A stretch of DNA of 64,000 nucleotides from the NCBI RefSeq assembly GCF_037975245.1, contig NC_092563.1, forward strand, positions 5,829,501-5,893,500, written 5' to 3'. Positions within the stretch are counted from its first letter, which is position 1. Every line of letters starts with the position of its first letter. This document shows, piece by piece, positions 1 to 64,000 of this stretch. The notes under the pieces are model-generated. The model had not been told where the DNA came from, ran no database searches, and worked only from the letters and a program-made list of their open reading frames with translations. This DNA comes from Apostichopus japonicus (Eukaryota; Echinodermata; Holothuroidea; Aspidochirotida; Stichopodidae). The position numbers and the translations under genes are program-made.

Positions 1-77
1 ACGATGCTCTAGATATCATTATATATGGGCTTTAATCTGTCAGGACAGTTGTTATTCATACAGAGTATAGCTCCCCT

Positions 78-340
78 GCTCGCACCCCACGGTAAAGAAT
101 CACTGCTGTGCGTGCAGTACTATACCAGCAATACCCCTTTAGTACTAGATTCTTACCAGGTTTGTATCAGGGCTTGCCATGCTGGTCACAACCATCCCCT
201 AATCCCTGACTCTCACCCCACGGTATATAACCACTGCTGTATCTAAAGTACTTTACCAGCTTAATCCTATAGTCCTAGATTATTACCATGTTTGTATCAG
301 GGCTTGCCATGCTGGTCACAACCATCCCCTAATCCCACAA
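78..340. repeat. 131-bp tandem duplication
   Basis: Two diverged copies of a unit of about 131 bp lie head to tail. For example TGTATCAGGGCTTGCCATGC occurs near 163 and again near 294, and CACCCCACGGTA occurs near 84 and near 215. A short further repetition of the ACAACCATCCCCTAATC motif follows. No coding potential is visible. Confidence 0.8.
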
Positions 341-345
341 CCATC

Positions 346-2041
346 CCCTAATCGCCCCACTCTCCAAAGCAATGTCATATTCTCGTTTAACCCTATTCAT
401 GTAAAGCGCCCAAGCCTATAGGGCTACTTTTATTTGGTTTATAGTTATAGGCATAGCCTAGGCCTATACACTTAACTTACTAGACTTAGCCTAGGCCTAA
501 TATAGTAATAATAAATAAATAATTTCTTAGCTGATGAAATAAGGCCCTGTACATTAAACTTCAAATTGTAAGTGCATTTGCCACCCTCCCTTCCAACCAT
601 GCATTATATTTGACGATTCGTTTGCACACCGCGAGCACCATTACCCTTCGCCTTGTACCATTACATTATAGACCTAGGCCTAGGCTTACTAATGACACAT
701 TTAGGCCTAGCCTACCTTAACCTAGACGCTGTGTTGACAGTTATTAACTTACCGTAGGTTTCTTCTGGCAAGCTTTCCTTTTTGTCCCACAAGTACAGAA
801 AGAATTGCAGTAGGCCCCTAGTCCCTTGCACGGACACCCAGCTCCTGCTCGGCCCCTTGTCCTAGTGCTGGGCTGTCTCTGACAGGTGTTATTACAATTA
901 CAACATTCCACCGGAAAATTGTGAATCCCATGATGATTGTTACTCTAGTTCAGATGACATCTTTGTTTGTAATTTTCAAAGACGGTTTTTCGAAATCCAC
1001 AAAATATACGTTCGAGTGAATGTTTCGGCGGTGGTACTGTCATATGTTGAAGGTGAGTTGTCAACTGGTTGCCTGTACTGTAAGTCTGTAGACACACATA
1101 CAGCACACACAGCAACGGTTCCGATTCGGTTAGTGCGATGATGACTGTACATATGTAGCGCATGCACTTCATATTGCCGCTGTGGCAACAGCGCCTGTGT
1201 TTTGCACACGTGTTCGGCAGACTTCTTGGAAATTAGTGGTCAGATACCATTTATACTTCTCTCTTACCTAAAGTAGAATCCATCTTACCAGTCACTTCCG
1301 ATCTTTACGCATAGTGTAATAATTTAAAATCGTGTAAATTATATATTTTAAAATTTTAAAAGCTAGACATTGAATACTGAAAACGAATTTATTTTTTCCC
1401 ATGTGAAAACCTCTTACATCACAATGAACAATGCCGTTTGGCAACAAACCTTAAACCAATGAGAAAATTGAAAAATAAATTGCTGTCGATATTTCATGAC
1501 GACCGCGCCCCTTTAACTACACTAGTACACTCTGTATATTTTATTTGGTAGCACATTTCTATGAATTGTGTTCCAAAATTGGACAAGGAACTATTGTACA
1601 TACCTGTAGCTGGGCAGGGGAGGGGTTGTAATTTTAAGGGATGATTGTTGCTCTGAGGGATAGGAATTACTTTTTAACTATAATTTAATTCCTTTCGTTC
1701 TTTCTGTAAAGGCTACTGTAACAGGTAGGTTACAGTACTACAAGTTTTTCTCTGTGTACTTCTCCGTCTGTACTGAAGTTATTCTCTCTGTTAATTAATT
1801 ACTGTACATTTGTTCACTAATACGTAAACGAAACCAAAATAATCTATTTTTACACGAAAAGGTCATGAAACGTGACGACAAGGATTATTAGAGACTTTTA
1901 TTGTACACTATTTCTCCATTTACGATACTGTAGCTATTCAGTTTATTGATTCACTTGTTTACAGTACTAGGTTTTTAACCATCTCATATTATTGTAATTT
2001 TATACATTGTATAATGCTGAGAAAATGTCATTAAATTTTAG
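346..2041. other. no gene recognised; AGGCCTA-rich stretch
   Basis: I see no supported gene here. From about 418 to 720 the palindromic motif AGGCCT, usually inside TAGGCCTA or CCTAGGCC, recurs many times in clusters. The rest is AT-rich non-coding sequence that could be intron if 2042-2191 is a real exon. Confidence 0.4.
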
Positions 2042-2191
2042 TCTACAAGTATAAAGTTTGTTTTTGAACATTCTGTGCCAAGCTCTGAAGTTGAGGTTGA
2101 AGTTGTGATTGCTGGATTCGGCAAGAAGAAACTTCTTGACATTATCGTATCTGACCTTGTTCGCTATGAAGTCAGTAATATTACAAATTGA
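2042..2191 (+). CDS. possible terminal exon, unrecognised protein
   Basis: A splice acceptor (TTAAATTTTAG) is followed by 49 in-frame codons and a TGA. The codon stream reads like protein rather than random AT-rich DNA: hydrophobic and charged residues alternate (for example EVEVEVVIAGFGKKK) and it continues into a short helical-looking tail ending in NITN. It has no start codon of its own, so it would be the last coding exon of a plus-strand gene whose upstream exons I cannot find in the first 2 kb. It could equally be a fragment of an old transposon or retrogene. No family is recognised. Confidence 0.3.
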   Translation, partial: STSIKFVFEHSVPSSEVEVEVVIAGFGKKKLLDIIVSDLVRYEVSNITN

Positions 2192-5100
2192 GTTGTGCGC
2201 TGGCTAGCTGGTGGGAAAGCCATGGCTCCGTTTGCAACAACCTGTTGCAACAGCTTCTTTTTTAATATGAAAACTTTTAACCGTATTTCTGTCATCAGCG
2301 AAGGAATGATGGCCAGATTTGATGGAATATATCCTGTGAAGTGTTGGAAAAGCTTGCAGTGGCTCTTTTGTAGACTATGGTACCTACTGTAGACTGATTC
2401 TAAGTGTGATGTTTAGTAATCTGTAGATAGTCACAAGTCACCTATCTAACCTAGCCCTGCTGAGGGACTATGTCACCAGAAGTCAATACACTTGGTCCCA
2501 AACGACAGATAAGGGATTCTGAACTTCTACTGTAATGTGCACTGTATCCAAGGGGGCATTGAACTTCTGCTAGACCAGTGGCACAGTGGTATCCGTAAAA
2601 TACATTTAGGCCCAAAGAGCTCATGGATTACTGGAGTCATCATTAAGTAAAAAGACCGGTCGTATACAACATGTATGTATGCTTGTTAAAATTACTTGTT
2701 TTAACCTGGGTACATTCAATATATCAATGGAGAAGTAAGTAGTTGTGGTTTCTCCCTCTAAAAGATGTTCTTATGTCTCTTTTGTAGGGCATTGTTGGAT
2801 TTGGGTGTAACCCTTTGACTTGTATCTGGTCACTGGCATGACCTGAGTTACATTGAGTGTATACACAGTTACACACAATTTGACTGTTCTTTCCTTTTTT
2901 TTAACTTCTTTCTTTTTCTTTTTCTCCCTCATATTCTCTTTGCCTTTAATTTTTGCATCAATTGGTTTAGTTGTCTGAGCAATATGCAATAAGTTACTGT
3001 ACCAACTGATCATGTGGAGTATTTTACTAATATTGGAATCAACAAACAAGTGCAGTTAAGAAGATGGGTAAAGATAGACAGCATAAAAACTGTAAACACA
3101 GCTAGTGTTTACATTATTGACTAACTGATGATAATTTATGTGTGCAATGTAAATTGATGTACAACATTTTGGGCTTGTATCAGTATTACAGTGACCTTTA
3201 ACACAGATCTATAGTAAACACTTACAGTATCACAAAATGTTATTTTTATATCTCTGCAGGTTCTAAGGCCATACTATATATACTTACAGTTTGAGGCTAC
3301 TACTTAAGTACTAATTAAAAGCTAAGGCATTCACAATTTGTATTTCAAATTTCAAAGAAGCCATTGTGGATGTACAGTAGTTTGAAACGACTCAACAGAT
3401 TGCCATTAGGAGACTTATTAAATGAGAACAGTATTTAAAGGTCTTCTCTTTATTAACTTTTGGTAGCCATGCTGTAACAAGGAGCACTTGCCCAGCTCTA
3501 GGGAAGTTAATACATACTCTTAGAGAATCATATGGTTCTGCTTAACATAATTAAAAATAATTTAAATAATTAAAATGGAATGACCAGGTAACAGTATGTA
3601 GTTGCTTTGAATAGAGTAGTGAAATTGATTTGACCCCTTGGTTGTAAATGGGTTGTCCCATGAGGATGGCCCTTAAAATCATTTTCTGGTGGCTAAAGTT
3701 GATAGCTGCACAAAATTGCTGGATATTTTCTGTGTGATCTAACTGTGAAATCTACATCCCCGTAGCATTTGGTATTGCAAAGGTATAAAGTTTTAATATT
3801 TAGTGATATTTTACTTCCAGCTGAAAATGTCTTTCTATTTCTTTACAATTTGTCGATCATTTATCGACAATCAAAAATAATATATATTTCTAAAAAAGAG
3901 ATACATTTTAATGAAATTCTCTAGTTTATATTTTGAAAGCTATGCAAACATTCCACATGTATCAGGTTTGGAGGATAAATCAACCACAAGATTATAACAG
4001 CCTTAGAAGTAAAGCTTCCAAATAGCATTTGCCCAGATGACATCACAGACCCCCTACAGTGATCCCACTTCCTGGAGTAGTTGAAGGTTTAGCCAGTCAA
4101 ACCAGGTTACATTCAATCAACCATACCTTGAGTTAGGGGCATGATATTGAGATGGGGGTTTCACCTAGCAGTGTGGAAATTTTCTCTTCAAGACTCACAT
4201 TGTTTGTCACCCCAAAAAAAGTGTGAGAATTAATTGAAACTTTGTACCAAGAGCAAAGCGACCAAAAAGGACATTGTGATATTTGCTTACATACATTGCT
4301 ATATGGTCAGTATTAAAGATATTAAATTGTCGGTCTCAGGATCACTTTTATAATATGAAAAGTTGTAGAATGCATCACATCTTATTGATCTGTTCATTAT
4401 CACAAGTTTAGCTTATAGTCTCAAGGCATATAGTCTACAGCCAACCCACAAACAATTTTTATTTCCCATTGGAGATTGTTATGAACATAAAGAGTACAGT
4501 AATACAGTATTGAAATATTGAAACCCTATAGATTGTCTGCCCAAGCAACTTTTATTTGAAGTGGGTTTGCCTTTCACAAAATACAGTAAGAAGGTTTTAA
4601 GATGGCAAGTGTAACAGACCTGTGCACCTATATGTGGGGGGGGGGGGGGCTATTTAGCACTTTGATAACCTACAGCTTTCTTGTAATTAGTTAATATCAT
4701 AATCATGTTGAAATTTAACATTTTAACTTCACTGTGTACTAGTACAGTAGTATATAACAACGGTTTCTTTGAATACTGAAAAATCAACAGGCCCCCCCCC
4801 CCTCCCTCCCCCCCACCTTACTGACTGACCAGACTTACACTAAGTGGACATAGGGCTGCTAGGTTCATGACATGTGTACTCTAACTCCATAACCAAATGA
4901 CTACCAAGGAGTACCATGTACATGAATTAACTTCAAACAATTTTTACAATTCAAATACATACAGTACAGGTATCTGTCCCACCAGTTTGGACAATTTCAT
5001 GGCTTCTTTTATTCATTAGGAATTTATAGGATTTGCAGTGTCACTAACTTGTTTAAGCCAATACTGTGGAAAGTATTCAGTGATTCAAGTTGTGACAACT

Positions 5101-6988
5101 TTGCAGATCTAAAAAAACATTTCTCCAAAAAATGTAATATTTGGCTAAGATCTAGACTAGTATATGACATTCACATGTCAAATACAACAGATGACCATAC
5201 TAGTGATGGTCTACAGGCTATATACAGTAGCAACAGAGGGAGAAGGTTTGATTTGGACTTAATATACATGTTCTTTTCATTTCCAAAACTTGTAATTAAT
5301 ATAACTTGGTAAATCAACATACAGTTCTCCCTGTTGACTTGTTAACATAAATAATTCTTGGAAACTTGAGTTTCTAGAGTGCTTTGACTAAACAGTCAAA
5401 AACTATTCAGATGCATTATATACTATCTCTGTGTAGTGTAAGTATAAAAGCCCAAGGAGCGTATGCAAAGAAATTTAAATATTTTTATTTTGTCAAATAT
5501 ATTTGTAAGCACTTGGAAAGTTAGAGGGGATATGGCCCAGTGGTCCATGATGCCAGTGTAACTGTAAGGGATTATGGGGTCCTCCAAATAAAAACAAATA
5601 TATGTCAAATGGTGCATTCTTAGGTATATTTAAGCTATAAATTAGTATTATAGTATACTTAGGTAACATACAAGACTGGACTCTACTTTAATTCTTTTCA
5701 TGTGTAAGGGGGTTGGGAAGGGTAAGTACTACATCCCAACCCCCTGGATCTATTACCTCCCAACAGTCAGCTAAATAAGTGTTACATCAGGCATATTAAA
5801 CCTACGATCGGGTAAATAAGCCCTAGAGCAACGCTTACCCCTTAAGTCTAACTCAGTCTAAGGCCCTATACTTACGTACAGTACTGCCCACTGGGGCAAG
5901 CTTCCCTAGGCCTGACGGCCATGTGATTGTCATAACCCAATAATGCCTTAGATCTTTTAATTCCTGGATGATACCAATGTCGGATATCTTACCTGTTCAA
6001 AATAACAGATACATTACTACATCGAAGACCAACTGAGAAAATTCTCCATTTTGTCTGAATTCGGCACTGTTTTTCACCATACACAGTACATCACCTTCCG
6101 CACTTTACTGAGTCACACTCACAGACTAAATCGTTTCTAGCCTACATGTGTAGACTCAAACGACTTATAATTTGGGAGCATGCAAATACTATACCTTGGA
6201 TACTAATCAGCTAGATTTGCAGGGTGGTTGGTCAACCATTCGTTACGGAAAAGAGCACATGCAGACGGAGAATGCTATTAAAGGGTTAGTACATAAAAGT
6301 GCGTATCTACTTGCATTGTATTAACAATTCGAGTTTAGTGATATAAACTTGTTGTAGGTACCTTTAAGCACAACTCCGCCCCTTATTGCAATACTGTAAC
6401 GTGATTGGCTTTCATAATCGCATTGCGCAAGTAGGAATGATACAGCAAAAAGTATTGACAGCTTGGAAATTTTCCTTACCGAATTCGACCAAAGTGATAT
6501 CTTAGCTAAGCAAATTTTTCAACGATTAATTGTCTCAATAATGTAGGTGAAGCAAAACTTCTTTTAGCCTAAGCAGTTTTCTCATTGCCGAATTTATGGT
6601 TAGGTAAGAAGGGAACGTTTAGGTAAATCCAGCGCAGGTATATACGGCTCTGGGTAAATCACTTGTATAAACAAAAAGGTCAACTACCTGACCAATTTCG
6701 AAATAGGCAAATCGGCGTGTAACTTAAAACGAAAAATGACAATCGGACAAACAACTACGGAACGCCAAATGTATCGCATCTTATGATGATATGATGGTGT
6801 AATACCCAAGGTTGATACATCTACCACAATATGTAAAGGTATACCTATACCATGGTGCATAGGGTATCTCTATTGTCGACCACCCATCTACGTACAATTT
6901 CACAGCAAGAATATGGCAAATTTAATTATCACCATTAAAATTTACCAACATTTCGATCTCAGTCAGGACTGACAACTGTAGAGAAACA
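2192..6988. other. no gene recognised
   Basis: This 4.8-kb stretch is AT-rich, with G and C homopolymer runs near 4627-4649 and 4793-4812 and frequent ACAGTA/TACTGTA motifs. Short open frames exist, the longest at 5049-5312 on the plus strand, but they lack splice context or any family resemblance. From about 5,800 to 7,000 the sequence is somewhat richer in CpG, but no promoter or first exon could be defined. Confidence 0.4.
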
Positions 6989-7625
6989 GTCTGTCGCGCT
7001 GCGATATTGTGAGCTAGAAGAGGAGCACACATTTATTAATGAGGCACCCAACTTACTTGAAGTGGTTTAGACCCCACCCACCCCAGCCACCGCAAAGTGA
7101 TCCTCCGTGAATCATTTTCTAATTGGGAAACTATTCCTCTGTCTCTCTCTCTCGCCCTTAAGCCTGTCTGTTCTTCTGTTCCTTCTGCGGTAAGAAAGAT
7201 AAATTATCCGTGTTCGAGTCGATTTGGAAATTCGAAAATCCTTGGTCTGAATCGTACCTTTTCAGAAGCTGCTCGTTTGACCTGTATTGTTATCTCCGTA
7301 AGTGACATCCCGGGAGAAATTTTTAGCCGGAGAGTTGCTGTTTGTGCTAAGCTTACGGTCTTAATATGACCACCGTGCCGTGGTGGAAGCTTAGCTACCT
7401 CCTTCACGAAGTAGATTTAGGGGTAGAGAAAGAGTTTGTCGTACTGCGATATTGTGAGCTAGAAGAGGAGCACACATTTATTAATGAGGCACCCAACTTA
7501 CTTGAAGTGGTTTAGACCCCCCACCCCCCCCCCCCCCCCCACCCAGCCGCCGCTTAGTACTCCTCTGTGAATCATTTTTTCATTGGGAAACTATTCCTCT
7601 GTCTCTCCCTCTTGCCCTTAGAAAC
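6989..7625. repeat. pair of ~180-bp direct repeats
   Basis: The segment at about 6989-7160 recurs in the same orientation at about 7435-7625. Both contain CTGCGATATTGTGAGCTAGA, then GAGCACACATTTATTAATG, a C-rich tract and ATTCCTCTGTCTCTC. The copies are offset by about 446 bp and differ by point changes and a long poly-C expansion in the second copy. The intervening segment contains a small hairpin (CCACCGTGCCGTGGTGG, near 7370). The pair could be a segmental duplication or the terminal repeats of a small element; I see no short target-site duplication. Confidence 0.7.
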
Positions 7626-7878
7626 GGTGAAAGGCAATGATTTCTGAGCCTACAGGTAATAAGTATAGCTTGCTTCTTAGCCGGTGTTTAAATTATTCCT
7701 CTATTTGACATGTATTTTTGTGTTGACAACTGCATCAAGAGAACAAGCACCTGACATGTACGGTACAGCGTCTTTATTTCCTATCCACAACCAGCCTACA
7801 AAGTCCGGGGAGTCATAACTGTCAAGAATATTCTTTTGATAACCCATAAAAAAAACCTGTACTAAGAATGGACGAAAT

Positions 7879-8222
7879 CAGTGGCGGAGCTAGGGGTATT
7901 GGTCAGGGGGTCGAGAATGGCCTGTAGGGGCGCTTTCAACACTATCTAAGCGGAGCGCCACCACAGGTTGGCGCGGAGCGTTTAGAAAATTTTTGGGTAA
8001 AGATATTCCCTAGATCGCCGGAAATGACCCTTTCCAGGCCTTGCTAATTTGCAGACAAACGAAGAATAAATAGGTGTCATCGCCAACAAAATGTGACAAA
8101 TGTCAATAGGTAGATGAGAGCACAATAAAAAGTCAATAATCGCGAATAAGTAAAACGTGGTAAAAAGCTGGAAAGGGCCCAGCAGTCCATTTGAGTCCGT
8201 CAGGGGGGTGGGGGGCATCCGC
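7879..8222 (-). mobile_element. hAT-type miniature element, truncated copy
   Basis: One end is intact (CAGTGGCGGAGCTAGGGG). The interior matches, in inverted orientation, the complete element at 44610-45008, including the shared core with GGCGCTCCGCTTAGATAGT-like sequence. The other end stops at GGGGGGCATCCGC, before the terminal repeat, so this copy has lost one terminus. It is non-coding and depends on a transposase from elsewhere. The hAT assignment rests on the intact sister copy, which has an 8-bp target-site duplication. Confidence 0.75.
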
Positions 8223-8477
8223 ATGTACACACGAAGTATGTTGCTCATTCAAGAATTCACTTTTGTAGTTATCGTGTTTATAAAGTTGTCAGAGTTTGAC
8301 TTATAGATACTGACCTTAAATAATTTTAGACCTCCGGCAATTATAACAAATTTTCTTGCGCACAACGAGGCCTCTACATGTCAAGTTATAATTAACTTCA
8401 ACCAAGACATACTTTCGAGTTCAATTCTTGTTTACAAACTATACAGGCGGCTGGGGCGTCACGACACATACATATCA

Positions 8478-8513
8478 CGCGCACACACCCACACACACCC
8501 ACACCCACACCCT
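8478..8513. repeat. CA-rich microsatellite
   Basis: A run of CACACA and CACACC units, part of a CA-rich tract between about 8463 and 8530. It is a simple repeat with no coding meaning. Confidence 0.8.
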
Positions 8514-8884
8514 TATATCCTCACACGCCATGCATTATCAGCACATATCAATTTCCTTTGCTGGTGACAGGGAATCAATATCGGAGTTAACGCACACAAA
8601 CGGGATCTTCTGTCACGTTGTCTACAACCGTTACTCTAGAATAAGCTCAACATAATGGAATATGTATGATACAGTGTGTAGAATAGTAAACAGCGGAATT
8701 ATTATACATGTTGGCTATATCAGATACGTTCATATATTACTCGCCTTGTTTGCGTATATTATTTTCCCTTTTGTCGGCCTCATCGAAAACCAAATAGGTA
8801 TGGGCTACAAACAGGGATTTAGAGTAAACCACAACGAAAGGACCACAATCGACCACGATCGAGTTAAAACTACAGCATAGAAAA

Positions 8885-9290
8885 CTCTTGTGAGGCCAGC
8901 ACTCGCCGCTATGCTTCAGTAGTCTGGGACCCTCATCACCGTCAGTGTGATGTGGATAAAGTTGAAGCTATTCAAAGAAGAGCAGCCAGATTTTGTATGG
9001 CAGACTACTCTTATAAATACAGTGTGACAAATATGCTTAGATTGCCCCCCTGCTGAAAACAAGAAAAAAGGACACACGCCTACAAATGCTTTATAAAAAT
9101 CAATACAAATCTTGCCTCAATTGATGTAGAAAATCTAATCCCAACAAAAAGTGTTAATTAAGTTCACTATAAGCTAGAAAGAATTTATATACATACTCCT
9201 TCTTCCCCGCACCTTAAAATATTGGAATGGTTGCCATCAGACAATATGCATGCACCTATAGTTTAGACTGTTTCAAAGAAAAGCTTATTA
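8885..9290 (+). pseudogene. decayed LINE reverse transcriptase, 3' end
   Basis: Conceptual translation in shifting plus-strand frames recovers the C-terminal part of a non-LTR retrotransposon reverse transcriptase. It gives LVRPAL, then after a frameshift VWDPHH, VEAIQRRAARFC and YSVTNMLRLPP, then DTRLQMLYK and later ASIDVENLIP. The order (VWDPH, IQRRAARF, R..RL.MLYKI) is that of the region after the polymerase motifs in CR1/Jockey-like elements. Stops and at least two frameshifts break the frame, so it cannot encode a functional enzyme. No 3' tail or target-site duplication was defined. The clade assignment is tentative; the LINE origin is fairly secure. Confidence 0.7.
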
Positions 9291-10221
9291 ACTAGTACTC
9301 TTACTTTGTAGCGCTCGGTTGGTGTTTATGTCCTCTAGTAGGATATTTGCCGACTTCACCCATTCAGATTCAGACCCCGATCTATTAGTATAATGCCTTA
9401 TAAACACATGTCAATGTTGGGTCCAATGCGCATGACTGGGGTATAATTCGTGTAATGTGTTAAATTGACAGCCTGCTTTCTCAGTTCCTTGTATTACAGT
9501 TAATTCCAATAGGTTTCCTATTATAGAAAGAAATTTAGCTATTAGTAAATAATCAATATCATTCAAGGAACATGACTCGAGGTATACAGTTTGATATATT
9601 GTAGACCGTTAAGAAAAGGAGCGATACCAATTAGAAACGCATGAAAGAAACCAAACGGTAATTGTAGCACATAGATTGACCGAATGGCGTCCCATACATT
9701 CATGTGGCAATAACTATAGTTATATGACTATAGTTTGACATAGGAGGATAGAAACAAAAGTGTATTTTATAATGCAGGAGACTATACACAAATTCATTTT
9801 ATTGGAATTTGGAGGGAAAAAAATGTCTTTTGGTACTTTATGCAGTCCATCCAACGCAATAGGGCTTAGCAGATAATGGGTCAAGTTATTTCAACAGGCA
9901 GAGTAGTCAAAGGAATTTATGCATGGACAGTCGCTTATAGCTGGGATAACATTTACAATAGAGTATACCGCTTATTTGTACTCGTCTATTTGACCATTCA
10001 GGTATTTTGTTAAAAGTCACCGAAGATACAGCCTGGGCAATAAGAAAACCAAACAACGTAATCCAATCTCAACCCCAGTCCTCTTACCATTGAGACGATT
10101 AAAGTATCATCCATGAAGATGTTACGTAAGGAGTGCCAAGCGAAAAACTCCCTCCAGACACCTCCTTTTGACTGCAGGAAAACATCATTTATATGCGTGG
10201 CACCAGTCAAGTAGCTACAGC
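9291..10221. other. no gene recognised
   Basis: AT-rich sequence with no supported exon, RNA or repeat. A minus-strand open frame at 10010-10210 has no splice or family support. Confidence 0.4.
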
Positions 10222-10322
10222 CAGGGAGTTGTTCCGTATAGCCACTGATCTCTCTCTACACTAGTGTAGAGATCAGTGCGAATAACAACCCCCTGCAACA
10301 ACTGTTATGGAACAACTCCCTG
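10222..10322. mobile_element. 101-bp foldback miniature element
   Basis: The ends form an inverted repeat: CAGGGAGTTGTTCCGTATA on the left against TATGGAACAACTCCCTG on the right. The middle forms a second inner hairpin, with CACTGATCT and AGATCAGTG arms around a TAG loop. The flanks GCTACAGC and GCTACAAC are an imperfect 8-bp duplication (7 of 8). The CAGGG start and 8-bp spacing fit a hAT-type miniature element, but the imperfect duplication leaves this uncertain. Confidence 0.6.
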
Positions 10323-10505
10323 CTACAACTATATAATATACGTATGCCTGGTCGATGCATATATGTCTCAGCGGTTCCTAACTATAATATACTCTTTCAA
10401 CTGGGAAACAATTTTCGCCTGGAGAGTGTGTCTGTAGTCGATATTTCCATGAACACAAGCATTAAGACTTCCCCAGTGCATGCATCCATTTAATTGTTAT
10501 GCAAC

Positions 10506-10799
10506 CAGGCGCGTAGCCAAGGGGGGCGAAGGGGGCAGCCGCCCCCCCCCCCCCATTGAGCATATTTTTTTTAAATGTTTTAATGTTTTTATGATATCGC
10601 TAGTATTTTCAAAAGAGAAAATGCTAAGATGCAACTTACAAGTCCTGGGAAGTGCCATTTCCAGCGATTTGGGAGGCATTTACAGCCAAAATTTTCTTGT
10701 ACGCTTCGCGCCAGTCAATGGCGCTACGCTTAGATAGTTTGCGGCAATGCCAAATCTACAGTTTCGCCCTCCCTTGGCAAATTCCTGGCTACGCGCCTG
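10506..10799. mobile_element. hAT-type miniature element with perfect TSD
   Basis: A 294-bp non-coding element with terminal inverted repeats CAGGCGCGTAGCCA and TGGCTACGCGCCTG. It is flanked by the perfect 8-bp direct repeat TATGCAAC (10498-10505 and 10800-10807). The 8-bp duplication and CAG terminus are characteristic of hAT elements. Inside, at about 10648-10738, lies the core (GGAAGTGCCATTTCC ... TACGCTTCGCGCC ... GGCGCTACGCTTAGATAGT) that also occurs in other elements of this window with different ends. A poly-G/poly-C imbalance sits next to the left terminus. Confidence 0.9.
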
Positions 10800-11612
10800 T
10801 ATGCAACGGATTTATGTACTGTTAAAGTTCCTCTCATTGGCTTCTGTTACGTAACACTCACATTGTCATTCCCGTTTGTTTTTTAACCGGTTAAATCCAT
10901 AGATCGATGGTTTTCGTGGTCAATGTATTTATATATCTAACAGGTAATATATATATATATATATATCATATATTCAGAATGTTGAAAACGTGACGATTCG
11001 TTCACGTTTAACTTGAAGAATTGAAACATTTTGTTGTTAGCAAAATAAATAAATAATTTTAGACACATTGAAAATAACATACCCCACTCCTTCTTACCCA
11101 TTGTATTACCATTTTCCTAAACACAGCAGTGAAATCAACATTTCTGTAAAATTTTAACTACATATATTTACTTGAACTCATTAATATTTCCTCTTCGTTT
11201 TATAACTTATCTACATGATTTGTGTATGAACGATCAGTTCGATATACTGTACATGTCATACATATATTTCATTATTTTCTATCATTTTAGCCGAAATAGC
11301 TTTCTTGGTAATAACACTCTTGGAATACCCCAAAGAGTAAAAAAAAGAATACAATTGTATTTATGTATTTACCCACTCGTGCAGCAATATGTAGCGCATA
11401 ACATATAGTGGATGTATTGTCCTCATCTGTAAACATTCGTTCGGCATGCATGGTGGCTGTCTGTGTCTAAAGATCAATTTATAGGATTCGTGGCGCCGTA
11501 CTATACTTCCGTTTTCAAGATATAATTAACGGAACTGAGACAGAACATACAAAGCTGACATGACCGTCACGTAGTAATTTAAACATGTAACCAAACAAAC
11601 ACACGACATACA
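10800..11612. other. no gene recognised
   Basis: AT-rich DNA with a short TA microsatellite near 10948-10968. The open frame at 11172-11408 is AT-driven and has no family resemblance. Confidence 0.4.
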
Positions 11613-12835
11613 CATGGGCGGCGATCCTGGGGGGGATGGGGGGGATATATCCCCCCCATGAAAATGGGTGGAGGGGATGTAATACACCATATCCCCCCCA
11701 CCAAATGCCAGGAATAAGAATATTTTCATGCCTTCATTTATGCATCATCGCGAATGTACGGCTCTTTTTAGCTTCATTTCTCGCCTATACCATAAACGCA
11801 GTGCGATCTTTTCAAATAAACCGTCTTTATAAAGCAAGAATAGTTGACTGTAGGCTTCATTGGCCCTATAACAACAAAATGTATTATTGCGCCCACGGTA
11901 TTGATATAGTACATATATGCACCCTCATAGTATTCATATAGGCCCTATAGTAGGCCTACACACGTACATGTTCCCTCGAACAGCTGAGAATCTCATGTTA
12001 CCAGGGTAATGCTTAATTAGGGGCGTCGGAGCGGTTCGCCGGACCAATATTCACGGCGCAAAAAAAAAAAAGGAGAAAAAAGTAGCACTAAGAAGAAAAA
12101 AAGGCAAAAAATAAAGAACCAAAATGAAAACATACTTCAAAATGTGTTTCAGAAGATTAATCGGGTACAAAAACAGACAAGGGAGAATGCACAGAAGAAA
12201 AGCTCGGGAAGTGCCATTTCCTGCAATCTGGGAGGCATTTTTTCAAAATTTTCTCCATTACGCTACGCGCCAACCAATGGTGGCGCGTAGCGTAGTTTGA
12301 CCTTCCAAACGTCCCCCACCCCCCCGATAATTATGGTAGATGGCCACACTCTGATCTTCCGTACCAATCCCAAATAGCTTCCGACGCCCCTGTTAATACA
12401 CGTACGTTTCACCTGGATGCCCTAGCAATCGGTACCTAGGAATGTAACTATGTGTAATTGTGTATTGCATGTGTATAGGCCTATAATAGCCTGCATGAGG
12501 CCATTTTCTTCATCGAATAATATAAAGAGCTCTCGAACATTCTAACGTAGCGCCTGAAACAAGATTGACAGGGCCAATTTTCCCAAAATAACACCCGAAA
12601 TTTAAAAAAAAGTATTTTGGATCCTGCTTATGAGATATTTCGGACATGAAATCCCTATTTTAAAGTTGGGTATATGCCGCTTGGAAACCTCGGCAAGTGC
12701 CGTTTCCGGCCATCTAGAGGGTTTGTAAATCCCAAAATTTTCTTGTACGCTTCGCGCCAACCCATGGTGGCGCTACGCTTAGATAGTCAACAAGGTCATA
12801 TCCCCCCCACTCGGAAGTACGGATCGCCGCCCATG
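11613..12835. mobile_element. hAT-type element with nested insertion
   Basis: The ends are inverted copies of CATGGGCGGCGATCC and are flanked by the perfect 8-bp direct repeat GACATACA (11605-11612 and 12836-12843). The 1,223-bp interior is non-coding. It contains another TIR element (12018-12391), and near the right end the shared core (about 12690-12790, GGCAAGTGCCGTTTCCGG ... GGCGCTACGCTTAGATAGT). Removing the nested element leaves about 850 bp, some of which may be further insertions. Confidence 0.85.
12018..12391. mobile_element. nested TIR miniature element
   Basis: The ends AGGGGCGTCGGAGC and GCTTCCGACGCCCCT are inverted repeats. The interior has A-rich sequence and the shared core at about 12208-12300 (GGAAGTGCCATTTCC ... 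CGCGCCAACCAATGG). The flanks share only TTAAT, so the target-site duplication and superfamily are unclear. It lies within the element at 11613-12835 and is therefore younger than it. Confidence 0.7.
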
Positions 12836-12836
12836 G

Positions 12837-12840
<4 letters not shown>

Positions 12841-12878
<38 letters not shown>

Positions 12879-12965
12879 AGACTAGTTGAGACTAGTGGAA
12901 CACTATTAGTTGTAACTCGGAGTTTCACGCGTTATAGCGATAGTCAGACGCCAACCAACCAACTC
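12841..12965. repeat. AT microsatellite and relic of a TIR family
   Basis: An uninterrupted AT dinucleotide run (about 12841-12874) is followed by GTTGAGACTAGTGGAACACT ... GTAACTCGGAGTTTCACGCG. This matches the terminal repeat of the element at 37093-37305. Only one arm is present, so this is a fragment or solo end. Confidence 0.6.
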
Positions 12966-13072
12966 TATATATATATATATATTTGTGATTTCAACTATTT
13001 ACATATTTTCACAGTCATCTGAATGGCAAAATACCAAGCTGCCTATAGGTTACATGATATGACTACTTAGAC

Positions 13073-13231
13073 CAGGGTTTCCCTAACTTTAACTCTCCAT
13101 GAACCCCCTGTGGATGTCAGAGTTGTCCACGAACCCCGTCACTATTATACTAAAATACGCATAACAGTGCTTCGCAAAAGATCAAGTCCGTAGCGTTTTA
13201 TTGTAATGAGAAAAAACAAAAAGAGTTCGTC
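13073..13231. mobile_element. left half of an interrupted hAT-like element
   Basis: Starting at CAGGGTTTCCCTAACT and containing CCATGAACCCC, this segment mirrors the segment ending at 20947, whose reverse complement starts CAGAGGTTCCCTAACT and contains CATGAACCCCC. The CAG terminus and shared subterminal motif fit hAT-type ends. The large palindromic element at 13232-20781 would then have inserted into it. The 8-bp flanks do not match, so this rests on terminal similarity alone. Confidence 0.5.
13226..13231 (+). repeat. 6-bp target-site duplication, left
   Basis: TTCGTC directly abuts the left terminus of the palindromic element. An identical TTCGTC at 20782-20787 directly abuts the right terminus. 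Confidence 0.85.
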
Positions 13232-13250
13232 AGTAGTGTATAGACCCACA

Positions 13251-13555
13251 CCGGGGCATAATCGACAAGGGGGACCGCAACCGGGGCATAATCGGTGACC
13301 GGAACTAGGGCAAAATGGACAGTGGGGACCCAGACCGGGGCAAAATGGACATTGGGGACCGAAACTAGGGCAAAATGGACATTGGGGACCGGAACTAGGG
13401 CAAAATGGACATTGGGGACCCAGACCGGGGCAAAATGGACAGTGGGGACCCCAACCGGGGCATAATCGACAAGGGGGACCCGAACTAGGGCAAAATGGAC
13501 ATTGGGGACCGGAACTAGGGCAAAATGGACAGTGGGGACCCGAACTAGGGCATTT
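13251..13555. repeat. 30-bp minisatellite at left terminus
   Basis: About ten units of 30 bp (one shortened to 24) alternate between two variants: GGCAAAATGGACA..GGGGAC and GGCATAATCGACA..GGGGAC, each ended by CCGGGG or CTAGGG. The period is a multiple of three, so the minus strand is open throughout (13198-13572), encoding ten-residue repeats of the type VPNVHFALVP. That frame runs out of the element into host DNA before stopping, so I regard it as a by-product of the repeat, not a gene. Confidence 0.9.
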
Positions 13556-14405
13556 CTGGAAAATGAGAACAAAAGCGATGTGTTGTACAGTTTTGCTTTT
13601 TATTCGAGTGCATCATTTCTTCACATCAAACAAGAAAATATATTGAACAAAAGGATAAGTCAATAGTGGCTTTAGTGACAATAACAATAGCGACTCGTCC
13701 GTTAGGTAGGATATTGATTTCTGTTTGAGGCAAACAATTACTAACCCCTAAGATCATCGTCCGTTAGCTATTTTCGCGCTCAGTACACAATGAAACTCAA
13801 TGTTCTCCTTTGGGGTCTTAACCTTTCCTTTAGGATATATTTTGTCCGGTACAGTAATGTAGCGGGGGACGATTTTCCAAAAAATTTAGTACACAATTAT
13901 ATACAAACACACTAGAGCTACATATGAGAAAAACACTGTATTGAATATTGAAAGGTATCCAACATCAGCACGACACTTTTCTAAACTCGTTAAAGTCAAA
14001 ATAGATTTACCTAAAAGTTTCACTTGATCTGATACTAAAAAACGTTTGCACCGAACAGTTCATGAAACGTCACTTTGTAAATAATAAAATTAAAACAGAT
14101 AAAAGATGCATCGCTAAACACATTTCATAAAATGTATGTCAATTTAAGAAAACACTTCATTTAAAATAAATAAACACATAAAATCATGCATGATTATGTT
14201 TAGAACAACAACTTGTTAAGCACATGAAATAGTGAACATTGAAATGATCAATCGTTAAAGATATGGATTGATAAAATAATATACATCTTGGTCATTACGG
14301 TGAACGTCATCGGTAAACCTTCCAACGATATCCGCCATACGTTGTCCACGGTTGTTATTTCTTTCTTCAGATCGATCGTATAGTCACCCACGTCTCTCTG
14401 ACAAC

Positions 14406-14894
14406 TTACACATCGTTGTCATCGTCCTCCTCATCATCACTTTCGTATTTGTTCTTCAGTCCATGTTGTAATATCTTAGACATTTCCTTATTGAGTTCGA
14501 GCAAGTGCATCCAAGTCTCCACAGCATCATACGTGCGTTCACCATCCCCGTCATCGTGATCGTCACCACCATTATCATCACTGCTACTACTGCCAGTACC
14601 GTCTGATGTTTCAATCGGCTCATCCGAACTATTTTGTTCATTACTTCCCTCAGTATCCACCAGGTCATCGTCCTCTTCACTGCGGTCATCGGTCGAATCA
14701 CTTTCACGATGTTTGCATTTCACGCCGACACGACGCGTATTCACATAACGATCTCTATTACCATTCACACTGTCATCCTCGCTTTTAGTTACCATCGCCG
14801 CCTTTTGATTACTAGGGTGAATGATGGATTCGTGTCGACGAAGATTGAACTGACGGTTAAATCCTTTATTGCATATTTTACAACGAAATCTCAT
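14406..14894 (-). CDS. C2H2 zinc-finger protein with acidic tail (left copy)
   Basis: This intronless 162-codon frame has one classical zinc finger at its N-terminus. Cys5, Cys8, His21 and His26 fit C-x2-C-x12-H-x4-H, with the conserved Phe12 and Leu18. After a basic linker the rest is Asp/Glu/Ser-rich, with an acidic block at about residues 65-120 and a last acidic run before the stop. One finger plus an acidic tail suggests a nuclear DNA- or protein-binding factor, perhaps transcriptional; the role is inference. It lies wholly inside the inverted arm and reads toward the terminus. The copy at 19119-19607 differs at residue 23 (Ser here, Tyr there) and residue 154 (Asp here, Glu there). The ATG at 14892-14894 sits just before the finger, so no earlier start is needed. 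Both frames being intact argues for recent function or very recent duplication. Confidence 0.8.
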   Translation of the reverse strand: MRFRCKICNKGFNRQFNLRRHESIIHPSNQKAAMVTKSEDDSVNGNRDRYVNTRRVGVKCKHRESDSTDDRSEEDDDLVDTEGSNEQNSSDEPIETSDGTGSSSSDDNGGDDHDDGDGERTYDAVETWMHLLELNKEMSKILQHGLKNKYESDDEEDDDNDV

Positions 14895-14980
14895 CTTGAG
14901 GGTGTGTACTCTTTTGTGTCATTCGACGCAATGAGAGCTATTAAACAAAAATGTGAATGATATACTTTTTGAATATATCA

Positions 14981-15348
14981 ATATGAGCACATGCTCAATT
15001 GCTCATCTAAACGACTCTCTTTTGCTCACGATGTGCTCTTTTGCTCTTTGAGTCACTCCTTTTATGCTCGCGTGCTCATCACATGAACCACATCATGCGT
15101 TTTTGTTTTGTTGCTAATTCTAATATGAGCACATGCTCAATTGCTCATCTAAACGACTCTTTTTTGCTCATGGTGTGCTCTTTTGCTCTTTGAGTCACTC
15201 ATTTTGTACTCGCGTGCTCATCACATGAACCACATCACGCGTTTTTGTTTTGTTGCTAATTCTAATATGAGCACATGCTCAATTGCTCATCTAAACGACT
15301 CTTTTTTGCTCACGGTGTGCTCTTCGAGTCACTCATTTTGTGCTCATA
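14981..15348. repeat. 142-bp tandem repeat rich in GAGCA/TGCTC (left)
   Basis: Units start at 14981, 15123 and 15265, the last one partial. Each carries many TGCTC/GAGCA words, including ATGAGCACATGCTCAATTGC, which is itself a near-palindrome. The dense inverted pentamers look like a binding-site array, lying directly upstream of the zinc-finger gene's start. A link between the two is speculation. Confidence 0.85.
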
Positions 15349-15962
15349 TTTAAAAAATGATATAATCCACGGTAAAGGTTCCAGTGAAAATAATATCGTA
15401 TAAATCCACGGAACTTGCTTCGAAGGTCCGACAAAGGGAAGAGAGAAAGTATCCCGGTAAATGAATCCGATTGGTCTATGTGTATCAAGTTTTATGTCGT
15501 GTACGTGGCACAGGCAAAAGATCCTCAGGTACGGGACCAATCAAGCCTGCTCGTGCAATGTATCAGCCAAAAACGCATCGACTTGGTTACTTTTCAGCCA
15601 TGACGCACTTTTCCCGATCAAAATTTGGCACAAAGTGAGATTGTCCTACCTAACCACTGTTTGTATACCCCCAATACTTTATCAAGTTCTAATGGAGCAC
15701 CTTCCTCCCCGAAGACTATTTGACCTTCTGCCCCCTTTACCCCTCTTCGAAAACGATCGATCGGGACCATTGTCTGCCACCAGCCTAAGATTCCAACACA
15801 CACAATGAGGCATTATCGATACTTGGGTGAGACTTGGCATGTATAATGTGCACATATACGCAGTGTATATAGTGTATTTGTATAACACTGTGTGAGCTAT
15901 AGGCACAACGTATGAGACCATCGTAACCCATGTTTGGATCATCCTTATTTTGGATAACTGGC

Positions 15963-16139
15963 TCGCTTCTCGGCCTTTTGGCTAAGATCATATGTAGTAT
16001 CTGTTCTTTTCGGGAATGGTGATGCACACCTGACGATGATCACACGGTCACAGTCCCGATGCAAGGGGACTGGGGTTAGAAGCGGATCAGTCGTTCAGTA
16101 GTTTGGTTTTCGTGCCCAGGTTCTTTCCTGAGCGACTTT
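15963..16139 (+). ncRNA. U2 snRNA-headed sequence, left copy
   Basis: The first 45 or so bases match the 5' end of U2 snRNA: CGCTTCTCGGCCTTTTGGCT (stem-loop I), then AAGATCA and TGTAGTATCTGTTCTT, including the branch-point-pairing GTAGTA (15994-15999). Beyond this it departs from U2. The remainder can form hairpins, AGTCCC with GGGGACT (16052-16071) and GCCCAGG with CCTGAGC (16114-16133), but shows no clear Sm site of the ATTTTTGG type. The layout (snRNA head, unrelated body, 3' hairpin) resembles SINEs with snRNA heads or a chimeric snRNA pseudogene. Preceded by TATTTTGGATAACTGGCTC. Whether it is transcribed is unknown. Confidence 0.7.
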
Positions 16140-16633
16140 ACCGCCTCTTTACACATGCGCAGTACTCACTCGTACGATGTACTTATGCAACTGATGATGT
16201 CATCCCTAAAATTGATCTAGGACTTGCAACTTTGTTTTATTTTCCCTTAAATATATAAAACTATCTATGCACCGTTTGACGCTATTGTACGTAAAAACAT
16301 TTGTACCGCTGGCTATATGTTACACAGTGTAAAAACATCAACGAATGTGAATAGTACACGTATTGAACAAACGGATAAGTCAATAGTGACTTTAGTGACA
16401 ATAACAATAGCGACTCGTCCGTTAGGTAGGATATCGATGTTTGAGGCAAACAATTACTAGCCCCTAAGATGATCGTCCGTTTGCTATATTCGCGCTGTTT
16501 ATAAGACACGTTACGGTTAAGAATTTCGCGATCGGAAACAAAGTTGCAAGTCCTAGATCAATTTTAGGGATGACATCATCAGTTGCATAAGTACATCGTA
16601 CGAGTGAGTACTGCGCATGTGTAAAGAGGCGGT
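16140..16633. repeat. nested 98-bp inverted repeat
   Basis: 16140-16237 is the exact reverse complement of 16536-16633 (ends ACCGCCTCTTTACACATGCG and its mirror), separated by 298 bp. It begins at the very base where the large left arm ends. It could be a separate miniature element of 494 bp, but the flanks show no obvious target-site duplication. Confidence 0.85.
16363..16497 (+). repeat. third, diverged copy of an arm segment
   Basis: Similar to the arm at about 13644-13782: both have GGATAAGTCAATAGTG, GACTCGTCCGTTAGGTAGGA and a GAGGCAAACAATTACTA segment. This copy has point differences and a small deletion, so it is older than the split of the two large arms, which are nearly identical to each other. 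It points to an earlier rearrangement inside the element. Confidence 0.75.
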
Positions 16634-16724
16634 GCTTACATCATTTGGCGGTATTTTTGAAACTAGCCATTACCTATACTTACACTGTGGCGTACACACT
16701 AAACGCTATTAACATTTGGAACCC

Positions 16725-16731
16725 TATATAA
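16725..16731 (+). promoter_or_regulatory. possible TATA box in the spacer
   Basis: TATATAA lies about 50 bp upstream of a purine-flanked ATG (near 16779) that opens only a 14-codon frame. It might drive a spliced or non-coding transcript into the spacer. The AT-rich context makes chance occurrence plausible. Confidence 0.2.
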
Positions 16732-16750
16732 GACGATGTCTCTGTGGTGA

Positions 16751-17032
16751 TTACGTCATTTGAGCAATAGCCTCGAAGATGGCTAGCACGAGCATATTGT
16801 GTCTTTTATTGTCAACGTTTTGAAACACCAACGCAAATTGTAAATCACCCGGTGGCCTGCATTTGTATTCCACCGTTGGGTATTTGCGGTATGTGGACTC
16901 AAGAGGAGGAGGAGCCTGAAGGAGCAGAGGATAACGGGAAAAGAATACAATGTCTTCATAGAGACACTGGCAGAAATTTTCCCGGAAACTCACCATGGTA
17001 GATGAGGACATTAAGGAGGAAGAAGAAACCAT
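16751..17032 (-). CDS. unrecognised 93-codon open frame in spacer
   Basis: The frame starts at a Met and is Ser-rich for about 15 residues. It then becomes mixed (FRENFCQCLYEDIVFF, YPLLLQAPPPLEST) and ends shortly after VDNKRHNMLVLAIFEAI. Its composition is less AT-driven than most open frames here, and the plus strand over the same bases is also open (about 16840-17010). I do not recognise a domain. It may be the remnant of an element gene or chance. Confidence 0.25.
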   Translation of the reverse strand: MVSSSSLMSSSTMVSFRENFCQCLYEDIVFFSRYPLLLQAPPPLESTYRKYPTVEYKCRPPGDLQFALVFQNVDNKRHNMLVLAIFEAIAQMT

Positions 17033-17843
17033 CGAAGACCTTGTCAGACTTAAGCTGATCAGTACTTTTTTTTTTTTAAACTTTTTAACCGACTCTACAA
17101 AGGGTTATCAAATATTCCAGAAAGAGCAGACTCAACACTCTCCTTAAACATGCATTGTGTCGTCTCATTTATTTCTAACGTATGTATAGGCTTAACTATA
17201 GTGGTAGGCCATTTAGGCATTGGTGTATGTATGTATGTATGTATATGTGATCTTCCCGCAAGCAGGAACTCGCGAAAGAAGCCATGGAGGCTTATAGACT
17301 CGCAAGCTGACCGAAGCCAATCTTTAAAATTTAAGAGGTTGGTTAATTTAATACATTTAGGCTAGTTCAGTTATATATTCTGCTATCATGTAAAGGCTCC
17401 GATACTTTACAACATAGGCCTGTATATATATATATATATATATTTACCCAAATACATAGATCTTTATATAGTCTAAGTTATTTTAAACTTAGGACCGTAT
17501 AAAAATACCATATCCAAATGTACGATGTGTGTATATCATCAAGCACAATCTTTATTGTACACAAAAAGGTGTTTTTGAGGTCCATTTTACCATACGACTC
17601 AAGTAAAATGTAAATTTATTGTAGACCTAACGGTGATCTTAGTTCCATTTTACCATCGTTATTTAGGCATCAAAAAAAGTATGCTCGCCCTATCGTAGTA
17701 CTGAGAAAACTCTAGGAAAGAAAAATCTCGTTAGTGTTGACTTTTCCGGGGAATAGCAAGTTACAGACAAACTAATGTTTCACGGGGAAACGAGTGAAAA
17801 CCAAAACTTTGCGGTTAGAAAAGAAAACTTATCTGGCTAATAA

Positions 17844-17862
17844 GAGCCAGTTATCCAAAATA
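17844..17862 (+). repeat. 19-bp direct repeat, 3' side of U2-like unit
   Basis: GAGCCAGTTATCCAAAATA is identical to 18049-18067. The pair flanks the U2-headed unit and is interpreted as its target-site duplication. The left arm keeps only the 5'-side copy (15946-15964), because the palindrome breaks inside the tail there. Confidence 0.8.
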
Positions 17863-18050
17863 CTTTTTAAGAAAAAGTCGCTCAGGAAAGAACCTGGGCA
17901 CGAAAACCAAACTACTGAACGACTGATCCGCTTCTAACCCCAGTCCCCTTGCATCGGGACTGTGACCGTGTGATCATCGTCAGGTGTGCATCACCATTCC
18001 CGAAAAGAACAGATACTACATATGATCTTAGCCAAAAGGCCGAGAAGCGA
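17863..18050 (-). ncRNA. U2 snRNA-headed retroposon, right copy
   Basis: Identical over the shared part to the left copy, including stem-loop I and GTAGTA (18014-18019). On this side the unit is complete: after GAGCGACTTT it has a short tail, TTCTTAAAAAG in the sense direction. It is then bounded by a 19-bp direct repeat (17844-17862 and 18049-18067). An snRNA head, an A-rich tail and long direct repeats are the marks of target-primed retroposition by a LINE. I infer a U2-headed SINE or chimeric U2 retropseudogene that entered the ancestral arm. Confidence 0.7.
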
Positions 18051-18664
18051 GCCAGTTATCCAAAATAAGGATGATCCAAACATGGGTTACGATGGTCTCA
18101 TACGTTGTGCCTATAGCTCACACAGTGTTATACAAATACACTATATACACTGCGTATATGTGCACATTATACATGCCAAGTCTCACCCAAGTATCGATAA
18201 TGCCTCATTGTGTGTGTTGGAATCTTAGGCTGGTGGCAGACAATGGTCCCGATCGATCGTTTTCGAAGAGGGGTAAAGGGGGCAGAAGGTCAAATAGTCT
18301 TCGGGGAGGAAGGTGCTCCATTAGAACTTGATAAAGTATTGGGGGTATACAAACAGTGGTTAGGTAGGACAATCTCACTTTGTGCCAAATTTTGATCGGG
18401 AAAAGTGCGTCATGGCTGAAAAGTAACCAAGTCGATGCGTTTTTGGCTGATACATTGCACGAGCAGGCTTGATTGGTCCCGTACCTGAGGATCTTTTGCC
18501 TGTGCCACGTACACGACATAAAACTTGATACACATAGACCAATCGGATTCATTTACCGGGATACTTTCTCTCTTCCCTTTGTCGGACCTTCGAAGCAAGT
18601 TCCGTGGATTTATACGATATTATTTTCACTGGAACCTTTACCGTGGATTATATCATTTTTTAAA

Positions 18665-19032
18665 TATGAGCACAAAATGAGTGACTCGAAGAGCACACCG
18701 TGAGCAAAAAAGAGTCGTTTAGATGAGCAATTGAGCATGTGCTCATATTAGAATTAGCAACAAAACAAAAACGCGTGATGTGGTTCATGTGATGAGCACG
18801 CGAGTACAAAATGAGTGACTCAAAGAGCAAAAGAGCACACCATGAGCAAAAAAGAGTCGTTTAGATGAGCAATTGAGCATGTGCTCATATTAGAATTAGC
18901 AACAAAACAAAAACGCATGATGTGGTTCATGTGATGAGCACGCGAGCATAAAAGGAGTGACTCAAAGAGCAAAAGAGCACATCGTGAGCAAAAGAGAGTC
19001 GTTTAGATGAGCAATTGAGCATGTGCTCATAT
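18665..19032. repeat. 142-bp tandem repeat rich in GAGCA/TGCTC (right)
   Basis: Mirror of 14981-15348, again immediately upstream of the zinc-finger gene. Confidence 0.85.
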
Positions 19033-19118
19033 TGATATATTCAAAAAGTATATCATTCACATTTTTGTTTAATAGCTCTCATTGCGTCGAATGACACAAA
19101 AGAGTACACACCCTCAAG

Positions 19119-19607
19119 ATGAGATTTCGTTGTAAAATATGCAATAAAGGATTTAACCGTCAGTTCAATCTTCGTCGACACGAATACATCATTCACCCTA
19201 GTAATCAAAAGGCGGCGATGGTAACTAAAAGCGAGGATGACAGTGTGAATGGTAATAGAGATCGTTATGTGAATACGCGTCGTGTCGGCGTGAAATGCAA
19301 ACATCGTGAAAGTGATTCGACCGATGACCGCAGTGAAGAGGACGATGACCTGGTGGATACTGAGGGAAGTAATGAACAAAATAGTTCGGATGAGCCGATT
19401 GAAACATCAGACGGTACTGGCAGTAGTAGCAGTGATGATAATGGTGGTGACGATCACGATGACGGGGATGGTGAACGCACGTATGATGCTGTGGAGACTT
19501 GGATGCACTTGCTCGAACTCAATAAGGAAATGTCTAAGATATTACAACATGGACTGAAGAACAAATACGAAAGTGATGAGGAGGAGGACGATGACAACGA
19601 TGTGTAA
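19119..19607 (+). CDS. C2H2 zinc-finger protein with acidic tail (right copy)
   Basis: This 162-codon frame has the same layout as the left copy: Cys5, Cys8, His21 and His26 of one finger, then a long Asp/Glu/Ser-rich region. Tyr23 replaces Ser, within the segment between the two zinc-binding histidines, and Glu154 replaces Asp. Both changes are single-base and non-synonymous. Neither alters a zinc ligand, so both copies could fold. It starts 87 bp inside the end of the 142-bp repeat array and reads outward. Likely nuclear; whether it regulates the element or the host is unknown. Confidence 0.8.
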   Translation: MRFRCKICNKGFNRQFNLRRHEYIIHPSNQKAAMVTKSEDDSVNGNRDRYVNTRRVGVKCKHRESDSTDDRSEEDDDLVDTEGSNEQNSSDEPIETSDGTGSSSSDDNGGDDHDDGDGERTYDAVETWMHLLELNKEMSKILQHGLKNKYESDEEEDDDNDV

Positions 19608-20457
19608 GTTGTCAGAGAGACGTGGGTGACTATACGATCGATCTGAAGAAAGAAATAACAACCGTGGACAACGTATGGCGGATATCGTTGGAAGGTTTAC
19701 CGATGACGTTCACCGTAATGACCAAGATGTATATTATTTTATCAATCCATATCTTTAACGATTGATCATTTCAATGTTCACTATTTCATGTGCTTAACAA
19801 GTTGTTGTTCTAAACATAATCATGCATGATTTTATGTGTTTATTTATTTTAAATGAAGTGTTTTCTTAAATTGACATACATTTTATGAAATGTGTTTAGC
19901 GATGCATCTTTTATCTGTTTTAATTTTATTATTTACAAAGTGACGTTTCATGAACTGTTCGGTGCAAACGTTTTTTAGTATCAGATCAAGTGAAACTTTT
20001 AGGTAAATCTATTTTGACTTTAACGAGTTTAGAAAAGTGTCGTGCTGATGTTGGATACCTTTCAATATTCAATACAGTGTTTTTCTCATATGTAGCTCTA
20101 GTGTGTTTGTATATAATTGTGTACTAAATTTTTTGGAAAATCGTCCCCCGCTACATTACTGTACCGGACAAAATATATCCTAAAGGAAAGGTTAAGACCC
20201 CAAAGGAGAACATTGAGTTTCATTGTGTACTGAGCGCGAAAATAGCTAACGGACGATGATCTTAGGGGTTAGTAATTGTTTGCCTCAAACAGAAATCAAT
20301 ATCCTACCTAACGGACGAGTCGCTATTGTTATTGTCACTAAAGCCACTATTGACTTATCCTTTTGTTCAATATATTTTCTTGTTTGATGTGAAGAAATGA
20401 TGCACTCGAATAAAAAGCAAAACTGTACAACACATCGCTTTTGTTCTCATTTTCCAG

Positions 20458-20762
20458 AAATGCCCTAGTTCGGGTCCCCACTGTCCATTTTGCCCTAGTT
20501 CCGGTCCCCAATGTCCATTTTGCCCTAGTTCGGGTCCCCCTTGTCGATTATGCCCCGGTTGGGGTCCCCACTGTCCATTTTGCCCCGGTCTGGGTCCCCA
20601 ATGTCCATTTTGCCCTAGTTCCGGTCCCCAATGTCCATTTTGCCCTAGTTTCGGTCCCCAATGTCCATTTTGCCCCGGTCTGGGTCCCCACTGTCCATTT
20701 TGCCCTAGTTCCGGTCACCGATTATGCCCCGGTTGCGGTCCCCCTTGTCGATTATGCCCCGG
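20458..20762. repeat. 30-bp minisatellite at right terminus
   Basis: Mirror of 13251-13555, with the same unit order. The open plus-strand frame through it (20441-20824) continues past the terminus into flanking DNA, as on the left. Confidence 0.9.
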
Positions 20763-20781
20763 TGTGGGTCTATACACTACT

Positions 20782-20787
20782 TTCGTC
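20782..20787 (+). repeat. 6-bp target-site duplication, right
   Basis: TTCGTC, identical to 13226-13231 and directly abutting the last base of the right arm. Confidence 0.85.
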
Positions 20788-20947
20788 CATAGGTACGATT
20801 TTTGTACATCACGAAATTACATGATATATCAGATTTTAGTTCAACAAAAAGTACTCTAGTTTTGACTTTCAGAAACGTCTCACGAAACCCATGGGATGGA
20901 CTCACGCACCCCCTGGGGGTTCATGCACCCCAGTTAGGGAACCTCTG
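20788..20947. mobile_element. right half of the interrupted hAT-like element
   Basis: Ends CCAGTTAGGGAACCTCTG, the mirror of the CAGGGTTTCCCTAACT start at 13073, with GGGGTTCATG as the shared subterminal motif. Joined to 13073-13231 it would make a non-coding element of about 320 bp. Confidence 0.5.
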
Positions 20948-21059
20948 CCGGTCGTCCGCAGGGAGGGGCAAGGGTAGGGGGCGTAATTGAAAAAAAGTTA
21001 AACATTTGACATTTCAATGATTTCACCCACCCAACAAGATCTCAAAATAACCGATGTGT

Positions 21060-21325
21060 TAATGCAACTTGAAACTCCCGGGAAGTGTCTTTTCCAACGA
21101 TCTAGGACTATTTTTTGGCCAAAAAAAAATCGTGGTACGCTCCGCAACAACTGATGGTGGCGCTCCGCTTAGATAATATCAAGTAGTGTGTTATACCTAC
21201 TTGGCCTACTGATCCCCCCCCCCCCCCTTGTGAAAATTTCCGCGGCCGCCCTTGCTTCAACCTCCTAATATGGGCCCCCTTTGGTCCAGGAGCCGGGGGA
21301 CCCCAGGCTCATCGTTACGCCACTG
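21060..21325. mobile_element. fragments of miniature elements with the shared core
   Basis: 21078-21180 contains the shared core (GGGAAGTGTCTTTTCC ... TGGCGCTCCGCTTAGATA). It is followed by a poly-C tract and GAAAATTTCCGCGGCCGCCC, a typical end of such elements. From about 21268 a different end follows, GGGGACCCCAGGCTCATCGT and then ACGCCACTGG. These look like two abutting truncated elements; no clear duplications were found. Confidence 0.5.
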
Positions 21326-22025
21326 GTGTGTGTATGTGTGTTAATTTCTATGTTTTCATTTTCGTAATCTTTTATAGTTTTTCGTATAATGTTGGATAAT
21401 TTTTTTTCGTTTCGTAATTTCGAAAAGCACCCCCAACCCACCCCCGCTAATCGCAGTGTCACGCATATGTTGTAATACTGTCGAAAATAAATGTTTAAGT
21501 ATGATGGCGCTCGTCCGGAAGGAACCCATTCGGTTTTGCATTCCTGTCAAATGGTAAATAGTGTTATGAAGACCTAAACTAGTATATCAGCTCTACTGTG
21601 ATAACCAGAAATACCTTTCAGTTGTGCTGTCATGTCTCCTTTCTTTAGCATTCCATACTTCATTGCTGTTTTAGAAGAGTTATTTGTTACAAAATATATA
21701 TATATATTCTTTGTGCATACAAAATTGTAACATCAGCATTTCATCTCCCACCTAGAGGCATTGCGTACCATGTAGGTCAGGTTTCCCTCCATATTTTCCC
21801 CTAAACTACCTGGGGAATGAATACCTCTGACCTTCCCTCATTAGGCCAGCTCCAACCGCCCCCCCCCTAAATTCAGCTATTTCTAGGTTGTCACTAACCA
21901 GTGCACCCATGCCCCCGCCCACACTCCTCTGCACACAAACACACCTAGAGTGCCATGTATCTCAATTTGATGCACCTCACCCACATCATGCCACTATTTC
22001 ACATCTGCTGAAATATAGTTACAAG

Positions 22026-22394
22026 CAGTGGCGTAGGAAGGTACTTTTGAGTGGGGGGGGCTGAAGACTGATGGCCGGCCTGGGGGAGGGGTCTAAGGGG
22101 AGGGGGTGTCCCCCTCCCCTTTGGAATTTTTTGCATTTCCAGGTAGCCTCAGATGCAATTTGGTGCAATATAGCACACTTCAACACCCACTCCATTTTGT
22201 AAACTTAATTTTGTATTTTCACCAGGCCTTAGATGCAATTTGGTGCTCCAAATGAGATTTTTTTTCTCATTTGGAAATGAAAAAGGGGTTTTCTGACTTG
22301 CGAAGCGGGGGGGCGGAATGATACTTCCGCCCCTCCACATTTTTCACTGGGGGGGCTGGCGCCCCCCCCAGCCCCCCCGGTTCCTACGCCCTTG
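22026..22394. mobile_element. hAT-type miniature element with perfect TSD
   Basis: A 369-bp element with ends CAGTGGCGTAGGAA and TTCCTACGCCCTTG, flanked by the perfect 8-bp direct repeat GTTACAAG (22018-22025 and 22395-22402). It has long G and C runs next to both ends and an interior that forms further inverted segments. It is non-coding. The 8-bp duplication and CAGTG terminus fit hAT. Confidence 0.9.
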
Positions 22395-22402
22395 GTTACA
22401 AG

Positions 22403-24799
22403 TAGGATTCCTCGATTATTTTCTAATGATATAAATTGAAATACTTGTGTTAATTTGAAACATTCAAACCATAAGTAATGTTTCAATGTGATTGTGTGTA
22501 TTATTTAAGTGATTCCTGTTTTGCATTAAACTATAACAAAATTATTATCAACAAAGTGCCACACGTTAAAAGGAAAAAAGACAACCTTACATCTGTTTTT
22601 TTTTACATCTATATTTATATTGCTGCTAATAACACTTTCATTTCACACATACAAGTTGAGCTGTACTTTTTAAAGATAGCTCCAGTCACACTTACATATA
22701 AATATGATGTAGAACAAATATATACTATATATGATAACTATGCCAACAGATATTTTTTTAAATATTTTATCTTTTCATAATAAAAAAGAAGACAAAAAGA
22801 GAAAGAAATAATGCAAGGCACAAATAGTATTCCCCTTTCTTCACAAGGACGGAGATAATGGCAACCTTCAAATGGCTTCATTTCACGAGATTACAGAATA
22901 TTTGTAGAATCCCAACTTAATTTTCATTTGTAATTAATTTTCATCTCAACTTAATTTGTAGAATCCCAACTCATAAAAGAGACACCAGACAAGATCAGCA
23001 CCCCCCCCCCCTTTCCAAAAAAGACGTTTAACGTATTCTGTAAATTATCCAAGAGGCATTTTCCTCAGCCAATAGACTTAGAGATTTGACTTTCTGGAAT
23101 GTTGAATGAGCACTGCTTATGACCTTTGTCCATTTCTGTGTTCTAATAAACACAATGCCCAATTGTTATTTATTAAAATAGCAAACACATAATACAACCA
23201 GATTCTGATACAGAATTCCCCCATCCCCCCCCCCCCCCCCCCCCATAAAAAGCCTTTCGTGGACTGTGATGTTTAACAAAAAAATTGCTTGATATGAATT
23301 TTTTTAAATATAAAGTAATAACAATTATAATCGGCATTAAAAGTTCTTTTTCTATATTTTTTATCATGAGGCACTACAGTGTGACTACTGACTATACATC
23401 ATAATGACACAAATTTAAAGCTTTCAGGGAATAACTTAAAAGAAATGCAGAATATATATCACGCAGTCATACAATAAAATATGCAAATTCTAAACCAAAT
23501 AAATTAAAATTGAATACAAAGTTTTTAAATACAATCCAACACTGTTCACATATAAAATAGTAAAATATGACATAAAAGATTGAAAGTGTCATTCATATAT
23601 CAATCTTTTTTTGTTCTTAAAACTTATCTTCACAAAAGTTCACATAAGAAAGGTCAAAAGCCTGTTCGTCTTTCTAAACTATTGCATATCAGTGGGCACA
23701 GCATTTTTCTTGCTGAGAATGCCAACGGTGATGAAAGCCTAAACTGTGGGACACAAAAAAAAAATCTGACAATTTGAGATTTGGGAAAATTTTCTTGGGG
23801 TTTGTTTTCGAAATTAAAAGCTAGTGAGTACCAGCAGGGACATAGCCAGAAGTGTGAAAGGGAAGGGGGGGGGAGCAGGGAGCAGAATTTTAATAGGGGC
23901 ACTTCTAACAAAAGGAGCATTATTACACTTAACAGAGGGCCACGATGTACAAAGAACATTTTTGCCCAACATTGCCTCCCAGGTTGCAGGAAATAAACAA
24001 TAAAAAGAGTATTGTCTTACGTAGTAGAAGACGAACTAAATTTTACTTTTTGAGGAACTCAAAGTACCAGTGAGGAAATGGTCTTTTTCATTACCGATGT
24101 CAACAGTGATGTTGGTCTTAGCTGGTACAGTAATATTTTTAAAATTTTTTTGTTCATTCATGTAGAGTTAATACCTTGTTACATTTCTAGGCTATTGCAT
24201 ATCGTTGGGCACATCAATACCGCAGCCAATAGTAAAGATGGCATAAAGTGCAGCACATAAAACAAAACCCTATAATCCTTTGAGAAAATTTGAATTTTTG
24301 TCTTGGTTCATGCAGGGCATCAAGGGGTACAATGTCAAATTTGATTTTGTAATTTAAAGGCATCAGACATTGTTGAGAAGCTTTCAAAATGACAATATAT
24401 TGTATTGTCTATAGTTACTTTTATTGAACGGCCCAGAGGTCCTTTCCCAAAGAACGGGGGAATCAGTACCTTTCGTGTGATCAACATACTTCCTGATCTG
24501 AACAAAATGCTACAGGAAAAAAAAAAAAAAACTTTCTAAACACTGCTTATACAGTTTTCTATCTGAACTCTCACAAATATTCAAACATAAATGGCTACCA
24601 CCACAAATTCTAGCCTCAAAAATTCATACAAATATTTGCATTTTCATATAACCAAAACATGAAAGACATTCTAGAAAGACTGGCAATGTTGTTGCAGCAG
24701 ATATAAAATCTAAAAAACTAAACACGTACTGTATTGTCTGACTATTTCAGTGCGTTTGTTATAGGGAAGATCAGTGAAATACTGTGCATGTGCGATTGA
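22403..24799. other. no gene recognised
   Basis: AT-rich sequence with C runs near 23000 and 23225-23244 and several A or T runs. Open frames here (for example 22478-22780) are AT-driven. No RNA gene or complete repeat was identified. Confidence 0.4.
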
Positions 24800-25005
24800 G
24801 TTAATGTGTATTGTGTACATACATAGAACAGCTTTCCATGATATGTGAGTCCTGGGTTAATGTGTATCGTGTACATACATAGTACAGCTTTCCATGATAT
24901 GTGAGTCTGGGTTAATGTGTATTGTGTACATACATAGTACAGCTTTCCATGATATGTGAGTCTGGGTTAATGTGTATTGTGTACATACATAGTACAGCTT
25001 TCTTA
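24800..25005. repeat. 55-56 bp tandem repeat, four copies
   Basis: Units start at 24800, 24856, 24911 and 24966, each beginning GTTAATGTGTATTGTGTACA and containing AGCTTTCCATGATATGTGAG. The last copy diverges after AGCTTTC. Confidence 0.9.
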
Positions 25006-25422
25006 ACTCCAGTTCTACTTCTAATGTGTTAAGTGACAGAGGAATGACCCTTTAACTTGATCCAAGATATATTATTTCAGTGGCATCACAAGAAACTCTA
25101 AACAGGTAGGCTAAGATGGGAGGAGGGGAAAGGGGTGGGGGAAGGGAAGGAGGGTCGGAAGAGTGCACGCCAAACGGAACAAAAACCAATTTCTGGCGCA
25201 TGTAAAAAACATTCAGCATACACTGAACATTTGAATAGGGGAGTAAAATGTGGTTTGTTAACTGCATCAGGGACAAGTTTAGATACTGTTCATGACACCC
25301 CCCCCCATCCCCTGTCTGTTGCATATAGGATATTATTATTAGACACTATTGCACACTTAAGCTGTCAGACATGACAGTACAGCAGCTCTCTTTGGCAACC
25401 AAGTCTCATCTTCTTAGTCCTG

Positions 25423-25516
25423 TCAGCAATCTCCTCTAGCACACATCTTGCTCAGAGCATCTTGCGCTTCAGCTACTCCTTCACCGGCTGCATATCTCAG
25501 CAGATCTCTGGCATGA
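25423..25516 (-). CDS. exon 4 of the Sel1-repeat gene
   Basis: Acceptor CTTTTTCATTTAG; 94 bp completing a split Asp codon, then 30 codons (starting HARDLLRYAAGEG) and TGA at 25423-25425. Confidence 0.85.
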
Positions 25517-28390
25517 CTAAATGAAAAAGAAGAAGCAGACCTTCTTGTAACGAATAAATTAAAGCAAGGATATATATGGCAATAACAACAATATACAATA
25601 CTTAACAAATATTTCTATAAACAACAAAAACAATATTTAACAATACTTATATAGCAACAATAATCATTTTGAACAACAAAAGCAACATAGGCTTAAGAAA
25701 ATTTAATTGGAAAAAGGAGCAAAAATTATTGTGACAGATACCAAATTAATTTTCAACGACATGGAAACTTTCCTTATAGTTTTTGTAGATTTGCTGTCTG
25801 GGAAAAATGAAGTGTTTAGATTTTGCATAGCAATTCTGAGATTTGTGACATTGTCTTGGTGCTGATATACTAAGTTCATATTCAGAGATGTTCGATTGAA
25901 ACACAACCAGCTGCTACAAGTTCTTTGGGTGAAGGAAGGATGTGGATGGGTGCAGATGGATGTACCACAATTTTTCTGTTCTTTTGTGAAGGAATCAAAC
26001 CCTGGATCTTTGTGCCACGAACCAAAGTCCGTACCACTCGACCACAGTGATTCTACTGGTGTGTTAAAGCGTATAAATTGGCCTAGAATAACTGTCATTA
26101 AGGGCGTATTGCCCAAGTGTTATGACTGTACAGAGTGCACCTCTGGTGCTTTGATTCTGACAATTTTACACAGAATAACCACTCTTTATAGGCAAGCCAA
26201 GCTGTAAAAAAGAATTGAATGTGTAGCAAGTGGTATTACAGATATATAGTAAATCAATAAAGAATAACACACCAGAAAAATTCCACTTTATACGCTTTAA
26301 CACACCAGTAGAATCACTGTGGTGGAGTGGTACGGAATTCGGTTTGTGACACAAAATCCGGGGTTCGATTCCTACCTTCGCCTGATGAGTCCCAAAAGGA
26401 CAAAACCAGTTGTGAAGTGGAATTTTTCTGGTGTGTTATTCTTTATTGATTTACTATACATATCTGTCATACCACTTGCTACACATTCAATTCTTAGCTG
26501 AAAAGCTGAAAAGAACAGTACTGATTCCTTTAACTGTAAATATCAGAACAGGCTGGGAGGAATATTACTGCAAATACTTACTCTTTATCTCTGACAGTTG
26601 TCTGGTAACCATGGAGATGACCCACAGCTAGATTATGCGAGGCATGGGCATGACCTTTATCAGCAGCATAGCTACAAAATTAGAAGGAATTTTTAGGTCA
26701 ACTGAAAAGAACTCCAAAACAAACCAGGACAAAACAAATAAAAAATCAATATATCAATCATTGAATGCTTGTTTTCTATTTTGAAGTCACTCGTAATGGA
26801 TAAAACTCTATGATAGTTAAAACTGTATGATGTCAGAAACTGTAAGCCTGAGCTGTCAAAACAACAGGAAAATTAATTGTGCAGATAATATATTTTTGTG
26901 TAAAAGTAAGAGGTTAGAGGGCGTGACGTTTCGATCCTAGCAGGATCTTCTTCAAAGGCTAAATGACAACTAACAGTAACAGAAGGGACAAAAACACGCC
27001 CAGAATACAGATAGGTTAATGAGAATGGTGAACACAAAGAGATAGATGTAAGGGGATTAGTAGACAAGGGATGGAGAGAAGAAAGAAAGAAACCAACAGG
27101 GGAAGAGGAGAGGTAGGAGATCAACTGTAGAGGGACCAAGAGAGGATTAAGGGAAGGGGGTAGGGAGTAAACTAGAGAAGAACAAAGACAGAAAAGTGTG
27201 GAGAAAAATTATTATAATATATTTTTGTCACCAGTTATCTTAAACATACTTAACTTTACGTACTGCGGATGAGTTCTACAACTGTGCAGGTAAGACATGA
27301 CGTTAACAACTCACCTAAACCATTTCATTGCAGTCTTGGTATCTCTATCGACTCCTTTGCCAAAGAGATAGCGCTGTCCAACCATATGCATTGCGTGTGC
27401 TTGGCCCATCACAGCATAAAAGTGAGTTACTCTGAAGTGGAGATCGTCCATATAATTGTACGAGTAGTAAATGAAAGCTACCACTGCAATAACAGCACAG
27501 ACCTGGAGAGCAGAGAGAAGACAGTATATATACCAAATATATGAAATAGTCATCATTCATGATTGCCACCATTTGCCTACTTTATATATAAATCTCTCTG
27601 ATGTCCATGATGAGGATTAGCCCATTAGCCATAGGTTGTATTTGACAGCTCTTGTGACCTCAACTTTAATGAAACTTTATCTCTCCTGTAAACCAGACTG
27701 AGATCGGCGAGTTTGGAAGTGTTGATTTGTTCACACCTTGCCATGTCTGCCAAGGTTGAACTGCCCATGGATCATTTTGCCAGAACTACTTGTAAGAGAT
27801 TGCTATTGTTTGATACTACCGTATAAATTACCCATACAACATGTACAGTGCATAGACTCATCTTCATTATAGCTATTAATCTGCTGCAGGTTTAATTTAC
27901 ACATATTTTTCAGAGATGAGGGAGGTTCTAGATACTCTAGTCTAAGTTTCGGTAAAATTTCATTAAATGGAGTTCTGTTCACAGTTGAAATCATAAGAAA
28001 AGAATGAAGAAATGTTCTAACTTACATAGACTAAGCCTAATTTTAGGCAAATTTCAAACACTAACGATAGGCCCTACCACAAAACGTGAGGTTAATTACT
28101 GACCAAATGTTACTACTATGAACAACATACAAATTTTAATTTAGTCTCACTTAGCACAACGTAATACAAGCTATTGAATTAGTTCCGCGAACCTCTAAAA
28201 ACTTGGTCAGATTTGTATCTGGTTTCTTTTTTCTAGCCAGGTAAACCTTTCCTTGGAATGGTAACGCTGGATCTTCCTCTGGACCAGATTCATCTGTCCA
28301 TGCAACTTTCTCTTCCTCTTCCTCATCAGCTAGTTCCTCAATTGATGACTTTCTATAACGGAGACCATCACTTTGATCGAAGGTAGCCAT
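25423..28390 (-). CDS. Sel1-repeat single-pass membrane protein, four exons
   Basis: Four exons, read from high to low coordinate (28193-28390, 27315-27502, 26582-26671, 25423-25516), join in frame into a 189-residue protein. Residues 1-66 are hydrophilic, with a Glu run and a KKK just before the membrane. Residues 67-83 are a hydrophobic segment (start VCAVIAVVAF). Residues 100-135 form a Sel1-like repeat with the pattern VGQRYLFGKGV, then A..WF..AADKG. Residues 136-171 form a second (SHNLAVG ... AGEG), and a short partial repeat ends the chain. Sel1 repeats are helical protein-binding modules common in ER and organelle quality control. Positive charges before the segment suggest the N-terminus faces the cytosol. 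Phases agree at every junction (0, 2, 2) and all introns are GT-AG, though the first donor (GAG|GTTCGC) is weak. The start ATG has a good context (AAGATGG). I do not recognise the exact orthologue. Confidence 0.82.
25985..26080 (-). mobile_element. tRNA-like SINE copy, minus strand
   Basis: On the minus strand it has an A-box-like TGGTCGAGTGG and a B-box-like GGTTTGATTCC about 40 bp later, with the 5' lead TACGCTTTAACACACCAGTA. Same family as 26287-26410, in opposite orientation. It lies in intron 3 of the Sel1-repeat gene. Confidence 0.6.
26210..26495. repeat. ~80-bp inverted repeat flanking a SINE
   Basis: 26210-26288 (AAGAATTGAATGTGTAGCAA ... ATTCCACTT) is the near-perfect inverse of 26415-26495. 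The arms enclose the plus-strand SINE, with the SINE head directly abutting the left arm. It may be a composite foldback element or the result of two insertions. Confidence 0.85.
26287..26410 (+). mobile_element. tRNA-like SINE copy, plus strand
   Basis: Contains A-box-like TGGTGGAGTGG and B-box GGTTCGATTCC spaced as in tRNA genes, preceded by TACGCTTTAACACACCAGTA. It does not fold into a complete tRNA on inspection, so a tRNA-derived SINE is preferred over a real tRNA. Confidence 0.6.
26582..26671 (-). CDS. exon 3 of the Sel1-repeat gene
   Basis: Acceptor ATTTTGTAG, 90 bp, donor GA|GTAAGT. Encodes the core of the second Sel1-like repeat (YAADKGHAHASHNLAVG). Confidence 0.9.
26925..26958 (-). 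ncRNA. degenerate hammerhead-like motif (Penelope/retrozyme type)
   Basis: On the minus strand, GAAGATCC TGCT AGGATC GAAAC GTC has the order of a hammerhead stem II, GAAA box and cleavage-side GTC. The first core box, expected to be CTGATGA, reads CTTTGAA, so catalysis is unlikely. Such motifs are known in Penelope-like elements and retrozymes. The surrounding 26890-27190 is purine-rich on the plus strand and probably belongs to the same repeat. In intron 2 of the Sel1-repeat gene. Confidence 0.45.
27315..27502 (-). CDS. exon 2 of the Sel1-repeat gene
   Basis: Acceptor CTGCTCTCCAG, 188 bp, donor TTTAG|GTGAGT. Encodes the membrane segment and most of the first Sel1-like repeat. Confidence 0.92.
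28193..28390 (-). CDS. exon 1 of the Sel1-repeat gene
   Basis: From ATG at 28388-28390 (context AAGATGGCT), 66 codons starting MATFDQSDGLRYRKS, with a Glu-rich stretch. The donor GAG|GTTCGC is weak but keeps phase 0. An in-frame upstream ATG at 28418-28420 is possible but has a poorer context. Confidence 0.75.
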
Positions 28391-28639
28391 CTTGTCGTCA
28401 ATGAAAACAATCGATCGCAATTTCTACGTCATCCGCCGCCGGAGGAAAACAAATAACTACCGTACATAGAACGTCACTGTATTGAATAATTTGCGTTGGG
28501 AATTCGATGTGATCACGTGAGCTGCAAAATCTCCCAGCAATGCGAAAAGGATAATTCTGTCCCTGGTAAAACAATAAGTAACCTGCTTTAATGGCTCCAA
28601 TTATTGCACGCTGTAGCTAGGAAAGTTTTGTGATTACGT

Positions 28640-28760
28640 AATCAAACTGCCACGGTGGAATAGCGCTATATAAATATTAATTGTTATGTTATGTTATGTT
28701 ACGGTCGTAAATCGACCTCAGGCCTCATCGACCATCAGGCCAAATCGACCTCAGGATATT
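28640..28760. repeat. SINE/LINE-like tail and short ATCGACCTCAGG repeats
   Basis: AGCGCTATATAAATATTAAT followed by repeated TTATG resembles the 3' tails of invertebrate non-LTR elements. Next come two ATCGACCTCAGG words and a related ATCGACCATCAGG. The family is not identified. Confidence 0.35.
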
Positions 28761-28824
28761 AGCCTGCATAGCTTCATAACACCATTAGGCTCTTTGGGTA
28801 AACACCTAGTGGAAATATGTTCAT

Positions 28825-29013
28825 GTGTACAGTGATAATACAGCATTCACACATAAACCCTCGTACAAGATAAAGTATGTTGCAGACTTGGTAAAAAGAG
28901 GTCGTTTTACGACCAAGGCAGGTCGATTACGTAATCTCAAGAAACTTTTCCGTGATAGCGTGCCCAGCAGACCTTTAAAGGGTGTGAAGACTCGCGCAAA
29001 AAGAAACGTCTAA
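28825..29013 (+). CDS. small basic open frame, unrecognised
   Basis: A 62-codon frame, strongly Lys/Arg-rich in its second half (for example RGRFTTKAGRLRNLKKLFR). An acceptor-like GTATGTTGCAG lies inside it at about 28878-28888, so the basic part could instead be an exon. It sits about 430 bp from the start of the Sel1-repeat gene, in the opposite direction. No domain is recognised and it may be chance. Confidence 0.2.
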   Translation: MYSDNTAFTHKPSYKIKYVADLVKRGRFTTKAGRLRNLKKLFRDSVPSRPLKGVKTRAKRNV

Positions 29014-30585
29014 TGCCGGTAATCTGACCTAGTTTCGAATGAGGTGTAACAGAAGTGTTAGACACCACCATTGATCCCAGAAAATACACACACAGCTTGC
29101 TACCGTCGATAATTAGACACTAGTGTACAGTCAGTACATACAGCTGCAGTCAATACAGTGTGCAAACACAGTGTGCAAACAATACAGCGATGGACATCTC
29201 AGGTCCAGCTTAAGATAGCAAGGTATCACGTTTCATTACTGTACTGTCTGCATTTTGTAGCGACACAAACAAAACTTCACTTGCAAGCAACGGAAAGTTA
29301 ACATTTTCAGATAGCGGTACGCGGTTTGGGGGCGAGTCTCCAATGCCTTTAAATAAGGAATGGGGATGGGGAGGGAGGTGGGGTGTGATAGGGGAAAATT
29401 GGGACCTGAACATTACTTTCCTTGAAGTTTTTCTTTCTTTTTCTGAATCGGTTGTGAGGGAGGTGAATGTGAGGGCCTAGTCAATCTAAGAGTTACTGAA
29501 TAGTCCAATTTGTAAGAAGCCACCTCATACAAAGAACCCTAAGTGTTAGTTTAAAGGCCGACCTGTGAGATTACCGTGCCACCTCCAACCCCCCCCCCCA
29601 CCCCATCTGAGACACCATGGTGTGTACATAAAGTTCCTAAGTTACATGAAAAGAGCATTGTGCCACCTACTGTAAATTTTTGGTGCCACTCCAACCTCAG
29701 AATTCCTGGCTCTGGGCCTGATTATCACATATGTACCATTGTTAACCCTGTTGTCACAACAATATCTTCCTCCATAAGATGTACAAGTCCCCAAATATTA
29801 ACCACCCTACGGAGGAGCTGGATATGGCTTTCATTGAAGTGGTTTGTCTCTGGGAGAGAAGAGGAGGTTACAGAACTAACAGTTAATTAGAAGAGAAGTA
29901 CATTTTATGTACAACAACCCCTTACTGTTTGGTGAGAGTCCTCATCTTATCAAATACGTACTTTAGTTAATATCAATAAAACCTGTCGCACCAACATTCT
30001 CTCCGTCTGTCTTCATCCTGAGGATGTCTTAATCCTGAATTATGAATAGAATTGCAGCTGACCTGCTCTTGGTTTCATTTGAAGTGTTTTTGTCTCTGTG
30101 AAGGAGGCTGGGATGGGGCCTGGTTACATATATATGTAGCTAAAAGCTAATTAGTCCTGCATGTAAACTGAAGCAAGCCTACACCAACCCATTCCTGTTT
30201 GAGTTAAAGTTCTACTGTACTCAATTAGTCTTCAGTGAGATATAGGCGTCCATCTTATCACATTCATAGTGCAGTTATTAATGAGGGCGGCCCTCTTGCC
30301 ACAACTCTCGGATTGGAGACCAGACTACATCACTTAATGAGACAGTTCAGTATGTAAAAAGAGAAGCCTTTTTCAAGTACTACAAACTTATTTTGCAATG
30401 CATTTATATTCTTGTCTTTAATTCTTAAGAATCACATGTAGGTTCAACATTGAAATACCAGTAAAGGTGAGCCAAGAAAATTAGAATATATTTAGACATG
30501 TATTGATAGCAAAATAAAAAGCATTTGGCATGACCACTTTTTGGTCACTGTTAATATCGTATTATAGCATCCGTGAAATCAGAAT
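29014..30585. other. no gene recognised
   Basis: No supported exon. Near 29160 a short CAGTGTGCAAACA word is tandemly repeated, and there is a C-run near 29590. Confidence 0.35.
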
Positions 30586-30603
30586 GGTGTGTATGTATGT
30601 ATG

Positions 30604-30656
<53 letters not shown>
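30586..30656. repeat. TGTA/TA microsatellite
   Basis: A few TGTA units run into a long uninterrupted TA dinucleotide tract. Confidence 0.95.
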
Positions 30657-30657
<1 letters not shown>

Positions 30658-33600
30658 AACATCATTAGCAATACAGTCATTATTGATGAGGCATAAAACA
30701 GCCTGGTTTCCAGAACTTTGTAGGCTACAGCATGTCACACATAACATGATGTCCATTGATACGTAACATTTGGATATATTTAATAAAGCAGGCTGGTTGG
30801 GTCAACAAATGTTCAACAGATTATCCCACTCCCAAATATAAACACATATTACTATGCGCTTGCTTGTCATGTCAATTGGCTATGAATCAAGTTCCTCATT
30901 TTCCTAGAATCTATAAGATTAGAGAGATATTGTGTCGTCAATGACATGGATAATTCAAAAACTTGAAGATTTAGTTTTTCCAACATTTCTGGGTGCCTCT
31001 GTTAATCAGAGAATTAGCTAGACTGACCTCCATTTGGGAAAGAAAGTTATATTTTTTGCCCCATAACATCATTAGGTATTTTGTAAAGAAGTTTCTTTTG
31101 GTGCTAAAAAACAAATGGGTTTTTCTTCTTCTTATTTAAGATTAAAAATTTAATACGATTACACAGATATCTATTTAACTCTGTCAAACTGGACCCCTAA
31201 TTTATGCAGTATCGCACACATAGTTTGCATTTCTTGGTACAAGTTTAAACCAACGTACTTGGCAAATACTATATACTCATATTGCAGATCTGCCTGTATT
31301 GCATCTTAACATAGTAATTCGAGGAACATCAAGTAACATTACTTACAGGACACTGTTTCAACACAGAGTCCTAGATTTATTTGATTAAGCAGTAAACCTA
31401 GAAAAAAATTGTGATATTGAATCATGAAAAATAAAGTGATTTTCAAGAAAAAAAAGAAAAGAAATAAAAAATAGAAGCAGAAAATAAATAAAATAAACTT
31501 TTGTCAACTTTTTTTTCATCTTTGGGAAGAATTGAAAGTGTAGCATGATAAACTAATCTTTTATTGAATCTACGACGAACCTTATCCCAAATGAACGATA
31601 AAACTGGTGACCTCCACTTAATACATTTAATCAAAAAGGTTTAATTTGTTCTAAGCAACAAAAATATTGCACAATTAGTAAAAAAAACAAGGAAAGTTGG
31701 TTAATCACTACGACAACTGAATCGCTTTCATATTCTACCTGATACTAAAGGTATAGCAAAGACTTTTGATATACATAGCAGCCAGAAAAGACAAACAAAC
31801 AAATGAAAAAAAAGTGATAATTAAGAACTACTTTAGATAAAGATTTAGCAAGTCAACATGAACTTTGCTGAAAAATGCCAAGTCATATATAGCAGCAACC
31901 CTATTGACATGTTAAGAAAACAAACCTACAAGAAAAAGCATTTTGCAAGAAAGATAAATGTTCTTTAAGTTACAAAACTGACGTTAGTTTTCTTCAATCA
32001 GACTGGTAAGAAACATTTTCACGCAACGATTGTTTGCTGTTGATCACTGGCGCTCGTTTAAGGTCACATGCAAATTTATAAACCCATGATTAGTTATATT
32101 AGTTAAGTCTGTAGTTTCAGTCCTGAACCCCCTGCCCCCCCCCCCCCTCTTGCCCTCACACCTGCCAGTAGGGAATAAGCTACAGTACACTGTCAAAATC
32201 ACAATCAGTGTAGTGTCAAACCCACACACACTCTCTGACTATCAACATTACGACAGTGGAGTTGTGTCAGGTCATGACCTATCGTCTGGTGTGCGGCAGT
32301 GGTGGGGGAGGGAGGGAGGGTGGGCTTTATAGAGATCACACTTAACAGGATGTACTACTAACTTTTTATAAATACTGGATACTACCTCCAGCAACTTTCT
32401 GCACATTGGAATGTCTTGACATGATTATATTTACGATTCACACTTTTCAACAGGCAAAAGATTTCATAACGATCTCTATTTTATTTGTATTTTTCATGAC
32501 ATCACTAGGGGGGGTTAAAGGTGGCATCTACTTCTCATATGCCATTAAGTCATCCCCATCTTTCGAGTATATTTTAACACAAAATCAAGGTGCTTGTGAA
32601 GTACCAGCATCTTGGTGTCTTGAGGTGTACGCATAAAATTCTTGACCTTTCACTCTTTGTTCGAAATTTCCGCAAGCTTGAGTTTCAACATGATGATGCT
32701 GATTAAATTTGTAATTTAAACAAGTATGCCATTGATCACAAACTTTTTGCCCACAATATACGTAAAACAGATCCATCCCCACCCCCCCACACCCCCGCCC
32801 CATATCCATGTTTATTTACTAACCAATGAATGAATGACTTTGGGTTCACGGCTGTCAAAGTAACAGCTAACAATTTTGACGACGATAACTTTTAATACAT
32901 TTAACTATTAAACAATCACAAAGTGAATAAAGTTAAGTATTTTGATTTAATAAAGGGTGTTCCCCTAACAGGCACTCTCAAACAGTATACTCAATTTGTA
33001 CACACATAAATATTAAGCACTGGTCAGAAGACCATACAGTAAGAGTACCTCACTCTTTGTTTTAACATTTGAATTGTGGTGTGAGGTTCGTCATATACCA
33101 TACAAATTTTAATTTCAACAACATTACTGAAAACCCTAGGAAAAATCTCATCGCTCAGTTAATCCCTTGTTAGCGAAATTTACCTCAGCTATAAACTCTC
33201 ATGGACCGACCACTTTGCAGCAGAGAAGGTTTCAACACATTCCATCTCTAATTTAGATATGTGTACAAGGTTAGTATCATATTAGGAGGGCCAGTTACTA
33301 TCCCCATCCCCTCTTTACACACATTTCAAAGAAAAAGAAAAAGAAGAAGAAGAAGCAGAAAAAGGAAATAAAAAACATCAAAAACAACCAGAAAGATACC
33401 TGTACTTTTAAAGACAGAATTTTACACAATCTTTGGAACAATTCAAGAGCTGATATTTTTGGAATGAATGTAGAAGCAAAGAATCAAAAGAGCGATCCGT
33501 CTGCATTTTAGGATGAAGAAACCCACGCCATAAAAAAAAGAAATAAAATTAAAAAAAGGTTTCATTTTTTAAGTAATATACCACTCATGCCAGGCAAGAA

Positions 33601-35428
33601 TCGGACTGATTTCCAGTCTATTTTGATTCAAAAACTAGCTGTTATGACAAGAACGGCCTATTTGTAACCTTCTTTTGACGATGACGACTAAATATGACTG
33701 ATGCTAATGATTAAAGCACAATACAAGAAGATAACAGGTTTTGACAGATTTAAACTTTGGCAATATTCCGTACACGGAATTTACTCAGACAGATGTTTCA
33801 AGTACATGATCATTAGATTAGTTCAGTATTTCCCGAGCATCAGAATGCTCGTTTTCAAACCCTATCGGTGTTTTGGTCGTGGATGAACACCAGCTGATAT
33901 AGTGTTCAGAGAGTTACAAGGTAAGATGTGTAAATAGCCACTTTGGTGAAGGTAACCGATTCATTATCACTGCAGTGCATTCATCGTGAATGAAGTTACT
34001 TCAGCATCATTGAAAGAACAGAGCCACACCCCAGTTCACAAACCAGGAGAAACTCAATCAGAGGCAGTCTCCGCGAAACTGGACTGCAAATCTGTAATTT
34101 TTTTGATTATGTCAAGAGAGTCTGGTTCCTGGTGAGAAATTTGAATCAGAAACCTAGCGGTCGTGGGGGAGGACATTACAAACCACTACACCCATGCATT
34201 CCGTCTAATTTGATTTCTTTTTCCAGAGTGCAAAAATAGATTGATAACAAAGTGGTCTTTAAGCTAGAGTGTGCAAAGGGCATTTTGCCGGGTGCCAGAT
34301 TATGTTAGACAGAATAATGGTCGGCTGTGGTCAAACCTATAAACCTTCCTCACTGCCACAGAGAGAGTGAATGTCAAGGACAGTGACTGCTTAAAACTGG
34401 AATTATGCTGATTTGCACAGTGGCCAGTATTTTCAAAATTTCCAGATCTTGTTTTAATAATTAATCATTCAATAAGTTAATTACTAGTTTACAATTTGAA
34501 GACTTAATCAATCAAACGAGTAAATACCTTACATTTAAATTGGAAATGTTTAACCAATTATCCTGCTTTCGGCTCCAAGATATTTAATACTTTATTCATG
34601 GCAAGTTTGTAGCAACTTGGATATAAAAGTCCTTATGTTCAAACTGTTCTTGTGAATATAATTTTGTTCAACAAATTTTTCCAGCAACTCCTCCACCCCT
34701 CCCTCCCTCACACACCACCTCCCATTTCTTTTGACTTTGTCTTATAAACAAACACACATTTACCAAAGAAACTCTCTGACATTTTTCATTCCTCACTGAA
34801 AAGTTATGAATTTCATAAAAGCAAGCCACAGCATATCTGAAATACGAAAGACTACTTACAACAACAAAAAAGCAAAGAAAAGTACAATTCTAATCAAAAC
34901 AATCATCTTTCTAATTTTTTCTTTCTAATTTGGCAATTAGGCAAAGGAATGTATTATGGGATACCCTATTGTGACAAAATGGGTCAAGAGATTTGGAAAG
35001 ATTTGGTTCAAAATAAAGTTTCTAGGATTTATAGTGGATTTGAGCAATACAAAATCTTGACTATGTACAAATTGTCTTGCTGACAAATAACTGAAGTGAA
35101 ATAAAGGGGTTGGGGGTGGGGCTGGGGGGGTGTGGGCAAAAGAGTTGCCATGAATGTGATGGACGCAAAAGTTTTATCTAGTACAGATCTAGTCTACGGT
35201 ACTTTAGCATTGTACTTGGATGCAATCGTCATGAATTTCTTTTATTTTCTACAAAAAAAAAAGGGAAGAAAACTTCAAGCAAAAAGTGAAACGTTATGAA
35301 AAGAGAAATGTTGACTAATTTACCGCATTACAAAAGCAACATGATATAAACTATATTTAAAATTTATGGTTCTAATTTGGTGAACTATCTACTTAATTCT
35401 TTAAAGCACATTGACTAATAGAAATACA
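30657..35428. other. no gene recognised; 3' flank of the downstream gene
   Basis: AT-rich, with A and T homopolymers, a C-run near 32137, a GAA-rich stretch near 33335-33365 and G-rich tracts near 35107-35135. The last few hundred bases before 35429 are likely the 3' untranslated region of the minus-strand gene. I could not choose a polyadenylation site. Confidence 0.35.
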
Positions 35429-36832
35429 TCATCTGGGACTCATTCTGGGGATACCCCTGCCTCTCGGCAAACGACTGCTTGACTTGGCTTGAGGCAACCT
35501 ACTGCCACCGGTCTTGGAAACCACTGGAATACCTCCTCTGGTGTTACCGTTGATGTTTTCTGTCGATCCGACCGGAGACGAGTTACCGTTGTCGTCCACA
35601 CTTTTTCCGTCCGACGATTCCGACAGCCCTCTCTCTCGACCCCTTTCTGTCGTTTTCTTCTGCGTTACGTTAGAATAACTACTTGGTGCTGTCAGCTTTG
35701 ACTGGGGGATGGCTCTCTGCGGCCGTTGGAGTTTGGAACCCTGGCTTACCCCCGCTGGCCTCGTTCCATCGAGCCCACCCTGAGTATCCCCATCGACGGG
35801 CACCGATGCAATCGCTGCTTTCTTGGGCGGAACGGCCGCGTCTTGATTTGCTGGGTATCTCTTCGTGGGTGCCGGCTGATACTGCAGACTTTTTTGGGGA
35901 GGATTATCCTCTCTTCTATGAAGCTGTTCGCTTGGTTTCCCGGGGCTTTTCAAACTACTCTGATACTCTGTCGTAGATACCTTTTCTGTTTTGCTCCACT
36001 GGGGCGAACGAAGGCTACCTTGAGGGGGCTTGGCTACTTTACTGACAGTGACAGAACTCTTCTCAGTCTTCACGGTCTGAGAAGAATACCTCAGACCGGT
36101 CCCTTTCAACTGTTGCAATCTGGATATCTTAGAAGAGCTTCCAGACTTGGATAATTTTGGAATGCCATTTTGGCTTCTGCTAATCCCGACATCACCCCCC
36201 TCCTGTCTCTTCAGACTACCGTCATCAACTTTGCCCGATCTCTCAAATCCTTTTTCCGCTTCTCGATCGTCTCTGACGATTGCGTTTTCGCCGTTATCCG
36301 AATTATCCACTTTGGATGCGTCTATCAAATATTCTGGTTCCCTCTCTTGACTTTCGGACCCGTTCTCTTGACTTTCCTCTGCTGCCCTCACCGGTCTGCT
36401 GCCTCTGATCACCCGGCTCTCTTTCTCCTCCTGTAACGGCACACATTTATTGTCCTCGTCTTCTATAATTTTCGGTGATCCTACCCGGTCAGTTACCTCA
36501 CGGCCCTTTGTTTTATCAGTGTTACCTCCATTTCCAGATGTGTGAGAGGATTGCTTAGACATCTCCTTTAATTTCTCCTTAGATATCTCGGCATTCCTAT
36601 CGATCAAGGGGACGGTTTTCACGAGATCTGGGCTGTGAGCGTCTTTGACTTTGACTTCCACGCTAGGTAATTCCGAATCTTCTGTCCCCTTCATGTCATC
36701 CCGTTTCTCGTCGTTCTCGACTGGCTCTTCTTCCGCAACTTTATTATTATCACCGGCTTCCTCCTCTTCTCCTGCAGGTTCTGACTGGTCCGATTCGGTC
36801 ACTTGGGAGGGCTGCGTCGTTGTACGACTCTC
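35429..36832 (-). CDS. terminal exon of a Ser/Lys/Pro-rich, SRLP-motif protein
   Basis: After the acceptor TCTCCATTTCCGCAG a single exon of 467 codons ends in TGA at 35429-35431. Its first part is acidic (GEEEEAGDNN and similar). The middle and C-terminal parts are Ser/Lys/Pro/Arg-rich and look disordered. Near the C-terminus lie two SRLP motifs (exon residues 444-447 and 453-456) and three GIPK/GIPV/GIPR motifs. SxIP/SxLP in a basic, Ser-rich context is the signal by which microtubule plus-end proteins bind EB1. I infer a microtubule- or cytoskeleton-associated protein. This is the 3' end of a gene whose upstream exons (54988 to 62537) are short and mostly phase 0. Candidates include CCSER-like or other plus-tip proteins, but I do not recognise the orthologue. 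An open frame extends 38 codons upstream past the acceptor; I treat that as intron. Confidence 0.85.
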   Translation of the reverse strand, partial: ESRTTTQPSQVTESDQSEPAGEEEEAGDNNKVAEEEPVENDEKRDDMKGTEDSELPSVEVKVKDAHSPDLVKTVPLIDRNAEISKEKLKEMSKQSSHTSGNGGNTDKTKGREVTDRVGSPKIIEDEDNKCVPLQEEKESRVIRGSRPVRAAEESQENGSESQEREPEYLIDASKVDNSDNGENAIVRDDREAEKGFERSGKVDDGSLKRQEGGDVGISRSQNGIPKLSKSGSSSKISRLQQLKGTGLRYSSQTVKTEKSSVTVSKVAKPPQGSLRSPQWSKTEKVSTTEYQSSLKSPGKPSEQLHRREDNPPQKSLQYQPAPTKRYPANQDAAVPPKKAAIASVPVDGDTQGGLDGTRPAGVSQGSKLQRPQRAIPQSKLTAPSSYSNVTQKKTTERGRERGLSESSDGKSVDDNGNSSPVGSTENINGNTRGGIPVVSKTGGSRLPQAKSSSRLPRGRGIPRMSPR

Positions 36833-39800
36833 CTGCGGAAATGGAGAGACGGAACAATATTTTAATATTTCATCGTGACAGATACAAAAGAACGACTGGG
36901 AAACGAGCAGAAAACAGCAATTCTTCCTCACTTCTGCCCCACCCACCCCTCTCCCCTCCTCTTTATTATATACTCCAAATTATAAATAAATATATATAAA
37001 TATGTACAAATATATATACAAATATTGATACGTTTGTTTGATTGGCGTCTATCTTGGCACAGAATGCTCTATGTCCGGTGGACAGAGCGAAGTATAGGTG
37101 AGAATTAGTTGAGACTAGTGGAACACTAGTGGTTGTTACTCAGAGTGTCACACGTTTGAGAGATAATCAGACAACTCCAAAATTATAAATAAATATATAT
37201 AAAAATATATATATTCGCTCAAACTAATATATGATCGCTCGAAGACGTGAAGCTCTGAGTAACAACTACTAGTGTCCCACCTGTCTCAACTAATTCTCAC
37301 CTATATATATAAATATATATATATGTAAACATATATATATGTAAATATATATATATATGTATATAAATATATATTTATATAATTAAAAATAGATATTATA
37401 CACTTAAAATTGGTATTTGTGGAAAGAAAACTTAAAAATGGAATTCCATTTTTTTTTTTACTGTGAGGGCCATTTCATTCAGGTGCTCAAAACAAAACAG
37501 TTTTGTGCTTTGTTGAAATATGATCAAAATGAAAAGTTTAAAATACAGAGAAGAGGGAAAAACCATGCTTCACAAATGTTGAAGGAGGAGATAATTGCAA
37601 ATTGATCATGTAATACAAAGCAGCATATTAATTTTCTGTTTATACGTATTCATTTTTCTGAAGTGTTTATGTGTTATGTTCTATCATTGCTGGACTGATA
37701 ACCTACTGATGAAGGTACTTTCAAATTCATCAAAAACCAAGGTTTTAAGAGATGATTTTTCCTTTCAAGCACTTCTTGTCTGGGCTAGTCCATGTTGTCA
37801 ACAATATCGTCAACAAAAACTGAAAATTCCATTTTTGTCTCCACAAGATTTAATTGTTAGTTTCTTTGCTTGAAAATGGGAAACTTATTAGATCGGAAAA
37901 TAGTATGCAGAATATTAAAAGTCTGATTGGCAATCATCATTGAGGTCCGAAGACCTTGAAAAACTTTGGTCAAATTCTGCAAAAGGCAATATGCTGCTTT
38001 AAGTATCATTCTGTGTGAGAAAAACACAACTTGTTGGCACAGTGAGAAGAATACAAAATGAAACCTGAATATAATACACCGAGGGATCGGGAATAAACCG
38101 AGGATGGATTTGCTCCGCTCTGGCCGAGCAACAGGATTGCATATCCCACTTGTCACATCTTTGAATCCTCGTTTGGGAAAAAATTTACTTCCGTGCACCC
38201 TCAAAATGAGATATTCTCAGCAACCAAAACACCTAAACAAGTGTTATACTGTCAACTTTGATTAAATTTAATAAGATTATTCGCATCTTCTTTAAAGACA
38301 GTAATGAGTCACATTACTTAAAGGCATAATAGAGTTGTATGATAGAGCAATGTATGATCTCCCGCCATGCAGATACATGAGCGCATATAGATGTATTGTT
38401 AGTCTGGATTAGTGTCGCCACAAGATCTTTCACACACAGAAAATGTCACCCTATTTTTGTTTTTCAAGACAACTTTATGCCAACATTTTTGCCTAGGTTT
38501 ACAGGACAACACTTTCATCTATGTGTTATAAGTAATGTCATTTTAGACCTAGTCTTAAACTGGATTAGATCAAATATCTCTTGGCTCAAGCTGTAAATGT
38601 CACCAATTGAGTTAACACCGATAACCAGCAATCTTTTGGCGTGACTACTTTAAAGAGACAGTCCAGACGAAAATTTAATTTAATAACAGGTTCTTACCAT
38701 CCCGGTGGCAATTTGCATGCTATTCTTACAATCTGTTTTTTTGAAATTTTAATCGTTGAAGTGAAACTGAAGCAAACAGGTGTGATGCCATAGTTGCATG
38801 CTGAGAGCAAACCATTTTTTTAAAAGCGCTGTTTTTTTTGGGTGTTTTTGTGTTTGACCTTGGAACGGAGAGGGTTCCAACGTTGCTTTAGATGATGGGA
38901 AGTTATCATTATCCTAATGACTATAATATATTCATACGTTAATGCATCCCAAGTGGAAGATGAAAATTAGATGTATCTTTGAAGGAAGGACATGAAAACA
39001 TCACATTTAACTGTTTGCTTGAAGATAGTCCACTTATGATACAAAATGTGAAAATTTCAGCTATCAATATCTCAGAAATGATACAATAAGAATTGAATGT
39101 AAATTTCACAAGGAAGCTTAGCATATGTTCCTTTTCCAAAACAACAAAAAATTCCTCTGTACCATGATATTAAGGTTATTATTATACAACTAAATGCAAC
39201 CAGCTAGTTTTACTAATTTAAATATATAATAAGTTTGACTAATTCTAATATTCAGAGAAGAGGCCAGTGTGGTATGTGGGCACAACTTTAAGAGGCCAGT
39301 GTGGTACGTGGGCACAACTTTAAGAGGCCAGTGTGGTACGTGGGCACAACTTTAAGAGGCCAGTGTGGTACGTGGGCACAACTTCAAGAGACCAGTGTGG
39401 TACGTGGGCACAACTTTAAGAGGCCAGTGTGGTATGTGGGCACAACTTTAAGAGGCCAGTGTGGTATGTGGGCACAACTTTAAGAGGCCAGTGTGGTACC
39501 TGGGCACAACTTTAAGAGGCCAGTGTGGTATGTGGGCACAACTTTAAGAGGCCAGTGTGGTACCTGGGCACAACTTTAAGAGGCCAGTGTGGTACCTGGG
39601 CACAACTTTAAGAGGCCAGTGTGGTACCTGGGCACAACTTTAAGAGGCCAGTGTGGTTATGGTACGTGGGCACAACTTTAGGAGGCCAGTGTGGTACCTG
39701 GGCACAGCTCTAAGAGGCCAGTGTGGTTACGGGTACGTGGGCACAACTTCAAGAGGCCAGTGTGGTACGTGGGCACAACTTTAAGAGGCCAGTGTGGTAC

Positions 39801-42800
39801 CTGGGCACAACTTTAAGAGGCCAGTGTGGTTATTGTAGGTGGGCACAACTTCAGCTTGACATGAGAACGTTGCTGACATATCTACCAGATGATTACTGTA
39901 GCTATATACCAACCTATAGGATCCCTCTCATGCAAAATGTAATTACATATTAATACTGGAATAAAATGGAAATTCAAGCTTCTATATATATGTGATGACA
40001 AACTTACCCTATATTCCAGCTTTTTATTTATCTTTTTTTTTCTTCTTTTTTGTATATATTTTTTTCCTTCCTTCCTTTTTTTTTTTTTATATATATATTT
40101 TTTTACTAAAAATATTCTATCAATAACATCCAATGTACATACACAAACAGAATGCAAAACATTCCAACAGCTCAGGAAGCATGAAACCAAAATTCTTAGT
40201 AAGTTTGGTAAACCAGACTTTCCATCTTATATTTAAGTGCATGTTACACCGTATATACATGCACACCTATCACTTCAGATCCAAGGAATTGCTGTAGGAC
40301 AATCACCGCACTGATATATTGTACAATAGGTAAATTATGAACAAACCATGGCACTGAAAAAACCCACTTCAAATCCATGCAATCATTTTAAATATAATCT
40401 ATTACCCAGACCGAGACCGCCTAAAGTAATTTAAAGTAACAACAATTTAGTTTTAGAGTGAAAACATGGCATATTTTGCAATAATAATGTGACATTTAAT
40501 AGAGACATAGTTTTGAGCAATAATGGCCTTAGCTGGCTCATCTGAGATGAAATCTTTTCCTGAGCTGGAAGTAACAAGTGTATACTGTTGTTTGAAATAT
40601 CAACAATCTAATATAATAAGCGACAACAGCTTAATTTCAAGTAAACAGCACAGTTTGAAATGCTATTGAAGTAAGAAAGCAGCGCATCTTGAAATGATAA
40701 TGGTGTCAAGAGAAATAATGTACAATTGTCACTTCAAAATTAAATTGATGTTTTTGCTAAGAATTAGCAGATTTTAAAGAGTGCATTAACAGTATACGAC
40801 ACTTTAGATTTTCGGAGCTTTCTTCTGAATTTTAACCATGAATTTTGGTCCTGTGCAGAATATTTCAAAATGTTCAATGTTTGAGCAGACTACTTAGAGC
40901 GTATACAGTACTTATAGCCATTGAATTTGTGTTGCCATGACGATTCCTTATGATAAGTGGTTGTCTGATGACATAACATATTACACTTGATGAAACCAGT
41001 TGAAGGAAACAAACATGCTAACTAGCTGAAAGTTCTTGAAAAACAATTTCATAAATAATATATCTGAAAAGAATAGGTCAATAAGATTTAATCCCTCATC
41101 CTGACCCCAAAATATCATAAATAAATGTGTTTTTGCAAAGTGTTTCAATTAAATACCTATGAATACACCAAAGATGGAGCGATTCAAACTTTAAGTCATC
41201 GCTAGTTCAAACCTCATCAGACCATGCAAACACTGTCCAAGGTTGCTCAATTCACTCAAAACTACTTCAAAACTACAAAAATAAATATCCCACCATGCAA
41301 TTTCAAACTGTTTTTATTACATACCATACTGTCGGCCGACAAATCTAAGCCTTAATGAAAGAAACAAGGTCACGAGGAGGGGTTAAATATGCAACATACT
41401 AGATAGACAAAAAAGAAATCTGTAATAAAAATAAATAATCATCATAAAAATAATAAATATTAATTTGTATAGCACTTTTATCCAGTTAAAAACTGCTCAG
41501 AAGTGCTGTGGGAAGAAAGTAAAAATTAAAAATCACAACAGTTATCAAAACATGAGTTTTACAAGCTGGGTTAAGTATTCACAAATAAGAGCGACTTGAG
41601 TCTCTTCAGAAAAGTTGACAAATCCTGGATTGTTTTTAAATGTAAGGGGGTGGGAGGGGGGGGGGCTATTCCAGAGCACCTGCTCTTGTAAAGCAGCGGT
41701 CTCCCACAGATGGAAATGCATACGTTAGTTACAAATAGCATGTACTGTGTGATCTAAGTACCCTACTTGGCCTGTGTTCCTGGAGGAGTTTACGAAGTAG
41801 ATTGGAGCTGAACCATTTTATTAAAACTTAAAGGAAAATACTAAGCTTAATAAAATACATTCTGAAGAGACAAATTGGACTGATGATGCACTTTATGGTT
41901 TTAAAATATACAGTATGCCTTTAATTAACTTTGTTTTGCGATTTTCTCTATGTATGTTTATTGCTGTATCATAGACCAATTGCAAAATCCAAATTCAAAC
42001 TTCTAACATAAACATGACAAAATTTCATTTCCATAACTATGTTTCCTTATCACTAAATAGGAAACAGAAAACTTCTATATTTTTTCAATGTGACATACTT
42101 TGTCTGTCAAATTTACAATCGTTTAATCTCAAAATGTTAGACTAAATTTTTGGAAACTCTCAATTTCTCAAAGTGGTATCAGAGAGTGTTTCGAGAAATT
42201 CTCTACAAAAAGCACCAAAAAAAGAGAAATTCTCATCTCAGCTTTCAAAAAATATGAATGGTGGCCCTGAAGTGTGTGTATGGATAGAAGCCATTAGGAA
42301 AGTCCATTTGGAGTTCATGTTTTTGTTACTAGTAAAACCCTAATGGGTTTAACTATATGTCTATTTACTACTAATTGGAGATATTGAAACCTTAAACAAA
42401 ATCAAATCTCCAAATTTCGGGCATTAAAAAAAATGATTGTATCCTTAATTAATTTTATTTTACTGTAAACAAATGGGGTTGTCGGTAGTATAGGAGAACT
42501 GAAGTCAAAGGAGAGTGGGGAAAGACAAAATTAGACAACATGGTTTATAAGAAGAGAAACATGCTACTGACAAATCAACTTGGGCCCACATAGTGAAATG
42601 TTGCAATTACTGATAACTTATTCGATACCAGCTTGATGATGGAGACATATACACTGTATCAAGTCACAGCAGCAAGTAGAGTAAAAATACTTGAACTTTA
42701 TATACATTATGTGAATACAATGTCACAGCAAATATAAACAAATGGGTTTTTTTTGTTCCCCATTTCAATATGCAGATCCAGGTTGCATAGCATGAAGTGA

Positions 42801-45800
42801 CTTCAGGTAGAACACTGTATTGCAGAGCTTATCGGATCCATTGTCACAGCAAATACAAACCTTACATCAAACAACAGATCAATATTCATGCACTTCCTTT
42901 CAATGTCAACCAAGCAATAAGACTTTAAAACAGACCATTATGCAAATAACCCCAAAAGCTGGGGTGGGAGGGGGGAGGGAGGTGTCAGTGTCAGGGTTAC
43001 GGGGAATGGGAAAGTAGAGGAGAGCGGAAGGAGAAAAGAAAATCTGAACTGCTTACTTTATATAACATGTTGTATGTCACTTTACTAACCTAATGCCCTA
43101 TGTTAGAATTCTAACAGTAATTTCATAGGACACCTACTGTTACAAGAACATTTACCAGTTGAAAAGTCTTAAATTTACTGGCAAAAACCTATCAATAAAT
43201 AACTTAGAATTGCAGGGAAAAGACCACTTCCTATAGCTCGATTGAAAATTGCTTAAACTATGCAATTGATTCATATATCCAGTCTCTCTAACACATTCCA
43301 AACACTGGTTTCTAAATATGTATTTCAGGTGATCCATTAAATAGTGCAATACTGCCCTCAGTTAACATCAGCTTAACACTGAACAAAGGGCTTTAATAGT
43401 TGATTTAAATAGTTGTGTTAGTGTTAGTAATACATATTTTTGATTTAACATGAAGCAATGCATCAGCATCATCACATGTAATCTTTATGCAGTACTAAAA
43501 CATCAACCAGACATAGCACTTGCGTTTTAGTAAATATTATACAGTGCAAAAATCCCAATGCCCGTTATAATCAGGGTTCACCCTTCATGTTACCTCATTC
43601 CATGCAGGAACCTCTCTGCTCTATAACTGCTGTGATGCAATCTTGCATATCCCTGCTGCTACCAGATATATGAAAGTTGACCTGTCTGGTCGTGAACCGA
43701 ATGAATCTTAAACCCCAATGAACTAAGAGAATATATATATATTATATTACAAAGGGATATAATCATAAAGCCCCACTAAAAAATATTAATACTTGCACAA
43801 AGCATAAACAGACATGCTGAAGATCAGAACTACATTCTCATTTAGGTCATTATCATCAGTTTTTAAAATGGTGTCATTCTCTAACACAGAGTTTTTTTCT
43901 TCATCTTCCTTGAATTCATGCTTTATTTATATATTATGTTAATGTTATTTATTTAATTAGCAAGCATGAGATGTACTCGACACGGTACTTGTATGTATTA
44001 AAAAGAATTAAAAAAAAGGTATAATGTCACAGGATTGTCAATTTATTAAACAGACACAAACGTGATTGTGACTCTATCTGTTCCTGGTGGCTGTTATATG
44101 GCTTGCAGCATTTAACGGCGCAAATGTTAATGGAATTACATGACTTTATTCCAATGGACAAAAACTAAATGAAAAAACAGAAGTCATCTATAAACATAGC
44201 CAGCCCTTGTGTGAATTAACAGTAAACTTTAGAATACTTGTAAACAAAACAAACAACCCCAAAATTATGTCAGGTTTTATACATGTGTAACACAGTGGAA
44301 ATTGAAATGTTTTCAGCTAACCTGAAGGTACACTCTGGTCAGAAAAAAAAATTCATGCAGACTTCATATGTATAGCAGTCTACCGAGGCGTACTAGTCTA
44401 GCAAGATGCAAGGAACGAAATGGAAATTACAAATGTTGCATTGTCAAAAGGAGTTCACAAGCAGGTTCATATACACAGCAGTCATCTGGTTCAAGTACAC
44501 ATATCTGATGTTAATAATTCAGTTAAAGAGAGTTAACACATGGTACAGTACAAGCCTACATACAGTGTAAGTGATGTTTTTGGATCGTGTGGACATAGTA
44601 TGGTACAAGCAGTGGCGGAGCGTCCATACAGTCAGAGGGGGCGGATGCCCCCCCCCCCCTGACGGACTCAAATGGACTGCTGGCGCCCTTTTCAGCTTTT
44701 TACCACTTTTTACTTATTTGCGATTATTGACTTTTTTATTGTGCTCTCAAATTCCTATTGACATTTTTCACATTTTGTTGGTGTAATTTTCTGACAAAAT
44801 GGCGATGACACCTATTTATTCTTCATTTATCTGTAGATTAGCAAGGCCCGGAAAGGGTCATTTCTGGCAATCTAGGGAGTATCTTTACTCAAAAAATTTC
44901 TGTACGCTAAGCGCCAACCTGTGGTGGCGCTCCACTTAGGTAGTGTCGAAAGCGCCCCTACAGACCATTCTTGCACCCCCCTGACCAATACCCCTAGCTC
45001 CGCCACTGGGTACAAGGGTGATGTTTTCGCATCGTGTGGACATAGTACGGTACAGGGGTGATGTTTTTGGATCCTCTGGATGTGATTCGTTACAGATATT
45101 TTTTGAGTTGTCCGGGTGCCGGGTGGCTCACTACTAAATTTAATGTCTGACAACCAACTCTTTCCTTGTGGCAGACAAGCACCTAATTCATGTACAACAA
45201 AAAGCATCACTGTTAGATCTTTATTTCTACACCACTCTTGTTGAACGGCTAAAATATACCAGTTCCACAATTTATTAAAAGAGAAAAGTCCAAGTTGTCC
45301 GAGATACAGCCTACACATTGTCTGGACAATGACTGTATCTTTGGAACAGTATCTACCTTACATTGTTATCAAAGAGGCAAAAACAAAATACCAATTTGGA
45401 TTACTATTAATCTTGTTTTTCTGGCATACTAAATAGTGACTATGTTTGCTAACATGTCGATTGTACTTGATGCAATCCCAATCAGGTAATTCATATGATA
45501 TTCTGTTCTCCAAATCCATTCCCTTCCCCCCTCCCTATCTCCAATCTTCCTCTTCCAAAACGTACGTACATACACTATACGGCATCCTGTATGGTCCAAG
45601 TTGTGACCGTTCCCATGTCATACAAGTATAACACACCAACCATGTTAGTCAATTATATCCACACCTTGTCAAAGCTCTGGCATGCATCACGCTTGATCCC
45701 TCATGAGACAAAACATTGAATATATACCTTGTGTTCTTGTAAAAAGATATACTCCTTAAACACTGTGTTAAAATGGCTGTGTGTAGAATAAAACAAAGAA

Positions 45801-48800
45801 GACACTTAAATTAGGAAATCTCTCATGGTAATGGTATGACTCCAGCCCAGACTTTTGTCATTTCTACCCCTTCCTTATCATCATCAGGCCCTCATCCCAT
45901 CCCCCTCACCCAACACCAACAAAAACCTCACTTGTCGGTTCCATGTACCCGTCAGTTCCACGTTTCTTGTTTTAATTTAAGAATAAATAACAACTACGAC
46001 CAAGACATGGAAATCGGATGGATTTTTTTATCAATAGAAAGGCAACTTTTTTATTGGTTATGTTAGCGTAGGAGGAAGTCCGGCATGGCGTTCTGTGTAG
46101 AATCAAGTACACTCTGGAACCAGGGATCTGGTAAAATAGTTGCTCAGTCCCTGCTTGACCATAACAATTAATATCAATATTTGGCACTGCTACAGAGACT
46201 GGCATTTAACTTCACATTCAATATCTAATATTTATTAATCGGGCATATCATTAATAGATAAATTACAGAAAGAGAGAGACAGACAGATATAGTGAAATTC
46301 CAGACAGGAAAAGACCTGTACAGTTTGTACAGCACTCAGTCTGTTAGAGAAATGCATACATACAGTAATACTGAATAGTTCTATATCATGCACACGATCA
46401 AATGCATGCACTCAAATCTATCATGATATACGGTATACCTGTGTTGAAGGGGGGTTTTGCACAGAACTATTTGTAACTTTGATCAAATCTTGTAATTTCA
46501 TCAATGATAAGTCACAACCTATAGGGCATGACTGATGCACACAATACACTCATTTCACCACCTTTATTGGTGACACACTGTACAGTAGGGTACCAATCTA
46601 GAACATGCAGGATCAACCAGACATTATTATGCAGGTTCAACCAGATGTTATTATGCAGGTTCAACCAAATGTAAATATGCAGGATTAAGGGTACACACCT
46701 ACATTCCATGTTAACATGCTACCTTCAGCATATATGCATGCATTCAACTCTATCATGATATGCAGTACACCTGCATGAAGGGGGGGGAGGGTTTGCATGG
46801 GACTATCTGTACCTTTTTGAGGATATAAATTACTTTAAAAATACTCTAAAAAGTTTATTATAAGACCACAAATTGAAACTTTAAGTAAACTGAGAAATCT
46901 GAAACAAGTTTCCTGACTGCAAAGACATAGAATACTATTTTCTGTTGGACATTAATTAAGCAGCTTCACTCCCATAAAGATCATCTTAAATATCAGAAAC
47001 AAACTTTAATATCATCACACAGATGCATATGACCTCTATGTATGTGACATTAGGCTAGTGAATGTAAGGGACCGCGATGCACAGTTTAGCCCAACGATGA
47101 AATACTTCACTTTAAAAAAAGGCTACTCTTTGCCAAGTTTGCTTTTTGTTGAATAAAATAGTTCACACTGTAAGTAATGGTGCATTTTCTACACATTTGC
47201 ATTGCGGTGCAAATTCTAGAATTAATTCAGACACAATTGTGTTCATAAATTACACAGACCTCCAAGGGGAGAGATGGCTGCAAGATATCACAAAGGTCTT
47301 TGCTCAGTCTCAGCAGAGATCTGCACAGAAAGTTTGACATTCTTTATATACAGTATATACAGGGATGAGCCTGGGGTGAAAAAAAAAATCACAGAACTTT
47401 GCAAAAATGGCGGTATAGGCTCCAGTTTGCGTATGCTACAGTGTGTTAGGATAATAGTTTCTGTCCCCGAGGTAGAAAAGAAATCATGGATATTCCTCGA
47501 ATTCGCGGAAAAAGCTTGAGGACACATTTTACAAGAGACAGATGGACAGACAGAATAAATCTGACCATTGAACAATGAATGGAACAAAAGTTATTATCAA
47601 TTACGATCAATTACATTCTTGATCAAGAAACAGGCAAAACAATCCTCTCCCTCTCAAAATAGGAGGAAATAAACATACACAGTGCAAGGAATTGAAAGAT
47701 GAGGTGAAATATTTCAGTAAAACATTTACTGAAATAAGTATTTAGACGGTATTAATCACACCACAGCGGTGATTCGATCATAGAGTGATGAATTTCAGAG
47801 TGTTCGACGAAGGCAAATGCTTGAACTTTTTCAAAGTGACGAGAACAAAAAAAATCAGAAGTTTCATAATAGGGTAGATGGTACAGACTACATAGGACAC
47901 ATGACTTATTAAGCTTCAGTGTCACAGCTCTCTCTCTCTTTTAAGAGACCGATTCTTCTAACTTCAATGAAATGCTTCGATGGGCCAGTTTTATTTTACA
48001 AAATTGAATTTTTTTTTTCAATAATTTCTTTCAGTAATGAAATTAGCTTTCAAATTTGATCCTCCAAAGTCTTAAGGCAGGCTCAAAATGGATGACTATG
48101 AAACAGAATTCTACTCTAAAATATTTCCTTGCAAGCAATATAACTTGGCCAGCCGTTTCCGTTTTCTGCATGCTAATATATTTCCTGACAGGTACATTTC
48201 TTATAAATATGAATACATGAAAAGAGATGAGACCGCACCCACCAAATTAATAATTCTAAAGAAAGTTTGCATTGCTCTTTAAAAGTCTATAATTAACTTC
48301 TCTCCTCAATTCACTTCAGCAGGGAAAACAGGAATTATTTTTTATTGATATCAGAAACAGTTTCACTCATACACTGCACATTTTACAATGTCAGATTAGC
48401 AGGTCTCCTGTCTTAAGGAAAACAGATGCTTTTAGATTATTTTCTATAACCTTCCATTGATTGGTTAGTAAAAAAAAAAAGGTCTTCAACTAGAAGAGAC
48501 AGAGAATATATGTATTATTAAGCAAAGCGGGAATTCTCCTCCTATACATGTCTCCGAAGCAGATTTGGCTATTAGATAAAAGCTTAGCCTTTTGCAGTTG
48601 AGGAAAATTTTAAGAATTAGAAGATGCATTTATAAGTATAAAAATAATGCTGCTTGTTAAGACAAAATTTTTGGTGTGAAAGGGCAGATATGCTCGTTTG
48701 ATTAAAAAAATTAAATTTAAAAAATATTTCATGTTCAGGCAATACAGACGGCACCAACAGAAAAAAAAGAAAAATGGCAAAGCTTAGATAATATGTTTCT

Positions 48801-51800
48801 GTGTGCGAGGCGGCAGGCTGTCATTTATACTCACAGTCTCTTAATTCCCTGGTTACTGTCAAAAGATGTTATTTTCGAGCTGAGAAATTAAAGGTATACG
48901 TAGGCTGAACTTTGAGTAATCAAAAAAAAAAAAATAGATTGTAAAAATTTTGAAAGTTGGATTTAAAAGGAAAAAACCCACTAGTTTACTGTGGTATTTT
49001 GGTAAAGATCTTCCAGTCTGTCATAAAAAAATAATAGGCCAATGTTTTGGAGACCAGGTAGGTATTATGTACTGTTTGGATGTAACAATGTTTACTTGAG
49101 GCACCAGCAGGCATTTTCATGACACAATTTTTCGTTGTTGTTGTTGTTTGAAAGTGGACTTTTGCGCTATCTATAAAGGTAACGGCGAAAGATTTTCAAA
49201 GACCATGGCATCTGCAGCAATCCTTAATAAAATACTGTGTAAAATTAGATACACACGCAAGAAAAAACAAAACAAAATCAAGATACATTCATGCAGCCTG
49301 CAATTTTGGAAACTGATAACTGCAGGCCAGTTCAGACATCAATTGTTAGGTCCTGAAAAGAGCAGCATTTACAAGAGGAGAAAAAAAAAACAGGCATTTT
49401 CAAGCAAGGGAATGGCTGGGTAAATTTGTTTATAGCAAAGGGAACAGTTGTAATACTTTTATGAGGCAAAGTTCATTCAAACTCCATTTCTACAGATGAA
49501 ACCATAGATGAATTCATGGTCTTCACCAAACACTCTATGATACTCAAAGAACATCAACAATTTTTTCCCAATTAATGCAATATTCTATCCTTCTTGTCAC
49601 TGTTGTTACACAGTCACTGAAGAAGGTGGTACTTTTGTACATATGACGAGGCAATGCATTTGTTGTTGTTTTTTTGCTTAAAACATGATATGTTTGAGAG
49701 CTTTCCACATGATTAAAGTTTAAAAAATGATAGATAGAAGGAAAGTAGTCATTGCGGTAACTGTTATTATTTATGGGACAGAGTTCAATTTTACAAAATA
49801 AATATAAAACTTATGCACAAGGCTACTCATAATAATAATAAGGAAGCCTGTAATCTCCATACTGTGGAAACCAAGATACCATGCAGCTTGCAGCCAGTAT
49901 TATTGCAGCAGGCCATCAAAGTTAAAAAGTTTTTAGCCCTTCTCTCCCATTCCCCCCCCCCCACCTCTTTTGACACACCCTGCCTGCCTATCGAATTATC
50001 AGGCATTTCTTTAACAGCAGATATATACTGTATTCCAGAAATGGTCAACAGTTTCCAATTCTGGTACAATTTACTGCTAAAAACAGAAAACGGTAAGATG
50101 CTAGATTCAAATATCAGTTTATACTACGACTTAATAACGACGAAGACAAACAATTTATGCATCTCGACAAGACTTGAGTTGCAGGAGACTGAAGGGCCGA
50201 ACTTTGATCAACTCCACATGGGTTTGCAGAAAAACCTCTCCAGAATTTCTTGCCATAATAAGTACTCGTGAACACTCGATATTCTGCTTAAAGGAGAGGT
50301 ACCATGGATAGTACTCTATACTAGAAAGGGAATTCTCTTTCTCAAGAAATAACTAACTGGGTTAGAGCTAAAGAAAATTCATAGGACTTTAAACTTAGGA
50401 TAAAGTAAAAACAATGAGAAAAGCAAAGGGAGTAGGAAAAGAAAATATGTTTGTCTTTTTAACAATTGATTTCTTCTATGTCCCATTCAGTTGGCAATTT
50501 CATCATGTTTGCTATTCACTTACAGTCGCATAGAGTGTCTACCATACTGATTCTGTTGATCAGTGATGCTAAATCATTTCCTATGAGGGCTAGATCAAAA
50601 ACATTTTTGGAGTAAAACGGCAGGACAGATATCAAAATCACTCTACACCTTATCTTTAGCAATGTGTACAATGAGTACAGTACTCTAGGCCGATAGGGCA
50701 CTTCAGCTTCAGGCCCTTAAGGCCCTGCATTACCCGTTCAGTACAAGATGGTGGGCTGATGTCTCTTTCGTCGGCCCAGGGGCTGGATTTGAACTGCCGA
50801 CCTCCTATTAAGTACTCCTGCTGTTCATAAAGTGCAGAACCAACGGCACTTTCTAGGAACAGTGTGTCTTAAAGAGTTAGGGCACAGTCAGAGATGAGGT
50901 AACCTTTCCTTGAACCACTGTTCTCTCTTATTACTGTCTGGATTTCACAAAATGAACCTTCCAACCTCCAGTGCACCCGACACATTTCTCAGGCTAAATT
51001 TATTCCCACGTACGCACGCAATCTCCTGATCAACATGTACAGACATTCTAATGCAGTTATCACAGGTTTTTTCTTTCACATACATTGCAGGGCATAACTT
51101 TTGATGTGAGATGATTGTTTAATATATTGATTTACTTGCTGTTATATGTGGTAGTACATATATGATCTAAAATTCACTCCTGACTCCGTCCTCGTCGTCG
51201 GGACGATAGGGCAAAATTCGTACGATATAAGGAAGGAAACTGGATGGTGGTAACTTAACAACATAGCAATGTATCTAACAAGGACATCAAAGTTGAATGG
51301 GAAAGCAAAGGCTAAACATCTGCATCAAAACTATGACAAATAAAATCAGATGAAAGAGAGGATGGTGATCAAAAGGAGAAACTTGGAGGATGGGACCTTA
51401 GGGCATGAATATGATGCTCAGGGTATCTAATTCATTCTTTCTATTCAGACAGTTCATCCATTTCAATTCAGATAGTTCAACTATTTTAGTTCAGCTACGT
51501 AGTTGAACTGTTTGTTGAATTTTCATTCACTTTCACTTCAGATGCAGTAGTTGAACTGTTACTCGAATCGCACAAGTGTTACCAGGGCTAAAACTGTGAA
51601 GTAACCTTCGAACTATATATATATGTATCAGAGCCATCCTTGATCTCAGCTTAGACCCACAGGGGTAACAGGTAACACAGAAGCATACGTATGTGGCATG
51701 CACAGAGTAGTAGTAGTAATAATAATACAACAACAGTGCATTCATTGTACGAGCAGGATGCACAAACCAAGAGGAGTTTTAACACATGTATGCTACCTTA

Positions 51801-54800
51801 CTCTTCCCACATTGGCTGAGGATGCCGTGGGCTCCGTTGCCGATCTTGGGACCTTTTGATGCCAAATTTTTATACGGAATGTAAATGTACGACACGGTGG
51901 AAAAAGAGAAACGGGTTAACATAGAAAATCACATTGATCAATATTACATCTGAGGTGTTAAGTACATTCCAATTCCAGTAATATTGAAATCCCAAAGGCT
52001 GAAAGCTTTCAAAGTGAAGCATCCGTAGTCATTATTTTCAGAAAATATTTTCTTTTATCCATTCCTTTCCAAAGAACCAAAATTTGGGAACTGGACAAAT
52101 CTCATAGTGCTAGTGTGATATAAAGTCAATATTTGTATTGGTTTAGTCTTTGTGAAAAGCATTTAACCAGATTATTAAGTGAAAGTATATTAAGACACTG
52201 CTGACTCACACAGTGCATATTTTTTAGCACTAATTGTGACACCCATGCAATGTTTTATACCTGTGGAAATTAATCAACACACAAGACTGTTGCTATGATG
52301 AAACACAAAAGACTCGAATGAAATTAGACAGTAATAATTAATACACTCATTTACATAAAACTATCATCGGTATTCTGAATAAATGTCATTTTACAGCACG
52401 ACACGTTCACCGGACACAAAAGAGATGAGCAGACCATTGTTACAGCATACACACAAACTAAAAACATTGATTATATCTAACAATATACTACAATACAATC
52501 ATATTTGGAAAAAATTCTTTTGACTGTCCACAAATTTAAACCTGCGCAATACTTTTCAAGGTGCAACCCCATAAAAAAAATTTACAAAGAATCTTACCCA
52601 CAGAATAAATCAAAATATTGAAGATATCACACATCTCAAGTTAGCTTGTTGCTATTAACTTGCAGCAGTATCTTGTAATAGTAATAACAGCAGTCATACC
52701 ATTAGTCCAAAAGAAATGACTTGAACAAGTTTAACAGTATTGGCTTCTCACGTTAAAAAATACTACCCAGGAGCCCTGTCGTCAAATCGTTGGCCTGGTG
52801 CAGAAAATCATTTTTCACTCAACTTTTTCAAATTGACTATCCCTTTTTTCGACTGACAGGCAGGACTTTTAAAGAAATATGTAGTTACAAGCTAAATGAC
52901 ATATAGACCTTGCACTTTGCTTTGGGAATTTACTGTATAAGATTAGCATGATGCGGCTGGGAACTTGCTAAAACCACAGCAAAGGAATTTATCACAGAGA
53001 ACCTTAAACTTGTCCTTCCCATAAACGATGATGTAGGTGGGGCAACTTTGTCTTCAGTTAATGCAGCATAAAAATTATTATTCATGTACAGTACTGAATT
53101 GATTTTTAGCTGAAGCAAACATTTAAATTAACTACCCCTTGCCCCTCCCCCCCCCTCATCCTCCCCCTCCAAGAACATTGAGATAAACAACAACATAAAT
53201 CAAGTCACAATGATCTTATGCTTGCTAGGGTAACTTCAGTTCAAAGCATAACGCATGAAGAATGTGTCCGACAAATGTGTGAATGTTCTCCTATTTGTAA
53301 CAAGAATGAAGGCAAGCATAGATGAAACTACTATTTGTTTCTGCAAAGGAAGCCAAGCTGTCAACAAACTGCATTGATACTTCGTCATAGGTAAATGGTT
53401 CTGACATTTTGAAACTAGCAGGCTCTTTCTTCTCTCTTGTCTCAAAGGGTTGCCAACCTTTAAATTGATAACAGTGGGAAGCTTCTACTCTCCCAGGTTT
53501 GAGGTGCCAGGTTCCCCCAATTTGCATATTTCTTACGGGTATAATTGGTTGCTGTTCAAAGGGACAGAGGGGGAAAAAAATCTAATCTTTCCCCTTTTAG
53601 AGGGACTTTTGTGATTTCTGTATCCATAAAGTTGCTACTACCTGATCAAAATCTTACACCCCTAGTTTTCTAACAAAAAAATTCCTGTCAAAAATGACAA
53701 GATAAAAATGCTTTACATTTACAATTTTTCTTCTATCTCTCTCTCACTTTTTTCAGTATTTAGGCAAAGCCATCTTCCTTTGTTATCCAGAGTAGGTTCT
53801 GCGCAAGAAATGGGGCCATAATGTGCTGATGTTTTCAGGGATTTTGAAAGACCAAAAAATTCCTTGAAGCTATTGAGGACTAGGTGAGAAGTGAACATAT
53901 TTTATAGTACACCCTCTTAACATTGGAGGATGTGTTATGACAGCGGCCTTACATAGCTGCATAAAACGAATGGAGATATGTTATGACAACTGCAACTTGA
54001 TTGGTCTTGTTGTGTGTAACAAGAATTAACTGGTCGGTCTGCTTTTGCTTTCACTACACTACAGATGGAGACATGTTATGACAACTGCAACTTAATTGAT
54101 CTTGTTGTGTGTTACAAGAATTAACTGGTCGGTCAGCTTTCGCTTTCACTACACTACAGATGGAGATATGTTATGACAACTGCAACATTGATTGATCTTG
54201 TTGTGTGTTACAAGAATTAACTGGTCGGTCTGCTTTTGCTTTCACTACACTACAGATGGAGATATGTTATGACAACTGCAACATTGATTGATCTTGTTGT
54301 GTGTTACAAGAATTAACTGGTCGGTCAGCTTTCGCTTTCACTACACTACAGCAGCCAAACAAGGTGACAGCTATTTCTAATGTCCTAGGTTTGAGTACTG
54401 CTATCAGTTAACTACCATATATAGCTCTGTCAATAATGAATGATTGTTAGCCAAGAGTGACAGCTAACATGGGTTTAGATGGCCAATTTTGCTTGGTCAT
54501 GGGAAGAAAAGTAGGAAGGGGAGGTGGAGGAGGGTGAACTGGCCAAAGGAATTTTCCTTCTAACAAGAAAAGAATCTAATCAGCAGCCTCTGGAAATGAT
54601 ACAATGGCTAAGATTTTCACAAACTTTGGGATTATTTGATTGGATTGGAAGTGAGAATGGAGTCAATTTCAATCCCCAATCCCATCTACTGTATGACTAA
54701 AGTGTTCAGCACATCTCCGATATCTTGATTATAAAAATTCCATTCGTCTGCACCCCTCCCTCTATAAATAGTATCTCCCTATAAAAAACCTTTTGCTGAG

Positions 54801-57800
54801 CATGTGATCGGTCTCCATGTAAAGAGAAGAATCGGATAAGAGGTGCAACGTGGTGTAATCATGACCTTTATGGTTCTATTGTAATAATGTTGATTTCATT
54901 GTTTGTTTACATTAAATATGATTATCATGATAACTTAATGAAAACAAATTTTACTCATAGTGCCAACTATAGCCCGGACAAACCTACCTTTGAACTAGGT
55001 TGAGAGGTTCGTGGCTTTGTTAGTTTACTGGTAGGAGTTGCCAGTCTAGATGGCTTGACTAGTTCCTATACGATGAGAAAACAGATAACATATTAATGTA
55101 CATAATACTGCTGTATACATAAAGAGAACAAGGGTGGGAATGAAAAGTATTTAATCTTACGTGTACTGTATGTACATATAGAGAACAATGGTTGAAGCAT
55201 AGCCTAGCACAATACATAAAACAGAGCTTAGAACATGAAGTCTATGATGAAAGTTTCAGTTTCAATTCCCAGTATAATAAAGTATATATGTTACACAGTA
55301 CGAATAAACTATGAAGTCATAGCTCACTATTACATGTACCATATGTACGTAGGGAACGATAGTTGACGCAGAGTCTGGTACAATTAAAAACAAAACAGAG
55401 CTTGGAACACGAAGTCTCTAATGAAACTGGTTACATCTTGAGTCTAAGTATCAGTTCCCACAATAATAAACTATGTATGTTACACTAAATGAACTATGAA
55501 GTCATAGTTCACCACACTACATGACTGTATGTACCTAGGAAACGATAGTTGAAGCACAGTCTGGTACAATAGCAACAAACAGAGCTTGGAATATGACGTC
55601 TATAATATAAATGGTTGCATCTCAGAGTCTAAATTCCAGTTCCCAGTGCTAGAATAAAACTATACGTGAAACTGTATTACATAAACTATGCAATCTTTCC
55701 TCTGTTTGAGACGATTTGCAATAAACAACTTCATTCCTATTTTAAGAGAGGCACATCTGAGCACTGTGTTAAAGGTTAATACTTTTGGGGGTTGGTCTGA
55801 GTGTTATTGATGTTTTCATAAATAACAGGCTTTCTCAAGATCTTGAAACAGCTGATGCAAGCTTTAACTACCGCAACAAACTAACAGAAAAGTCAGCTGT
55901 TCCACTGTATTTGATGGTGAGATCTTTTGTAATCAGTTTGCTTCGTGTCAGTAGCTACATGACATATGACCCAATTGGTATTTTTCGGGTTTAGTTTTCA
56001 CAGCAATTTATAGTACAGATAAGTGAACTTTGAATACAGCCCAGTGGCATAAATATATTATACTGTAGGTTATATAGGTAGTTCTGTAGGATTATGACAC
56101 AAGATGTTGAAAGTCATAAATTACTATAAAACTATATTCATTTTCAAATCAAAGTTCTGTTACCTTTGGAAAAATGAAATTATCGAAATATCTCTTCCTT
56201 TTATCAATAATAAGCTAGGTAGATGGGTGTAACTAAACCAGTCAATACAGGTATTTAGAGGTGGGGGGGGTGGGGGGCTTATAAATGTTGTATATTTGCA
56301 GGTAAATTTGGTAGTCTGTAAATCAAAGTGCATGTGTATAGGAGGGACAGGTAAAGAGAGGAATGAAGGAAATTAAAAGTATTACCCTTGGCTTTTCATA
56401 TTGGCTTCCGCAGGTCAGTTTTTCAGGGTGAATGTTGCACTGTACTGAAGCAACACTGACCGAGGAAGAATTCTGAGAAGTAAAGACAAAGGAATAAAAT
56501 GAACAAATAATTGTTAATCGAGTGAGTGGAGGGTTTCCTAATGTTATCTCCCAAACCAAACTTAGATGATTTTCTCCTCAGCTGTTTGGTGTATTCGTTT
56601 ATCACAAATATTTCTGTCACATATTAAAGTTAAAGATGATGGTTGGGTTAGTAGTGTCCCCCTTTAAGTTTAATGTGTATGAACAGGTTACAAGGAAATG
56701 AAATAACCACTTTAATATCCTTTGGGTAAATAACGAAACAACAATAATAATAACGAGTCCACTTTTGGCAAGTCGTCAATTGTGTTTGTAATGACTGAAT
56801 TGAAATGATTCCGGAAACAACGTTTTTACTTCAATTTCCACATTTCTCTGGCTCTGTACAGGGAGGACTTTCATTCTGCATTGGATATATACAGTACAAT
56901 AGGCATTTGGCATTTATGTAGACTTATACACAGTTACTTCTAAAGAAACCATCAAGGAAGTACTTTGTATATATATATATTATATATATATAGATCAGGA
57001 GTTCAGCAATAGGTGGTATACAGTAGGTATGATATATGTAACTTGCCATCCAAAGTCACAAGTGATCCTTCTTTAGCTTTTGTGTTTCTTTGGCCCCTCT
57101 GACCTATAGTTCTCATGGCCTCTGGGCCCCATTTGCTAGTGACTAATCGAGGCACATTTGGACCCCTGACAATAGTTATATATATCATTTATGTCTATTC
57201 ACTTTCAATGGCAATACCAAGGAAGCGAGATTATAGCAATCTACAGAAATACTGGTTGTATATCTTGAGGACAGACAACCCCAACAAAGAGTAAGCTGGA
57301 TTGAAAGAACTATGAATGTTATCTGCATTATTTCATTCAGTAACACAACTTTAAGCTTCCCCTCCCTCCCTCACTTCCCCCCCCCCTTCGACAGCCAGTT
57401 GTTGTAAATGATATTGCTTGGACAGTTTTCACGATGACTCATATAGTCCATATTCTAATGTTTTCATGAAGAGTGTGACACACTATCACTAAAACAACAA
57501 ATAACAGTTGACCTACCCTGGATGCATGTACAGTACCCTTGTCTTGTATACACATGCAAGAGCCATTACTTGTAATCATTGTCAAAGGCTGGGTAGGAGG
57601 ACATACCCTTGGATAAATACAAACATAAATGCACCAGAATAGTTCTACATACTTCACAAATGGTAGATTGGGAAGGAGGAGGTGATGGGCGATGACCCAG
57701 AGGAGGGTCGAGGGGGCGCAGTGCTAAACTATTACCAGATATTAGGCTAGGTAGATGGGAAGGTGCAATAGTAGAGTCGAGACAGGTGAGTGAGGAGCGC

Positions 57801-59737
57801 AGTAAATGTAGAGAGAAGTATGTTGCTCTTGTTCCTTCAACTGGTCTCAAAATTTGACTCATGAATGTGTTGTGATTCAGTGTCAGAGCTGTTGGAGAGG
57901 AGGATAGGTTGTGTATGGATGGGGGTGTGGGGGGAGGGGGGGTACACCCTGCGGAGACATTGCTTCCTTCTTACCATTAGTTCTGAGATTTCAGTCTGAC
58001 TGTCCTTATGACATCTGTTCCACATAGGGTCACACTGGACTTCTGACGACCTCGTCTTTACGACTTTTTCCTGAGAAGAAGTGACAAAGTGACATTTTAT
58101 ACATTCAGAGGATTAATGCAGCTCATCTTAACCGTGACTGACACATGTTACTCTCCTATTACATGGATTTATCACTAGTAATTTCCTGCTTTTAACAGAT
58201 AATAAGATGGGTACTAATTAAAAGGAAAATGTGGCAGCCGGCTGTCTTTGCGGTTACCTTTTATCACACTTGCACTTACATATTGTACACAGTATTCTGC
58301 GAAGCACCAAGCAAGCACACCCACTAGCTGTCCTGCGATGGGGGGGGGGGGGAGGAAGAGGGAGAGGGAGAGGCATGGGGCAATTTAATTTAATTTAACC
58401 AATGGAGTGACTAAACGTGATTGAAAAAAAAAAAAATAGTATATGAATTGTGCATAGCAATATCAGAAACTCTTGTTCATCATAAAAAAATTTTTTTTAA
58501 AAGACTCTGTGTACACAAAGTGCCCTGCATGTATGTGTTTGCCTTGGAACTACTGTAGAATTTTTGGCTATATGCAACATCAGATGATTTATTCAGTGAA
58601 ATAAGTTTGAAATAAGTTTGAAAGACTGCTAGGAGAGGGGCTGAACACAAAAAAAATGCTAACTTTGCCTAATGTTCTGACCCAAGCTTTGGCCGCTGGT
58701 GCGAATAAAAAATAAGCGTTAAAGTGCTCCCAGGGCACACTGAAATTATTGTGATCATTATATCACACCCAGTCTGAGGCACTGTCTATGGAAAGAACTT
58801 TAGCTTTCCTCACAGCTAAGTTTTTACTCCAAATAAAGAGGGGGGTGGGGGTGGGGGGAAGAAAGAAATGAATGATGCAATTGTGGGTGAGTTATGCATC
58901 CAGGCTACAATCTTTACAATCTGATTCGTTTTCGTTGCCTCGATGTTTAAGCAATTGTGCAAACTGTCACTGAATTTCTTTGTCACATAACATAAACTTT
59001 ACCAATACAATGAATACTGCAACTGATTCTCACTCCCGTCATCTATTATTGAAAGCAAAATATTAAGTCTTTGTGTACGTAGCAATACCATATTAATGAT
59101 ATCTCAATCTTAAAAGCTTTCCAAAATTTATTCTCTTTGGTGATGAATTCTTCCTTCAGTAAGTCTCCCCCAAATTAACGCATCAATGAGATAACTAATT
59201 GTAATGGACTCAAAAGGCGATGTCTCTCAAACTTCACTCTTTTAAAAACTAAATTATACATGTACAAGAAAGCTTCATTCATAATTTGTCATACCTTTAC
59301 ACTTTTAAATACACTCTGAACAGCCAATAGGATGAGCACTGTTTTAATATTATTTGTGTGTACAGTATATTGTACACTTAGAAGACCATAAAAACCCATC
59401 ATTGTGCTTGTAACCATGGCAACTGATTGAGAAAGCAGGAAATAACCACCCACATCCTGAATCCTTCCTTCAGTTTGCACTTGAGTTCTTTGGACGACGT
59501 ACTGCTATCTTTCACATTTAATCACAATCAGAGATGGAGACTAAGTAACCGAGAGAGTACATGTAAATTCATTCATTCATGCTCCGTCTCTTGTTTGCGT
59601 CCAACCAAGTTTGTCTACTACCTATGATCATGTGAATTTAATAATACAGGTATTGTATTATTTTACACTATAACCAAGGTGGCAAAGTTCAGTCACAGTA
59701 CTACATTTCAATACATATATAAATACTCTATATATAT

Positions 59738-59769
<32 letters not shown>

Positions 59770-62537
59770 GTGTTACAATAACAACAAATAACTGGAACAA
59801 AAATCGCTCGCAGAGTTCATGGGGGTGATTTGAGACTTTCTACTGTACAGTATTTGTGAAACTGTTTAGTTCAGTTATTAATGGAAAACGTATAGTCATT
59901 CCACCAGTCATGTGGAAATTTGTCAGTGATGGGTTCCGTAGGACATCAACATCAAACACATCAGAAAATTTGAATCAATAAGATATTTTAACACAGATGT
60001 CAAGATGTTTTTTAAAAGGGATGTTGGAAAGTCCTACAACAGTGCAATAACCTGGGTTTACTGAGCAATTAGTATCATTTCACTGTTGACTTGAAATTGT
60101 GATCATTTTACAGTATTACAGGATTTATGCAAATTTATCCAAAATATTGTAAAATACCTCACTTATCAGTAGTTGAGGAGAACAACACAGGAAGGGAAGG
60201 AAGGGATGGGGTAGGGGGACCATGTCTGCTTTCTCTATACAGGTGGTTGACAAACATGCATGGTGTGACATTACAATAGGTGTTCTGTACTGTACCTACA
60301 GAGTGCACTATGCTCAAAAGTTACCAACTGGTTTATGTAACAGTGCAACATCTTGGAACCTAAAACTGTCTGAACTTGGATCCCTTGCTGTAAGGAATTA
60401 CTGGACACGATGAGATTATCGTATATACTTGAAAGAAGATTTGTTGCCTACATTTAAACTTTTTTTTAATCTTGCCAAATAAACATACCTCATGTAATTA
60501 AATGTCCATTACATTGACCACTACACATACCCACATAGTAGGCATATCACCAACAAAAAAAAACCCGAAAAAAAACAGCCCTTTTCATGATAACCAACCC
60601 TTCATGCCCATTCCAGAGCTGTAACCGATATAAACCAACGTTAAAGATTACAGTTTTCTGATTTTACCGAGAGAGTCAACATACCTCATGCAGCAAGGTG
60701 CTAAGCTTTCGTAGCATGAGTCTCATGGCTGAGAGTTCTCTCACCATACTGTTGTATACCACTGCATCAATCACCACACAGCTGTCCTTCTCCACTGCAT
60801 TTAATTTGCCTCTCATGGAAGATGAGGAGAGAATTGATGAGCTGTTGGGCAGGGAGGATAGAAATAGAACATATGTGACTTTAAATCATGAATCTGAGCT
60901 ATAAAAACAAATGAATGTTCTGTACTGCAACATGTGAATAATGAGTTGGACTATAAATGCTGATAATTCACACCATAAAAGTCATTTTCTGCTTTCAAAT
61001 CAAGAAAAAACATTAATAACAAAAACAAATAAAACGGAATGATAAATTTCACGACACTGAAAATCCTGTACACCATAAATTCTTGTATTAAGTTGCATAT
61101 CATGAGTGAGTTAAAAAAAATATTTGATACATTTTATGCAGAAAACTCTGTGTCCCACGAACTTAACACATTGATCTTTTTTTTCTCTTCTGAAATGCCT
61201 TATTTCAGCCTTTCTTTGTAGAATATTATAAAAGGAATAAATAAGCCTAGGTAAAGAGACTAAGAGTAAGAGATTACATTTCTCTGTGCCTTTTAACAGT
61301 AGGACATGCTACTGTCACCACTATACTATGACCAATTCTAGGTTAAATATTACAGCTTTAAATTAATATTAGCTATGATCCATCATGCTATGCATAATTT
61401 ACAGAATAAGTACTCTAGATGCCACTTGTAAAACCCAGACAGTACATTCATGAGCAGACTGTGCAGTACACACAACTCAACAACTTAAAAACCATATGGA
61501 AGGAAAGGAAATCTGGGTGTTTTACAGTAAAATCAGGGATTCCTTTTATAGTGTTTGGATATTGTGTAGTGCAGAGCTCTCCAAAGGCTCAGAATTTTGT
61601 CTCTGATTATAACCTTTATAACTGCTAAAGAAAATTGTTCATTTTGCATAACATTTTGCGATGCGATATACTGGATAAATTATCGCCTGAAAATGTATGT
61701 TAGAAGTTTGTTAAACTGCACGCTTTAACTATACTGTGACTCTATACATATAATGCAGCACATTGTGTGTGGGGGAAAAATTAACTTCACGTGCGAGGCT
61801 TCAATGTAATCAGGCATGGGTTAAGTGTAGTAACGTAATTATGTTTTTTGCAATGCTATGGTGATACAAGGCCAACATTAAAACATGAGAAATGTAGGGA
61901 ATACATCATCACATGCAACACTTTCAGTTTTAAATCATTGCTCTAGAGAAGATAAACAGTATTGTACACGATAGTCCTTCTAAGTAGCTGTTTATAATGC
62001 ATCTTGCATTATATATTACAAAACCACTTAGGAGAAGAACAGGCACTGTGCTATTGTTATTTGTAGGAAGATTATAGTTAGGACTAAATGTTATACAGAA
62101 GTACTCAGACTTCATCAGTTGTAATTTCACATCATCAAGCTTAAAAAGAGCCACAGAGACTTCACCTTTACAGACATACAGTAGATCTCAGTATGGTTAT
62201 GAAGATATGCGCAATACTGTACTTGATTGTACATCTGTGTTTGCATAGTCCTGTAACATTTACTTCATGCATGGTGTGTATAGAAATGTACACTCCAGGA
62301 AAGTCTATTGTTAAATTATTGGGTACAAGGCCTGCTGTGTACTGTAAAAGCGTGTTACAAGAAAGATTGTGAATCCATATTATTGTACAAAGTGCACAAC
62401 ATGTACAAACTTGTAATTGTAATTTAACAAATATGAAAGGGTCTAGGCAAGGTGTCCAATTTTGTGTATACATGCCATACTTACTGTAGCAGTGTTGACA
62501 GCTCTGATTCTGTATATTTAGATCTCTTGTTCAAAAA
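35429..62537 (-). CDS. partial multi-exon gene, likely microtubule-associated
   Basis: Supported exons in transcript order are 62485-62537, 60685-60841, 57975-58070, 56386-56472, 54988-55065 and 35429-36832, with two weaker ones at 59454-59504 and 51802-51852. The phases agree: the first exon ends with two bases of a codon completed by the second, and all later joins are phase 0. The N-terminal part seen is helical (a stretch with MVRELSAMRLMLRKL resembles a coiled coil or amphipathic helix). It is followed by Ser/Thr/Pro/Lys-rich linkers and the long acidic-then-basic terminal exon with SRLP motifs. Small phase-0 exons invite alternative splicing of linkers. The 5' end and promoter are beyond 64000. 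Confidence 0.75.
37093..37305. mobile_element. TIR miniature element with ~70-bp arms
   Basis: TATAGGTGAGAATTAGTTGA and its continuation (GAGAC..GTGGAACACTAGT, then GTTACTCAGAG) recur inverted at the right end. The arms differ at several sites. The element is embedded in TA-rich microsatellite sequence on both sides, consistent with TA-target insertion, but the flanks are too repetitive to define a duplication. A solo arm of the same family is at about 12877-12960. Confidence 0.75.
39259..39853. repeat. 32-bp minisatellite, about 18 copies
   Basis: The unit AGGCCAGTGTGGTACGTGGG plus CACAACTTTAAG repeats with a 32-bp period, with variation at the GTACGTGG/GTACCTGG/GTATGTGG position. A few units carry an insertion (GTGGTTATGGTAC). 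It is intronic. Confidence 0.95.
41445..41870. repeat. dispersed repeat fragment
   Basis: TTTGTATAGCACTTTTATCC, AAGTGCTGTGGG, TATTCCAGAGCACCTGCTC and GAAGTAGATTGGAGCTGA occur in an order I associate with a widespread repeat of marine animals. No ends or duplications are visible. Family not named. Confidence 0.35.
44568..45090. repeat. short tandem repeat split by a transposon
   Basis: The unit GTGATGTTTTTGGATC, GTGTGGACATAGTA, GGTACA occurs once before the hAT-type element (44568-44609) and about twice after it (45018-45090). The element inserted within this array. Confidence 0.65.
44610..45008 (+). mobile_element. hAT-type miniature element, complete copy
   Basis: 399 bp with inverted ends CAGTGGCGGAGCG and the mirror of CAGTGGCGGAGCTAGGGG, flanked by the perfect 8-bp direct repeat GGTACAAG (44602-44609 and 45009-45016). 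The shared core lies at about 44855-44945 (GGAAAGGGTCATTTCTGGC ... GTGGTGGCGCTCCACTTAGG). Complete sister of the truncated copy at 7879-8222. Confidence 0.92.
46385..46810. repeat. diverged duplication and 26-bp repeats
   Basis: The segment near 46390-46480 (CACTCAAATCTATCATGATAT ... GAAGGGGGG) recurs near 46735-46815. Between them ATTATGCAGGTTCAACCAGA repeats about three times (46605-46690). Confidence 0.6.
50690..50850 (-). mobile_element. possible SINE fragment
   Basis: On the minus strand AGGTCGGCAGTTCAAATCC resembles a tRNA B box and 3' flank, followed by AGCCCCTGGGCCGACG. No convincing A box is seen, so it may be an old SINE or another repeat. Confidence 0.3.
51802..51852 (-). CDS. weak candidate exon of the microtubule-associated gene
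   Basis: CATCAAAAG acceptor and GGAAGA|GTAAGG donor enclose 17 codons in phase 0 (VPRSATEPTASSANVGR), matching the Ser/Thr/Pro style of neighbouring exons. The acceptor lacks a pyrimidine tract, and other frames are also open. Confidence 0.35.
53970..54350. repeat. 95-bp tandem repeat, four copies
   Basis: Units start at about 53970, 54064, 54159 and 54255, with ATGGAGATATGTTATGACAA near the start and ACTGGTCGGTC..CTTT and CACTACACTACA near the end. Copies are over 90% alike, implying recent expansion. Confidence 0.95.
54988..55065 (-). CDS. exon of the microtubule-associated gene
   Basis: An acceptor (CTATAG) and a strong donor (AAG|GTAGGT) enclose 26 phase-0 codons, basic and Ser/Pro-rich (start ELVKPSRLATPTSKLTKP). 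It reads like the Ser/Lys/Pro-rich basic parts of the terminal exon. Confidence 0.7.
55160..55690. repeat. ~180-bp tandem repeat, three diverged copies
   Basis: GAGAACAATGGTTGAAGCAT, GGGAACGATAGTTGACGCAG and GAAACGATAGTTGAAGCACA mark the three copies (near 55180, 55350 and 55538). Each is followed by ACAGAGCTTGGAA-like and AACTATGAAGTCATAG-like segments. Intronic. Confidence 0.85.
56386..56472 (-). CDS. exon of the microtubule-associated gene
   Basis: Acceptor TTACTTCTCAG and donor AGG|GTAATA enclose 29 phase-0 codons (start NSSSVSVASVQCNIHPEKL). Polar, with two cysteines. Confidence 0.6.
57975..58070 (-). CDS. exon of the microtubule-associated gene
   Basis: Acceptor CTTCTTCTCAG and donor ATG|GTAAGA enclose 32 phase-0 codons (start EKVVKTRSSEVQCDP, end DSQTEISELM). 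Both splice sites are good. Confidence 0.75.
58071..60684 (-). other. intronic stretch
   Basis: Contains G-runs near 58338 and 58842, an A-run near 58423, a TA microsatellite near 59729-59770 and the weak exon at 59454-59504. Nothing else is supported. Confidence 0.4.
59454..59504 (-). CDS. weak candidate exon of the microtubule-associated gene
   Basis: GAAAGATAG acceptor and GAT|GTGGGT donor enclose 17 phase-0 codons (QYVVQRTQVQTEGRIQD). Joining it between the helical exon at 60685 and the exon at 57975 keeps the frame and continues a charged helical pattern. The pyrimidine tract is poor. Confidence 0.35.
60685..60841 (-). CDS. helical exon of the microtubule-associated gene
   Basis: Acceptor CCCTGCCCAACAG and donor CATGAG|GTATGT enclose one base completing a His codon, then 52 codons. 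A Ser-rich start is followed by a long amphipathic helix (VVIDAVVYNSMVREL, then MRLMLRKLSTLLHE), likely a coiled-coil or docking helix. Both the splice sites and the phase fit with 62485-62537. Confidence 0.8.
62485..62537 (-). CDS. exon of the microtubule-associated gene
   Basis: The donor CA|GTAAGT is near-consensus. The likely acceptor is TATATATACAG. It encodes 17 codons (FLNKRSKYTESELSTLL) plus two bases that the next exon completes to His. The acceptor lacks a clear pyrimidine tract, so the 5' boundary is less certain than the 3' one. Confidence 0.6.
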
Positions 62538-63720
62538 CTGTATATATACCGTACATGTTTCAATTGTACAACTGTAAAGTCTGTAATACAATCTGCCATT
62601 TTGCATAGGATCTGCTATGTGATACTGGATAATTTGTTCCCTGGTAGGTTGTAAAATAAAAGTCCTGTTTCTCCAACAAATTATGAAAGTCTAAACACTT
62701 TACTGTTGTTACAATTTAGAAGGAGGATGGGACTGAATTGTTTACCGGTATTAAATATATGCACAGTATATAAAAGCGCTGTAGATCACAATGGGTGGAC
62801 ACCCGATTGGGTGGATCTTGACATAAGAACGAATAAAACTTCCCGGAGCTTTCCAGAAAATTTGGTCAGTTTTGGAAGAGAAAAGAAGTGGGTATTGAAC
62901 CTGAAGTCAGGGGGGGGGGGGTGGGGGGCACATTGCTAATACAAACTTTTGTAGGCTACTGTAGGTTATATTGAGTGCAGAATGGAGACAAGCATTGTAA
63001 TAAAGGATTGGAGTAAAAATCAACCATAATGTATATATGTACACGTATACTTAATAATACAGAAATATAGTCTGCAGAATATATGTGTACAGTAGTAATG
63101 TAAACCTGTACATGTGCAGTATAAAGGAATCTCTAAAGAATTGATCAAATTGCTTTATTAAACTCATCCAGACTGACTTATCAATCGCTCTTTGTAACAG
63201 TTCTGTACTTTACTGCAGGTGAATCAAACAAATTTAAAAGAATATTTACTGTGTCAATTTTTGTGCAATTTACGGTTTTTACAGTTACAGTATTACACAT
63301 CGTTTACTGTATAAATAGATCTAGGGATATGAGCACAGTATTATTCTGAAATTAACATTTTTTAAACAGGTTACTGTAATAATAATTGAATTAAATAGCA
63401 AATTTACTTGAACAGTTATAATCTTTAAGTCTAGAAATAAAATGTCCCCCAAAAGAATAAAAGGTCATGCTGAAGTCAGTCTATGTCAGTGACTCAATGA
63501 TTTCATGCAGCATCGTATCAAATATCAATATTGTACATGTACAGTTTTTTTGGTTTTTTTTGTGTGCAAAGTTACTGTCTTCTTATCACATTGTGTTTTA
63601 ATTCTTAATTTGACATGATTGTGTGACAACAATGGTAGCAGCATAAAGTTACTACCATACACTATAGTACAATATGTAATGCCAGCCTACTGTAAATACT
63701 ATATATCCTTAGCAGTACGT
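62538..63720. other. no exon recognised
   Basis: AT-rich, with a G-run near 62911 and many TGTACAGTA-like motifs. Presumably intron of the minus-strand gene; the open frame at 62706-62939 has no support. Confidence 0.35.
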
Positions 63721-64000
63721 AACACTGTACTGTATGCTAAATTAACACTGTAGCACAGGCTTAATTAACACTATAGCACAGGCTAAACTAACACTATAGC
63801 ACAGACTAAATTAACACTGTAGCACAGGCTAAATTAACACCATAGCACAGGCTAAATTAGCACTGTAGCACAGGCTAAATTAACACTGTAGCACAGGCTA
63901 AATTATAACTGTAGCATGGGTAAATTAACACTGTAGCACAGGCTAAATTAACACTGTAGCACAGACTAAATTATAACTGTAACATGGGTAAATTAACACT
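63721..64000. repeat. 23-bp minisatellite continuing past the window
   Basis: About twelve units of ACACTGTAGCACAGGCTAAA plus TTA, with variants such as ATAACTGTAGCATGGGTAAA. The array reaches the last base of the window. Confidence 0.92.

Follow-up and report, generated by a model that had tools for sequence, protein, structure and literature searches.

A looped palindrome with Maverick-type ends in the sea cucumber Apostichopus japonicus, possibly a snap-back derivative

An element of 7550 bp (7.55 kb) in the genome of the sea cucumber Apostichopus japonicus, palindromic over nearly its full length, raises the question of what kind of mobile DNA it is and how the same sequence came to lie at both of its ends. 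The first-pass annotation of the window (the whole 64-kb stretch of DNA analysed) had recognized inverted arms whose paired coordinates sum to 34013 and the layout of a mobile element, and both hold up. We consider, with moderate confidence, that this is a non-autonomous element of Maverick/Polinton type whose palindrome is a snap-back genome.

Ends and target site of the element

The outer features of the element are as follows:

13226–13231, unstranded: TTCGTC, left copy of the 6-bp target-site duplication, perfect, abutting the left arm
13232–16139, plus strand: left arm, 2908 bp, starting AGTAGT, the Maverick-type (AGT)2 end-motif described in PMC8097293
17874–20781, minus strand: right arm, 2908 bp, with 2906 matches to the left arm, ending ACTACT
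20782–20787, unstranded: TTCGTC, right copy of the duplication, perfect, abutting the right arm

The duplication is where it had been reported, and the ‘AG terminus’ proves to be the start of a more specific one, the element running AGTAGT...ACTACT, or (AGT)2//(ACT)2. Intact vertebrate Mavericks/Polintons make 6-bp duplications, and in the account given in PMC8097293 this is the commonest end-motif reported, (AG)3//(CT)3 also occurring. Given the composition of the window, the chance of a 6-bp duplication is 3.5e-4 and that of AGTAGT as the first six bases 3.2e-4. Among 219 pairs of AGTAGT and ACTACT lying 0.5–40 kb apart in the 64-kb window, a single pair has a 6-bp duplication, and it is this element. 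A scan of the window for three Maverick end-motifs, in which each pair also had to show an inverted match of 12 bp or a 6-bp duplication, returned six rows: this element, four pairs within its arms, and 3376/35959, which has no duplication. No paralogous empty site was found within the 64-kb window. As the target duplication is perfect at both ends, the palindrome most simply predates insertion at the present site. The original comparison with the Polintons/Mavericks is supported by duplication and ends, which fit such mobilization, but not by size and arm length, which lie outside the vertebrate range.

Architecture of the palindrome

The arms are near-identical rather than ‘exact’, matching at 2906 of 2908 positions and differing at 14433/19580 and 14827/19186; so few differences suggest that the arm duplication, or a later homogenization of the arms, may be recent. 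Each arm carries tandem arrays, and further repeats lie between the arms:

13243–13553, plus strand: subterminal array of 30-bp tandem repeats, left arm
20460–20770, minus strand: its mirror in the right arm
13641–13780, plus strand: subterminal stretch with a 92% copy in the loop (mirror 20233–20372)
14980–15324, plus strand: 2.4 tandem copies of a 142-bp repeat, lying 5' of the C2H2 ORF
18689–19033, minus strand: mirror 142-bp tandem repeats
16140–16237, plus strand: inner 98-bp inverted repeat, left copy, adjoining the left arm
16536–16633, minus strand: inner 98-bp inverted repeat, right copy, identical to the left
16238–16535, unstranded: 298-bp loop, the centre of the palindrome
16361–16496, plus strand: loop copy of the stretch 13641–13780, 92% identical
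16634–17873, unstranded: 1240-bp right-only segment, probably lost from the left arm; its tested ORFs match no Pfam family

The region 16140–17873, previously taken for a unique spacer, is therefore not one, since it holds both the perfect 98-bp inverted repeat, adjoining the left arm exactly, and the 92% copy of arm sequence. What results is a hairpin: its loop measures 298 bp, and its right side alone carries a 1240-bp segment; the join at the inner end of the left arm has no microhomology. We considered whether the 494-bp inner figure (16140–16633) might be a separate MITE, and rejected this: by eye it has no flanking target duplication, and its outer edge is the arm end.

A retroposon that points to a probable loss from the left arm

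A sequence related to U2 snRNA lies at the inner end of both arms:

17863–18048, minus strand: 186-bp U2-snRNA-headed, SINE-like retroposon, right side (Rfam RF00004, 53.1 bits against a gathering threshold of 46), its last 11 bp inside the right-only segment
18049–18067, minus strand: 19-bp target duplication, proximal copy (direct repeat)
17844–17862, minus strand: 19-bp target duplication, distal copy (direct repeat), right side only
15965–16139, plus strand: left-arm copy, 175 of the 186 bp, ending at the arm's inner end, without the distal repeat

The U2-like sequence came in by retroposition, duplicating 19 bp of its target; the resulting direct repeats lie 205 bp apart. In view of these repeats, a functional snRNA encoded by the element is rejected as the preferred reading. 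The RNA fold of 15960–16139 is not unusual (z = -1.58; 18 of 200 shuffles as good). SINEs and retrocopies with snRNA-derived heads have reportedly been described by Kojima in 2015, and the 186-bp insert resembles them in its U2 head and its 19-bp duplication; it may be a chimeric retrocopy as an alternative to a SINE family. Outside the element, no further copy of the U2-headed unit occurs within the 64-kb window.

Because the distal copy of the 19-bp duplication lies inside the right-only segment, the left arm most likely lost that copy together with the 1240-bp segment. The converse, an insertion into the right arm, can hardly apply, since it would need to bring with it the retroposon's own 3' tail and target copy, both of which the segment contains. 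The inner 98-bp repeat, the one-sided 1240-bp segment and the distal target copy point to a single palindrome, one arm of which has suffered a loss.

Coding content

One recognizable gene is present, once in each arm:

14406–14894, minus strand: 162-aa ORF with one C2H2 zinc finger, an acidic middle and a C-terminal YxxVETWM module, reading outward
19119–19607, plus strand: mirror copy, with two residue differences (S23Y, D154E)

We compared 11 ORFs of the element with Pfam. Zinc-finger families were hit by the C2H2 ORF only; two matches in a reading frame across the terminal array (E = 0.34 and 0.36) are attributable to chance. None of the 11 matched a core Maverick gene (pPolB, integrase, ATPase, protease, capsid proteins) or a recognized remnant of one. 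As no core Maverick gene is intact, the element is at most a non-autonomous derivative, which agrees with its earlier description as such. Stop-to-stop frames of at least 120 codons are confined to the two C2H2 copies and to frames over the terminal arrays. A second ORF (115 codons, 15461–15808) has no Pfam family match and, the U2-like RNA being an inserted retroposon, the C2H2 ORF is the one recognizable member of the cargo genes once envisaged.

The long relatives of the C2H2 protein are three proteins, all from A. japonicus. Two of these records come from separate contigs of a single assembly (BSL78), which puts the gene at two or more loci in this species. A profile search admitting E-values up to 10, with at least 7988 candidates scored, brought in two further, short proteins from ENA. 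P0004 has the C-terminal module in common with ours (E = 8.4e-6); the match to P0005 (E = 5.3) we took as chance. Against the PDB, the profile matched 28 sequences, of which most are C2H2 fingers (best E = 0.0023), and all NCBIfam matches were far under cut-off. An AlphaFold2 model (mean pLDDT 52.6, pTM 0.16), with two short strands and a helix at 124–146, was too poor for use. Viral contigs scanned with the C2H2 alignment, a 20-base end pattern and the C-terminal module yielded no relative, in a set from which records near the source genome may have been omitted. No tRNA was found, and scans for bacterial promoters and terminators, not relevant here, did not rise above shuffles.

Origin of the palindrome

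What has to be explained can be read directly from the DNA: a looped palindrome, a 6-bp duplication, (AGT)2//(ACT)2 ends, a U2 unit with 19-bp repeats and a one-sided 1240-bp segment. The first-pass annotation had supposed that cargo genes were moved into the terminal repeats. The inner 98-bp repeat, the one-sided segment and the one-sided distal target copy favour a copied-back end instead, and snap-back replication, in which one end is copied twice, accounts better for the arrangement.

On this account, the parent would have been a Maverick-like element with a C2H2 gene near one end, and the U2-headed retroposon would have entered it during chromosomal residence, at a distance of about 2.7 kb from that end. 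Protein-primed copying would then have started from the same end, the new strand folding back some 4.2–4.5 kb in and copying out to where it began, so that both ends and both C2H2 copies would derive from one parental end, with the 298-bp loop between them. The repeated end-motif of vertebrate Mavericks is said, in the discussion of it in PMC8097293, to permit jumping-back in protein-primed replication. One arm would have lost 1240 bp, during fold-back or afterwards, and a Maverick integrase acting in trans would have inserted the molecule, duplicating TTCGTC. The retroposon gives these events their order: chromosomal residence, insertion, palindrome, re-integration. Left over by the snap-back account is the 92% copy, within the loop, of the subterminal stretch 13641–13780.

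Should the snap-back reading be true, an animal genome preserves a virus-like Maverick that became defective and self-complementary and was then re-integrated, which would be evidence for extrachromosomal, protein-primed Maverick replication in animals and would identify a source of satellites that possibly interfere with helper Mavericks. That the element belongs to an established satellite family, a self-perpetuating snap-back akin to a defective-interfering genome, with two outward zinc-finger genes and two origins, replicated and integrated by a helper, inherited, and competing with that helper, is a speculation to which we give little weight.

The palindrome of a non-autonomous Maverick-type element could also have arisen by chromosomal events, either inverted duplication or recombination between inverted copies followed by gene conversion. 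Ends and target duplication are silent on the origin of the arms, conversion is compatible with identity at 2906 of 2908 positions, and the retroposon itself suggests that the element resided in a chromosome before duplication or homogenization of the arms. However, a rearrangement in place must have kept both flanks intact to leave a perfect duplication at either end, and we regard this route as improbable.

Doubtful to a slightly greater degree is a foldback-type, cut-and-paste DNA transposon with a transposase that duplicates 6 bp. The foldback transposons (FB and Galileo of Drosophila, TU of sea urchins) typically have long inverted repeats and subterminal tandem arrays, and our element resembles them in the great length of its arms, its 30-bp subterminal arrays and its short middle. 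Those families, however, make target duplications of 7–9 bp, not 6 bp. The repeated AGTAGT end is, moreover, a feature described for Mavericks in PMC8097293. Of other transposons, our comparison covered Ginger, for which PMC2836005 gives TGTNR ends and 4–5 bp duplications, unlike the AGTAGT and 6 bp found here. Finally, while long inverted repeats are a classic source of misassembly, a false hairpin made by the assembler is very improbable, as such an artefact predicts neither the difference between left and right flanks, nor a 6-bp duplication abutting both ends of the palindrome precisely, nor two mismatches and a 1240-bp indel between the arms.

Comparison with known systems

With Mavericks/Polintons, the element shares the perfect 6-bp duplication, the (AGT)2//(ACT)2 ends, for which the reference is vertebrate elements, and terminal inverted repeats. 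It departs from them in having no intact core gene and in being palindromic almost throughout. Its 7.55 kb and 2908-bp arms contrast with the 12.7–24.6 kb and the inverted repeats of 46–1447 bp given for intact vertebrate Mavericks in PMC8097293. Searches of the open-licence literature for a nonautonomous Polinton/Maverick, a Polinton satellite or a defective Polinton found none, which is weak as a sign of absence; Tlr elements were suggested some time ago, in an account cited in PMC4028283, to be non-autonomous Polinton derivatives.

Foldback transposons (FB, Galileo, TU) are alike in their very long inverted repeats and subterminal tandem arrays, and unlike in duplication length and ends; no transposase was seen in our element.

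A parallel in mechanism is offered by AAV, a linear virus with inverted ends whose snap-back genomes are documented, according to the description in PMC8235507, in both symmetric and asymmetric, looped forms. There, as proposed for our element, one end is duplicated in inverted orientation. Replication of AAV snap-back genomes requires Rep and helper functions (PMC8235507); a comparable helper dependence would apply here. AAV is, however, a parvovirus and its snap-back genomes are described as packaged molecules (PMC8235507), whereas ours is a chromosomal insertion with Maverick-type ends, so that the analogy is one of mechanism and not of membership.

Structure and ends of the element

The palindrome 13232–16139 / 17874–20781 is real, and the features on which the following argument draws are these:

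13226–13231 and 20782–20787, TTCGTC, the target duplication
13232–16139, left arm
14406–14894 (−) and 19119–19607 (+), C2H2 ORF (162 aa), one copy per arm
16140–16237 and 16536–16633, perfect 98-bp inverted repeat
16238–16535, 298-bp loop
16634–17873, 1240-bp segment, right side only
17863–18048 (−), retroposed unit with a U2 head
17874–20781, right arm

The arms are 2908 bp each and their paired coordinates sum to 34013, as the first-pass annotation had claimed, though they are not exact as stated there, since two differences separate them (14433/19580 and 14827/19186). Both differences sit in the C2H2 ORF and each changes a residue (S23Y, D154E); as two events they support nothing on their own. 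TTCGTC directly abuts both ends on the outside, and because this duplication is perfect at both ends the element most likely inserted here as an already complete palindrome.

Given the window's composition, the chance of a 6-bp duplication is 3.5e-4, that of AGTAGT as the first six bases 3.2e-4, and that of any of three published motifs 6.1e-4. When a 7550-bp interval was placed at random 200,000 times in the window, identical outer six bases occurred in 64 placements and AGTAGT...ACTACT in five; the same five also had identical outer bases, and we read them as draws of the element's own interval. Among 219 AGTAGT...ACTACT pairs spaced 0.5–40 kb in the window, only one, the element, carries a 6-bp duplication. 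In vertebrates, intact Mavericks are bounded by terminal inverted repeats and 6-bp duplications, and their commonest ends are 5'-(AGT)2//(ACT)2-3', a repetition said to permit jumping-back in their protein-primed replication (excerpt of PMC8097293). The ends of the element are thus of Maverick type, by a motif set drawn from vertebrate elements, and the Polinton-type termini and duplication first proposed are upheld (PMC8097293).

The element's only stop-to-stop frames of at least 120 codons are the two copies of the C2H2 ORF and frames that run across the terminal arrays, and 11 of its ORFs (a subset of shorter frames included) gave no Pfam match to Maverick core-gene families. The element can thus be no more than a non-autonomous derivative, consistent with the earlier annotation. 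Non-autonomous Polintons are already known from repeat databases; phrases for non-autonomous or defective Polintons did not occur in the open-licence literature searched, an absence that carries little weight.

An asymmetric spacer and a retroposed U2 unit

The spacer, initially described as unique, contains the 98-bp inverted repeat, which starts at the base right after the left arm. Read inward from the ends, the two sides agree over 2906 of 2908 bp, the right side alone then has 1240 bp, and agreement resumes for 98 bp before the loop. No microhomology was found at the left-arm join; the six bases following it also occur in the 1240-bp segment, 19 bp earlier. Within the loop, 16361–16496 is a 92% copy of 13641–13780, a stretch ~410–550 bp from the element's end, and may derive from the opposite end of the parent or represent a shared control region.

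A U2-like RNA sequence (RF00004, 53.1 bits) heads a 186-bp unit, whose right-side copy is bracketed by 19-bp direct repeats (18049–18067 and 17844–17862). Among the direct repeats listed in the window (at least 17 bp, spaced 100–400 bp), this pair lies outside tandem arrays and AT-rich repeats. In the left arm 175 of the 186 bp are present, without the distal repeat. Because that repeat and the unit's last 11 bp lie inside the 1240-bp segment, the simplest reading is that the insertion predates the one-sided difference and that the left arm lost sequence. As the insert is retroposed, it also suggests that duplication or homogenisation of the arms came after a period in which the parent resided in a chromosome.

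Relatives of the C2H2 ORF

With the C2H2 ORF as single query, three of 63 protein candidates passed E 1e-3, all from A. japonicus: P0002 (99% identity over 91% of the query), P0001 (83% over 99%) and P0003 (81% over 78%), on contigs of 0.6, 0.3 and 46 Mb, respectively. These hits point to a sea-cucumber host, most likely Apostichopus. None is identical to either copy in the window. P0001 and P0002 lie on separate contigs of one assembly, and the gene therefore has at least two loci there; P0002 may represent the locus of the window itself as found in a different assembly. A C-terminal module (39 residues, YxxVETWM...LNKAM...HGLKNK, acidic tail) occurs twice in tandem in P0001 and P0003, and once in P0004, an otherwise different 92-aa ENA protein.

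Neighbouring sequence

The flanks 13073–13231 and 20788–20948 resemble, by eye, two halves of an old hAT-like terminal-inverted-repeat element, a resemblance backed by only two weak, collinear matches in inverted orientation, one of 16 bp (87.5%) and one of 19 bp (84%), both with E 0.56. Other features of the window are:

7906–8178, 10647–10721, 12206–12280, 12693–12767 and 44685–44979, dispersed host repeat family around GGGAAGTGCCATTTCC...CGCTTCGCGCCAACC
12703–12787 and 21062–21175, pieces of that family near the element
37093–37305, MITE-like short repeat, 75-bp inverted halves at 84%
12870–12949, just left of the element, partial copy (80%) of the 37093–37305 repeat
39258–39830, minisatellite, 32-bp unit, 17.5 copies
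35429–36979 (−), stop-to-stop frame of 516 codons, only a 43% relative in the protein search, no Pfam family, probably a host gene

Origin and comparison with known systems

The simplest history for the palindrome is that a one-ended parent element was copied back on itself, which would have left a palindrome with a loop that, already formed, would then have inserted at the present site; this scheme postulates a helper, a protein primer and the one-ended parent. Against this history we count that it leaves the loop's copy of 13641–13780 unaccounted for, that scans of viral contigs found no relative, and that foldback-type transposons likewise have long arms and tandem arrays.

For AAV, snap-back molecules have been described that contain a loop and whose arms are equal or unequal, and template switching had earlier been proposed for AAV genomes of non-unit length (excerpt of PMC8235507). 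The element shares with intact vertebrate Mavericks exactly the (AGT)2//(ACT)2 ends and the 6-bp duplication, but it is 7.55 kb long as opposed to 12.7–24.6 kb, and its inverted repeats measure 2908 bp as opposed to 46–1447 bp, in the elements covered by the excerpt of PMC8097293.
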